From: Arbacia lixula | Taxonomy: Eukaryota > Echinodermata > Echinoidea > Arbacioida > Arbaciidae | Direction: 5' to 3' | DNA: 64,000 nt | NCBI GenBank assembly: GCA_963669155.1 | Contig: OZ022588.1 | Span: 12,438,131 to 12,502,130, forward strand | Shown here: positions 1 to 64,000 of the stretch, one piece after another | Layout of the letters: the number at the start of each line of letters is the position of its first letter | Numbering within the stretch: position 1 is the first letter of the stretch | Translations under genes and position numbers: made by a program | The notes under the pieces: model-generated | Told to the model about the DNA's origin: nothing | The model's input: the letters and a program-made list of their open reading frames with translations, nothing else | The model's database searches: none

Positions 1-25
1 TTTGACCTAATGTACTCTTTGATAG

Positions 26-196
26 GAGTCTCTCCAGATGCAGCTGACCAAATGTGTAGAGGAAGTGGAGCTAATGAGAGTGGAGAGCATTAAAGAGAAG
101 AGCCAGAACCAAGCCAAGCAGGACAAGGTCTGTGCCGAGATGGAGGCAGAGTTGGAAGCTGAGACACAGAAAGTGAATGCAGCGGAAGAGAGACTA
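26..196 (+). CDS. Exon A1 of the coiled-coil gene
   Basis: 57 codons, phase 0 at both ends, acceptor TTTGATAG, donor CTA/GTAAGT. It starts ESLQMQLTKC and ends NAAEERL. It is the only copy with Cys at the LTKC position, where the others have Arg or Tyr. Confidence 0.82.
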
Positions 197-3100
197 GTAA
201 GTACAGAGGGAATATACACCAATGGTCACAACTTTAATACAGCTCACTTAAGTAAAAGATGGTGATGGTGGTGATTGTGGTGGTGATGGTGATGGTGGGA
301 CTGGTGGTTCTGATTGTGATGGTAGTGGTGATGATGGTAACGACTACAACAATGGTGATGGTTGTGGTGGTGGTGACGATGATTCTGAAATGATTGTAAT
401 GATTTAGGTGCTAGTGATAATTCCTCACTCTTACCGTCTTTCCCTCACTCTCACCGTCTTTCCCTCGTCTCACAATCCTTACCAGGATCAGCAAGCCAAA
501 CTGATATGTGAACTAGAGTCTGAGATCCGCCACATGAGGGCGCCAGACATGGAGATGGAGTTGAGTCACACGAAGGGAGAACTCAAGAAGAAGAGTGAAG
601 AATTGATGCACATGACAGAAAAACTCACCGATGCCAACATGCAAATGGTATTTGTAAACAAATTCAGACTGTATAGTGAAACGTCCACTAAAGGCTTATG
701 GTGATGGTGATGATAATGATGATGATCTTGATAATGATAATACAGGAAAACTTGTTATAACAAAGATGTCTGGACCCACATTTTTCTTTGTTATAGCTGA
801 TTGCTCGCTATACCAGTACACGATCAAAACATACAGAAATATATGCATAGGGGACTATACATCAAATAATATATGTTAATGGAAACCTGCACTATATTTC
901 ATGGTTATCCATCCATCAGGCCAGATTATTTTGTTTGCACGATGGCTCATGAAATATTTGATAGAATTAAATACATCTTGGTGCGTGCAAACATAATTCA
1001 GATAATAAGATTGGGGGTTAGATGTGGCAAAGGTCAAGGTAAAATGTTATGATTTTAGTATTTATGTGACAACTCAATAGACTATTTTGACCTCATTTAA
1101 AAGATCATTAGATTTGGGGTCCGATGTAAGAAAGGTCAAGGTGAAATGACATAATAGTAGTATTTATGTGATAGCCCAAGAGAAGATTATGACAGAATTT
1201 ACTCTTTGATAGGAGTCTCTCCAGATGCAGCTGACCAAACGTGTAGAGGAAGTGGAGCTAATGAGAGTGGAGAGCATTAAAGAGATAAGCGAGAACCAAG
1301 CCAGGCAGGAAAAGATCTGTGCCGAGATGGAGGCAAAGCTGGAAGCTGAGACACAGAAAGTGAATGCAGCGGAAGAGAGACTGGTAAGTACTGAAGGAAT
1401 ATACACCAATGGTCACAACTTTAATACAGCTCATTTGAGTAAAGCATGGTGATTTTGATGATGGTGGCAGTTGTGATGATAGTGGTGGTAGTGATGATGA
1501 TGATGATGATAGTTGTGATAATGACGATGGTGGTGTTGGTGATGATGATGATAGTGGTGGTGAGGATGATGATGATGGTAGTGGTGATGATGATGATCAT
1601 CTTGATGGTGATGATGTTGAAAATGGTAATAGTGGTGATGATGATGATGGTAGTGATGATGATGGTAAAGATGATAACAATGGTGATGGTTGTGATGATG
1701 ATGATTGTGAAATGATTATAATGATATAGGTGTTAGTGATAATTCCTCAATCTCACCATCTCTCTTTCACCTCACAAACCTTACCAGGAGCAGCAAGCAA
1801 AACTGATATGTGAACTAGAGTCTGAGATCCATCACAAGAGGGCGCCAGACATGGAAGTGGAGCTGAGTCACATGAAGGGAGAACTTGAGAGGAAGAGTGA
1901 CGAATTGACGCAAATGATGGAAAAAATCACAGATGCCAACATGGAAAGGGTATGTATCAATAACAAAGAAGGACTGTACACCTGCACTTCATTTCATGGT
2001 TATCCATCCATCAGGCCAATTTATTATGTTTGCACTATTGCTCATGAATTATTTGACAGAATAAAATAAATCTTGTTACAAAAGCAATGCGTGTAAACAT
2101 AATTAAATTTTAGTGAAAGGGCTTTCTGGGTTAATTTCAATTTACAAAGAATTTTTTTTTTTTTCCGTTCATTTACAGGATGGAGCCCGCTATCCTTATT
2201 ACTGGGTGTATGCCTAAAATTTCTTTGTAAATTGAAATTACCCCAGAAAGCCCTGTCACTAAAATCTAGCCGAATTGTCCCTACGGCGGACTACTCATGA
2301 ATATTAACGAGTCAGATGAAATGAGACTCTTTCGGGTATTTGTTTCCATGTTATCGTGTCTTGACCCGTGAACTAGAAATAGCTTGCATGGTTAAGTCGC
2401 TGCCCGGTAAGCAGTAGATTGCAGGTTCAAATCCCGTCTGGTTCCAAGATTTTTGTCTGACTTGTTTATCGTTCATTTACAGGATGGAGCACGCTATCCT
2501 TATCACTTGGTGTATGCCTAAAACTTCTTTGTAAATCAATAATTTAATTAATAAGATTTAGGGTCAGATGTGACAAAGGTCGGGTTGAGATGACATGTTG
2601 TTAGTGTTTATGTAATAATTCAAAAGACAATTTTGACCTAATTTACTCTTTGATAGGAGTCTCTCCAGATGCAGCTGACCAAACGTGTAGAGGAAGTGGA
2701 GCTAATGAGAGTGGAGAGCATTAAAGAGATAAGCGAGAACCAAGCCAGGCAGGAAAAGATCTGTGCCGAGATGGAGGCAAAGCTGGAAGCTGAGACACAG
2801 AAAGTGAATGCAGCGGAAGAGAGACTGGTAAGTACTGAAGGAATATACATCAATGGTCACAACTTTAATACAGCTCACTTAAATAAAAGAGGGTGAAGGT
2901 GGTGATGGTGGTGATGGTGGCGGTTGTGATAATGATGGTGGCGGTTGTGATAATGATGATGGTGGTGATGATGATAATTATGATTATAATGGTGGTGGAT
3001 GTTGTGTTGATGACAGTGGTGGTGGTGATGGTGATGGTACTGGTGTTGGTGATGATGATGATAGTGGTGGTGAGGATGATGATGGTGGTGGTAGTGATGA

Positions 3101-6100
3101 AGATGATGATGATCTTGATGGTGATGATGATGATGGAAGGGGTGGTGATGATAATGAGGATGCTGGTGGTGGTGATGGTGATGGTGATGGGACTGGTAGT
3201 TCTGGTGGTGATGGTTGCGGTGATGATGGTAAAGACTATAACAATGGTGATGGTTGTGGTGATGACCATTGTGAAATGATTATAATGATTTAGGTGTTAG
3301 TGATAATTCCTCACTGTCACCGTCTTTCCCTCGTATGACACTTCTTATCAGGAGCAGCAAGCCAAACTGATATGTGAACTAGAGTCTGAGATCCACCACA
3401 AGAGGGCGCCAGACATGGAAGCGGAGTTGAGTCACATGAAGGGAGAACTTGAGAGGAAGAGTGACGAATTGACGCACATGATGGAAAAACTCACAGATGC
3501 CAACATGGAAAGGGTATGAATCAATAACAAAAAAGGATTGTATACCCGCACTACATTTCATGGTTATCCATCCATCAGGCCAATTTATTGTGTTTGCACT
3601 ATAGCTCATGAATTATTTGACAGAATGAAATAAATCTTGTTACAAAAGCAATGCGTGTAAATATGATTTAGGGTCAGATGTGCCAAAGGTTAAGGTAAAA
3701 TGTTTTGATTTTAGTATTTGTTTGGCAACTGAATGGACTATTTTGACCTTATTTACTCTTTGATAGGATTCTCTCCAGATGCAGCTGACCAAACGTGTAG
3801 AGGAAGTGGAGCTAATGAGAGTGGAGAGCATTAAAGAGAAGAGCCAGAACCAAGCCAGGCAGGACAAGGTCTGTGCCGAGATGGAGGCAAAGTTGGAAGC
3901 TGAGACACAGAAAGTGAAGGCAGCAGAAGAGAAAATGGTAAGAACTGAAGAAGGGTGAAAATGGAGCATAACAAGTGGGAGGAGGTGGGCAAAGTTCATT
4001 TTAACGGTGGTAATGATGATGGAAGTGGTGGTGGTGGTGATGATGATGATGGCAGTGGTGGTGGTGATTATGATGGTGGTAGTGGTGGTGATAATGATGG
4101 TGGTAGTGGCGATGATGACGATGGTAGTCCTGGTGATGATGGTAGTGGTGGTGGTGATAATGGTAGTGGGTGTGATGATGATGGCAGTGGTGGTGATGGC
4201 GATGGTAGTGATGTTAATGATGATGATGGTAATGGTAGTGATGACGGCGATGGTAGTGGTGGTAATGATAATGGTGGTAGTGGTGATGATGATGATGATG
4301 ATGGGAGTGCTGGTGATGATGGCGAAGGAAGTGGTGGTGATGATGGTAGTGGTGGTAAGGATGACAATGGTAGTGGTGGTGGCGCTGCTGCTGATGGTAG
4401 TAGTGGTGATGATGATGCTAGTGGTAGTGATAATGATGCTAGTGTTGATGACGATGAAAGTAGTAGTGGCAATGACAATGGTAGTGGTGATGATGAGAAA
4501 GATGATAACAATGGTGATCGTAGTGGTGATGATGATTGTGAAATGATTATAATGATGATTTTGGTGGTAGTGATAATTCCATCCTCACTCTCACTGTCTT
4601 TCCCTCGTCTCTCAACCCTTACCAGGAGCAGCAAGCCAAACTGATATGTGATCTAGAGTCTGAGATCCACCACAAGAGGGCGCCAGACATGGAGGCGGAG
4701 TTAAGTCACATGAAGGGAGACCTTGAGAGAAAGAGTGAGGAATTGATGCAAATGATGGAAAAAGTCACAAGTGCCAACATGGAAAGGGTATGTATCTACA
4801 ACTACAAAGTGTAGTGAAACATGCACTAAATCTCATTGTTATTTTTCCATCAGGCCAGATTATTTTGTCTGTGCAATGGGTTGTTAAATATATGAAATCA
4901 TTCTTCAATCTTGGTACAAGATCTATGCATGAAAAGGTGATTAGATTAATAAAATTTGGGGTCAGATGTAACAAAGGTCAAGGTAAAATGACATGATTGT
5001 AGTATTTATGTTCAGTACTATGTTACGCAAAAGAATTAGATTATGACAGAATTTACTCTTTGATAGGATTCTCTCCAGAAGCAACTGACCAAATATGTAG
5101 AGGAAGTGGAGCTAATGAGAGTGGAGAGCATTAAAGAGAAGAGCCAGAACCAAGCCAGGCAGGACAAGGTCTCTGCCGAGATGGAGGCAGAGTTGGAAGC
5201 TGAGACAGAGAAAGTGAAGGCAGCAGAAGAGAGACTGGTAAGTACTGAAGAAGGGTGAAAATGGAGGATAACAAGTGAGAGGAGGTGGAGGAGATTCATT
5301 ATAATGATTGTGATGATGGTGGTAGTGGTGGTGATGATGATAGTAATGGTGGTGGTGATGATGGCAATGGTAGTGGTGGTGGTGATGATGGCGATGGTAG
5401 TGGTGGTGGTGGTGATAATGCTGGTGGTGGGGATGGTGATGGTAGTGATGGTGATGATGATGATGATGGTAATGGTAGTGATGATGGCGATGGTGGTGGT
5501 GGTGATGATGATGATCATGGTAGTGGTGATGAAGATGATGATGCTTGAGGTGGTGATGATGATGCTAGTGGTGATGATGAAAGTAGTGGTGGTGAGGATG
5601 ATAATTGTAGTTGTGATGATGATGGTAGTGCTGGTGATGCTGATGGTAGTGCTGGTGATGATGGCGATGGTAGTGGTGGTGATGATGATAGTAGTGGTGG
5701 TGGTGATGATGATGGTGATAGTGGTGATGATGATGCTAGACGTAGTGATAATGATGCTAGTGGTGATAATGATGAAAGTAGTAGTGGCGATGACGATGAT
5801 AGTGGTGATGATGAGAAAGATGATAACAATGGCTATCGTAGGGGTGATGATGATGATTGTGAAATAATTATAATGATGATAATGGTAATTCCGTCCTCAC
5901 TCTTACCATCTTTTCCTCATCTCACAATCTTTACCAGGAGCAGCAAGCCAAATTGATATGTGAACTAGAGTCTGAGATCCACCAAAAGAGGGCGCCAGAC
6001 ATGGAGGCGGAGTTGAGTCATATGAAGGGGGAACTTGAGAGAAAGAGTGACGAATTGACGCAAATGTTGGAAATACTCACCGATGCCAACATGGAAAGGG

Positions 6101-7832
6101 TATGCATCAACAAATACAGACTGTAATGAAATCTGCACTACATTTTTTTGTTTTCGGGATGGCTAGTTAAATATATGACAGAATTAAATCATTCTTGGTA
6201 GAAGTGCTATGCATGGAAAGATTATTAGATTAATTAGATTTGGGGTCAGTTGTAACCAAGGCCAAGGTGAAATGACATGATAGTAAGCAAATAATCAATG
6301 TTGGTGAAGGTGATAGGACGAACTATCACTTCTGAGGCGATCTAGATGTAGCCATGTTTTTGAAGCGCATCTGAGGAAAGATAGCGTATACATGCAGATC
6401 GCAGAGGAAGTGATAGTTCGTCTCATTGCCTTAAACCAAAAGTTGATTATTTGCTTTATATTCCACATCTGAAACCATCTATCTATACCACAAATGACAA
6501 TTTGACATACAAAAGTAATGTTTACTTCTCTACCTATGCCCGAGCCACTGCTATGGGGAACACGCGTATAGGACGCGCGTTAGAACGCGTTAGTAGGAGC
6601 TTATGTTAGTCATTTGATAGTCCGAGTGTAACACACTTTTATTTCGGGCGTACTCAAAATATTGGTCACGTGTTAGGACTGTGAGGAGTGAAGAGATCAG
6701 CGAAACCAAAAAGTATTATCCCCTCGAGTGTAACGAACTTTTCTTCTCAGGTGATCAGATGGGCAAAACTACGCTTCATCATACATGTATGATCAACTCT
6801 TGACCAATCCTAACGCAACATTCTTAGTATGTGGAATATAATAGTATTTATGTGATAACCCAAAAGAAGATTATAACAGAATTTACTCTTTGATAGGATT
6901 CTCTACAGAAGCAACTGACCAAATATGTAGAGGAAGTGGAGCTAATGAAAGTGGAGAGCATTAAAGAGAAGAGCCAGAACCAAGCCAGGCAGGAGAAGGT
7001 CTGTGCCGAGATGGAGGCAGAGTTGGAAGCTGAGGCAGAGAAAGTGAAGGCAGCAGAAGAGAGACTGGTAAGTACTGAAGGAGGGGAATAGAAAGATGAA
7101 AATGGAGGATAACAATTGGGAGGAGTTTGAGGAGGTCCATTATAATGATGGTGATGATTGTGGTAGTAGTGGTGATGATGGTAGTGGTTGTGGTGATGAT
7201 GATGGTAGTACTGGTGATGATGCTAGTGCTTGTAAGGATGATAATGGTAGTGGTGATGATGATGGCGATGGGAGTGGTGGCTATGATGATGATGGTAGTG
7301 GTGGTGGTGATGATGATGGTGGTAGTGGTGGTAAGGATGGCAGTGTTAGTGGTGGTGGTGATGATGATGATGGTGGTAGTGGTGATGATGATGAAAGTGG
7401 TGGTGGCGAGGATGACGATGGTAGTGGTGATGATGAGAAAGATAGTAACAATGGTGATCATTGTGGTAATGATGATGATCGTAAAATTATTATAATGATG
7501 GTTTTGGTGGTAGTGATAATTCCATCCTCACTCTTACCATCTTTCTCTCATCTCACAATCCTTACCAGGAGCAGCAAGCCAAACTGATATGTGATCTAGA
7601 GTCTGAGATCCACCACAAGAGGGCGCCCGACATGGAGGCGGAGTTGGGTCACATGAAGGAGGAACTCGAGAGGAAGAGTGAGGAATTGATGCAAATGACA
7701 GAAAAACTCACAGATGCCAACATGGAAAGGGTATGCATCAACAACAACTATGGACCGTAGTGAACCCTGCACTAAAGGATGGTGGTGATGATGATGATGA
7801 TGATGATGATGATGAGGAGGATGATGATGATG

Positions 7833-7883
<51 letters not shown>

Positions 7884-8766
7884 GTGGTGGTGATTTTGAT
7901 AGTGGTCATGATGATGATAGTTGTGATGATAGTTGGATTGGAATGAGGATGACACTGATGGTAATAGCAATCAGATGATAGTGGTGATGATAGTGCTGAT
8001 GGGTTGATGGTAATGATGTTGATGATGATTGTGAAAGGAGTTGTATCGCTGGGAAGAAGAGTTTGATTTTACGGTTAAGTCATGAATGGTTCAACATTCG
8101 TTTGGATTTCGTTCTTTTCTTTGATCAACACTTTCAGATGTACAGGAAGATTCAGTTACTAGCTCTGATATTGTAAGTGCTTTTGCAATATTTTCTTCCA
8201 TTACATATTTTATAGAATTAACCATTTTTTTTCTGTGTTTTGTCCTGTTTGTACCTTGATAGGAGTCTCTTCAGAAAAAGCTAACCAAACGAGTGGAGGA
8301 AGTCAAGCGAGTGAGACTCAATTGCATTAAAGAGACGAGCCAGAACCAAGTCAGGATGGACAAGGTCTGTGCCGAGATGGAGGCAGAGTTGGAAGCTGAG
8401 ACACAGAAGGTGAAGGCAGCAGAAGAGAGACTGGTAAGTACTGGAGGAGAGCAATACGAGGGTGAGAGTGGAGGATAACAAGTGGGAGGAGGTGGAGGAA
8501 GTTCATGATGGTGGTAGTAGTGGTAGCAGTGGTGATGATGATGGTGGAAGTGGTGATCATTATGATCGAAGTGGTGGTAAGGATGAAGGGAGTGGTGATG
8601 ATGAAGATGATGATGATTGTGGTAGTGATGATGATGGCAGTGATGGTGATGATGGTGGTTGTGGAAGTGATGATGATGGTAGTGGTGGTGATGATGATGG
8701 TGGTTGTGGAAGTGATGATGATGGTAGTGTTGAAGATGCAGCTGATAATGGTTCTGGTAGTGGTGG

Positions 8767-8818
<52 letters not shown>

Positions 8819-8910
8819 AGTGTTGGTGGTGATGATGATGATGATAGTGATTGTGTTGTTAATGATGATGATGATGGTAGTGTTGGTGATGATGATGATA
8901 TTCATCCTGG

Positions 8911-8951
<41 letters not shown>

Positions 8952-11900
8952 GTAGTGGTGATGATAATGATGATGCTTGAGGTGGTGATAATGATGCTAG
9001 TGGTGATGATGATGAAAGTAGTGGTGGCGATGACGATGAGAGTGGTGAGGATGAGAAAGATAGTAACAATGTTAATCGTAGAGATGATTGTGAAATGATT
9101 GTAATACTGATTTTAGTGGTAGTGATAATTCTGTCCTCACTATCACCGTCTTTCCCTCGTCTCACAATCCTTACCAGGAGCAGCAAGCCAAACTGATATG
9201 TGAACTAGAGTCCGGGAACCACCACAAGAGGGCGCCAGACGTGGAGGCGGAGTTGAGTCACATGAAGAGAGAACTCAAGAGGAAGAGTGAAGAATTGACA
9301 CAAGCGATGGAAAAACTCACAGATGCCAACATGCAAATGGTATTTATCAATAACAAGGAAGGACAATAGAGAAATCTGCACACATTTCATGGTTATCTTT
9401 CCATCAGGCCAAATTATTTTGTTTACACAATGTCTCATGAATTATTTGACAGAATGAAATAAATCTTGGTACAAGATGGTGATGATGATGATGATGATGA
9501 TGATGATGGTGGTGGAAGAGACAATTCTCTCCATACTCTCCATGTTTGCCCCTCGTCTCACAATCCTCCATTGTCTCTCTCTCTACCAGGAGCAGCAAGC
9601 CAAACACATATGTGAACTGGAGTCTGGGATCCACCACACGAGGGCGCCTGACATGAACATTGAACATGATCTACAAGTCGCCAAACTAGAAGAAAGGTGA
9701 GCCTATGGAACAATTTTTTCCAGAAGTGCATGACTCACTTGTGATTATAAGCATCTGTTATGGTATTAGGTATTGTGGTTCATGCAATGTTTTAGAGAAT
9801 TGTATGTATGTCTGCAAATGGATGCACTCAGAGGTATCCCTACGCAGACAAACGTACACATTTACATCACCGTTTTTGGGGAGTGACTCCCCAAAATGTT
9901 GATAAATGTCTTAATTGTGACTTCTGAATGTCAGAATACTTCTCAAAATTGGACACATGAATTGCCTTTTGCCTGACATTTAATGTGGTCTTTTGGTGAT
10001 GACGGATTCCAGCCTTGGATGAAAGCCGGCACTCCAGGGCCCATTTGCATAAAACTTAGCATTGATGGTAACTTTGCTGGCAACTTCGATTGAGTTGGAA
10101 ATCTTGAATTTGATTGGCTGTCAAGCAATGTTACCATGGTAGTTACCACTGAAGTTTCATGCAGTGGTGCCCTGCACTGAAATTTGAATATTCACACCAA
10201 TATTTCAGCATGTGAGTATTGAAATAAAACTCGACCTGTATAATTTTCACATTAAACTACATTTTGATACCATTAAAGAATTTTTGTAGAGGAGGAGGGG
10301 GGAGGGAAGAGATTGGCATGTCTGTAACTGGCAACCCAAGCTCTTACTTTGTAATGAGCAGATTTGTTGCAGTGTGTTGACTTTGCCTTTCACTAGGATC
10401 AGAGATCTGGAGAGCTCAGCCAAACACCTAGAGGAGAGGAATAGAGTGTACCGCAACGAGTTGAGGAGAGAGCATGAACGAGGAGCAGATGCTTCAGGTA
10501 TTACTCCTCGCTATGCCAGGCAAACGCGCCCATGGGAAGATGTGCGCGTTTATCTGGAGCTGGCACAAATTATTTTGATTCCCAACCGCTTAAGTTGAAG
10601 TCTGATCTTTGGAGATTTAAATTCTTGTCGTTAAAGGGCATATACTGTACTGGGAGGGCAAAAAACCTTCAAAAGATCATTGTTAGTAATCTTCTTTCCA
10701 ATGGTCCTAAATTAGTGTATTGTCTATTTTAGAAGCTTGCTGAAAGTAATTTGCCCTCAAATGATCTACACTTGGAGTAAGGAGTGATTAAGTCACAAAT
10801 CCTCCAAGTGTTCGGGCTGAACATTTTGAGGATTTAATTCCTAATCATTAATTACTCCAAGTGTGGATCATTTAAGGGTAAATAACTTCAAGCAAGCTTC
10901 TAAAAAAGAAAATACATGAATTTAAGACTATTGGCAAGAAGATTGCTGACAATTACCTTTTGAAGGCTTTTTTGCCTTCCCAATACAGTATATGCCCTTA
11001 AACAAGCATCTGAATACAGAATTTGTCATTTGTAAAATTTAATTTGGATTGTGGAAATTCACTCCCACTATGTTCATGGTTATATTTCCCTGCATTGTGA
11101 ACCCCGGTCCAGCTAGGGGGGTCAAAATGGCACTGTAGTAAACAAAGAAATGTGGCTCTATTGTGCCCTTATAAGGCATTTGAAGTGTATTCATAACCTG
11201 GCATGTTTTGTCCGTGCAGCAGATTAAGTGGGAGTTGTACTGCTTATTATCTGAGTGGAGAAAGGTTAGCCCGTGTATATGCGGGCCCAGTAAAGAACGA
11301 GCAAAGAAAGGAACGAATTGTAGCATCTCATTTAGCGCAAGAACAGGTCACCAGTCATGCATAAAGTTGTGAAACAGGGACCTGGGCCCCGTTGCATAAA
11401 ACTTACCATTAATGGTAACTCTGTCATCAATGGTAACTACCATGGTAACATTGCTCAACAGCCAATGAAATTCAAGATTGCCATAGAAGTTGCCATTAAT
11501 AGCAAAGTTACCATTAATGGTAAGTTTCATGCAACAGGGCCCTGGTTTGTTTGTTTAGTGATGAATTAGCTTCAAATAGATGGTAGAAATAGTACCATGG
11601 ATTAGCTGATGATATGATTGAACTGTATATTTCTGCATTGACATGTCTGAGATTTCTCCTTTGTTGCCTGCACAGTCCTGTCCTGTGCAAACTACCCAGA
11701 GGCCGGTGTCTGCGGCTCAGGATCCGTCTACGATGTCGCCCTCTATAGTTTGCGGGCAGAGAATCAGGCGATGACCACGGAGCTCAAACAGAAGCAGAAG
11801 AAGTATGAGACTACAAAAACCCAGCGGGACGAGCAGGTGTAAGTGACAACATTTTCCTTGTCACGTACGATTAAATTTCTTCCGAGCCATAGGTGCATTT

Positions 11901-13446
11901 CTGCACAAGCCATACCTACCTCTCAGCAACTGCCTTCATTGTAAAGATTCATGAAGCGTATGGCATAAAAGACCTTGAGGTTTGTCATGTGTGATGCACA
12001 ATAGGCATTTTTAAAGAATTTGTCATCTAATACACACATATTTTTAGGTCCATAGATGTGCAAGGGATTGTTAGAATAATACATAATAGAAATAAAAGAA
12101 TAATATTTGATCAAATGTCACAACACCTGCTTCTAAGAAAATTGATATCCTTTGACTTTTTTTCAATTTGAGTTTTACATTTTTTTTATGTATGTAAATG
12201 GAATATTAGTATTTAACTAGATGAGTTCCTTATTTTTGGAAAAGGGAAAAAAAATGGCTGGTTTACCTGTTAAATGGATCTCTCTATGAAATTGTGTATT
12301 TTTCTATTGAGAAAATATTGGTGGTAAATACCCGGTAATCCTTTTGAATTTGTTGACGTCCTTTGATACTTCAGGACGAGGAATGCCCGTCTGAAGGAGG
12401 AAGTGTTGTATTGGAAGGATCGATACGACAAGGTCAAAGGTCGAGGGGAGACTGTCCGTCCAGATCCATCCAGACCACTGACAGGTGAGCCCCAGGACCC
12501 TTTTACAAACATCTGCAAACTTCAAGTTTGCACGTATTTAGCACGTATCTTTGGGATACCAGCTGTGAAATGTTAAGGTCAGAGGTACTATAACTCCTGT
12601 AGAATAAATAAAAATCTAATACTGAGATTTGATTCCAATATTGCCGACCATGGACTTTTTGAAATTACAACTATTTTCGTGGTACGCGAAAAGAAAGCTT
12701 GATCAATTATCGAAGATTATTGCCTCAAAACCGAATATTACGCTTTGTCGATTCCAGAGAAAGGTTATATAGCTACTCTCTCTTGAATGATGACAAAGTC
12801 AGGGAACTTTCAGGATTAGGTCTGCAAAAGGGACGGGCTACCTTTAAAGTGCCGCTTGTGGGTGTTTTTCACGTATGCTACACGCCAATCTCATAGAGCA
12901 GCATTTTATCTGGCACAGACAAAAGCAGGAAAGTGTGCCTGTACTGCGTGACGGAGTTCCCAATATGCCTTCCCAAACTATCAATCTTTGTATCATTGAT
13001 ATATTCATCACTTTTTGATTGATCGTCCAGTTTTCCTCAACGTGATTTGCTCTGCTTCTCAGATCTTTTATTGATCTTATCTTTTATTGATCAATCTTTG
13101 TATCATTGATATATTCATCACTTTTTCATTGATCGTCCAGTTTTCCTCAACTTAATTTGCTCTGCTTCTCAGATCTTTTACTGAAAGTGAAAATTCTCCC
13201 CGCATTATATTTTGATGCCATGTTTTGGATTGATTAGCTCACGCCAAATACAGATACATGAAAGATTTGACCAGCTTTCCAGTGTAATGCGTTTATGTTT
13301 GCTTGTGTGCTTGTTTCTCATCAGATGTGAACTCACAGAACCAAGAGAACCCTGCAGATGAGAGCCTGTGCGCTGCGGCTCCCACCGGAATAAAGAGAGA
13401 AGACGTCCCTGACCATTACAAGTGGATATTAGATGCCTTCAAATAA
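26..13446 (+). CDS. Coiled-coil protein with tandem exon-pair modules (3' part of gene)
   Basis: I do not recognise the family. The join is A/B pairs 26-196, 486-647, 1213-1383, 1788-1949, 2657-2827, 3352-3513, 3767-3937, 4626-4787, 5067-5237, 5938-6099, 6897-7067, 7569-7730, 8263-8433, 9178-9339, then 9590-9696, 10397-10497, 11676-11838, 12375-12484 and 13325-13446. That gives 977 residues plus stop, or 986 with the candidate micro-exon 8146-8172. Every junction is GT-AG and all phases agree. The protein is almost wholly charged and helical (Glu/Lys/Gln/Leu), a typical long coiled coil, with no signal peptide or membrane segment visible. The first visible exon has an acceptor (TTTGATAG), so the gene begins upstream of the window. 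The C-terminus has unique segments with a Gly/Cys-containing break, then a helix, a Pro-rich linker and a final helix ending in ILDAFK. A structural or scaffolding role (cytoskeletal, centrosomal or signalling adaptor) is inference only. Confidence 0.8.
257..400 (+). repeat. GAT/GGT-rich tract, intron A1-B1
   Basis: Imperfect triplet array of GAT, GGT and AGT with almost no C on the sense strand. It is the shortest of the seven A-B intron tracts. Confidence 0.85.
486..647 (+). CDS. Exon B1 of the coiled-coil gene
   Basis: 54 codons, phase 0. It follows a pyrimidine-rich acceptor ending CTTACCAG, starts DQQAKLICELES and ends TDANMQM. The NMQM ending and GTATTT donor are shared only with B7; other copies end NMER with a GTATGT-like donor. 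Confidence 0.82.
1213..1383 (+). CDS. Exon A2 of the coiled-coil gene
   Basis: 57 codons, phase 0, acceptor TTTGATAG, donor CTG/GTAAGT. It carries KEISENQARQEKICAEME, identical to A3 over the whole exon, which marks a recent duplication or gene conversion. Confidence 0.83.
1447..1725 (+). repeat. GAT/GGT-rich tract, intron A2-B2
   Basis: Imperfect (GATGATGGTGGT)-type array filling most of the intron. It starts about 60 nt after the A2 donor and stops about 60 nt before the B2 acceptor. Confidence 0.88.
1788..1949 (+). CDS. Exon B2 of the coiled-coil gene
   Basis: 54 codons, phase 0, with EQQAKLICELES at the start and TDANMER at the end. It has the RAPDME motif found at the same position in most B copies, followed by VELSHMKGELERKSDEL. 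Confidence 0.83.
2105..2533. mobile_element. tRNA-SINE-like composite in intron B2-A3
   Basis: Three parts. First, a hairpin (2105-2270) has long inverted arms around GGCTTTCTGGG and its complement CCCAGAAAGCC. Second, a tRNA-like stretch (about 2382-2452) has a B-box GGTTCAAATCCC and an A-box-like TGGTTAAGTCG. Third, a direct repeat of the hairpin loop (GTTCATTTACAGGATGGAGC, at 2166 and 2469) follows. No complete tRNA cloverleaf is evident, so this looks like a tRNA-derived SINE or a SINE plus another element. Confidence 0.55.
2657..2827 (+). CDS. Exon A3 of the coiled-coil gene
   Basis: 57 codons, phase 0. It is identical to A2 in protein, and similarity continues past the donor (GTAAGTACTGAAGGAATATAC). 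Confidence 0.83.
2888..3290 (+). repeat. GAT/GGT-rich tract, intron A3-B3
   Basis: Same array type and position as the other A-B introns, about 400 bp. The flanking exon A is identical to A2 but the tract length differs, showing rapid length change. Confidence 0.88.
3352..3513 (+). CDS. Exon B3 of the coiled-coil gene
   Basis: 54 codons, phase 0, acceptor CTTATCAG, donor AGG/GTATGA. EQQAKLICELES at the start and KLTDANMER at the end. Confidence 0.82.
3767..3937 (+). CDS. Exon A4 of the coiled-coil gene
   Basis: 57 codons, phase 0. It starts DSLQMQLTKRV and ends KAAEEKM with donor ATG/GTAAGA. It is intermediate between the A1-A3 type (SLQMQ) and the A4-A6 type (initial Asp). Confidence 0.82.
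4004..4575 (+). repeat. GAT/GGT-rich tract, intron A4-B4
   Basis: About 570 bp of GAT/GGT/AGT triplets, open in all three forward frames (Asp/Gly/Ser, Met/Val and related). The open frames are a by-product of the triplets. Confidence 0.88.
4626..4787 (+). CDS. Exon B4 of the coiled-coil gene
   Basis: 54 codons, phase 0. EQQAKLICDLES (Asp instead of Glu, shared with B6) and ends TSANMER. Confidence 0.82.
5067..5237 (+). CDS. Exon A5 of the coiled-coil gene
   Basis: 57 codons, phase 0. DSLQKQLTKYVEEVELM is shared with A6 only. The usual VCAEME is VSAEME here, the only A copy without that Cys. Confidence 0.82.
5301..5890 (+). repeat. GAT/GGT-rich tract, intron A5-B5
   Basis: About 590 bp of the same triplet array, ending in GAGAAAGATGATAACAATGG, a junction motif also present near the end of the A4 and A6 tracts. 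Confidence 0.88.
5938..6099 (+). CDS. Exon B5 of the coiled-coil gene
   Basis: 54 codons, phase 0. IHQKRAPDMEAELSHM replaces the usual IHHKRAPDME; ends ILTDANMER with donor AGG/GTATGC. Confidence 0.82.
6283..6841. mobile_element. Fold-back insertion in intron B5-A6
   Basis: Sequence absent from the equivalent introns of other modules. The first part (about 6283-6456) is a hairpin whose arms share GCAAATAATCAA and ACGAACTATCACTTC in inverted orientation. A second inverted pair, TTATATTCCACAT at 6457-6470 and its complement at 6829-6841, encloses the rest. Comparison with the intact intron B1-A2 suggests a TA target duplication. No coding capacity is seen. Confidence 0.6.
6897..7067 (+). CDS. 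Exon A6 of the coiled-coil gene
   Basis: 57 codons, phase 0. It shares DSLQKQLTKYV with A5 and has the single changes LMKVES and EAEAEKVKAAEERL. Confidence 0.82.
7138..7520 (+). repeat. GAT/GGT-rich tract, intron A6-B6
   Basis: About 380 bp of GAT/GGT/AGT triplets between A6 and B6, same layout as the other modules. Confidence 0.88.
7569..7730 (+). CDS. Exon B6 of the coiled-coil gene
   Basis: 54 codons, phase 0. EQQAKLICDLES, then RAPDMEAELGHMKEEL, ending TDANMER with donor AGG/GTATGC. Confidence 0.82.
7780..8035 (+). repeat. GAT-rich tract, intron B6-A7
   Basis: A purer (GAT)n run with GAG and GGT interruptions. It lies after a B exon rather than after an A exon, so it is not part of the shared A-B layout. 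Confidence 0.85.
8146..8172 (+). CDS. Possible 27-nt phase-0 micro-exon
   Basis: An acceptor-like run ending GATGTACAG precedes GAA GAT TCA GTT ACT AGC TCT GAT ATT, followed by a consensus donor GTAAGTGC. It would insert nine residues (EDSVTSSDI), Ser/Thr/Asp-rich and unlike the flanking helices, between B6 and A7 without changing frame. An alternative acceptor (CTTTCAG at 8131-8137) would give 35 nt and break the frame. Only transcript data can show whether it is used. Confidence 0.4.
8263..8433 (+). CDS. Exon A7 of the coiled-coil gene
   Basis: 57 codons, phase 0, the most divergent A copy: ESLQKKLTKRVEEVKRVRLN, then SQNQVRMDKVCAEMEAE. Its divergence suggests an older copy than A1-A6. Confidence 0.82.
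8503..9120 (+). repeat. GAT/GGT-rich tract, intron A7-B7
   Basis: About 620 bp, the longest array. It includes pure (GAT)n runs at 8767-8818 and 8912-8949. Confidence 0.88.
9178..9339 (+). CDS. Exon B7 of the coiled-coil gene
   Basis: 54 codons, phase 0. LESGNHHKRAPDVEAELSHM, ending TDANMQM with donor ATG/GTATTT as in B1. Confidence 0.82.
9474..9518 (+). repeat. Short (GAT)n tract, intron B7-B8
   Basis: About 45 bp of GATGAT, probably a remnant of an A-B type tract in the intron where an A exon is missing. Confidence 0.75.
9590..9696 (+). CDS. Exon B8, shortened B-type exon
   Basis: 107 nt, entering in phase 0 and leaving in phase 2. It starts like a B exon (EQQAKHICELES, RAPDM) but diverges after about 24 codons (NIEHDLQVAKLEER) and uses an earlier donor (AAAG/GTGAGC). 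No A exon lies between B7 and B8. It ends the repeat array and joins it to the unique C-terminal exons. Confidence 0.8.
10037..10173. mobile_element. Miniature inverted-repeat element, GGGCCC/TTGCATAAAAC family
   Basis: Palindromic non-coding element with ends GGGCCC-TTTGCATAAAACTT and the complement. Its core is ATGGTAAC/GTTACCAT, also found in family copies at 11384, 27602, 30703 and 35819. Confidence 0.65.
10397..10497 (+). CDS. Unique exon 1 after the array (coiled coil)
   Basis: 101 nt, phase 2 in and phase 1 out, acceptor TTTCACTAG. It encodes IRDLESSAKHLEERNRV and continues to RREHERGADAS, a strongly charged helix. Confidence 0.8.
10631..11001. mobile_element. TTAA-flanked palindromic element, GGGCATATACTGTA family
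   Basis: A 371-bp palindrome flanked by TTAA on both sides, with terminal AGGGCATATACTGTACTGGG and its complement. TTAA target sites are typical of piggyBac and Kolobok transposons. No coding capacity. Lies in the intron before the 11676 exon. Confidence 0.75.
11384..11542. mobile_element. Miniature inverted-repeat element, GGGCCC/TTGCATAAAAC family
   Basis: A 159-bp near-perfect palindrome with ends GGGCCCCGTTGCATAAAAC and its complement. Best copy of the family in the window. The bases just upstream (11340-11383) match one end of the CACCAAGCTG/GGTGACCTG family. Confidence 0.8.
11676..11838 (+). CDS. Unique exon 2 after the array
   Basis: 163 nt, phase 1 in and phase 2 out, acceptor CTGCACAG, donor GGT/GTAAGT. 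It encodes LSCANYPEAGVCGSGSVYDV, a non-helical Gly/Cys segment, and then returns to coiled coil (YSLRAENQAMTTELKQKQKK). Confidence 0.82.
12375..12484 (+). CDS. Unique exon 3 after the array
   Basis: 110 nt, phase 2 in and phase 1 out, acceptor ATACTTCAG, donor ACAG/GTGAGC. It encodes RNARLKEEVLYWKDRYDKVK and then a Pro-rich linker (RPDPSRPLT). Confidence 0.82.
12497..12847. mobile_element. TTAA-type element, AAAGGGACGGGCTACC family
   Basis: A 350-bp non-coding element closely similar to 19896-20234. It ends AAAAGGGACGGGCTACCTTTAA and contains an imperfect palindrome TTTTCGTGGTACGCGAAAA. It begins only about 12 nt after the donor of the 12375-12484 exon. Confidence 0.7.
13325..13446 (+). CDS. 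Last coding exon of the coiled-coil gene
   Basis: Enters in phase 1 after TTCTCATCAG. It encodes VNSQNQENPADESL, then GIKREDVPDHYKWILDAFK and TAA. The stop overlaps an AATAAA hexamer. Confidence 0.85.
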
Positions 13447-13447
13447 A
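13442..13447 (+). promoter_or_regulatory. AATAAA overlapping the stop codon
   Basis: The canonical poly(A) hexamer contains the stop codon (TTC AAA TAA AGA). If used, the 3' UTR would be only about 10-30 nt. Another AATAAA lies at 13630-13635, inside a transposon copy, and another near 15220. Confidence 0.35.
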
Positions 13448-13526
13448 GACAGAGTGAGGCCCGAAGGACTGGAGAGTCCCATGTTTGGTGTGGAATGCAT
13501 TAGCCCTGCAAAGCTACATGCAGAGC

Positions 13527-14228
13527 CTTGTTTCACCAAGCTGTTTTTAAGTTTTGCATGACTTTATGCATGACTGGTGACCTGTTCTTGTGTTAATAAG
13601 GATAGTTTACCCTGAAAATATGTTGATTTCAATAAAAGCAGAAGCATGAACGAAACATATTAGTGAAGGTTTGACGGAAATCCGTCAAGGATAAGTAGGT
13701 TATGATCTTTTGAAATTTCCATTTTGTGACATCACGTGTGCGGGTGCTCTCCCATATGTTGTGTACAGTATAACTGTATAAAGTGCTCTTTTTCTGTTTT
13801 TGATGACGGAATGATTTTTTTCATGCAGGTATGTGTGTTAAAACTTATTTCTAATGATTGTATCAAATGCTCAGGTAAGAGGATGCATATCTTGAGAAAT
13901 TGCACCTTTTCGAAAAAATTTGTACACAACATATTGGAGAGCACCTCACACATGATGTCGCAAAATCAAACTTTATAAGATCATAACTTTCTTATCCCAT
14001 ATAAATATAAAGAAAAGAACATAACTTTCTTATCCCATATAAATATAAATAAAAGAACATAACTTTCTAATCCTTTGACAGATTTTCATCAAAAACCTTC
14101 ATTTATATTTTTCTTTCGTGTGTCTCCTTTTATCAAAACCAACTTAATTTCAGGGTGAACTATCCTTTAAATTAGATACCCTAATCATGTATGTAACCTA
14201 CACACCTCTTGGTGAAACACCGCCCAGT
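13527..14228. mobile_element. CACCAAGCTG-family element split by another element
   Basis: The left half (to about 13595) ends in GACCTGTTCTTGTGTTAA. The right half resumes about 14171 and closes with CTTGGTGAAACACC, the complement of the left end. Between them sits the insertion at 13597-14170. It lies just downstream of the coiled-coil gene stop. Confidence 0.65.
13597..14170. mobile_element. TTAA-type palindromic element, CACCCTGAAAT family
   Basis: Terminal AAGGATAGTTTACCCTGAAA and its complement. An inner inverted pair is GCTCTCCCATATGTTGTGTAC and its near-complement. A second copy lies at 48707-49210. Confidence 0.7.
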
Positions 14229-14542
14229 TGTGAAATGACTCCAATGCATGGTGGATTTCCGATGAGGAAAATATGTTTCTCTAGCATGAGGTAGTGTATA
14301 TAGCTTTTCTTTTGAAAAGAAGTGAAACTTGCATGTCTAGGTTTCTGCTCTTAACTTATTCAGGACCAAGGTTTTTTTTAGAGCAAAGCTGATCACTATT
14401 TGGCTTTTAAATTGGGAACACAATTTTTTTTTTTTCGAATGAAATTTTTATGAAAAAACGTAATATAAATTCCATTATTATACAAGTAATGCACAGTTGT
14501 GAGTGCGTTAGGGCTGTGCAGCGCACGGTAGGAGGGTGTTTA

Positions 14543-14845
14543 CCCTCCTCCTCCTCCTCCTCAACCTCATCATCATCATCATCAGGCATTGTTCAACCAT
14601 TGTTGGATGAAGCCCTCCTCAATCAATTTCCATTTGCTTCTATTTACTGCTATTCTGTTCCATGTTGCTGTATTTGTGTATGATATTTCGTCTCTCCACC
14701 TTCTCTTTTGTCGACCCCCTTCTTCCCTTGCCTGTTCTTGGTTGCCATTCTGTGAGTTTCTTGGTCCATCTGTTGTCTTGTGTCCAGCCCATCTCCATTT
14801 CATCTCTTTAATTTTCACTATATCTTTTTTGTCACAAAACTCATA
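14543..14845 (-). pseudogene. Non-LTR retrotransposon 3' fragment (RTE-like)
   Basis: The minus-strand frame encodes KWRWAGHKTTDGPRNSQ, GGRQKRRWRDEISY, TWNRIAVNRSKW and EEGFIQQW. This is the pattern found at the extreme C-terminus of many LINE polyproteins (KW-WAGHV-R, GRP-KRW-D, W-R-A-DR-W). It ends in a stop followed by (TGATGA)n, the short simple-repeat tail typical of RTE elements. Only about 80 residues remain; the reverse transcriptase catalytic region and endonuclease are absent, so this is a 5'-truncated dead copy. Confidence 0.75.
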
Positions 14846-14869
14846 TTGTGTTTGTGTGTACATGTTGAA

Positions 14870-17800
14870 GTGAAATACAGTATGAAGTGCTACCTGTGAA
14901 CATATTAATGATACTTACTTGCTTCTAAGTGATATGAATGTTTGATAGATGTACTGTACATACTGCGGTAATTTTTTATATACTTTTTCATATATTTAAC
15001 AGAATACATATCGATGAACAATTTTGTCTCCACTTTGTGGAAGCTATTAGAGGTATGATTGTCAGGAGAAATCAGATTCAGAATCTGATGTTGCATTCAT
15101 GCATCGTCTTGTACATAAATCATGAGGTATGTTCTCAAGTCATGACTTATATAGTTGGTAATATATTTGTAAATTGCACCTACCAACTGTCATGGAATTG
15201 GGACAATGCTGTTATTTTGTCAATAAAGGACTATGGATGTGTTACTGAATGTACTCCTTTGACCATCTTGTACAGTTGGGATATTGTGTGTGTGGTTGTG
15301 TGCATGGGTGAGAGAATGTACATGCACATTTGTATGTGTGTGAGTGTGGGTCTGTGTGTCTGTATGTCTATGTGTATCTGTGTGTGTGTGTCTGTGTGTG
15401 TCTGTGTCTGTCTGTGCGTCTGTGTCAGTACATTTGAAATGTGTATATGTGTATGTGTGAAAGTGGGAGAAAATGTTGTTTGTGTGTGAGAGCGAGAGAA
15501 TGTGAATGCGTGTGTGATTTTTCTTGCATTCTTGTTCTACATTTTCTGACAATTAGAATCAGATCCAGTCCTCCATACCTTCATGCAATGCGCAGCAACA
15601 TCCAGATTTGTTGCCACTTCCAGTCTCGTACACTATAAAGGAATTGGATAAAAGTGAGGGGGGGGGGGAAATCTGGATGTCTCCTTATAAGTACATGTAG
15701 TATGAAGATTTGAGCCATTAGTACGACAAGAAATGCACGAGGAAAATACAATTTCCAGATTTCAGACATTTTATTTTTTATTATTATATTTTCTTCTTTT
15801 TTTGAAAAATATGACATCTACACATTGCTACCATCAAAACACTTACAATACATGACACGCTGACCATCCACGGGAAGTCCTTCACTTCACGATCCGGAAG
15901 GAACATTCAAGCAGGAAAAAAAATGGGAAGCGAGTGTAAAAAATCACAGATTGCCTTATCAAGTACTCGCTTCTCAATGAAGGAACTTCTCAATGAAGGA
16001 GATCTACACTCTTTTCATACCTGGGCAGTAATGCTACAATCGGGCCATGGATGAAACTGCTTTTGAATGACCAATGAGAAGCCTAGCCCTTCTATACCGG
16101 TACTCAAAGTTTGTGGGGTGAGAGAGCAGTCTCGTTGGGTTATCCGCATAAACCGATGAGGGTCCAGCCAGTCCCTTTTCTAGATTTACGGCATTGTCAC
16201 TACCAAAATAAAAAAATCTAGACATAGATATACTCTCTCTTTAAACCCCGAGGCACCAGATACATGTAAATTGCTGCTGTGAAGGATTTATAGGTACTGG
16301 TACATGTCTTACTCATGTTAAAATGCTATTCGGTTTCATCAACTAAATCAGTATACAGTCGTTCGTCAAACACATTGTCATACACGCACTGAGAGTAGAT
16401 AGGAAATGATATACCGTAACTACAAGCGAAGTGTGCACTGAACAGGGTTTTCTTACTCTTACTGAACACAAAGCTTATTTATATGAGGTAGCTTGCAAAT
16501 AAAATTCATCCTGAGGGGAGGGGGGGGGGGGTCATGATGGTAATGACAATTATCACTACAAATCCAGGCATTGATTAGATTGGGTACATGTACCATGACT
16601 TAGACCCATGTATATTCTATACCTTTCTGTGTTAGAGAAAATGCTCATTTTGGGGTTTTTTTTTGTGAAAATATACACATGTAGCACAAAAGGTAACAAA
16701 TAAATGCAATGATGCAATATGTCATGACAGTATTTGAGTACCAGTACATACTGTTAATCTGTGGCTGAAATTGAACAAACAAACATCAATTATCACAGAG
16801 CCAGTTACAAAAATATAATGATCTCAGAATCCAGATAAACAACATGAACAATAATTTGCTCAAAAAGAAAAGAATTTCTGACATAATTGTTCACAAATGT
16901 CTCAAAGTTTGGGCCAACTAAACCACTGTCCATCAACAGGTATATTTCCTATCACAATGCATGTTACTGATTGTCTTCTTCCTTTCTGACATCCCTATGA
17001 ACTATTCTGCTCTACTTTGACAAAAGGAAGCAAGTAACATTTGAAATTTGTCCAAAATTCAGGGGAAAAACGCTCAAAACAGTTCTACAGTGCCCAAATT
17101 GTGTGGAAAAGTATCACAATATTTTACTTAAAAAAATACAAAAATGTGTGCAATTTGTCCCTTGATTCCTATTGTCAATGTAGTGCAGTACTCCTGCATA
17201 GGTAAGAAACTGCACATGTGGGACTGGCGCGCGTTCTCTGGCATCAAATCGTTCTAACAGTGTGGGGAGATGTCCGCTAATATTCAGAGCCACTCATGAA
17301 ATTTGATGGACATGACAGACTGAGATTCGTTACTGCTTCTATTGCATTGTCACCCCACATGCTATTCAAAAAATCTCTACTTTTCATCATTGTTGGAGAT
17401 TAAAAGCAACTTGTAAGATATGAATAGTACACGCTTTTGACAAATGATGCGGTGCTCAAATGGATTTTTCATCCATGATTTGTACTTACAAACAGATGCA
17501 AATTATATTTTTTATGAATGAACGTACTTGTGATATCAATCAGTGCGTTAAGAATAAGTTAGCGCAATGAGTCATTAAATGGTGGGATGACATAACGCAC
17601 ACAAAACATTGTAGAAGAAATACAAGTGAACTTTATACTGTCATGATCATCAAACAGAAATCTCTACCAATCCAATAAACAATATTATGCTAGAAACAGA
17701 ATATGTTCAGCATTGAAATAAAAAGTGGATTTGCGAAAGACGCGATTGTACAGGCAGTAACATATGCATTTCTGCGCTTACCCTTCCACGACCTGGGCTT

Positions 17801-18900
17801 CTAAGAGCACAAATTGGAAAATATTTCCAGTGTTGCCAATTTGATGGTATAGTGATAATTTCACATTTATTTCTAATTCAAAAATAATTACAAAAGGGAT
17901 ACGGATCATTAAATGGCAAATTCTGTTTAATCCCATGCAGAAAATTATGCTCTTTAATTGTATGCATTTTAAAGGGATTTGTAATACTTGATATCAACAG
18001 TTACAAACCTAAACCACATCATTGAGATGGCTGGTCCCAAATATGTTAATGCTTACAATAACTTACAAATGGGCAACTGGCTGGTGAAATTTGTAGAGAC
18101 GGGAAAGAACTAGGGCTACAAACAAGAAGAGAAATGTGTGTTTTCCTTTGGTCCATGTATTGGTACAATACTAATAAGAAAACATTGACACTTAAGAAAA
18201 TTAATAATCAAGAAGTTACAACACAAATCAAAGTGAAATTCACACAGCATTAGATCGAGGGTTGCCAATTTTGGGTGGAAAACTGTTCGTGACAATTCAT
18301 CAGTTGATATTCTTGGAATAATCCTTGAAATATTTCATTTCATGCGCATCAGATGATTAATTCAAAATACAATAATGCCCATTGGGCATGACACAATGCC
18401 AATCCACAAATTAAATTCGGTAAGAAGCATTATTAATGCTTATGAATGACATAGTGATAAATTGCCAGTTGTGGGTAGGGTAGGCTTCAGTAAGGCAAAT
18501 ATGCAATTTTGTTGTGATTTTGTGGTCTGACTGTCAGGTTTTGATGGATTTTTCACGTGCACATACACACTAAATAGTACACATGACCAATGGAATATAT
18601 CGGTACAATACAACTAGTAGAAGAAGAATTGCTGACATATATATATATCAGCTCAGAGGGGTCATTACGATCGATATAGAAGTATAGCCCCTGGTCACTA
18701 AGGGGCAAGACAGTCACATATAAGCATGCATTTATGTGTTTTAATTATTTCCTCTTGACTGTTCTTAAAAAGTAGAACATTGCGTAGATTTTAAACAAAA
18801 CAAAATCAGTGTCCATCCACATTTGCTGTATTTCTAAAATTAATAGCATTCCAGGTACATGTATTTTTGTTTTTAAATTTAGCTTCACCCCATCCTTCAC
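14870..18900. other. Intergenic, no gene seen
   Basis: AT-rich sequence with the (TG)n tract and short homopolymers. About 16995-17050 matches one end of the CTACT-TGACAAAAGGAAGCAAGT repeat family. AATAAA occurs near 15220. No exon with consistent splice sites was recognised on either strand. Confidence 0.6.
15282..15525. repeat. (TG)n microsatellite
   Basis: Imperfect TG/TGTC repeats on the plus strand. The Cys/Val-rich open frame through it is a repeat artefact. Confidence 0.85.
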
Positions 18901-19211
18901 AATATGAGCTGAAACATCACGGCAACTAGTGTCAAATGCACATATTCTTGTTCTAGCCAACCATGTAATTGCCAAGATTTTGATTACAATATGTATCAAC
19001 TTGCATCCCACAGCAACTGACGTTTATCATACAGCGAGATCAGTTTGGCCAATTGTCGGTCCTGTGATTATAAGGTTCTGTAATACTTCTTCTATAACGG
19101 CCGTTCACATTGTGAAATGCCAACTCTACCGGCGTCATCAAATTGGTATCAGCTGTCCCACGCTTACATATAGCCCTACGCATAGGTCTTGGTGGATAAT
19201 GCTTGCTCAAA

Positions 19212-19649
19212 AACCTCGTTCATATACACCGCCTATCCGCAAAAAAGGTGCAACATTTGCGGCAATTATGCCGATGTATTTCCGATAGCTGCATATATGA
19301 ACAGGAATCAGTCAACTAATGCTGCATTTGCTTCCTCCTTTTTTCCGCTTATTTTGCTGCTATTTCGCGGATCGAGACCTCGTAATAACGCCGCAATATT
19401 ATATAAACTGCGTCCGCAAAATAGCCGTAAATTAGCCACAAAATGATGCGCTTTGTGCATCGCGCTCTGGCATGTGGGTCGCTTATCCCACCGCTCGTAT
19501 GGCTGAGCGGAACATGTCACCATCGGTTTAGAGAGAGTTCAGCAATATTACGGTTTTGGGGGTGTATATGAACGGTGCTTTTGTGGCTTGCTTGGAACTT
19601 GTTTACGGACGTGCATCGGTAATAATAGCGGTATATGAACGGGGCTAAA
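19212..19649. mobile_element. Inverted-repeat element, CCCGTTCATATACACC family
   Basis: About 440 bp beginning CTCGTTCATATACACCGCC and ending GCGGTATATGAACGGGG, with further inverted similarity inward (CGCAAAAAAGG, GCAATATT). Related copies are at 42948-43412 and 56106-56530. It is GC-richer than its surroundings and non-coding. Confidence 0.72.
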
Positions 19650-19895
19650 GTCCCCTTTCCACTGGCATACTTTCCAGACATTTCTAATCCCAACTGAAGT
19701 ACTCATAAGGCTTGTCACTTGATCACTCTCTTCTTTTCTCAGTGAGATGGAGAAGAAATTGAGAATGATTAATAATCACTCTTTTGTTGCATGGACAAAA
19801 TCTAGAAGGGACCCTTTGACATGTTGTCCACATAACAAAAGACTATGTTCATAGTGAACATTAGCATGGGACTAGCCTACTGCAGAATGACCCCT

Positions 19896-20234
19896 TTAAA
19901 GATGGAACGTCCCCTTTACAAACATCTGCAAACTTCATGAAAGTTTGCACATATTAAGCACCTATCTTTGGGATACCAACTGTGAAATTTTAAGGTCAGA
20001 GGTAATATAACTCCCGTTGAATAAATGAAAATCTAACTAGTTTCCACAGAAATTTGACTATTTTCGTGGTACGAAAAAAGAGAGCTTGATCAATTATCAA
20101 AGATTATTTCCTCAAAACCGAATATTACGCTTTGTCGATTCCAGGGAAAGGTTATATAGCCACTCTCTCTCAAATGATGACAAAGTCGGGGAACTTTCAG
20201 CATTAGGTCTGCAAAAGGGACGGGCTACCTTTAA
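19896..20234. mobile_element. TTAA-flanked element, AAAGGGACGGGCTACC family
   Basis: 339 bp between TTAA sites, closely similar to 12497-12847 throughout. Ends AAGATGGAACGTCCCC and GGGACGGGCTACC. Confidence 0.75.
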
Positions 20235-20937
20235 GGGAGAGTTTGGATGAGAAATGCCCAACAGTCTTGAATTAAGACTACCTATCCAGTATAAGCTGGT
20301 ATTTCATTAATACATCAAGGTGATTCTTATTTTTGTGCATGCTATTCTGGTCCATTTAAAGGCTGATTTTAGATTGTGAAAGCGGAAAAGCTTAGCGGTT
20401 CAAAGGAAATTTTCTATTAGCAACTTCCTCAAATTTTCTACATTCCTACCCATCTCTGTCTCTTTGTATTTTCTTATGTTTTCAAAAATCAACTTTTTTG
20501 TTACCCATTTAAAGAGAGAGGGATCATTTGTGCAAAACACTAACAAACACATACATATGTTCTTTTTGCTTCACTCAATATCAGGATCGCAAGCACTTAC
20601 AGATTTCATATAGTATGGGGCTACACTAAAGGGGCTTTCACTATGAAATGGTCCAAAGCTTTGCTTCTTTGCTTCTTCTTTGCTTCTTCACTTGTCTTTA
20701 AAATACTATGCTTTGAAAATAAAACAAAGTTCTCACTAAAAACAAACAAAAAATGGAGATATGGTCAGATTTTAAAACCGCTGACAATCATATGTAATAC
20801 TGATTGGTATGTATTGTATATATGCAGGTATCAGGTCATCATACGTCTGTGTAATTATCATTCAAACTTCCAGAGCATAAAAAGCTCTTGGTGAACAAAT
20901 GAACAAAAGGGTTCATAGTAGCTCAGTTATTTAGTTT

Positions 20938-21228
20938 TAAAAGGCTACTAAATTAGAAAAATAAGTTCCCACTAATCTATGTAAAATCATCCACTAAAAA
21001 CAAATTTCACATTTGTTTGTGGCAATTAAGTCTCATTTTGATGAAAATTTGAAAAAACGCACACCTCCAAGTGACGTAAGAAAAATCAGTGCCAAGTCAA
21101 TTGCATACAAAATGCCATTTTCGTCAAAATGAGACTTAATTGCGGCAAACAAATGTGAAATTCGTTTTCAGTGGATTATTTTACATAGATTAGTGGGAAC
21201 TTATTTTTCTTACGTAGTAACCCTTTAA
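20938..21228. mobile_element. TTAA-flanked palindromic element
   Basis: Arms AATAAGTTCCCACTAATC and CTTAATTGC-CAAACAAATGTGAA in inverted orientation around a short spacer. The right TTAA (21225-21228) is also the left TTAA of the next element. Confidence 0.65.
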
Positions 21229-21572
21229 AGACAGTGTAGCCCTTTTACAGAGGTCCAGAAACTTGGCATGGATCAGCCGTTTACTTCAAGTTTACTTATG
21301 AAATTTCACAATCATACCGTCACAAACATTTTCAGGAAAAGCGAAAAACTCTCCTTGTTTACGTTTGAGACGCAAAGCCCATAGTCTACATTCATAGACT
21401 GTATTGCAGGGAGCTGCAGCACGGTTTTGACACTGCACACACTGCTTGCGTTACCATGGATACTAACTGACCCCTGGCCAGGCTGTTCGGAGTGGAGAAC
21501 CGTGATGTGTGGTCTCGGTATCTTGACTACAGGGACCGTGGATGACCCTCCCAAAACCTACTCCAATCTTAA
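21225..21572. mobile_element. TTAA-type element, GAAAAGC/CATAGTCTACATTCAT family
   Basis: Begins TTTAAAGACAGTGTAGCCC and shares the internal CATAGTCTACATTCAT segment with copies near 33929, 58875 and 59601. The right part appears to be interrupted at a TTAA by the next element. Confidence 0.5.
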
Positions 21573-22096
21573 AGATTGTCCGTCCCTTTTGCAAGCTTAA
21601 AATTTGAAATCGTCAATCACGATCGTAAATTGAAGAAAGTGTGATTCAAGACCATTTCTAAGAATATAGCATGTTGAAGCTTTCTGTATATGTAAAAAAT
21701 TCCAGCCGTTAAATTTCAAACCGACTTTTTTCGTACTACGAAAAAAGTATTAGTCTTTGTTACAGTATCTGTGGTTATTATGCATGTGTGAAATCCTAAT
21801 TTTATGAGTAACTACCAAACTTTGGAGATGATTCCTTCCATAGAACATTTTTTTTTTCATAATGCGTTTTTAAATTTAATAAACAGATTAATCAATAAAG
21901 CAGATATTTCAACAAAAACTGCTAAGAGTCTGAGGTAAAGACTATTAATCAGACGTTGTTTACGTGCATTATTTGAATTTTACACTACGTATCAGTTTCA
22001 AATTGTGAATATAGAGCTTGCTAACACTTCCCTATATGTTTTACCAATGTTTCGATGGTTTTGTGGTGATCTGAAAAAGGGACTAGCTGTCTTTAA
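21569..22096. mobile_element. TTAA-flanked 528-bp element with central palindrome
   Basis: Inverted copy of 47423-47952 over its whole length. Ends AGATTGTCCGTCCC and the complement of AGACAGCTAGTCCC, with TTAA on both sides. Contains a 25-bp odd palindrome at 21724-21748 (ACTTTTTTCGTA arms). Confidence 0.75.
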
Positions 22097-23770
22097 GATC
22101 AATATAACTCCACTCAAAAATGGTTTCCTTCACTAATATTGTGAGAGAAGTTCTCATAAGGTATCTTCTTCCATTTTTTGTGTTTTATACACAATTACAT
22201 ATATTTTTTAACCTGCCAAAAGGCTACCCTGTCCTTAATGACTGTATAACTTCTTTGGTAGACTTTGTTTTTATCATTGTAAGTATGAATGTCATGAACA
22301 ATGGGAGGCAAAAACATAAATTTTGCAAACATAATCACTAATGCTTTAATCAAGCATTTTCAGATATTTATTCTTAACACACTGTACTGATTATGGCACT
22401 TTCAAATTGATTTGAAACATGTTTCCTTGAAGTCCATGTCCCATCTCAAGTAATGATAGCATGCGCCTTTATATGGAATGAAAAGCCAGACATAAAAATA
22501 CATTGATGATGGTGTCAGCGATATGCTCATTTTTAAATATAAAAATTCAAATAAAAACGTTCTTTACACTTTAAAAACAGTTTGTTAACCTTGTGGTAAA
22601 TGCAATAAACTATGCAACACTCAGATGAAAATTTGTGATGTTTCAGCACGACAATGGACGAGACAAATAAAAGCGCGCTCCTCAGATATAAAGAGTACAG
22701 AAAGGATAAAACATTTAACTCATACATGAAAAATGTCCACAGTACAAAAATAACACATATTACAAGGTATCGCACCAGACACGCATTACAATGGCAAAAG
22801 TGCTGTACTGTGAATTGCTTTGCGTAAGAAAAGAGGAATCGTCATAGTAATCTTGATAGTGATGCGTATCTGTCCAGTGCGTTTACATAGCTGCTTCGTG
22901 ACCCATTCCCAAGTCTTATTTACACTTGAAAGCAAGGATGGGTACGTCACAGGTATCGTCCAAATAGTTGGCTGCAGTATATACAGTGCTTTCTCTTCCT
23001 GCCCCCCCCCTCTCCCTCTTCCTTTTTCTCCCTCCCTCTCTCTCTCACATACAGTCATGCATTGATATTTCTGGCAGTGGCACACGGTTGCAGAGAGATG
23101 TACAAGATGCCTATCACATCTGTCTTGCTCTCGTACACACAAGGATTTGTCTGAAGGATCTACGAGAGCATCATGAAGACGCTTCCCTTCAGGCAACGGC
23201 ACGAAACTGTGCAGAAGGTTGGCAGGCGCTCAAAGAGAAATCATCCTGTCGTTTTCCCTCGGTAGCGACTTCCTAGTCTTCGGGCTTGTGGGGGCGCCAT
23301 CCCCTTTGGGCATCCCCTTTGGGCATCACCTGTGATCCTCGAGTTTGAGGTATTCCTATCCTCCAAAACCAACATACCCCTGGGCCCTTTCACACTTCAA
23401 ACCTAAGCTGTGTACCATAACACCTTGTTCCACATCCCCCCGAGGACCTCTGGGCTGACCCACAGCCCCGTTCTCTGCGCGTGTTTGCCACGACGACCAT
23501 CCAGGGACTGCAGAGTTCTTGACAAGAGCACTTTCTTATCTCGTCTACGCAGTATTTCATCAAAAATATTTAAATTTCAGTCATGTTGTGCTCCATTCAC
23601 ACTGCTCCTTTCCTGCCTCCAATTTCGTCAAGCTGATACGTCCTCTGTTCCTCCACCATGACCAACAATGTGATGCGTGGATTGAGCGTCCCTTTCGCAC
23701 TGGAAACATAATTTTGTCGCTGCCGCAAAAAGATTGGCATGCAGTCCCACAAAACCATTCAGAGTTGGTC
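22097..23770. other. Likely 3' UTR and flank of betaglycan gene
   Basis: Sequence directly downstream (minus sense) of the betaglycan stop. No further exon seen. The first minus-strand AATAAA is at 22387-22392, about 1.4 kb past the stop. A C/T-rich stretch lies at 23002-23050. Confidence 0.4.
22387..22392 (-). promoter_or_regulatory. Candidate poly(A) signal for betaglycan
   Basis: TTTATT on the plus strand, the first minus-strand AATAAA found after the stop at 23771. It gives a plausible 1.4-kb 3' UTR; usage unproven. Confidence 0.3.
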
Positions 23771-24009
23771 TCATACGGATTCCCCGATTGGTCCGTTCAT
23801 CAGCCCTCTGGCTGGAATCTGATTTGGGTTGATCCCGTTCATGAGGGGTATGTGGAGAGGCCCGTTGGGCACGGGGGCGGGAGGGGGCCGCTGCCGGGCT
23901 AAAGGCGGGCCCCCGTTCGGTAAGTGCCCGTTGGGTATGTGGCCGTTGACCATCGGTGAACTGGGCGTGCTCAGCGTCCGTGGCGAGCCAGGGATCTCCC
24001 TCCTTGGTC
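23771..24009 (-). CDS. TGFBR3: Betaglycan last coding exon: cytoplasmic tail
   Basis: Phase 1 in, stop TGA at 23771-23773. Gives PRREIPGSPRTLSTPSSP, then repeated NGHIPNGHLPNGGPP and NGPLHIPLMNGINPN units, ending IGESV. It is longer than the Ser/Thr-rich vertebrate tail and is not Ser/Thr-rich beyond its first third. Confidence 0.87.
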
Positions 24010-27000
24010 CTGACAGGGGGGAGTAAACCAGAAGAGCGTCATAATAAACAGTCACATGTGGAAATCGGGCAAAGGAAACAATTATGACTAACACTTATCT
24101 TGACCATGTGGCAAATCGGTTTTCATTTACCAATGAGCTGTCATTATGGTACCTGTTGCCATGGCAGTTACCATTGATGCAAAGTTAGAATAATTGAAAA
24201 CCTATATGCAACATAGCCCTGATTGGAGAATCGGTTTTCATTTACCAATAAGCTGTTATTATGGTACCTGTTGCCATGGCAGTTACCATTGATGGAAAGT
24301 TAGAATAATTGAAAACCTATATGCAACATAGCCCTGATTGGAGAATAACAATTATGGAAATGTTCAGCAGGAGATTTAGCTGTTTTGGGAAAGCTTTCAC
24401 TAACTAGATCTGTCAGCTTCCTCAAACCTCTGATCAATAGGTGCGTCTTCATGAACCTGATGTGGTGAAATAGCTAGCTAGTTCTGATCGGGATAGCCTA
24501 GCCAGATCATGAAATAGCTGGCTATTTGTGTCTTCATCAGCCAGATCAGGCGAAATAGCTAGCTATTTGGTCAAGAACATTTCCCAAGAAATCTTGGGCT
24601 AGATGGAACCAATGGAAGTCCCATGCCAATTACAACACAGTATATCATCTATGGGACTGGGAGGGTCAACCATCTCAGTACCAACCAATGGTAGTTACAA
24701 CATGGAATCTTCTGCTTGCTTACCTGTGTGTGCATGAATGAACCAGAGACAGGCTGTGAGTAACACGCCGATGGTGAAGGCTGCGAACGCTATAGCTGCT
24801 GCTGGGCCAGCACCCAGACCGGAAACTATTCATACCAAAGAGAAAGGATGGAGGATTCGTTGGGTTATGCATCAGATTTTGTTATTATTATTATTATCAC
24901 TTATTTGACCATAAAAATAATATAACATGCAACAACATCACAACAAGAAAATATACAAATAACAAAACAAAGGACACAAAACAATAGAATAAAGACGACA
25001 GGAAATGACAGCTTGCGGGTCAGGGTCCACAAAAGTGCAAGTCGTTCACTGTTGCCCAAGGGCATGTGGACCCACATGCAGTCTCAAGATAGTGAAAATA
25101 GATGACACAAAGTATCTCATTCTGAAAGAAAGATATCAAACCAAGAACATGCTTTCCACGCCAAATAAACAGACTCTCATCATACAAAGTGCTATTAAGG
25201 ACTTTTCTATAGTGAAGACTAATGAAATATCGAATCAGTAACAGGAAGGATGACTAGTGGTTTTTTTCCACAGGCCTGGGGGGTGTTTCACCAAGCTGTT
25301 CGGAAGTTACGAACGACTGGTGATCCCTTCTCATGCTAAATCACATTCTCATTGAACAAAGGGTGGTAATGCATTTAGCACAAGAAGGGATCACCAGTCG
25401 TTCGTAAAGTCATTCGTAACTTACGAACAGCTTGGTGAAACGCCCTCCAGGCAGTATGACTCCACTAATTACAATGGATATCCAAACAGAGTCATATTTA
25501 CTTGTTTGTGAACTGGTGCCTCCAAGACATGCAGCATCCCCCACTCCCACTGTAGGAAAAAAAAACAGGAGCAAAATAACACAATAATCATTATGAGAAA
25601 CAAGAACCATTTCAAACTACATGTATGTGTACATGACTGATAGATTGGACGTATCTATCTGCATAATATTAATTACTTTACATATCAAATAAGAAATACT
25701 GTAAGCTGATACCGATACGTATTAAAGCAAAGGCAATCATCGATCAAACCCATCAGTGTAATATATTACATTTTCTCTGTACATCCTTTTCAAGTTAAAA
25801 ACTATTACACATCATTTTTAGGACACAGAGCACACACAAATCACATTTTCACTGTTACGGTCACATACACTTTTTCAAAATATTAAAAAAAAATCGACAG
25901 ACCTCAAACATATATTCCCAAAACTTATGTGGTAGATTCAAGACTTACCACTTTCCTACAAATTCTATTTACCTGTCATCATGTTTTGGCTAACACACCT
26001 GTGTCCTGTACAGGTTTTCAATTATTGTAACTTTAATGGTAACAACCATGGCAGTAGCCAATGAGCTTGCATTATTGCACCTGCTGTCATGGCAGTTACA
26101 ATTGATCGTACGGTTCAAGAGTTGAAAACATACATGCAACTAAGATGGCCCAAAACTGAAAATGCTGTTCAGAGAGTATACTTTTTTTCTGATATCAACC
26201 ATTTTTTTAATGTATACAAATCATTCAAACAATTCATCACGAATGGTAAACAAATCATTCAAACAATGGTAACCCCAAAGCTTGTAAGAGGCTTTTCTGA
26301 CTAGCAACAGCTAATAGATTCAGAGTGGATTCCACCCAATGAAATGGAATCACTAGATACAAGTGAATGTAATCTGCCCTACTCTGACAAAAGGAAGCAA
26401 GTGACAAATCTCTCAAATTTGGTTATTGGTATTCTTAGATTGCACCAAGCATTTTCTACATACGGCCTAAATCTGGACAAGAAATATTAATATTGCTGTG
26501 AGATATTCAATCTAACATGATGTGGTATTGCACTGATGCCACTGCGAGTGACAGACACATTTCGCTCATTTACAAGAAAAGTTTCTTTTGTGAGTTGCTT
26601 CCTTTTGTCAGATTAGGGCAGTGATAGACTATGCAGTTAGGAGAAGACTTGTGGTGAAGACGGTTTATTGTGCAGTAAAAACGCTGACCCACCTTCATTG
26701 TCAGCAGCGTTACTGTCCGCCGGAGCGACGTCCACTGCTGCGTCCAGCAAGGGTCCGACCTCCAGGGTCTTGCTGAGGCTACTGGTCAGCTGCTGACCCA
26801 CCCTCACGCCAGGCTTGACCAAGCATGCTTGCTGCAGGGCCTCCAAGGTTGAACACTGGACATACACAAACAATGCAAGTCACCCTTTCAGTCCCATAGG
26901 CAAGAAACAGTGTTGTAATAGACCATTTTCCTTATGTATGCAGATTTTATGCATGTCTTTCAAACAGTACAGACTTCAATATATTCCAAAAAGCTTATGT

Positions 27001-30000
27001 GGTAGATTCAAGAAAGATTTACTTCCTCACTACAGATTCTACATGTATTTGCCAGTAATCATTTGCAGTATAGAACTGCAAATGGTATACATAGAATACA
27101 CTTTTCATAATATCAACAATTTTTTTGTAGGTTTACAAATCATTCACACAATACATTACTAATAGGAACCCAAAACCTTGTTTGAGGTTTGTCCGAGTAG
27201 CAACAACTAACAGATTCATGGTGCATTCCACTAACTGAAACTGAATCACTAGATACAGGTGAATGTCATAACGCATTAGTACGCAGTTAGGGAGAAAGTT
27301 TTGAATACATCACGGAAACAGATTATTGACATGCACTCTCCCATATGTTGTGTGCTGTATTATTCAATAAATTGCTTTTTGTCTGGTGTCTAATGACATA
27401 TAAAATACACAGATGAAATTATGCATATCGTTTTGAGGAAATGGAAGTTTTAAAAAAAAAGATAGAACACAACATATGGGGCAGCATATAATCAAAACAT
27501 TGAAAAATTATAACTTTCGTATCCTTTGACGGATTTTCAGCAAACCTTCACCAATACATGTATGTTTCTTCATGTTTCTGATTTTTTTAAAACCAACTTC
27601 AGGGCCCCATTGAATAAAACCTACTATTAATGGTCACTCTGCCCTCAATGGTAACTACCATGGTAACATCGCTGGACAGCCAATCAAATTCAAGGTTTCC
27701 ATGGGAATTACCATCAATAGCAAAGTTATCATCAATGGTAAGTTTTATGCAACAGGGCCCAGGGTGGACTTTCCCTCTAATAATATCAGCTTCCTATCGC
27801 ACTGTTACTTACGACTGGGATCCCTTTCTCTTCATCAGCGGCGCTATACTCCTTGCCACACAGACTGAGCTTACAGCTGATAGAGGCATGGAGACCAAAC
27901 GTCTCTTTCGTCCAGAGAACCTCCACGCTGAATCGCCTGATGTTGCCATACATTCTATGATCTAGGCTGACGTGCTGTTGGTTGACCTCGTGAAAGATGA
28001 CCGTCTGGTCTACCGGGCACCTAGGGTTTGGACGGACAAACAAAATACAGTCAGCTATGTCAGAAAAGACCACCGTCTCTGAAGACCGATGAACTTGAAT
28101 CCCTTCAGGTAATTGCTTGACCGAGATGTGCGTAAGCTACGCATGACTTGACACACAACTGGCGACCTCTTCTTGTGCTAAATTGTTCCTGATTAAACAG
28201 AATAGGAGTAAATGTCCCACAATCCTATTCAAAATTTGACAAATTATACATTGTGTATTCAGACACTTGTCTTTACAAGAATTTTAATCTTCACCGATCA
28301 GATTTTAACTTTATCTGATGGGAATCAAAATGATTTGGGACCCAAGAACAGGTCACCAATGGTGCATCAAGTTGTATGTAACTTGCGTACGTCTTAGTGA
28401 AACACCCCCAGGGCAGCCCATTTAGGCCACTTGCATGTATATATAAAACCAGTTGTCCTTAACGACAGCTTTTCTTCCTGCTTGTAAGTTGTCCTCATAG
28501 ATAGGTCTACCTATGTTATTATGTAATGAACAATACCTACAAAAATTATTCAAGAATCACAACAAAGCCATACTTTCTGAATAAGTTATCTGTCATCTTG
28601 TCAATCTACTCCATTTTATCATTACTCAGCTCTCTATATTCATTTACAATTTATTAAAATAAATTAACCACATAGTTATGTTGTTATCTTTTATATTACC
28701 TTGTTGAGTAACATCATAAGTGGAAGTTATTCATTGTGTTTTGCAGCTGTTCTCTTTGTTATATTTCGTTATGTAATGTAAAACAACCTATTTCTAACCA
28801 AAGGATATATTTTTTAAATCTCAAGCCTTTGGCTTTTTAAAGTAATATCCTGATACCTTAATGTTGTACATTTTGTTTAAATTTGACATTTTATGGAATA
28901 AATATCAAATTGAATTCAGCAACACCGAGGAAGCAGCTGGTGATGTTTTGAAGCTAAGTGAAAAGACCTTTTTTTTTTTTTTAATTTTTTAAACATGAAA
29001 TTTAGCATTCAGAATTGTCTGGAAATTACAGAATACGCATTGAGCATCGTAATGTGTGCACATGATGACATCAACAATTCATATTGACAGTAAGCTACAA
29101 GAAATGAACATCAATGTGCAGTGCAGCATGGCTGAGAAAGAGCAAAAAGACAGAGGAACTCTTGAACGGGAGTCCATGAATGTGTGGAAAGAAAAAAACA
29201 ATGAACATGAGAAGGAACATAATTAATGCACACTAGGGGTGGTATTTTAAAAGAAACTGAATTTGCAAACTGCCTTAGCAAAGTCAGTTGCTATTCTGGA
29301 AACTGACTCCAGTCAAAAACTGTGCTGCCCTACTGTGACAAAAGGAAGCAAGTGACAAATCACTCAAATCTGGGCTATTGTTATTCTTAGATTGTACCCA
29401 GCATACATACATACGGCCAAAATCTGGACAAGAAATATTCAACTTGCTGCGAGATATTCAATCTAACATGATGTGGTGTTGCACTGATGCCAATGCAAGT
29501 GACAGACCCATTTTGCTCATTTACAAGAAAAGTCTCTTTTGTTAGTTGCTTCATTTTGTCAGAGTAGGGCAGTGTGCTTATACACCAATCCTAGTAGAGG
29601 ATCAGAGGGAAAAAGTCTAAACTTAATTTCATTTTTCAGAAAACCACTTATGAAGGAAGATCTGTCAGATTCTTACGCAAAGTCGATGAACCTGTGGACG
29701 ATGACCTCTCCAACCTGCACCCAGCACTGGTCCAGCACCACGTCGTACCTCAGCTGACCACCACTGACCCCTGCCTGCAGGTACAGCCGCATGCCATCGG
29801 TCAGCGGCACCGGGAAATCGCCGCCCTCAAGCTTCTCGCTGTAGAGAGGCGTGCGGTACATGTCCAGGTGTAGGGTCACATGACTGTCGGCCATGTCGGT
29901 GTTGTCCGACGGGCCGCCCCGCGGGAACTCGCACTCCACGGACCAGGTGTAGAAGGGCTCCATGGAATCTTCGTCGTCATCATCCGATGGGACCACTCCC

Positions 30001-33000
30001 GATCCCATCTCACCTGCCCCGCTGCCTTCCGCCGGGGACCGGTTAAAAAAGAGCACCTGGGCATGGGGGATTTTTCAATTTCTTTTCAATCAAATCTGAT
30101 TTTTCGTCAAAGTAAAAACATCAAAATACAAAATGAATACAAAGGAGAAAAATTATAGAAGATGGAGATAGGATGATAGCAGAAATGGCCATGTCTGTCT
30201 TTGAATCACATAATAATTCATTACTACTCTGTGTTAGTAACAACATGATAGCTATCATAAGCATGCAGGCAGTGGATGGGTGACATCAGAGAATTTTGGG
30301 GTGTTACATGGATGCACCAGAAAGAAGAACATGAAATGGTGATAAAGTGGCCTTCACTCTGCAATGAAGAGACAAAGGCAAGATAGATAGAAAACATACA
30401 ACAGATAAATCATGACTGTAGGACAAGGTAGACTGGTGTTTAGCGTATCAATGCAAAGAGATCAGCTCACCCTGTTACGGTAGATAATCTTGTTGGGCCT
30501 CTGCTCCGATGTAGTCCCACAAGCATCAAACTGCGTCACCAGCATGTAGCCTAACGTCATCTCCTCCACCGCAGTACAGTCCCGATCATAGAGAGTGACG
30601 TCCTCTGCGCTTAGGTTGTAATGTTCAGCAACGTCTGTCGGCACCTGGAAATAACGTTGGCATCACAACGGATTATTCAGAGCTTCGACCCGCTTATGTC
30701 CTGGGCCCTGTTGCATAAAGCTTACCATTGATGGTAACTTTGCTACCAAGGGCAACCTCTATGGAAACCTTGCATTTGTTTGGCTACCAAGCAACGTTAC
30801 CATGGCAGTTACCATTTATGGCAGAGTTTTATGCAATGGGGCCCTCTTCTACGTTTCTAGCATGTCAAGCATTGCCTTTTCCTTTCCCAAGCACTGGGCC
30901 CCTGAAACTGTTTGTTAGGTGGCCATCATGGCCACTTCAGCATGAGTTCCAGGTAGGCAAATGGATTTTCCGCTGGCCCAGATTGTAACCAATAATATTG
31001 GCCAGCTGGGCCATAAAATTGAGCGTTTCCAGGTATCTCAATACCTGACAGCTCACACACACAAACACACTCACCAGTGCACGTATGCCTTGCTTGTGGC
31101 ACTCGACGACCACGGGTTGGGAGCCATGGTAACCAGGGATGGGTCCGTTGACGGAGTCGGCTGGAGAGCCATCCAGGGACAAGATGTAGGGCTGACGAGA
31201 GATGTCTGGACAGAGAGCATCAGAAGAGAAAAGTTTAACCCCAATCAGCCATTGAGCACCATAGAGCAGCATTACATCTGGCAATGGACTGGTGCCAGAT
31301 AGATTCATCTTGCTACTGCATGTATATATGAAAAAAACACTTATTCAATGATGACAATTCAAATGAAATGCAAAAAACTGAACATTTACCATCCCCTGTA
31401 ACAAGTGGGTTAAATATCTGGGATTCAAACTGTGTTAGATTTAATCCCACTTTTTTCATACAAGTGGGTTAAATTAGGGAATTTGAACACCCTTTTTGTG
31501 AGACAAATGAGTTCAATTTGCCAATTTAATCAGAGTACCATTTAAATCTTCTTTCTCTGTGAGCTTCGGGGGATATCTCAACACACAGAGGACCGACGGT
31601 CTACTTACTGGCCTTGCCGACGGTGACGTTGAATCGGTTCGCGAGCACGGCTTCGGTGAAGGACACCACGCCCTCGTACTCGTCCTGCGCCCAGCTGAGC
31701 AGCTGGTCGTTGTTGGTTGGAATGCTCTCCTGGGTGACCGACACCCGCTGCAGCCCCATGCCGTCCGTGTTGACCTCGTGAGAACTCTGCCCAAGGAAGG
31801 GGAAGGGAGCAAGAGAAACATAGGAGACAATGAGAGTGGGTTTCTTTGCTGGGGATGCTTCTCCGATCTGATATCTTGCCATGAAAACGCTAAACCCTGC
31901 GGCACATTGCTGTAAAACCGGTAATTTTCGTGAGAGTAAATTTTTCCGGCAGAGCACACCTACAAGATATTCGTGGGAGTTTAGTTTCGAGCTCAAGAAA
32001 TGCTTGTCGCTCAAAAATAATCCACCCTCTGCATTAAAATCATCAACAAAACCCCTAACACAGCATTATCATGAACATTTAATGCCAATGGCTGTGCAAC
32101 GCGTCACAGCATGATTTGAATGCCAGTACTAGTATATTAACTCCAGAATCCCTGATAGATTTACGCTTCTAGACAGCCTGCTAAAGATAGCAAAATTTTG
32201 CTTGTTCTGTATCGCGCAAAAAGCCCAAAAAATTAATGTTGCATGAAATTTGCCAGTTTGTCCAGGTGAAGTCCAATGGGGGGGGGGGGGGATTGGGGGA
32301 GGGGGGAATTCATATCTTCATATTCTAAATGGGGCTCTATCTCTACTATCGCCATCCATGATATTGTGTTGAGCATTGTAAAGAATGAACATCCATCATG
32401 GTGCGCTTCTCAACTACAGGGAAACCTGCTTTAGCAAACACTTGTTTACAAAGACCACGTGCCTTTAGAGACCATGGTTTGGAGTTCCCTGGAAAAAACA
32501 TTTCTCATTAAAGACAAGTTTTCTCCTCTAAGTCCTTGAGTTAGGAAACGCCTCAGAGAGCCCGAGATTGGTATTCCAGAATGTCCTCCTAGGAGGCTCT
32601 TAATGCAAATTAGGGAGATTTTGACCACGTCCATGTCTCTGGAGTAGTGTCTACCTACAAGTTTTCCTTTATTGGTGATAGAATGAAAAACCAGCCTCAC
32701 CACAACTGTCAGATCTCCAATCTCCACATCGCTGACGACATTCCAGATCACAGGTGTGTCTGCCTGGAGCACCAAGACCACGCTGCGACTGGCCGCCGCC
32801 CGGCGACCGGCCCCCCTAAGCCTGACGACCACGCCCTCCCGCCGCCCCCCTCCGGGCGGGTTGGGGCGTGGCAGGAGCAGGAAGACCACGTGGACCTCCT
32901 GCTGGGCGCGGCCCGGGTGGAAGATACAGGAGCCCACCTGCTGGGGTTCGATGAGGCTAGCGCTGGTGTCGGCCGGCCGGTTGGACCGCGATATGACACA

Positions 33001-33331
33001 CTCCTCAGGGGCAAGAGGATCTAGAGGTGGACACAACCACAGAGACAATGTAAGTTATAGCAAGAATATACCACAAAAAGAGACTGTCACTAGGAACCTC
33101 AGCATGATCAGTTTGCACATCCATGATTTGCCTGCATGTTTTGAGCAAAGATAGAAGAAGAAGTAGTATAAGAAGAAGAAGAACAAGAAGAAGAAGAAGA
33201 ACAAGAACAAGAACAAGAACAAGAACAAGAACAAGAACAAGAAGAAGAAGAACAACAACAACAACAAGAAGAAGAACAAGAAGAAGAACAAGAAGAACAA
33301 GAACAAGAACAAGAAGAAAAAGAAGAAGAAA

Positions 33332-33385
<54 letters not shown>

Positions 33386-36185
33386 CTTGCATCCTGCAGT
33401 TTAAGCGATGAGTCTTGTTAATAATCATGAATCTACAATTTGAAAGGTGTTCAGAAATGTTTCAACATGGAGTTGTTATCCTTTTTGAAAGAGCTAACAA
33501 ATGTTTGCCAGTTACAACCAAACACGAGCAATACCCCAACTCACATTTAAAAAAAAAAAATCCCGACATCTGATTTCCTCTTTATAAAATGCAAAAACTA
33601 CCCTGAGCACAACTTCAAAATTATGAAGAATTCTAATCGAAGTACATCAAATTCAAATTTGAATGCAAGACGGTGATAAAATATACCATTTTGTGTTATT
33701 CCAGTGTGAAATGGTGAATATTTGCGCCTTATTTTTTTTTTCTAGATGGGTATTTATTGCACTCAAATATCCAAGTGTGATTTTCTCACTTCCCATCTCT
33801 ACTTGAGAAAGTGAGCCAGACAGTAAATGGGGTGAGAGGAAAGGAGTGACGAGGTAGACCGAAGCCTTGGTCACACCATGAGGAATCACTTCTCATATTA
33901 CCTGCAAACTGCGGTAACTACCTGGAGTTTAAAGATAGGCTACTCCTTGGTACAAAACTCATGAAATTTGGTATGGATCTGCAGTATACCCTAACGATAT
34001 CATGTATAAAATCTCTAAGTGAAAGCTTGCTACCCATTTAAGGAAAAGCGAAAAGCTATTGTTGTTTACATTTGAAACACATATTTTTGTAGCGACCATA
34101 GTCTACATTCATATACACTGTACCGCATTGTGCCCGTCAAAGCACAGTGTGTTGCTCAGCGGGTAAGGCTTGCACATCGCAAGCACCGCACTGCCAGTGT
34201 GGAAAGCGGTCTCTGATCACTAGAAACCAGTAGGCTTTGGACAACCCTTCCATAGGACCTTGAAAAGTTCTCAAAGTATGGGTTAGACTACCCAAATTGC
34301 AAGAAGCAAATGTGACGAACTACGGATAGCGTCATATGCATGTAGTGTGACCGCAGCCGTGTGAGACAGAGACGAACCCTTTACGCAAGTGTCCCCCTTA
34401 TGGAATTGTCAAGGGATGCAATCAAGAACTGAGAGAAAGAATAGCTTTGTTTGACATCACCGCAAAAACACCATGCAGGAAATTAAAATCCTTGGGGAAG
34501 AATGAAACTGCAAACTCTTTTTAGTCTTTTGTCTACGGTTTCTTATTTTGCTTTCATGGCAAAATTGAGAGCAAGCTCAGATATTAAATAGCACGTTTCC
34601 ATGACAGCACAAACTGCTATCATTTCCAAAGAAGTCAAGGAGATTCATGGCTTTATTTCTTTGTATTAAACAAAATATCATAGACAAAGAGCCAGACTGC
34701 TTAAACTAGAGACGACGTCAAGCAATTTGACAATTTTGAAAATTATACATTAAAGTACTTCGTCAAGTTCTATATTTGGAAAGAGATAGAAAGGCTATCA
34801 CTCTATTCCTTTTTGCTAAGGACTGAGCCAGTATGCGAAAGAGACATTTTGTGACATTTAAAAACAGGGTAAAACAAAAACAAAAGTACAAAACACAAAA
34901 AAAGGCTGAAAATTATGAATAAGAACTTCCATCCCAATGAAAGAACTGGAAACTGACTTTTAGCAGGATTACATTTTGGATGGGTAGTCCAAAGCCTGCA
35001 GTGTAACGACTGGAGACTGCAATACCCTATAGTACACATCACGGCTATTCGCAAACATAAAACATATGAAGATACAACAGTCAGTGTCTATTATACATAT
35101 ATATATCATACAATTTAACATTCTAGACTATAATCCTAACAACTTATATACTTTTTATGGTTCCATTGTTTGTTAAGACGATGAACTTTAAATATATAGA
35201 TTTTTTTTGTCTTGAAATTTTATATTTTATTTTTAGAATTGTGCCAAGAAGAGATGCTTGGGGTGCAGGCAATCGGACAGTTTGAATCCGCACTCTCCAA
35301 TCATAAAAGCACTCGAGATTCAAAACGGGTCCGAGAAGAGTAGACTTATTGCTGTGGTTGTCTAGTACTTCTGCAGCGCGGGAAACGAGGAAATGTGCCT
35401 GGTATTGTGAGTACCGTACTAGACCCTATGTCCACGGCCCTGTTTCATGAAGCTGTTTGTAAGTTAGGCACAATCTTTTGCACAACTGGTGACCTGTTCT
35501 TATGTGCCAAATCAGATTCTCAACGATTTTGATTCCTATCAGCTAAAATCGAAGTCTGATCTATGCAGATTAATCTTCTTGTTGTTAACAAATGTCTGAA
35601 TACAAAGTTATAACTCATCAAATTTTATTAGAATTCTGGGACATTCCCTCCAACTATGTTAAAATAGGAAAAAAAAATCTCATAAAGCACAATAACAGGT
35701 CACCAGTGGTGGATAAAGTCGTGCACAACTTACAACCAGCTTCATGACACAGGGCTCTGGAGTGGCTCTGAAAGAAACTAGAGTGAAAAAAATCATGCCA
35801 ATAGCCAATCACAGATAAGGGCCCCGTTGCATAAAACTTGCCACTAATGGTAACTCTGCTATCAATGGTAACCATCATGGTAACTTCGCTCAACAGCCAA
35901 TCAAATTCAATGTTTCCATAGAAGTTAAGTTATCATCAATGGTAATTTTTATGCAGGGCCCAGCAGCCTCAGAGCAAGGTTAGGTGTGAGGGAGCCCTTC
36001 ATCATACCTTCCCCAACTTGTAGCGTGATGTCATTGGCCGAGGCAACGCTGGTAAAGCTCCACACCTTGGAGTAGGTGGTTGTGACCCATTCCAGAAGAG
36101 CCTCATCCTCTGACGGCATCTCCGCCTGCGTTACCGTGGGAACCACAATGTTCGTGGGCTTCAGCACCGAGGAATTTGAAGGGAT
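23771..36185 (-). CDS. TGFBR3: Betaglycan / TGF-beta receptor type III (3' eleven exons)
   Basis: Minus-strand join: 36185-36008, 33020-32701, 31786-31609, 31205-31075, 30644-30471, 30056-29677, 28020-27813, 26855-26693, 25549-25502, 24825-24724, 24009-23771; 706 residues, all phases consistent. Betaglycan is a cell-surface co-receptor presenting TGF-beta-family ligands to signalling receptors. Order: end of orphan domain 1 (ends QVGED), orphan domain 2 (EECVIS to NRFNVTVG), ZP-N (VVVECHK, RDCTA, DACGT), an acidic linker with Ser-Gly sites, ZP-C (DQCWVQ, CPVDQT, SCKLSLC, QQAC), a transmembrane helix, a cytoplasmic tail. The helix IAFAAFTIGVLLTACLW followed by HAHTG closely matches vertebrate betaglycan, and the acidic SG linker sits at the same place. 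Endoglin, the paralogue, fits less well. Signal peptide and the first half of orphan domain 1 were not found upstream to 60 kb, so the gene is partial here or has a very long intron. Confidence 0.92.
24116..24345. repeat. Tandem duplication, 2 x 115 bp
   Basis: Units 24116-24230 and 24231-24345 are nearly identical. Each contains a degraded ATGGTACC/GTTACCATTGATG core related to the GGGCCC/TTGCATAAAAC family. In the last betaglycan intron. Confidence 0.8.
24438..24612. repeat. GCTAGCTAG dispersed repeat
   Basis: GAAATAGCTAGCTAGTTCTG and its partial inverted repeats, matched by 45751-45960. A non-coding dispersed family. Confidence 0.6.
24724..24825 (-). CDS. TGFBR3: Betaglycan exon: transmembrane helix
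   Basis: 102 nt, phase 1 at both ends. SGLGAGPAAAIAFAAF, TIGVLLTACLWFIHAHT. The helix and following HTG match vertebrate betaglycan almost residue for residue, the strongest single evidence for orthology. Confidence 0.92.
25274..25452. mobile_element. Miniature inverted-repeat element, CACCAAGCTG family
   Basis: A 179-bp palindrome with arms GTTTCACCAAGCTGTTCG and its complement around an AT-rich centre, ending about 50 bp from the donor of the 48-nt exon at 25502. Confidence 0.8.
25502..25549 (-). CDS. TGFBR3: Betaglycan exon: 48-nt stalk exon
   Basis: Phase 1 at both ends, acceptor TTCCTACAG, donor CAA/GTAAAT. Encodes GVGDAACLGGTSSQT. It can be skipped without changing frame, so it may be alternative. 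Confidence 0.75.
26013..26143. mobile_element. Diverged GGGCCC/TTGCATAAAAC-family element
   Basis: Shares the GGTAAC--CCATGG and GTTAC-ATTGAT core but has lost the terminal GGGCCC. Confidence 0.45.
26374..26622. mobile_element. Palindromic element, CTGCCCTACTCTGACAAAAGG family
   Basis: Ends CTGCCCTACTCTGACAAAAGG and its near-complement, about 249 bp. A second full copy lies at 29325-29572 and one end lies near 17003. Confidence 0.75.
26693..26855 (-). CDS. TGFBR3: Betaglycan exon: end of ZP-C and stalk
   Basis: 163 nt, phase 0 in, phase 1 out. Encodes CSTLEALQQACLVKPGV, holding the last two ZP cysteines, then an Ala/Asp-rich stalk (DAAVDVAPADSNAADNE). Confidence 0.85.
27330..27600. mobile_element. 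Fragment of the CACCCTGAAAT family
   Basis: Matches the interior and right half of 48707-49210 (CTCTCCCATATGTTGTG, CCTTTGACGGATTTTC). Truncated. Confidence 0.55.
27602..27760. mobile_element. Miniature inverted-repeat element, GGGCCC/TTGCATAAAAC family
   Basis: A 159-bp palindrome with GGGCCC at both ends, about 50 bp from the donor of the betaglycan exon ending at 27813. Confidence 0.78.
27813..28020 (-). CDS. TGFBR3: Betaglycan exon: ZP-C core
   Basis: 208 nt, phase 2 in, phase 0 out. Encodes CPVDQTVIFHEVNQ, RRFSVEVLWT and SISCKLSLCGKE, the CP-D and C-L-LC signature of ZP-C. Confidence 0.9.
28118..28412. mobile_element. Diverged CACCAAGCTG-family element
   Basis: Right end AAGAACAGGTCACCA and AGTGAAACACCCCCAGGG; left end degraded (ACTGGCGACCTCTTCTTGTG). 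Confidence 0.5.
29325..29572. mobile_element. Palindromic element, CTGCCCTACTCTGACAAAAGG family
   Basis: A 248-bp copy of the 26374 element in the same orientation. Confidence 0.75.
29677..30056 (-). CDS. TGFBR3: Betaglycan exon: acidic SG linker and start of ZP-C
   Basis: 380 nt, phase 0 in, phase 2 out. Encodes VLFFNRSPAEGSGAG, then MGSGVVPSDDDDED, WSVECEF, HLDMYRTPLYSE, VVLDQCWVQ and RFIDFA. Confidence 0.9.
29997..30023 (-). other. Ser-Gly glycosaminoglycan-type sites
   Basis: Two Ser-Gly pairs (EGSG and MGSG) immediately before an acidic run (DDDDED). This is the classic context for heparan or chondroitin sulfate attachment and is positioned as in vertebrate betaglycan, between ZP-N and ZP-C. 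Confidence 0.65.
30471..30644 (-). CDS. TGFBR3: Betaglycan exon: ZP-N core
   Basis: 174 nt, phase 0 at both ends. Encodes SAEDVTLYDRDCTAVE, LGYMLVTQFDACGTTSE and NKIIYRNR, the DVTL-D--C and F---CGT motifs of ZP-N with two conserved cysteines. Confidence 0.9.
30703..30844. mobile_element. Miniature inverted-repeat element, GGGCCC/TTGCATAAAAC family
   Basis: GGGCCCTGTTGCATAAAGC to GCAATGGGGCCC, 142 bp, starting about 60 bp from the acceptor of the exon at 30644. Confidence 0.75.
31075..31205 (-). CDS. TGFBR3: Betaglycan exon: inter-domain linker and start of ZP-N
   Basis: 131 nt, phase 1 in, phase 0 out, acceptor CTGTCCAG. Encodes ISRQPYILSLDG and GSQPVVVECHKQGIRAL; VEC is the first conserved ZP-N cysteine. 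Confidence 0.85.
31609..31786 (-). CDS. TGFBR3: Betaglycan exon: second half of orphan domain 2
   Basis: 178 nt, phase 0 in, phase 1 out. Encodes SSHEVNTDGMGLQ and LLSWAQDEYEGVVSFTE, then LANRFNVTVGKA, matching the conserved orphan-domain pattern LL-WA--EY--V-SFT. Confidence 0.87.
32279..32310. repeat. Poly(G)-rich tract
   Basis: G-runs (GGGGGGGGGGG and neighbours) in a betaglycan intron; capable of G-quadruplex formation. Confidence 0.8.
32701..33020 (-). CDS. TGFBR3: Betaglycan exon: first half of orphan domain 2
   Basis: 320 nt, phase 1 in, phase 0 out. Encodes PLAPEECVISRSN, QQEVHVVFLLL, SVVLVLQADTPVIWNV. It is much more GC-rich than its surroundings because of a PRPNPPGGGRR and RLRGAGRRAAA insertion absent from the vertebrate domain. 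Confidence 0.85.
33148..33385. repeat. (GAAGAACAA)n followed by (TAG)n
   Basis: A purine-only AAG/AAC triplet array of about 175 bp running directly into about 17 TAG triplets on the plus strand. It lies about 130 bp upstream (minus sense) of the acceptor of the 32701-33020 exon. Confidence 0.88.
33385..35435. other. Betaglycan intron, repeat remnants only
   Basis: About 33929-34270 is a copy of the CATAGTCTACATTCAT family starting at a TTAA. About 34900-35030 is a further diverged fragment. No exon recognised. Confidence 0.5.
35436..35756. mobile_element. CACCAAGCTG-family element, TTTCATGAAGCTG variant
   Basis: GGCCCTGTTTCATGAAGCTG to CAGCTTCATGACACAGGGC, about 320 bp with a long AT-rich centre. 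Confidence 0.75.
35819..35961. mobile_element. Miniature inverted-repeat element, GGGCCC/TTGCATAAAAC family
   Basis: GGGCCCCGTTGCATAAAAC at the left and TTTTTATGCAGGGCCC at the right. It ends about 47 bp from the donor of the betaglycan exon at 36008. Confidence 0.72.
36008..36185 (-). CDS. TGFBR3: Betaglycan exon: second half of orphan domain 1
   Basis: 178 nt, phase 0 in, phase 1 out. Encodes LLEWVTTTYSKVWSFTSV and ends LQVGE, completed to VGED by the next exon. Same length and phases as the exon at 31609-31786. Confidence 0.85.
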
Positions 36186-36629
36186 CTGCGTAAGAATGAC
36201 GAACAAGAGAATACAAATGATAATGAAATGTAAAAAGGGATCTGTATTAAAATCATGAAAAAAAGGAATACACGTACATGATACTGTTATCAAATGTAAT
36301 GACAGATAGTAACCCATGCTATTTGCTGCTGAATTTTAAAAATAAGATTTTGAAGGAGCAATAAAGCAAGGCTAAACAGAAGTATGGAGATGTTGACACA
36401 CTGTCATGGATGATATATCTTGTGGGAAGTAATTGGTACGTACAGTGTCTTAAGGGTTTTGATGCTGACAACTGAAGAATCTGTACAGTTCTGTGACACG
36501 GAAAATAAACATTAATACTGATGATGTATGTAATGTACATTGTCGAATGACAGGCACACAGATGACATGCGGCCTGCTTGGTAGGAACATGGGATATGTT
36601 TGGTACCACCGACCCCTTTACTATTCTCT

Positions 36630-36806
36630 CTACATGTATCTCTATGTCTGTCTGTCTGTCAGTCTGTATGTCTCTTTCTGTGTCTTTGTGTCTCTCTCTC
36701 CCTCTGTCTTGTTCCTCTCTGTCTGTTTCTTTCTTTCTCTTTCTCTTTATCTCTATCTCTCTTTATCTCTCTCTCTCTCTATCTCTCTCTATTTTCCTCT
36801 CTCGTC

Positions 36807-36852
<46 letters not shown>

Positions 36853-36864
36853 CTTTATCTCTCT

Positions 36865-36903
<39 letters not shown>

Positions 36904-36960
36904 CCCCTCTCTCTCTCTTTCTCTCTCCCCCCTCTCTCTCTCTCTCTCTCTCTCCTTCAC
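36630..36960. repeat. (CT)n microsatellite
   Basis: About 330 bp of CT/TCTG/TCTA repeats. The Ser/Leu-rich open frames across it are artefacts. Confidence 0.9.
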
Positions 36961-37879
36961 ACTCTCACTTCAAATCAAACCCTCGGTTTCTAATACACTC
37001 TGCTGAATAATATCTCATTTGCTAAGACTAAAAGTAGGGAGTATCCCCTACACTCCAGCATATTCATTGCAATACTGAGCAGAAATCGCTCTCTTATTAG
37101 CTAAAGCACCAGTACTGGGGTTTTATGGACAATTCTTAGCCAAAAAGCCTTCAGATATTGCTTCTTATTGAGGACTGTTAATTTTCTCCATAGCCTATCA
37201 TGCCCATCCAACCAGTGAAACTAGGTACAATGCGGTGTTCGGTCATAACCGTGTCTAAATAAGCTTCCCAACCCATTTCACCACCATTTGCAGAATACCT
37301 CTATTATAAAACTTGCACTGGGGGGTTACGAACTATGAATCACTAAGCACGTAACTCTTTTCATTCTTGCAACGTTTTGATTCAGCCACTGATAAGCTAT
37401 TCATCAAATAACAGCTATTGTAAAGAGTACAGACATATAAGCTCACAAAGAGAGTGTCATCAACGACACAATACGTGTGACTCCATTATCTCTCTGACTC
37501 TACCTGAGGCAATCATAATAATCACAATATTTGTGGACGAATACAAGAGCTATTAAGAAGACCAATCCAGGAGACACGGCTAACAGTGACAGGTTTGTTG
37601 GAGGTGCATGCAATTTTATTCACCTCAGGGATTATATTTCACTACACATTGTAAATATAGCAATCGCATCATGTTCTGTTTGGTTTCTCGCATGAAATAC
37701 AGTTTGACTATTGGACATTTACCACAATTAAAACATAGTATCGCATAATGTACAATTATCCCAAATACTATAATTATTTTGACATTATTCATACATGAAT
37801 AACAATTGTCATTAACTTCATCTGTTTGAATGATTTTAAATACCTCCAAATAGCTTCAAGTATAAGTGGGGAACATTGC

Positions 37880-38103
37880 TGTATAAGCCATATATATCGC
37901 GAGTCTAATTTTTCACGAATCAGGACTTATTGACAATTTTGCGAGTGGTAAAATTAGCGATCGTTGAGTATTAGTACTATTTGTACATGTGCTTGTGCAC
38001 GTCATATTTATGTTTTTGTGTGTTGTTACATTCGCTAATAGCACCTGACTCGCGATATTCGCGAAAAGCAAAAACCCACGAAATATATCAGGTATACAGT
38101 AAT
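37880..38103. mobile_element. Palindromic element, CTGTATACGCCATATAT family
   Basis: Ends TGTATAAGCCATATATATCG and AATATATCAGGTATACAG, about 220 bp, with inner TTGCGAGTGG and TCGCTAATAGC segments; matched by 40150-40374. Confidence 0.65.
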
Positions 38104-38316
38104 CCATCACACACACAGGAACAATAGCCTCACATTATTGCTATGGAACAGTGGAAATGTGAGATGCACTCATGGCATAAGACAAAGAGAACGCCCCCCT
38201 CTTTGAGCTCAGGAGAAATTCGGGGAGGAGAATTGGTCTCTAAGGCCATTAACACTTGCAGGAAAACATTGCTACATTTCTAAAATCACTAGTCCTGCAC
38301 TTTATGTGCAGATATC

Positions 38317-38337
38317 CCCCCCCCCCCCCCCCCCCCA
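38317..38337. repeat. Poly(C) run
   Basis: About 20 consecutive C (plus strand), a G-quadruplex/i-motif candidate. Confidence 0.85.
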
Positions 38338-38800
38338 ACAAAGCTAAAACATTAATTAAAACATCCCGCTTCGGGGTGTATGATTTTTTTTTTTTTTTAT
38401 GTTTTCTTAGAAAATGTCTACTACATGCACAGTGCAAAAATGCTCGCACATGAAGGATTTCAAACTTGACGATTTATTGCAAGTGACTCATGCTGTCATG
38501 CATTCCACACACGCTCAAATCGTCTGGCAAACAAGTGGCACATGCGCAGAAGTCGCCACCAAATCTCCTCGAGCCTCGTTAGCAGTCAAACTCTGTGCAT
38601 TTTTAAGACTAGTGTAAATGACGGGATGATCAATCAAGATATGTTCTTCGTGATTTTTTTTTTAATCGTGTAAACGAGCCCTCTAATACAGCGGCCAGAT
38701 GGCAGAGCTTCATGGTGATTGTCCCATCCGCATCCCAGCAGCCTCGCTCAGCACTGGCGAGGCGGTCTGCTGGGGTGGGTGGGGAGATGTCGGCACATAA

Positions 38801-39296
38801 TGTGCAGGACTAGACCAACAAATGCAGCAAATGATGTCATGACACATGGTGCATCTACACTAATACCAAATACAGCCACAACAGACTTCAGTGTGTGCAA
38901 TGAGACCGATATTATCTAGCCATGTATGTCTGCTTGTAATGTGCTGCAGTAGAAACTAGACACACACCTCACACTATGACATGTGGTGGATTCCCACTAC
39001 AGAAAAGAAAATTTCACAAACCGCTTTATCGTGACGATTTCAGATGCATCATGTGCAGGACTAGACCAACAAATGCAGCAAATGATGTTGTGACACATGG
39101 TGCATCTACACTAATACCAAATACAACCACAACAGACTTCAGTGTGTGCAATGAGACCGATATTATCTAGCCATGTGTGTCTGCTTGTAATGTGCTGCAG
39201 TAGAAACTAGACACACACCTCACACTATGACATGTGGTGGATTCCCACTATAGAAAAGAAAATTTCACAAACCGCTTTATCGTGATGATTTCAGAT
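38801..39296. repeat. Tandem duplication, about 251 bp x 2
   Basis: Units 38801-39051 and 39052-39296 are nearly identical, beginning TGTGCAGGACTAGACC and ending in AAACCGCTTTATCGTGA-GATTTCAGAT. Both encode the same short frame (CRTRPTNAANDV), which I do not regard as a real gene. Confidence 0.85.
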
Positions 39297-40149
39297 GAGC
39301 AGACTTAGACTCACATACAATGCAGCGAATGTATGTACACAAACCAAAAATATTGTCCTCCTGACATGGGAGGCAATGACCACACTGTAAATAAAATATT
39401 TCTTAACTGCTTTATTGAGGTGCTTTAAATCGAGTGTTACTAAAAAAAAAAAAAAAAAAAACAGGGATGCCTGCCAACTAAGAGCACATTTCTATATAGG
39501 GTCTGGAAGTCACATAAAATGAGCCTGCTTATACATCAAGCAGATTGCCTGGAAACTAAAATCCCTTAAATTGCCCAAATTACCACGATGATCACACTCA
39601 TTAGTACTCATTACTCAGCAAAGCTTTCGCAGAGAACAATCTTAACGAGATGAACGTGTGGCACTATTTGGCGTATGGGCACATCAATAGTACAGCAATC
39701 TCTCATGACGTTTTGACCATGATAGCAATACCAGTGCTGGTATCATCAAGTTATGGGTGACATTGTAGGGAAATGCCATTAATCTGTTCCATCCCATGGG
39801 TATGTACACATGTGTAACAAACCAATGGCATTTTCATAACTCTGTACTGAGAGGGTTGATTAGATTGAACAAGCTGGCTTTGATAAAAAAAAAAATAATA
39901 ATAATGTCAAAAATGCACTTTAAATTCTTGAATTTAACTCTATTCCTCCATACTACAAACACAGCCAACCTGCTTCAGCAACGAGATTTGCCGAATTTCT
40001 TGTCTACACTTAGCATTTAAAAAAAATATATTTCACTTCATTCAATCAAAGAGAAGCACACAATATCAACATGGGTCCACTGAAACAAAAACTTATCACA
40101 TTTCAATGCATATATCTCAAATTTCTTTCTAGATATTCTGATCGTTTAA

Positions 40150-40374
40150 ATACTGTATACGCCATGTAGAGTCTAATATTTTCGCGAATCGGGGCTTCTC
40201 GATAATTCCGCCAGTGGATAATTTCGCGATCGTGGAGTACTAGTACTGGTATTACCGTTACATGTGCGCGTATCAAAATTGATATTTGTGTGTGTTGTTA
40301 AATTTGCAAATAGCCCCACCTCGTGAAATTCACACAAATGAAAACCCTGTGAAATATATGGCGTATACAGTAAT
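40150..40374. mobile_element. Palindromic element, CTGTATACGCCATATAT family
   Basis: TACTGTATACGCCATG at the left, ATATATGGCGTATACAGTA at the right, 225 bp; better preserved than 37880-38103. Confidence 0.72.
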
Positions 40375-40534
40375 ACACATGAACTGCAATACTTTTTGGC
40401 TCTAGTCAGGATGTAGTCAGAAGGGACTATGTAAATGCTGGGATAATATGAGAGGAGCCAAGGTCTTGGGCGCCTCATCAAACCAGATATTGGTCTGGGG
40501 GTCTTTCTCTCTCCATGGAGTCATCTCTCTCATC

Positions 40535-40569
40535 CACCCCTCCCCCCCCCCCCCCCCCTCCCTCCAACC

Positions 40570-40625
<56 letters not shown>

Positions 40626-40717
40626 CCCCATCTCCATCCCTCCTTTTTGCCTGTTTCATTCTCACTTTCTAACTTCCTGAGCCATCTACTGTCTTCTTCC
40701 CTCTCTCCTTCCTCTTC

Positions 40718-40758
<41 letters not shown>

Positions 40759-40804
40759 GTCTCTCTGTCTCTCTTTCTTTCTCGCTCTTCCCCCTCTCTC
40801 TCCC

Positions 40805-40851
<47 letters not shown>

Positions 40852-40915
40852 CCTCTCACTTTCTCTCCTATCTCTCGTTCTCCCTCCCTCTCATATATAT
40901 CACTCCCCCCCCCCC
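40535..40915. repeat. (CT)n and poly(C) microsatellite cluster
   Basis: Three C-runs separated by long CT, CTGT and CTTT arrays. Confidence 0.9.
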
Positions 40916-41326
40916 CATAAACATAAATCTGCAACTCTCTCTTCCCTGTTTGGCACCCTTTTTAATACTAACCCCTGCTTTTTCCCCATTTTGCAAGAAG
41001 CATCTCTATTCCTTTCTCGCTGCCTCTCTCATAAAAAATGGAAGGCTCTTAAGGGCGCCTGTCTACTAGTTGCACTTTTCAATCATATTTTTGCTCCGTA
41101 ATTTGATATCAGAAAAACATCAAATGTACATCCCGTTTAATCAGTCATGAAAAATTGCAAGCGATATGTAGGCAAATCTAATATGTGTATGTGAAGCCTA
41201 CATGTAGTATTGGTCACATAAATCAAGTTACTGTTAGGACTGTCTGTGGACTACACATACATACATGTACATGCACGGGAGCTCCTACAGGGAGAGTATG
41301 TATACATAACAACAGACTTTCAGTGC

Positions 41327-42421
41327 GTTCAGTCTAGGCCTGAGTCGAATCGATTATTAAGCCGGTGTTCGATCGAAGAAGTCGAACTCCGATTTCGTTT
41401 TGATGAATTCGATGCATCGACGAAATTACCAAATTGACTAGAAAGCACAAAATCTTTTGTTTGATAGTCCTGTTATACACAATTTATCTTAATATTTTTT
41501 AATTAGTTTAATTTGCTTACTTGGTTCCTACTCTCTTTTGTGAGTTTTGAAGGTAGCACATCAAGAGAACGAACTGGTCGCTCGATGATCAAGCAGCTAC
41601 TACATACTTGGCTTCTTTTCGTTCACTACTATATACCGCGCAATGCCACAACGAACACTTGTCTGTAGACTGTGTACAACGGATAGCATCGTGTGTTGTG
41701 AAAACCCGGAAACAGCACAGTGGCGATTGTGCGTAAGTTCGCTCATTAAGGCTCATTTGCATACACGCTGCCAACAGACTGGTAGAGCGCACAGAACTAG
41801 AATTTCGTTGGTAGAGCGTCTCCGTACAGCGATTCGGAGACCGCTGATTGGTGCATCGCGTAGATCATGTCATGACCACGTGGTCGCTAATCGATAGCGA
41901 TAACGATATCTGGTCACGTTGTCCGAAACCCGGAAGCCAATTGACTTTGTGCACGTTACACGTTACAACTTACACGATGCCATATTGACGCTAATTCTTA
42001 AGATTTTGACGGAAAAGCAAGAAGTTATTGAAATTCGCTTACATGTGCGATATCGGTGAGAAAATAGATTCTCCGAAAATACCTTTCATAACTCATATAA
42101 AATAAAGGAAAGTGAAATTCTAGGTCGATTTTGATACGAGGTGATAGAGAATTGCACACTTATTTTGGTGGAATACTGTGTGGGGAAATGGAAGGATTGC
42201 ACTGCGCATGCTTACTATATTTTCATTCATAAATTGGCTCTTGGCAGTGGCTGAATGACGTCATGTAATACGCAAAATGTACACGACCGCTGGCGTTCGC
42301 ACTCCGCTATCCGTTGTACACAATTTGTTAATGTGCCGTCGATGCATCGATGTTCGATCGGCGCAAAGCCATCGAACACCGGTTTCTGAAAAAATCGATA
42401 TGACTCAGGCTTAGTTCAGTC
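41327..42421. mobile_element. Non-autonomous hAT-like DNA transposon with 8-bp target duplication
   Basis: The element runs 41335-42413 (1079 bp). It begins TAGGCCTGAGTC and ends GACTCAGGCTTA, a 12-bp terminal inverted repeat with one mismatch. Inverted similarity extends about 80 bp inward (CCGGTGTTCGATCG, GATGCATCGA). Both sides carry GTTCAGTC (41327-41334 and 42414-42421), an 8-bp direct duplication as expected for the hAT superfamily. Internal frames are short and show no transposase motif, so it needs a transposase in trans. Confidence 0.8.
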
Positions 42422-42947
42422 CCATAGGCAAGAAACAAAGTTGTTCTTGATATGGGGCTGGCAGTGTTTGGTGCTAAAGGGGTTGTGGTGTATCCCTTCC
42501 TTAAATTTTAACAAATTTGTAAAAGATTGCATGAACCAGAAGAACAACATATATGTCCAATTTGTCAAATATCAACCTTGGTAGTGATAAATAATAAAAA
42601 CAGTAAGAAAACAAATTGTTTTGTCATATACCGCACAGAGTGTCCACTCACAATTTTGTTTTGACTGAAACTCAATAAAAAAAGTAATTGTAAAGTAAAC
42701 AGGGTGTCCACACCAAAAACAATCTTGACTAAAATTCAATCAAAAAATATTTGTAAAGCAAACAGTGTGTTGTCTACGCACAAAAAATCTGTACCAAAAC
42801 TCATTAATGATACCTTGTACATGTTGTTTTTTGCTGTCTGCCTGTCTTCGGTGAGCGAGCACTAGTTTGAGTTGATTGGGTCTTTTGCGGGAGTGGTCAC
42901 GCTACACTCTGCCCAGTAATAGAATGTAAAGTTAGTGATGTCCACAT

Positions 42948-43412
42948 AAACGCCATTTATATACACTGCCTACCTGCAAGAAAGGCGCAACATTTGCTGC
43001 AATTTTGCTGATGCATTACCGATAGCTGTGTATATGAACAGATCACTCATATAATGCGGTATGTGCTTCCTCCTTTTTTGCACTTATTTTGCGGCTATTT
43101 CGCGGATTGAGACCTGGTACTGATACCGCAATATTGCAGTAAGGGAATATTATTTACTGCATCCGCAAAATAGCCTTAAATTTTGCGCATGGCGAATCGC
43201 GCTCTGGCATGTGCTTGGGTCACTAATCTCACCGCTCATATGGCTAAGCGGAACATGTCACCATCGTTTTGGAGGAGTCCAGCTGTCCGAAACACCGCAA
43301 TATTACGGTTTTGGGGGTGTATATGAATGGTGCTTTTGCAGCTCGCTGGGAACTTGCTTACCGACGTGCATCGGTAATAATAGCGGTATATGGTATATGA
43401 ACCTGGCTACAG
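42948..43412. mobile_element. Inverted-repeat element, CCCGTTCATATACACC family
   Basis: About 465 bp. The left end is degraded (CGCCATTTATATACACTGCC); the right GCGGTATATGGTATATGAAC is clear. Confidence 0.65.
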
Positions 43413-44866
43413 GTTTAACCATGATGCTTTATAGAGTACGGAAGTGTGACGTAATTTTAGCACAAGACAACTGGTTCTAAACTTAGCTGGTAGAGCATGC
43501 AGCGGTGATCAAAGCTGGGACTCTACAGTTAAGAGTGCCTGACACTAGCCCACTAGACAATATCAGACTGTGAAACATCTCACTGGAGGGATTTGTTTAA
43601 TTAAAACCAGTTGTCCTAACAGCATGCTCATATCACGACAGCACTTCAGTACTCTTATAATGTTCTAGTCCGAAATGATGCCTAAACATGTGTTTCGTTA
43701 CACGATGTATCATTAGTCAGCATCCACACAAGGAATATAATTACCTGTACACGAAATCGCTTTCAGTATAGCTATACAGTGAATATTATGTGTTTGGATA
43801 CAGGGATAAACATTTTCAAGAAACCTAATTCTTGCTGATTGAAATGCACTATATCAGTATTATCTTGCATCAATTCTGTGTCCCTAAAGTGATTTAAATT
43901 CATAAACAAGAGCTTAAAGGATTAGTGATTTAATCCAAACAGCCTTGATTCTTGGATTAAAAAGTTGCTGGCTGGCCATCTTCTTCACACAGGCCTTATC
44001 TGCTGATGGGGCGTGACCATTGCAAGGGATGGAAATCAAGAATAAAGACAACTTTGTCCAACCACAAACAGGAACTCCACTTTGCCTGTACACCACTGAA
44101 TTAGCATTCCTTCAGTTTAGTCACTGGGCTTAAGAAAACAAACTTAATCTTCTTATTTACCTCCTTACTAAACATGCTAAGTGGCTGGATATCTGGGCTA
44201 GTCTTAACAAATAGCCACTTTGCATGGAAGAAACAAGCTAATATGCTTCTATTTTACCTTTGGAATAAATATGGTTGATTATCATTAATGAAACAATCTA
44301 TGCTTTAAATATGTTAACAATTCTTTTCAAACACTGTCAATCTTACAAGTGCAGTTTTCATGTTGTTCATGAACCATGAGAAAAGGGTCTGTTGGAGAAG
44401 ACTAATTCCTTATTAGCAGAGTTACCCACTTGAGTGGGTCTGTCTCTCACAAAATACTAAAGAAGATTAAAGCCCCATTATGTGTTTGAACCAGAGCAGG
44501 GAACAAAAGGAGCCCACTCCAGCAGGAAGAGGAGCTGGCATTGTTCACACAAGAATACTAATCTACCACTATCAAAACTGGGGGAAGAAACAAAAGGAGG
44601 AATTGAGCGGTTCTACCAAGAAATCAACCCTGGCTTGGGAAATGAGCACTGATTATTCCTTCAAAGGTTATAGGGACATATTGGTGAAACCACACTGAGC
44701 CTGTTAATAAGATATGTTAGTTAGTAAAATGCATTCAGTGTTACACATATTTTAAGTGACTAACTACCAGTAGGCTGGGGAGGGTTTACAAACATGGCCC
44801 TGGTGTATTTTGTGGACTGGTTTGCCGTGACATCACTCAACACTCTTGAGTTATACTCTGGAAGCA

Positions 44867-45250
44867 ATAGACCATTTTCGTTATGCACACTATATGCAAA
44901 TTTCATGCACGTTGCTCGAACAATACGTTCCTAATTGTTTACCCCAATGCTTGTCCGAGCAGCAATATCTACTGGATTCAGAGGACGTTCCACCCATTGA
45001 AACTGAATCACGAAACACAGGCGAATGTAATGACGCATTACAACAAAATTAGGAAGAAAATAGTAAATGTATTACAAAAGGGCTTATTTTTTAAAGGATG
45101 CCACAAATGCTTATCTAGGTTATCGCAGTCATCTGTACTGTCTCGAGAGATTCTAATGTTCCATTGGGTGGAGTACACTCTGAATCTATTAGTGATTGCT
45201 AGTTGACAAACTCCGATAAGCTTTGGGGTTACCATCAATAACATTGAACA
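44867..45250. mobile_element. Diverged TAGACCATTTTCATTATG-family region
   Basis: Left end AATAGACCATTTTCGTTATG. Inner segments match both orientations of 54955-55193. Rearranged or overlapping copies. Confidence 0.45.
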
Positions 45251-45750
45251 GTATGCATAATATTAGCACACTGTACATGTAGTTATCAAAAGTATATATA
45301 GACAAAGATGACCAATTGCCCATGAATCAAACATTGGTATAGGATGAAGAGTGGAGTAGGGTCAAAGGCAAAGAACATTCAAGTTACTGCATCTTAAGTT
45401 ACAGTGTGAACGCACCTATGCTCAGCTCAGAGACTCCAGCTTCATCTGACCACTGTGTTTGCACTCCCAATCTTTGCCTTCTTAACAACTCCCCAGCAGC
45501 AGACCAACTTCTTGTCCCTGTACAATGGCCTAATCAAACATTGACACAGCCTTATGGCTTATGGTTGGGTCACTACCAGATCCATACAACCACAGTGTGT
45601 GCAGGGAAGATTAGGCCCTACTAGCTAACATATAACCCAAATTACCCAATGGCCCAAAAATGAGGAATAAAACATCAAGACAATAATATTGATCTTGCTG
45701 TAGCTGGTCTATGCAGTTTTCTTGTATGACTTGAACAAAAATGCATCAAT

Positions 45751-45960
45751 AGGGGCGTCTTCATTAACGCAATGTGGCGAAATAGCTAGCTAGTTCTGAT
45801 CGGGATCCCGAGCCAGATCACGAAATAGCTAGCTATTTGCGTCTTCATTAGTCAGATCAGGCGAAATAGATAGCTAATTGGTCAAGAAAATTTCCCAAGA
45901 AACCTTGAGCTAGATGGCCAATAGGAGCTAGCTCAGCTAGCTCAGAGCGTCTTCATTTGA
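45751..45960. repeat. GCTAGCTAG dispersed repeat
   Basis: AGGGGCGTCTTCATTAACGC followed by GAAATAGCTAGCTAGTTCTG; second copy of the 24438 repeat. Confidence 0.6.
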
Positions 45961-46554
45961 AAGTTTAAAAAAGAAAACATTCAAGAAAAAATTTCTGACA
46001 TCTCCTGGTGCTTGAGTCTAGTCCACCCCCTCGCCTTGATCTGTGTCAAGAAGCTACAGTGCTTCATATATCATTCGATTAACTCAGACAAGGTCAGCGT
46101 TTGATGAAACTACCATGGGCTAGGTCCTCACAAACAATAAAGCTGGATCCCTATCCAGATTAGCTACAAGACGCTATGGGTTTCTGAATTCATGCTAGTT
46201 GCTATGGTTTAGACTGGTTTAGACTGTTTAAAACTGGTTTAGACGAGCAACGGGGTTAAACCACTTTTTCAATCATGTTGATGAGTCACGTGTGGTCGTC
46301 GACTGACCACTCTCTTCAGACACTGGTCAACACTGGCTTGGCTGATTGGACTTGACCCTGGCTGACCGTGATGCCAGTCCATGTGTGATAACAATCGCAC
46401 TCTTCTGGCCAGCCCTGAGCTATGGTCAGAATAACGAGCTACATCTCTACAGAGTGTTGGAAGGATGAGGAGTGTTCTGGGAGGTGAAAACTCCTCCCAC
46501 ACTTCACCTTGAAAGGATGCTCTATACAGTCTGATGTTTCACACCGGTCTTAAC

Positions 46555-46785
46555 TCTCTAATTACCATTGACATGAAGATGTGTAGTAAGCCATAGGATT
46601 TTCAAGGCCTGGTAATGTAATGGTCCACTCGGTCATTAGGCCTACCATTGGCATGAAGATGTGTAGTAAGCCAATAGGATTTTCAAGGCATGGTAATGTA
46701 AGGGTTAACTCTCTCATTACCATTGATGTGAAGATGTGGAGTAAGCCAATAGGATTTTCAAGGTCTGGTAATGTAATAGTTCAAA
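46555..46785. repeat. Tandem repeat, three units of about 75-80 bp
   Basis: ACCATTG starts units at 46564, 46644 and 46719; each continues TGAAGATGTG-AGTAAGCC and AGGATTTTCAAGG-TGGTAATG. Confidence 0.85.
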
Positions 46786-47231
46786 CTAACATCCAATGCG
46801 TCCATCTCCCTTGGCAACTCCATGTATAAAGCATCTTGTGAAAGGCACTTCAGACATATTGGGAGATGAAATATTCATGAGACGTAATTACATGTACGCA
46901 GAGAAGATGGGTAAGGGGGATAGAAGCTATGGAAACGTCACAAGTAGCTCTGGTAAGATCATAACATAGTGATGAGTTATTGAACGGTGATGCGGCTGAT
47001 GATGAACTAATGAACATCTCTTCTCGTTTTTTACACGCAGCCCGTTATATACTCATAAGGCAGGTGTTAGAATGGGTAGATGATGCATAGTGTTAGGCAG
47101 CAGCGCAGCCATCTGGGCATATGGGTCTAGTCTGAAGAGACAGACCCTTGTCAGGAAGAAGTCTAGCCTTTCACCAAGGCCTCTCGCGTCTCGCCTGGCT
47201 GCCAGACTTTTGGACATGGGTGATTCAAAAT

Positions 47232-48122
47232 TTAAGGGAATATACTGTACTGGGAAGATAAAAAAAAAGCCTTCAAAGGGTCATCGTGAGCGATCTTCTT
47301 GCCAATAGTCTTAAAATTCATGTATTGTCCATTTGAGAAACTTGCTGAAAGTTATTTGCCCTAAAATGATCCACATCTGGAGAAATTAATGATTATATTA
47401 CAAATCCTCAAAATGTTCAACCTTAAAGACAGCCAGTCCCTTTTTTCAGATCACCACAAAACCATCGAAATATTGGCAAAACATATAGAGAAGTGTTAGC
47501 AAGCTCTGTATTCACAATTTGAAACTGATACGTAGTGTAAAATTCAAATAATGCACGTAAACAACGTCTGATTAATAGTCTTTACCTCAGGCTCTTAGCA
47601 GTTTGTGTTGAAATATCTGCTTTATTGATTAATTTGTTTATTAAATTATAAAACGCATTATGAAAAAAAAAATGTTGTATGGAAGGAATCATCTCCAAAG
47701 TTTGGCAGTTACTCATAAAATAAGGATTTCACACACGCATAATAACCACATAGATAGTTAACAAAGACTAATACTTTTTTCGTAGTACGAAAAAAGTCGC
47801 TTTGAAATTTAACGGCTGGAATTTTTTACATATACAGAAAGCTTCAACATGCTATATTCTTAGAAATGGTCTTGAATCACACTTTCTTCAATTTACGATC
47901 GTGATAGACGATTTCAAATTTTAAGCTTGCAAAAGGGACGGACAATCTTTAACATTTTGAGCATTTTGAGCATTTTGAGGATTATTCCAAATGTGGATCA
48001 TTTGAGGGGAAATAACTTTCAGCAAGCTTCTAAAATAGACAATACATGAATTGGAAAGTAGACTGCTCACAATCACCTTTTGAAGGATTTGTTGTCTTCC
48101 CAGTCCAGTATATTCCCTTTAA
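47232..48122. mobile_element. GGGCATATACTGTA-family element split by a nested insertion
   Basis: The left half 47232-47422 and right half 47953-48122 match a continuous copy such as 55698-56070. The break is at the centre, where the 530-bp element sits. Outer TTAA at 47232-47235 and 48119-48122. Confidence 0.8.
47423..47952. mobile_element. Nested TTAA-flanked 530-bp element with central palindrome
   Basis: TTAA on both sides, ends AGACAGCCAGTCCC and the complement of AGATTGTCCGTCCC, 25-bp odd palindrome at 47773-47797. Reverse-orientation copy of 21569-22096. Non-coding. Confidence 0.82.
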
Positions 48123-48198
48123 AGAGAAGAGTCTAATACTCACAAGACAAGTCACTCTTTCATTCTCCTCTTTTCTCCTTCCAAGCTGGAGAAAGAGT

Positions 48199-48571
48199 GA
48201 AAAGGGAGTATATTGTACTGGGAAGGCAAAAAGCCATCAAAAACGTGATCATGAGCAATCTTCTTACCAATGGTCTTACATTCATGTATTGTCCATTTTA
48301 GAAACTTGCTGAAAGTTATTTGACCTCAAATGATCCACATTTGGAGTAATTAGTAATTCAATCACAAATCCACAAACTGTTCGGGCCGAACATTTTGAGG
48401 ATTTCAGTAGCAATCATTAATTACTCCAAATATGGATCATTTGAGGGCAAATAACTTTCAGCAAGTTTCTTAAATGGACAATACATGAATGTAAGACCAT
48501 TGGTAAGAAGATTGCTCACGATCACCCTTTTGAAGGCTTTTTGCCTTCCCAGTACAACATACTCCCTTTAA
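48199..48571. mobile_element. TTAA-type palindromic element, GGGCATATACTGTA family
   Basis: Uninterrupted copy with GGGAGTATATTGTACTGGG at the left and its complement at the right; TTAA preserved at the right only. Confidence 0.75.
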
Positions 48572-48664
48572 AATGGCTAGTCTGCTGCAGCCAGACCCAT
48601 TTATCTAATTTTATTTTATTGTACATGTAGTTTGACTTGAAAATGTCCAACAGCCTAGAGGCCA

Positions 48665-49275
48665 GGGACCATATTCATGAAACATTACTAAGCCTAAGTT
48701 AGTTACTTAAAGGGGAAGTTCACCCTGAAATTATTTTGGTTTCAATGAAAAGAGACAAATGAAAGAAACATATGAGTGAAGGTTTGACGAAAATCGGTCA
48801 AAGGAAAAGAAAGTTATTTGATTTTAAAGTTTTGATTTTGTGACGTCATGTGCGAGGTGCTCTCCCATATGTTGTGTACAAAATAAGTCGATAAATTGCT
48901 TTTTTTCTGTTTTTGACAACGGAATGACTTTTTTCGAACAGGTATGTGTGTAAAAACGTATTTCTGATAATGTATCAAACGCACAAGTAAAAGGATGCAT
49001 ATCTGTGTGAGAAAATGCACATTTTCGAAAAAAAATTGTACACAACATATGGGAGAGCACCTCGCATGTGACGTCACAAAATAAAAACTTTAGAATCAAA
49101 TAACTTTCTTTTCCTTTGACCGATTTTCGTCAAACATTCCCTCATATGTTTCTTTCATTTGTCTCTTTTTATTGAAACCAAAATAATTTCAGGGTGAACT
49201 TCCCCTTTAAGTGCATTGAAATGCATGCATTAGAGTAACCTACTAGGCTAGTAAACTTTCATGAATATGGCCCCA
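48665..49275. mobile_element. CCATATTCATGAAA-family element split by a nested insertion
   Basis: GGGACCATATTCATGAAAC at the left and TTTCATGAATATGGCCCC at the right form outer inverted repeats. The arms continue inward (AGTTACT, AGTAAC) to the insertion. Confidence 0.7.
48707..49210. mobile_element. Nested TTAA-flanked element, CACCCTGAAAT family
   Basis: 504 bp between TTAA sites with ends AGGGGAAGTTCACCCTGAAA and its complement, better preserved than 13597-14170. Confidence 0.8.
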
Positions 49276-51916
49276 GGCTCCTCACGTCTACAGGTGTATT
49301 TATGCAGAATTGACAAAGGAAGAATAAGCATTTTAAAAATGCTCATACACAACACTCATCAAAATGCAGTGGGGGCACTATTTATGCTCAATTTTGGGGG
49401 CCTGAAGGGGGATTTTGTTAAAACGAGTTTAGTTTAAAACAGGGTTGCGTCCATACTAACTAACATGCTAACTAACACCGATCTCAATCACAGATATTAG
49501 ACATTATGCCATATAAACGTCTTTACAAGTGGGGGGGGGGGGCTTCTTTATGTAGATGTAGATTGAATTCGTGAAAATCCCATTAACATCAAATCACATA
49601 GATTTGAACAAGCCTGTGGGAATATTTATGCCGCAGTTCTGAACCTTTTTACTGCCACTCCTTGGATTATCAATACCAAGAGTCCCACATATCAACTTCC
49701 ACGTCTGGCCTTAATCTGCTGGCTACAACAACGCAGCTTCCTTGTGACAGTAGACCAAAGTATTCGTCAGTCCCCATAGACCCATTATATACAGACTTAG
49801 CTTGCATAAATCACCGGGAAAAGCCTTTCAAAGCTTCAGTCTGTGTGGTAACAACAAATCTAGGAGACTCTGCATGCCAGACTTGCCATTTGGAAACTAA
49901 CATGTCTGCTTGATATCTTTTGTTTAATAGTTGGTAGAGTTTCAATTTTACTTGATTTCTGTTACCATTTTAATTGGTTGTTTCTATGGCAGTAGCATTT
50001 ATGATTGATATCACTTTTTGTAAAGCTATGGATATGTGCAACATGGCCCTGATGAATATAGTTCAGATGGCAAATATTCAAAGTACGCTCCGTCCCCAAA
50101 CTGAATGTTCATTGAGACAGACCTTCCAAATGACTTGACCATATACTTTCACAACATTGAATTCATCACTACACACTAACACCTCCTTCTCGTTCAAACA
50201 CACATATACATACATGTCAGAAGAAATGCAACATATATGAAAAGGCAGCAGCTTAGCTAAACCATATTTCTGAATAATAATCTCCACTAGAAGAATGTTG
50301 ACCTTTGACACCAATCAGTCTTCAGCTGCCAATTTAGATGAAAGGTTGCGGAGGTCACATGATACCATGGATTGAGAGGAAAACTCCACTTTCTCCCTGC
50401 ACAGCTGAGAGCGATGAAGAATGTCTGGGGAGCTCATTTTTACGACCAATTATTTTTTGGCCTGATTCCTGAGAGGTCAAGACCACTACACCCATGTCAT
50501 TGTTGTGTTTGGGATCCTGATCTGCTCAATGTAGAGACTGGCTTCAGGGAAAAAATTAATTCAACATTTTCGGGGGTTACTTTTTGGATTAATTTATAGA
50601 TTAAGACCATGGTTAAAGCAAATTTAGTGGCACATAAGTAAATAAGTACGCTTGATTTAGCACGAACACTTCAAAAAGGTCAAGTAATGAATAAGCATGT
50701 TCTGCATAGGGTGCTAAATGTAGGACGAGAAAAAAAAAAGTTAATTAATTTACCTGGCTACGTGTACATTTCAAGCATGATGTTTTGTTTTTCACACTGT
50801 AAGAAAAAAAAAATCACTATTTTTTTTCCCATTTTCATCTCCCCCCCCCCCCCCGCCCCTCTTAACCACAGACCTGCATGTACGGTGGGGCAAATTTTTT
50901 GTCAGTGTAAAAAGGGTATATTGTGCGTGATGAGGCATTACAGAGTAAATGTTTATTTTTCTGAGTGTTCTCATAAAAAGAGCTCTTAAGACCATGTAGT
51001 ACTTTATCTTCGGTACACAAGATAGAGAACTACCATTAGGAAAAACCTGCACGTGCGTTATTTTGTACATGATGTTCATTTGGGCTATTTTTTTTTGGGG
51101 GGGGGGAGGTTGGGGTGAGGAGGGGGGAGGGTAGGGGTGGGGTACATACCGGTAATGCCAGCATACAAATAGAGACCTCAAATTAAGCACAGTAATTCAA
51201 GTGGCTGGCACATATACAAAATGTACTCCATCACAATGTTAAAACCCACCCTGTATTATTGATGGGTCCAAATATCACAAGCTCCTCTTTGTTGTTGATT
51301 TCCAGGCAAACATAATGCAAAACATGGATGCATAATTTTTCCCAATTGTTTTTTCTGCTCAAAAGAAAAGCATTTGTAATTTTTTTTAGTTATAAACTAC
51401 TTCATAGCTCCACCTCTACACCTCTTCCAAAAATAATGATACAAGGAGGAACATTGCAAGAGTGTGCAATTGAATACAGTATCTAGACAAAATCAGTGCA
51501 ATCTATTTGCTGTACGATTGCCCTCTCCCTATGTTGTGATAACTACAAGATAAGAAACAAACATTGATAAGAAAATTGACAGCTCATGCCTCTTTCAAAA
51601 CACAAAATTTAACAACTAACTGGTGACATGTTTTGTGTTTATCATCCTGATAACATTGTTAAAAAACAGAATGACTGTGGTTTAAAGGTTGATCAAACAT
51701 ACGGTGCATTATGAATCATTTTTAATACAGGTGTACATGTCTATCAATGTACATGCAAGGTGAATAGGACTATGTGTATTCTTCCATTTTTTGAGCTGGT
51801 GCATACAAATGTATCAATTAATTAATTACAGAAACATATAAGACCTCACAACAAGATGATTGATAATTAAATTCTAGTACAAAAACAATGAAGCATTGGT
51901 TTTGTAATGCCCGGCG

Positions 51917-52306
51917 GCCCCTTTTAAGTTATTTTGGGCCCTTTACATCTATTTGTGCCCTTTGTGCCCTTTAAGTTAGTTTGGGTCCTTTAAGTCGATT
52001 TGGGTCCTTTACTTCAGTTTAGGCCCTTCGAGTACATTTGGGCCCTATAAGTTAGTTTGGGCCCTCTAAGTCAGTTTAGGCTCTTGAAGTTAGTTTGGGC
52101 CTTTAAAAAAGTTTGGGCCCTTTAAATAAGTTTGGGCCCTTCAAGTTAGTTTGGGCACTTTAAGTTAGTTTGGGGCTTTTAAATCGGTTTGGGCCCTTCA
52201 AGTTAGTATGGGCCCTTAAAGTCAGTTTGAGCCCTTCAATGTAGTTTGGGCCCTTTAAGTCAGTTTGGCCCCCTCAAGTTAGTTTAGACCCTTTAAGTTA
52301 GTTTGG
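51917..52306. repeat. 19-bp minisatellite, about 20 units
   Basis: Consensus TTTGGGCCCTTTAAGTTAG, with units varying at GGGCCC/GGGTCC and TTAG/TCAG. Not a CRISPR array: there are no unique spacers. Confidence 0.9.
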
Positions 52307-52874
52307 TAACTGGGAAGCTTGGCCATGTATGCTTATTCTCCAGAGTAATATGTCAATATTTGAGCTCGACATAGCCATGAGAGGCAAGCTCCGTCATTAA
52401 GTCTTGTATGCTCAGCTAACACATAGTGTGGTGAGAGGTAGACTAGAAGCACAAAAGAGACCCAGTTTGCACCGAGAAACTAAATCTAGCTAAACACACA
52501 TCGCTTGTATGGTATCAATATAGACAGCCTGGCAGTCAGACAGAAGGCAGAAGTATGACCTTACACTGACATTAACATGATCTTGTGGAAGCGAGTCAGT
52601 GAACAGGTTATAATACATGTACAATGTAGATAACATGAGTAAATTCACATCAACCTGTTTACTTGTTGTAAGATTACCCTTCAAACACGCAAGTCTTCTG
52701 ATTGTGTATAAAGAATATTTCAAGTTTTATTTACCAATCCAGCGAATTCAGCGATTTGTAGTACACATCATGACAAGTAAATGAGTATCAAGCAATAGCA
52801 AGCTTCCCACACAATTGTTGTTCTCTTTGTTTCAGATATGTTGTCAGTGCTCACAAACAAATCAGCATGTTTCC

Positions 52875-53050
52875 TTCAGTAGGGCAATGTATTCAAAAAT
52901 GGCATATTTCAGCAGGGCAATATATAAAACAATGACATCTTTTAGCAGGCAATATATACATGTATAACAAATACACCTTTCAGCTGGGCAATATATAAAC
53001 AATATACAAAACAATGACATTGTTCAGCTGGGCAATGTGGAAAAGAATGA
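52875..53050. repeat. Degenerate tandem repeat
   Basis: About four units containing CAGC-GGGCAATATATA and AACAATGACAT with variable length. Confidence 0.65.
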
Positions 53051-53403
53051 CTTTGAAATGGTTTGCTTTTCTTCATAACTCTTGTGTCTCACTGCACCAA
53101 GAATATACACAAATTTGTATTTTGGGGGCTAATTTTCAAACTTTATGTCAAGAAATCAACGCACAAAATTCCGCTGCCAAATATCACTGACATATTGACT
53201 GCTCTAAGGGGCATTGTTCAAACTATACGAGGCTTGTTGTGTCACGTTTCTTTTTAAGCTAACTGTGCAGAAGCACACACACTGAACCAGACTGTGCTTC
53301 ATATTGTATGAGCAAGATACAGTTTTGACAGGGGCTATATTTTGCATTTCAGGGCCTAAATATTCCTGAGCCATGTGTATTCTTTCCCACTGCACTTGTA
53401 CCA

Positions 53404-53615
53404 AGGGGGGGGGGGGGGGGTGGAGGGGGTAGGGGGGGATTTAGGGGGCTATTTTTTTCAAACCTGATGTCATAAAATGGACACTGTGAATCATGTTGTA
53501 CACTACATTCTGTTATGGAAACACATTATCACAAGGCCTCTTTTGATATTGACTAGGGGGGGGGGCTCTTTGGGGCATTTTGCCTTTTTTTTTGGGGGGG
53601 GGGGGGGAGGGGATC
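53404..53615. repeat. Cluster of poly(G) runs
   Basis: Runs of 7 to 18 G at 53406-53448, 53557-53566 and 53595-53611; strong G-quadruplex candidates. Confidence 0.8.
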
Positions 53616-53904
53616 TCCCTGAACCCTAAAAATGTTTTCCGCTGCACTGTACATCTCAAATCGATAGGTAGATGATATGATATGCCATACCAGTACTTCA
53701 TACCATGTCGGCCCCTCGCGTGCATGTGGTTCTCATTTGACCCGGTGTCAGCTTGTCACACAGACTGTGAAGTAGCGCACTCCATCATGGCTTCTGCGCC
53801 CCCGCCCTTCATGTTTGCTATCATTACTTCTCCTCTTCTTCGTTCTCTGCTTTCCTTTCCTTCCTCTCCGTTATGGTCTCTTCCTTTTCGGTCTGCCCTT
53901 CTGG

Positions 53905-54069
53905 GGGGGGGGGGCGTTTCATGAAAGTTGTCAGCATAGTCAGTGCCAACAATTTCAGCGAAATCCTTGGTTTTGATTGGCTGAGAGGCACTAGCCTCTG
54001 ACTGTTACTGTGGTAACTATCGGAGAAATACAATTTGTCAGTGCTGACAACTTTCATGGAATGGTCCCC
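53905..54069. mobile_element. Miniature inverted-repeat element, TTTCATGAAAGTTGTCAGC family
   Basis: Ends CGTTTCATGAAAGTTGTCAG and CTGACAACTTTCATGGAA, 165 bp. Confidence 0.72.
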
Positions 54070-54954
54070 AGATGGCTCAAGGTAAACTGAGCATGCAAGA
54101 AATAATATCAGAGGTGTAGCTCTTTAGAGGAGGGGGAGAGCATTAAAAGTATAATGCAGATATCATAATATCTAACTATACAGGAAGAAAATTATTTTAA
54201 AATCTTGTAAAAATCTTTTAAAATATATTTTGCTCACAGAGTGCTCTGTCTGTTTTGCATAAGCAAAAGTTCCTTAGCCAACTTTGAACAGGTACCCATA
54301 CAAATTGACATCTGTATGCAACAACAGTTTGAATGTGCTTGACTCGCTTCTAAGATTTTATATAAAAGCAAGCTTCTAAACTGTGAAAGTAAGTTCTTTA
54401 AACATACCAATAGGCACATGAACAATCCTATTGTAGATACTAGATATAACAAATAAAAAGCTTTTTTTTTAAGGAAAGTATATAAAAAAAAAAACCAAAA
54501 GCATGTCCTACATGCACAAGTATACAACTTGATATAGCAAGTTACTATTGAGTTCATGGACTGCCTGTACAACTTTTTATTGCACAAAATGAATCAAAGA
54601 GATAGATAATAGAATGGAATTGAGTCATAACTTTCTCTCTCATCAAAGTCAATATGCCGTTCTTACATATTTATGGGTAATACATGTACTAGTACTAAAA
54701 CGTGATAATGGTCTTGTAACTTTATATTGTGTGAAAAATTTATAGGTCGTTCGTGATCCTTTGCAGTAAAATGTGAAGGTAGCATCTGCTTGCTAGTAAG
54801 AGATGATGTTAACATCAGAAGAAACAATATCGCTTGAAAAGTCACAATATGCAAAGAGAAAAGTGCATTTCCTGTCTTTACATACATATGCAATAAGAAG
54901 AGGGTGAATTTCATGATATACGCACTCGCTCAACCTTAATTTGAGTCTAAATTG

Positions 54955-55193
54955 AATAGACCATTTTCATTATGAATGGAAATTTTACTCACGTCATTCA
55001 AACAATATGTTATCAATGACAATCCCAAAGCTTGTCAGAGGTTTGTTTGAAGTAGCAACAACTAATAGATTCAGAGTGCACTCCACAATTTCCACCCACT
55101 GAAACTAAATTACAAAATACAGGTGAATGGAATGAAGCATTACTAAGCAATTAGGGGACAGGTTGTGAATACATTATGAAAATGGTCTAATAA
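54955..55193. mobile_element. Palindromic element, TAGACCATTTTCATTATG family
   Basis: AATAGACCATTTTCATTATG at the left, CATTATGAAAATGGTCTA at the right, 239 bp; related segments near 26917 and 44867. Confidence 0.72.
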
Positions 55194-55276
55194 ACCATTT
55201 ATTTGTGCAAATTCACTGTGCTCACAATACAATGTGAATGAAATCATTACAAAATAAAAACTGGTGAAGTTTAACT

Positions 55277-55420
55277 TTGGTGTGAAAGCAACCCCTGGCT
55301 CTCCTCACTGCGCGACCTCCCTAATGGGTACAGGTAGACTTCAGACAGGATGAGGGTGTCTAGACAGTAGATGGTGTGGAAGAGATACCAACTGGTGCCT
55401 CCTGAGACCTGCTTACCTGT
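55277..55420 (-). other. Possible terminal exon (unidentified membrane-like tail)
   Basis: A minus-strand frame after TAAGCAG reads VSGGTSWYLFHTIYCLDTLI, then LSEVYLYPLGRSRSEESQ and ends GLLSHQS with a stop. It is hydrophobic then charged, richer in GC than its surroundings, and has no ATG. It could be the last exon of an unknown minus-strand gene or chance. Confidence 0.2.
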
Positions 55421-55697
55421 CTGCCTGTCTGCCTCCCACAAACATAATCCACCACCTCGATCATTTTGTTATTTTTCCCTCTCGGGCTGAGCTTGAAACA
55501 CTCAAAAAAGAATCATGCCCTCTTTTTTTTTTTACTAGTATAATGACAGATTTTCCGACCACATCCCATAATGCTTTTTTACCAGGAAAACCAAATTAGC
55601 ACATCCTTTCCAACATAAGTGTGTAGAGAACAGGCAAGGTTCAGGGCGATAAAATGTAGCCCCCGTATTACTCGCAATGGAAAGAAGAGCCTTTGCT

Positions 55698-56070
55698 TTA
55701 AAGGGCATATACTGTACTGGGAAGACAAAAAAGCCTTCAAAAGGTGATCATGAGCAATCTTCTTGCCCATGGTCTTAAATTCATGTATTGTCCATTTTAG
55801 AAACTTGCTGAAAGTTATTTGCCCTCAAATGATCCACATTTTCAGTTATTAGTGATTAAATTACAAATCCTCAAAATGTTCGGGCCGAACAATTTCACGA
55901 TTTGTGATTTAATCTCTAATTTCTCAACATGTGGATCATTTGAGGGCAAATAACTCTCACAAAGTTTCTAAAATGGACAATACATGAATTTAAGACGATT
56001 GGCCAGAAGATTGCTCATAATCACCTTTTGAAGGCTTTTTTGTCTTCCCAGTACAGTAGATGCCCTTTAA
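55698..56070. mobile_element. TTAA-flanked palindromic element, GGGCATATACTGTA family
   Basis: 373 bp, perfect TTAA on both sides, ends AGGGCATATACTGTACTGGG and its complement; best intact copy of the family. Confidence 0.82.
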
Positions 56071-56105
56071 ACACAAGAACCCTTCAATCATGATTGGTTC
56101 TCATA

Positions 56106-56530
56106 AACCCCGTTCATATACCCCACCTATCCGCAAAAAAGGCGCAACATTTGCGGCAATTTTGCTGATGCATTACCGACAGCTGCGTATATGAATGGAA
56201 ATTGCTCAAATAATGCTGTACTTGCTTCCTCCTTTTTTGCGCACATTTTGCACAACATCGCGGTAAGCGAATCTTATAAACTGCGTCCGCAAAATAGCCA
56301 TGAATGTTGCGCCTTGTGCATCGCCTTCTGGCATGTGGGTCGCTAATTCCACTGCTTGTACGGCTGAACGGAACATGTCACCATCGGTTTGGAGAGAGTC
56401 CAGCTGTCCAAAACACTGCAATATTACGGCTTTTGTGGTACATGAACGGTGCTTTTGCGGCTTGGTGGGAACTTGCTTTCTGACATGCATCGGTAATAAT
56501 AGCGGTATATGGTTTATGAACGGGGCTACA
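56106..56530. mobile_element. Inverted-repeat element, CCCGTTCATATACACC family
   Basis: ACCCCGTTCATATACCCC at the left, TATGAACGGGGCTAC at the right, about 425 bp. Confidence 0.72.
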
Positions 56531-58796
56531 GGCTAAAAATGCACGGTACATTTCACAGTGTTTGTTTCATGATATCAAGCTTAAAAGAAGCCCCCACAAT
56601 TACATTTAATTTTTTTCCCTGGTAGAGAATAAAAGGGAAACTAATGCCGGTGTCATATGAAACTAATTTGATGAAACCCAATATTCCGGATGATCACACA
56701 TTAACCTTCATTCACCTTTATGTTGAGTGCATCAGCACTACACTTCCTGCTTAATCTAGTTAAAAGGTACATGTACACTGTAGGGTTTTGGCAAGTAAAA
56801 ATATGATATTGTGCAATTACCATGGAAAATAGAGGAAAATTACACATGAGATTATCCCTCACAATATTACATTTGGAAACCGACTTCCAGCAGAATTATA
56901 TTGATGGCTAAATCTTGAGTTGAGTTTGGGATGACCCGTCCAAATTCAAAACTAAGTCGTTCGTATAGCAGTGAATCACAGTCTGAGGTATGTACAATGT
57001 ACGTATGTATGTATGTCAACTGTGGCCGCTACAAAATAGAATGTTTTAAAGTCAAACAAAGGAAATTTGTCATTTTCCTTACAAAGTTTGGGAAGCTATG
57101 ACTGTGACTTTACAAAATCATAACTTTCTTATCCTTTGACGGATTTTCATCAAACCTTCCCTTACATGTTTATTTCACGTTTCTGACATTTATTGAAACC
57201 AATGCTAGATTAAGATTAAGATTTACATGTAGATCTGTGATAACAAGTTTACAACCATCACATCTAATCAATTTATCAACCATAAAGACTAATATAGATG
57301 TACACTGTAGGCATGAGCTTTCACTTGCTTCATGTAAATATATATTTTTTTTTTCCAAAAGGAAACTTTGCCTGGTTAACTGGCGAAATGTCTATCATTT
57401 ATGATGTATCAGTACTGTAACCATGACCATAACTAGTCTCCCGACTCAGACACATTGAACCACTGACTAGTATTCTTTTGGAGTCAGTCAGGGAGTCTGC
57501 ATAAATAGGTCTGAAGTGTATAGACTAACTCATATAAGCTTCAACACATGTAGCAAGCCAGGCTGTAGTCTTCCTTCCAGGCATACATGTAGAATGGTCT
57601 ACATAATGTCTAAGCATGGAGACTAGTAAAAATTGAGATGCCTTGTACATCAGCCACAGCATTGTTTACATGTGAAAGGGGGAGAGGGAGTGGGGGTTCA
57701 TTGCTACTGATATAAACCATTCCCCAGTAAACACCCAAACACATAAACTGTGGGCTACATCTTGTTATGACATGGTCACTCTCTCCTCTCCGCTCTCAAA
57801 AAGGTGCATCTTCATTAGCCCGATCAGACCCAATAGCGAGCTAGTTTGCTGATCCAGGGAACTAGCCTGAAGTTACAATCGCATCTTCATGAGCTCGAAT
57901 CTCGGGAAACGTAAGGTCGACACTCGGGATGCATAAATTATCCCGATGTTCGCACTCGCGCAGTGTACGACAGAAATAGGCCATGACCGCATGGAAAAGC
58001 CCATTGACTTTCTACACATTTCTCAAACCCATGGTGCAGAGAGAGTTACATTGGCTTATGTCTCATGCCCCTGGAATAATTGTTTTTTACTGGAAGTGGA
58101 TACAAATTGTTACATTTTACTTTAAGAGATAATTTTCTACCAATATTTTAGGATCCCCAATAGGAACCTATAGTAACCAAGAGGAAGATTCTGGAAAGTG
58201 TGCAGTTCAAGGAGAGAAAATTCACAAAAATATCCAGATCTACAGGTCTTTAACAACCTTCTTAAATATCGCCTATGGGCTCTACAAATATCCTCAACAC
58301 AGTTTATCACGATAATATCTGGACTTCGTTATTTAGAACCCTCTGGTTATAAATATAGACCTGTGTTCTAGGAATATCCCCATCACAGGTTATCGCGATA
58401 ATATCCAGACTTGCTGGTCATTAAGAACCAAACTGGATATAAATACAGACCAGTGTGTTCTAGGAACAGAGAACAGGGCTGTCAAAATAAACACATCCTC
58501 TACCCATGATAGCAACGGAAGCCAAGAACCCATACAAGCTTGCTATCAAAGCCTTACCAGTCACTTATACTACAATTGGTAATAATATGCCTGATAATTA
58601 TGAGTTACACCTCTATACCTTGACAAATACAAACCCGACATCCTGAAAATGTAGGCCAGCAGGTTAAAGGAAGGGGAGAGAAGAAAAGAGAAGGCAGAGT
58701 GTCCTATTTACCAAAGTCATCAAACTCGACAGAAATCATCAGCATACCATAACTAAAACGAATATGAAAGCTCACAGTCAGAAAATACTAGCATTT

Positions 58797-58812
58797 TAAT
58801 AATAATAATAAT
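58797..58812. repeat. (AAT)n microsatellite
   Basis: Short AATAATAAT run directly before GCGCACTTTCCATCT, a sequence resembling the end of a SINE or LINE tail. Confidence 0.6.
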
Positions 58813-58874
58813 ACATAGAATTTATATAGCGCACTTTCCATCTTAACTAGATGCTCAAGGCGCTTCAGGGCAAA

Positions 58875-59266
58875 TTAAAGAGAGAGAGAAAAAAATACAA
58901 TACAGGTATGAACTTGTATGTCAAAAAGCACCATTTCAGGAAAAGTGGAAAGCTATTCTTATTTGCGTTTGAAACGTGACAACCATAGTCTACATTCATT
59001 ATCGTATTGTCCCTGTCAGCGTGTGATGTGAGCATTGCTCCCGTTGAACGCACTCTCTGTGGAGCAAACCGGATCGGACCAAAGCGTACAGCGGTCTCCG
59101 ATCTCTAGGCTATAGGTATCTGATGACCTGCCTCAAAGCTCAAAATTTACTGATTGCTATTATTTTGCCATAAGTCAGTTTCCAGGTCTATTATTGGGGG
59201 GGGGGGGGGGGGTTCTGATACGGTATCTTCTTTTGTTGATCTGCAAAAGGGACACCCTGTCTTTAG
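58875..59266. mobile_element. TTAA-type element, CATAGTCTACATTCAT family
   Basis: TTAA at the left and AAAAGGGACACCCTGTCTTTA at the right; internal GGAAAAG-GGAAAGCTATT and CATAGTCTACATTCAT; a G-run at 59193-59212. Confidence 0.6.
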
Positions 59267-59600
59267 ACGTTGGGGAAGGAAGTGATGAGGATTACAGCCC
59301 ATGATTCAAACTGAGCTGGGCTGCCATTCACGTTCCATCTCAGAATCACGTGAAGGAATCGTCTTAAATTCATCATGAAGAAGTCCATATCAAGCTTGTA
59401 TGTGGGGCTGTGATTCTGATCGCCATGACAGCGCCATTATGCCAAAATTACAGGGCATATATCTTCACCACTGATGGCCCTTACTCTACAAGTGAACAAT
59501 TTTGTTAACATAATTAATATCACAAATAAGTAATTTGCTATTATTATTTTACAACTGACTGATTAGTGTTATGATGTTAATGAGGGGAAAGAACTATGAT

Positions 59601-60030
59601 TGAAAGACAGGGTGTCGCTTTTGCAGGTCAAAGAATGAAATTGTGTAAATACCACAGAAAATGGGAAAAAATACTGGAAGAGAAGTTCTTCTCGCAGATC
59701 AGAACTAGAAAATGACTTTCAGCAAAATGATACCGATCGCTAGATTTTAAGGAAGTTGTGGACAGGTCATCCAAAACCTACCAGTTCCTGTCGTCACGAG
59801 ACCAGAGACTGCTCTCCACACGGCAGACGGCAGTATGCATTGGTGCGAGCGATGCCTGCTGACCGACAGATCGCGCAATATGACTACGAAACGGGGTGTT
59901 TCAAACATCAACGAGGAGAGTTTTTCCTCAAAAGGTTCATGAAGCTTTGACTGTGACATGTCATACATACAGCTGATCCACTCTGAGTTTCATGACTTTT
60001 CTATAAGGGCTACCGGTACTCTGTCTTTAA
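59601..60030. mobile_element. TTAA-type element, CATAGTCTACATTCAT family relative
   Basis: AAAGACAGGGTGTCGCTTTTG at the left and GGGCTACCGGTACTCTGTC-TTTAA at the right, opposite orientation to 58875-59266. Confidence 0.55.
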
Positions 60031-60339
60031 ATCATACCAGGGAAAGAAATACCGGGAGACTCGGTGCGATTTCCCTCCTAAAATGCTTAAAAGAGCCCTG
60101 GAAAATGTTAAAAGACCCCCAAAAATTCCCATAGACACAATGTAAGATTGTAGCCGAACAGCCAATGTGTTTAAAAAGTAGCCCCCGAAAATGTTGAATT
60201 ATCTTTTCCCTGAATCATACAGTAGGGTTTTTTTTGCCCATGAGGTTGGGGGTCAGATCAGATGGAAATAACCATAACATGTGTACCTGCAGTGAACACA
60301 GCCTCCGTTTGCAGCACATACGTGTACTGTACAGTCTGG

Positions 60340-60512
60340 CCGCAGCGTGCGCTATAATGAGCTCAGCGGTGCGCATTTATACATATTCTCGATCCAGACT
60401 TCCGGGACAAAATCCATGGCGAGATGTCGCGATATATTGCGAGGTTTTGACAGGGCAATTTTTAAAGTGCCTTGCATCAAGGCTAATTCAGTGGACATGG
60501 CGAAATGACGCG
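60340..60512 (+). promoter_or_regulatory. Possible promoter and 5' UTR
   Basis: CG-dinucleotide-richer patch (GCCGCAGCGTGCGC, GCGGTGCGCAT, GGCGAGATGTCGCG) with TATAATG near 60352 just upstream of the proposed first exon. Suggestive only. Confidence 0.3.
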
Positions 60513-63500
60513 GTAAGTGAATCTACGATTTTTCCTCTAAATTTTGGTATATAGATCGTCATATTTCCGGATATTTTTGTTTATCAAAATTGAGGCAAGA
60601 TATTATGCCATTTTCGGTGATTATTTCCTCGTATTTTGAAGTAGTTTTACATTTTGCTAGCTCCTGACTGGTATAAAAACCGTTTTGTATTGAAATTTCT
60701 TACGTGAAAAGATGAAATGTCGCTTTGTGATGCCATCGGGGATTTTGATCGAATCACCAGTTCTTTTGTCTTAAAAATCAGTTTGAAAATGACTTAAATA
60801 TCCTATTTGACCGGAAGTAGCCTTCGTTAGCTTTGTAGAATTGGTGAAACCGCGCGAAAATTGTGAACGAAATAACTAGTGTCTAGTCCCGTACGTGTAT
60901 TTCCGTGTTATGTTTTTGGTATAGTAATGGGGTTATGTGTGTGGTCGACATGTCTTTTAAAAACATTTAGACTGCTTTGATTACCTTCGACTCGTCCTTT
61001 TAAAAATTGTAGACTGCTTTGATTACGTTAAATCTAACTTACTTGAGGTATTTGTACTGTACTTGATCCCCGAGCCGCTGAGCTGATTTAACTTTTGAAA
61101 TTGAGAGTGGAGAGAGTGAGAGACTAGATCATGTCATAGGCATATAGCCTATAGGTAACACTACTTTTTCTGTTCACATGATTTACAGGCTGCCACAGTG
61201 CTCATCCTTAAAAATTACTGGATTTGGCGATTCTATTTTACGTGGTGTCCAGGAGCATCTTCCCTCTCTTTCACACTTTCTAGAACTTAGTTTGTATTTG
61301 GATTGGGATATCAATTTTTTTCCTGGAGCATCTATCTCATCCTTACGTAATCACATTTCAAACTTTGAAGATAATTCTCATTCACATATCATATTAATAC
61401 ACATAGGAACAAATAATCTTCAGAATAGCATCTGGGAGATAGATAATAAATCATTTGCGGAGCTGTATTACACTGCGCGAGAGAAGTTTCCCACAGCTGA
61501 TATTATTTTCAGTGTTATTTTACCCCGTTGGGATTCAGAAGATTTATACACGAAGTCGAGATACTATAATAATAATTTACACAAATTGTGCTCAAGTTTT
61601 TTCAATTGCTATGTGGTAGATGCCACTTCCCCCTTTTTGTGCAGTGATAGGTTTTTTCATTTTGATGGTGTTCATTTAACTCTTGAAGGGAAGTCAGCAC
61701 TTGCTTCTGAATTCACAAATTTGATATCTCAATTTGTTTACTACCAAAACTTCAAACCCAAGCAAACAATTAGAATACCTAAAGAATTGAAAATTTTGAT
61801 TAATATTTCCCGAAGTTCCCGTTCAAAATCAGCTGTTCAACAACCAATCCTCTCAGAAAAGGAAAAAGCCCTCATAAAATACAGAAAAAGGGAACGATAT
61901 GGAAAACCTTACATTAAACCGAAGGTGGAACAACCAAAGAGAAAAAAAAAGAAAGTTGTAAAAAAACGAGATCCAGTGTTGCTCCCTCCTCCCCCTAAAT
62001 ATCACGAGCCATCATTTCAGAACCTTAGCCTCATTCCATATACAACATTCCCAACACAATTATCATGCCCCCACACATACTCCTGTTCCCCACTCCCCAA
62101 GTCACCTACTCCATATATAACTTCACGAAAGAAGGCCAGAGAAAGGAAGAGGAGGCGGCAGAGGATCAAGAAGCACCGGAACAGGAAGAAGGTGTGTAGG
62201 TCTACTAACTTTGGTGGCTGTGCATGATTATATTTTGTGGTCTTGGGGCAGGGTGTTTTAAATGATAGGGTAGTAAAATACATGACCATAATTTTTTTTT
62301 TACATTTCTCTAACTTCTTTCATGGATGCAGTTTGGACTGGCCTTAATGTTTGACTGAGAAATTGGTAAAGTCCTTTTTCGTCATTTTAGTTGTGATTAA
62401 AGTGATCTTGCTCTGCGAAAAAAACACACATTTAATTTGACTTAATTAAGAAATGTTCTGTATGTAATATTGACATTTTTGTAAGGAACATTTTTTTCTT
62501 TCAGTTTTACTAATGTTTTGCCTAAATGTTTTTTTTTCACCTTAACCACAGATCAAATATGAGGATGTCCACTTGTGTGATTCTCCACAAGTAAGATCCT
62601 CTCCTCTTCATGTCACTCATCCAGTCGCACCTGTAGCTCCTGATCCTCATCCACCACCAGTTCCACTTTCTCCTCTTCATGTCACTCGTCCAGTCGCACC
62701 TGTAGCTCCTGATCCTCATCCACCAGCAGTTCCACTTTCTCCTCTTCATGTCACTCGTCCAGTCGCACCTGTAGCTCCTGATCCTCATCCACCAGCAGTT
62801 CCACTTTCTCCTCTTCATGTCACTCGTCCAGTCGCACCTGTAGCTCCTGATCCTCATCCACCAGCAGTTCCACTTTCTCCTCTTCATGTCACTCGTCCAG
62901 TCGCACCTGTAGCTCCTGATCCTCATCCACCAGCAGTTCCACTTTCTCCTCTTCATGTCACTCGTCCAGTCGCACCTGTAGCTCCTGATCCTCATCCACC
63001 AGCAGTTCCACTTTCTCCTCTTCATGTCACTCGTCCAGTCGCACCTGTAGCTCCTGATCCTCATCCACCAGCAGTTCCACTTTCTCCTCTTCATGTCACT
63101 CGTCCAGTCGCACCTGTAGCTCCTGATCCTCATCCACCACCAGTTCCACCATCAATCGCACCTCTAGCTCCAGATCCCCATCCACCACCAGTTCCACCTT
63201 CAATCGCACCTCTAGCTCCTGATCCTCATCCGCCACCAGTTCCACCTTCAATCGCACCTCTAGCTCCTGATCCTCATCCACCACCAGTTCCACCTTCAAT
63301 CGCACCTCTAGCTCCTGATCCCCATCTGCCACCAGTTCCACCTTCAATCGCACCTCGTGCAATATTGTTCAACAAAAACACAAATGTTTCGTTGGGGTGA
63401 AAGAAAAGCTTACCAAACATAAGCAGCCCTGTGGGAATTTTTCATGCGGACCATGTCGCCTTTGTCAAAAAACATCTCACAAATACACCCATTTTAATTT

Positions 63501-64000
63501 AATTAAGTCTGAAATGCTAAAAGATTTAATCAAATCAAAGTTTACAGACATTTCAGATTTTTCTTGTATATGTAACAGTTGCAGGCAAAAATATTCAAAA
63601 AAGTTGAAGAATGAGTCCTATACACCAGAAAAAAGTAGAAGAAAAATGAAGGATTCCCCATGCTTTTTGTCAGTATATTTAGATTGTGATTTAGCTGGTG
63701 CAGTTCAGACACAAGGCGATGTCTCTCAGTTTAATGAAATATTTTCATTGCAACTTGAAAACATACCTGAAACTATATATCTTTGTAAGTTTCACAGGGC
63801 ACGCTTTTTGAATTTTTCTGTGAAGAAGAACAACATTTGTGCTGCCTGTGATTGTCAGCTAAGTGGTAAGAAATATATAATCACTTGTTTATCCACAGAA
63901 GGCATTGCCAAATTAAGCCAGATTAATGAAAATCTGTCTATAAAAGAACATAACTTTATTTGTTCTTCATGTTATTGTTTTGCAAATCGTAAAGGCCAAC
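60505..64000 (+). CDS. SGNH/GDSL hydrolase fused to basic and Cys-rich regions (5' part)
   Basis: Proposed join: 60505-60512, 61189-62191, 62552-62590, then a Cys-rich exon running off the window. Start ATG at 60505 reads MTR across a consensus donor (GCG/GTAAGT) and acceptor TGATTTACAG. Residues of the 61189 exon show SGNH blocks: GFGDS (nucleophile Ser codon 61232-61234), PGAS, HIGTNN, and FDGVHLT (catalytic Asp-x-x-His). SGNH enzymes are esterases or lipases with about 200 residues. A Lys/Arg-rich stretch (QPKRKKKKVVKKRD and RERKRRRQRIKKHRNRKK) follows, resembling nuclear-localisation or nucleic-acid-binding sequence. Then come several CxxC pairs. Enzyme plus basic tail plus Cys-rich module does not match a host enzyme I know. 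SGNH domains do occur in some retro- and DNA transposons, so this may be a mobile element or a gene derived from one. Confidence 0.55.
61189..62191 (+). CDS. SGNH hydrolase exon
   Basis: Long exon, phase 2 in, phase 0 out (AAG/GTGTGT). The frame also contains an ATG at 61178, but that lies inside the acceptor tract. If the intron is not real, that ATG would be the start and the protein 349 residues to the stop at 62225-62227. Confidence 0.7.
62552..62590 (+). CDS. Short exon linking SGNH and Cys-rich regions
   Basis: Acceptor AACCACAG, 13 codons IKYEDVHLCDSPQ, consensus donor CAA/GTAAGA, phase 0. Alternatively translation continues without splicing into the Pro-rich repeats up to the stop at 63398-63400. 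Confidence 0.4.
62602..63355 (+). repeat. Pro-rich minisatellite: 69-bp units then 48-bp units
   Basis: Eight 69-bp units (starts 62602, 62671, 62740, 62809, 62878, 62947, 63016, 63085) are followed by about four to five 48-bp units. Both are multiples of three and open in the forward frame (LHVTRPVAPVAPDPHPP; then PPSIAPLAPDPHPPPV). The 48-bp unit is a shortened 69-bp unit. It could encode a Pro-rich linker or be intronic. Confidence 0.85.
63427..64000 (+). CDS. Cys-rich region, open to the window end
   Basis: Frame open from 63319 to the last base. Pattern: PCGNFSCGPCRLCQKTSHKYTH, then CICNSCRQKY, CAACDC, FICSSCYC, i.e. repeated CxxC pairs with nearby His, suggesting zinc binding. An AG at 63425-63426 fits phase 0 from the 62590 donor, but the preceding tract is poor in pyrimidines; an AG at 63335 or a frameshift are alternatives. 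The product is unrecognised. Confidence 0.5.

Follow-up and report, generated by a model that had tools for sequence, protein, structure and literature searches.

An Arbacia lixula DNA transposon, probably of the AcademX type, with a predicted spliced SGNH hydrolase gene and a candidate -1 frameshift into the transposase

Mobile elements of several unrelated kinds encode SGNH hydrolases, and what these enzymes do for them is not agreed upon. Arginine-rich motifs occur in the CR1/L2 ORF1 proteins with an SGNH domain, and in the alignment given in PMC3905857 the residues H191 and S228 (ZfL2-1 numbering) are conserved solely among the transposon esterases, as far as the sections of that paper used here extend. 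According to the portion of PMC4021074 concerned with Texim, SGNH genes with introns travel with a DNA transposon, the Helitrons of fish, an arrangement shared by the gene described here, and the Ngaro SGNH ORF (PMC9210276) and the GDSL ORF3 of rotifer retroelements (PMC5408684), as presented in the excerpts drawn upon, likewise represent SGNH hydrolases as accessory proteins of mobile elements. Target-site duplications of 3-4 bp are given for AcademX transposons in the part of PMC10045372 that was used. Among the open-literature matches listed, and within the text of them that was available, no report was found that places SGNH in Academ elements or in any other DNA transposon with inverted repeats; Repbase may hold such families.

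The window, a 64,000-nucleotide stretch of the Arbacia lixula genome (607 Mb; contig OZ022588.1; G000:C13:12438131-12502130), ends within an inverted-repeat transposon that is present in multiple, nearly identical copies and has open reading frames (Table 1). A count of genomic copies, which an earlier sequence-only reading had proposed as a check, was obtained by a genome DNA search and gave at least nine long matches and at least 29 further loci (counted as rows) with a common internal gap at query positions 505-1032, both counts being lower bounds with 40 of 63 candidates scored. No further copies were found within the 64-kb window. Identity to the window copy over the long alignments is 99.2-100%, with differences in the arrays counted, and in the eight of nine long copies whose flanks were compared the match ends coincide, give or take a few bases. 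The 5' sequence CAGTCTGGCCGCAGCG agrees with the complement of the 3' end at 15/16 bases, with one mismatch, and a perfect 4-bp target-site duplication was identified by eye in seven of the eight copies (TGTA, GAGG, TACA, TGTC, TAGT, TGTT and TTAA); the last bases of the eighth copy differ, and its left TCTA is found again 5 nt past the match end. One of the 29 gapped loci was examined and also lacks most of the transposase core, with the nuclease sequence retained. An Rfam search gave nothing useful, and scans of viral, bacterial genome and phage sequences found no relative outside the Arbacia lixula genome. These features are best explained by a DNA transposon that is autonomous and bounded by terminal inverted repeats. 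The near-identity of the copies points to recent activity, and together with their open frames it suggests that the element may still be active. The sequence-only reading had suggested a large mobile element or a host gene derived from one; the element is borne out by the common inverted ends of the eight near-identical copies and by the 4-bp duplication found at seven of them, whereas a derived host gene finds no support in this copy. A lone host gene was ruled out by the multicopy nature of the element, and part of a Helitron or retrotransposon by the shared ends and duplications together with the domain matches of the ORF.

Table 1. Features of the transposon and its predicted gene in window coordinates (exons, frameshift site and promoter-like region are predictions)
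Feature	Position	Strand	Remarks
Transposon part in window	60332..64000	+	5' third; element ends at C13:12509634, total 11,173 bp
Left target-site duplication TGTA	60328..60331	.	Same 4 bases directly after right end
5' terminal inverted repeat CAGTCTGGCCGCAGCG	60332..60347	+	Common start of 8/8 copies
CpG-rich promoter-like region	60332..61000	+	CpG observed/expected ~1.4-1.5 in 600-nt windows
Exon 1, ATGACGCG, phase 2, 8 nt	60505..60512	+	Top-scoring donor of region
Exon 2: SGNH hydrolase domain (~61189-61780) and Lys/Arg-rich tail	61189..62191	+	PF13472
Exon 3: Pro-rich tandem repeats (69 bp x 8, 48 bp x 5), end TTG GGG TGA	62552..63400	+	
Proposed -1 frameshift site TTG GGG TGA	63392..63400	+	YTG GGG stop at matching place in 6/7 families
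Transposase ORF start, Cys-rich N-terminus, -1 frame	63319..64000	+	Full ORF C13:12501449-12506905, 1,818 aa

Related elements were collected with a 660-aa transposase query. Besides the nine copies it found ten loci whose frames are open over 1,763-1,891 aa and whose identity to the query is 28-40%, as well as a number of shorter or broken loci. The upstream DNA was examined at six of these ten loci, hereafter families 2 to 7, with the window element as family 1; families 5 and 6 are close relatives of each other. The SGNH exon is present in five of the seven families and the basic tail in a sixth (family 4), where it lies at the edge of the DNA examined and short repeated exons stand in place of the repeat exon. 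Families 2, 3, 5 and 6 carry an SGNH exon, a basic tail, an intron and a repeat exon; by eye, the repeats show no apparent relation from one family to another, 5 and 6 excepted. In family 7, the most distant (28% identity), no SGNH domain, GGG-stop site or overlap was found in 3.2 kb of upstream DNA. In all five families where the beginning of the SGNH exon is visible, this exon opens in phase 2, and the catalytic residues are kept in all five whose SGNH domain was examined. Between families 5 and 6 a dN/dS of 0.022/0.079 = 0.28 was obtained; for families 1 and 3 the calculation was near saturation, and two other pairs yielded no dS. The presumed 5' end of family 2 resembles the 5' end of family 1; a 3' end of family 2 was not found in 3 kb. 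No convincing exon 1 or 5' end was found in the stretch examined for families 3, 5 and 6.

Downstream of position 64000, where the sequence-only reading had suggested looking for a transposase, a transposase-like ORF was indeed found. Its 1,818 aa are open in seven of nine copies, one of the others being shorter (1,589 aa) and one containing two stops, and the possibility that the Cys-rich part is a chance ORF was thereby ruled out. Above the Pfam cut-off the long ORF matches only DUF6589 (2.7e-12), which we take to be an Academ-like domain, and the tesmin/TSO1 CXC domain (3.7e-06). The acidic residues FD, HEExD, DxD and GCD follow DUF6589 in this order and are invariant in the six aligned families, presumably the pattern of an XPG/FEN-like nuclease; searches for an XPG-like nuclease in Pfam and the PDB gave no convincing match, whether the query was a single sequence, any of the six members or their profile. 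The repeated CxxC motifs remarked upon earlier are more numerous than expected (5 in 227 aa against 1.5 by shuffling, P 0.011), and Pfam, PDB and NCBIfam searches with these first 227 aa yielded nothing of use. The Cys-rich ORF is the start of a 1,818-aa transposase-like protein with a DUF6589 core, XPG/FEN-like motifs and a CXC domain. The superfamily Academ, AcademX type, is the most likely assignment and the best filing of the element, drawn from the duplication length and the motifs only and unproven because the nuclease part gave no convincing Pfam or PDB match. As in AcademX, the duplication falls within 3-4 bp (4 bp in seven of eight copies) and terminal inverted repeats are present (15/16 bases).

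The predicted gene in front of this ORF begins in a region where CpG observed/expected is ~1.4-1.5 (600-nt windows, 60.3-61.1 kb) as against 0.18-0.65 (250-nt windows, 61 kb onward), in agreement with the CG-rich upstream sequence noted before. A spliced start with a three-codon exon 1 had also been proposed and gained support: with a generic weight matrix, donors 60513 and 62192 are the two top GTs of the region, the former being the highest-scoring GT in 60.5-64 kb and in the top 0.3% of the window. Exon 1 sits 173 nt from the 5' end in family 1, and in family 2 one of four candidates has 8 nt, the same phase and a distance of 172 nt from the presumed 5' end. A 33-nt 'intron' at 63866-63898 was rejected as too short.

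The four SGNH blocks, which the sequence-only reading had called intact, are all present (GDSI, FPGA, GTNN and DGVH; PF13472, E 5.3e-10, above the Pfam cut-off). The S, G, N and D/H catalytic blocks are kept in the three aligned families and are readable in families 2 and 6 as well. The strongly basic tail that it had placed after the enzyme domain does share exon and frame with it and reaches a net charge of +13 per 30 residues; the 137 open codons of the tail have a chance of ~1e-4 at local composition. No amino-acid difference in the exon 2 protein was found in the seven other copies compared. Counting against the observation, three-base periodicity gave no signal standing out in the SGNH, tail or Cys-rich parts. 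Against solved structures, a profile of three SGNH families matched best the zebrafish ZfL2-1 ORF1p esterase (4C1B, 3.8e-17); its match to PAF-AH had 1.2e-9. The equivalents of H191 and S228 are retained 37 residues apart and are invariant in all three aligned families, whereas PAF-AH has W and L at these positions; the chain offset of 131 for ZfL2-1 numbering was set by hand, anchored on H282. By sequence, the SGNH domain is nearest to the retrotransposon-encoded esterases (CR1/L2 ORF1p) and not to the PAF acetylhydrolases. The combination of SGNH domain and basic stretch had been called unlike secreted or lipid-metabolic GDSL enzymes; since SGNH with an arginine-rich stretch is already described for CR1/L2 ORF1 proteins in the relevant sections of PMC3905857, the pairing alone is not strange. 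Mobile elements are known to combine the two, and the novelty lies in the kind of element that does so here. The SGNH domain begins after about a dozen residues, where CR1/L2 ORF1 proteins of type IV have a coiled coil or leucine zipper, and no match to the reverse transcriptase expected of their ORF2 was found in the long ORF.

Exon 3 varies between 846 and 1488 nt over the eight copies, with six different lengths, each a multiple of 3, and the Cys-rich ORF lies in the -1 frame relative to it, the SGNH-side stop being at 63398-63400. The SGNH domain had been described as joined to both the basic tail and the Cys-rich module; the first connection stands and the second does not as it was drawn, the module lying in another frame with a -1 overlap. 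Because the SGNH and Cys-rich ORFs are in different frames, joining them needs either a frameshift or splicing. In families 1-6 the SGNH-side frame ends with TTG or CTG, GGG and a stop (TGA, TGA, TAA, TGA, TAG and TAG, respectively), and the transposase frame crosses this site in -1 with overlaps of 79, 52, 19, 49, 13 and 13 nt. The -1 frame has no ATG ahead of its first cysteine in any of the six families, which thus all display the -1 overlap and the downstream ORF without its own AUG that characterise programmed -1 frameshifting. The same stop and site are found in all eight copies of family 1, and an older deletion copy (the gapped locus) retains the same frame relation; a pseudogene frame break was ruled out by these eight copies, the older derivative and the five other families. 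Of the Gly codons in the pooled ORF pieces 36 of 250 are GGG, and of the Val codons 159 of 365 are GTA or GTG. The codon-usage product for five separate families, calculated by hand, is ~1e-6, a figure that makes the argument look stronger than it is, since the families have a common origin and their frameshift sites are not independent. By eye, the canonical X XXY YYZ heptamer is absent at the site, and the 97 nt downstream showed no unusual RNA fold in the five families folded (z -0.62, 1.44, -0.56, 0.88 and 1.50); both results speak against frameshifting. From the conserved arrangement we infer a programmed -1 frameshift that would yield an SGNH-transposase fusion in a gag-pol-like layout.

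If splicing were to supply the transposase instead, the three-codon exon 1 could give its start codon to both the SGNH protein (exon 2) and the transposase (acceptor 63336), and in family 1 this works on paper, exon 1 ending in phase 2, with which both 61189 and 63336 are compatible, and acceptor 63336 scoring among the best 5.5% of AGs in the window. However, family 1 is the only one with a fair acceptor that also suits the phase of exon 1: for families 2, 3 and 4 the top acceptors of the relevant interval are no better than 37-59% of window AGs, and the best one of families 5 and 6 (-0.6, top 12%) needs phase 1 and not 2. Alternative splicing also leaves unexplained that in six families the upstream frame comes to its stop at one and the same codon, in the -1 register, and we consider it unlikely. 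It is improbable, too, that GGG-GTRA is itself a 5' splice site, with the stops a by-product of the GTRA consensus and the transposase made from another, unmapped transcript. GGG/GTGAAA, GTAAGG and GTAGGG do look like donors, and TGA, TAA and TAG would all follow from the phase, but the donor score in family 1 is ordinary (11% of window GTs are equally good), the transposase ORF crosses the site uninterrupted, and a transposase start codon before the first cysteine was not found in any of the six families.

The remaining alternatives concern the SGNH gene. Capture of a host SGNH gene by the transposon family, with no role in transposition, is one of the two interpretations that the relevant part of PMC4021074 gives for Texim and the fish Helitrons, where SGNH genes adjoin Helitrons, and SGNH domains recur in unrelated elements in the excerpts of PMC5408684 and PMC9210276; yet the SGNH exon or tail occupies the same place in six of seven families, with the catalytic residues kept in five, and the dN/dS between families 5 and 6 (0.28) also speaks against it, so that we regard such a passenger gene as very improbable. 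Practically no credence is given to the SGNH gene being ORF1 of a CR1/L2-type retrotransposon that adjoins an unrelated transposon by chance. The ZfL2-1 ORF1p esterase is its top solved-structure match, but the long ORF has no reverse transcriptase match, the gene appears to be spliced, and the SGNH domain lies inside the shared ends of all eight copies, because of which this reading can be taken as already refuted.

The explanation that we regard as probable as a whole is a spliced SGNH gene with a -1 frameshift fusion to the transposase in an autonomous, probably AcademX transposon. One mRNA would be transcribed from the CpG-rich 5' end and spliced from exons 1, 2 and 3 to encode an SGNH-basic-Pro-rich protein whose length ranges from 619 to 833 aa over the eight copies. 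Some of the ribosomes that reach the end of exon 3 would, while GGG occupies the P site and the stop the A site, slip back by one base (GGG to GGG) and continue into the transposase, so that a fusion protein of roughly 2,400 aa results. Cut-and-paste movement of the element would be the work of this transposase, which has a DUF6589 core, a putative XPG/FEN-like nuclease and a CXC domain; both this mode of movement and expression as a single spliced message are predicted from sequence. By analogy with ZfL2-1, the SGNH part may have a lipid- or membrane-related role and act like the CR1/L2 ORF1 esterase, binding lipids or membranes and hydrolysing esters slowly, and the basic tail may bind nucleic acid or serve nuclear entry. 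With somewhat more reserve, we lean towards a eukaryotic cut-and-paste lineage of gag-pol-like organisation, in which the spliced SGNH protein would take the place of gag and the transposase would be its -1 extension, reached by P-site GGG slippage at any of three stops. A transposase joined by frameshifting, as in retroviruses, would be unusual for a cut-and-paste element, and slippage at GGG-stop, if true, an uncommon recoding signal. A DNA transposon lineage has kept SGNH and its catalytic residues across families with transposases only 37-40% identical, and SGNH seems tied to the transposase in one polyprotein; since it is kept, and apparently fused, in a DNA transposon, its role becomes testable without reverse transcription interfering.

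Compared with the systems introduced above, the element differs from the Ngaro (PMC9210276) and rotifer (PMC5408684) examples in that those, as presented in the excerpts used, are retroelements with a separate SGNH ORF and no link to a transposase. Texim and the Helitrons belong to another transposon class, and the fish genes lie in or beside Helitrons according to the portion of PMC4021074 drawn upon, whereas here the gene holds the same place in six related families; instead of a Helitron Rep/helicase nearby, the long ORF matches DUF6589 and CXC only. With AcademX, as far as the available description goes, the element shares inverted repeats, 3-4 bp duplications, a single long transposase and a nuclease after the core (here at the level of motifs), and it differs in the spliced SGNH-basic-Pro-rich gene in front and the -1 overlap, neither of which is part of that description. 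The SGNH esterase of CR1/L2/RTEX/Penelope ORF1 (ZfL2-1, PDB 4C1B) differs in its setting, the esterase here being N-terminal with no preceding coiled coil and carried by a DNA transposon without a reverse transcriptase match; shared with it are the catalytic blocks, the H191/S228 pair, a basic stretch in the same protein and the gag-like position ahead of the enzyme ORF.

The start of the SGNH exon was absent from gapped derivatives of the transposon at a minimum of 29 loci, as found by a search of the genome DNA, and in the one derivative that was read (L030) most of the transposase core was missing too. Among the matches listed, these derivatives outnumbered the full element, and they are likely to constitute a non-autonomous family.

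Other features of the window, together with two features read outside it, are collected in the table. The tandem units at the start of the window share approximately 70-87% likeness between copies. The sequence present in three places is nearly palindromic, as its copies match in both orientations. The inverted repeat is perhaps a small foldback element. It lies close to the transposon, on the outer side of the latter. The Zona_pellucida match may be a piece of a host gene and the CpG-rich stretch may be a promoter.

Features of the window and of transposon loci outside it (L010 and L034 in local coordinates)
Feature	Location	Strand	Details
Tandem family	window 1-9700		units ~1.2-1.5 kb; many TGA/GTG-type triplets
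~375-bp sequence	window 10622-11004, 48201-48572, 55697-56071		copies match in both orientations
Zona_pellucida domain match, weak	window 29676-30074	minus	E 0.0013, under Pfam's cut-off
CpG-rich stretch, the window's second	window 41301-42550		observed/expected up to 1.64 (600-nt windows)
Inverted repeat, 37 nt	window 59228-59264 and 59603-59639		arms 86% complementary, 338 nt apart
Aspartate run, long, family 1 transposase	L010 ~730-790		C-terminal to CXC domain
Short exon-like stretch, family 4	L034 ~1177-2120		recurs every ~370 nt

The acidic tail that follows the CXC domain in the family 1 transposase was likewise found in the five other families read at this place. The pattern in family 4 looks as if whole exons multiply, as opposed to repeats within one exon. 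Family 7 (L037 and L041) is distant, with 28% identity and an ORF of 1,891 aa, and SGNH was not seen in the 3.2 kb of upstream DNA read; this family is possibly an outgroup older than the acquisition of the SGNH gene.
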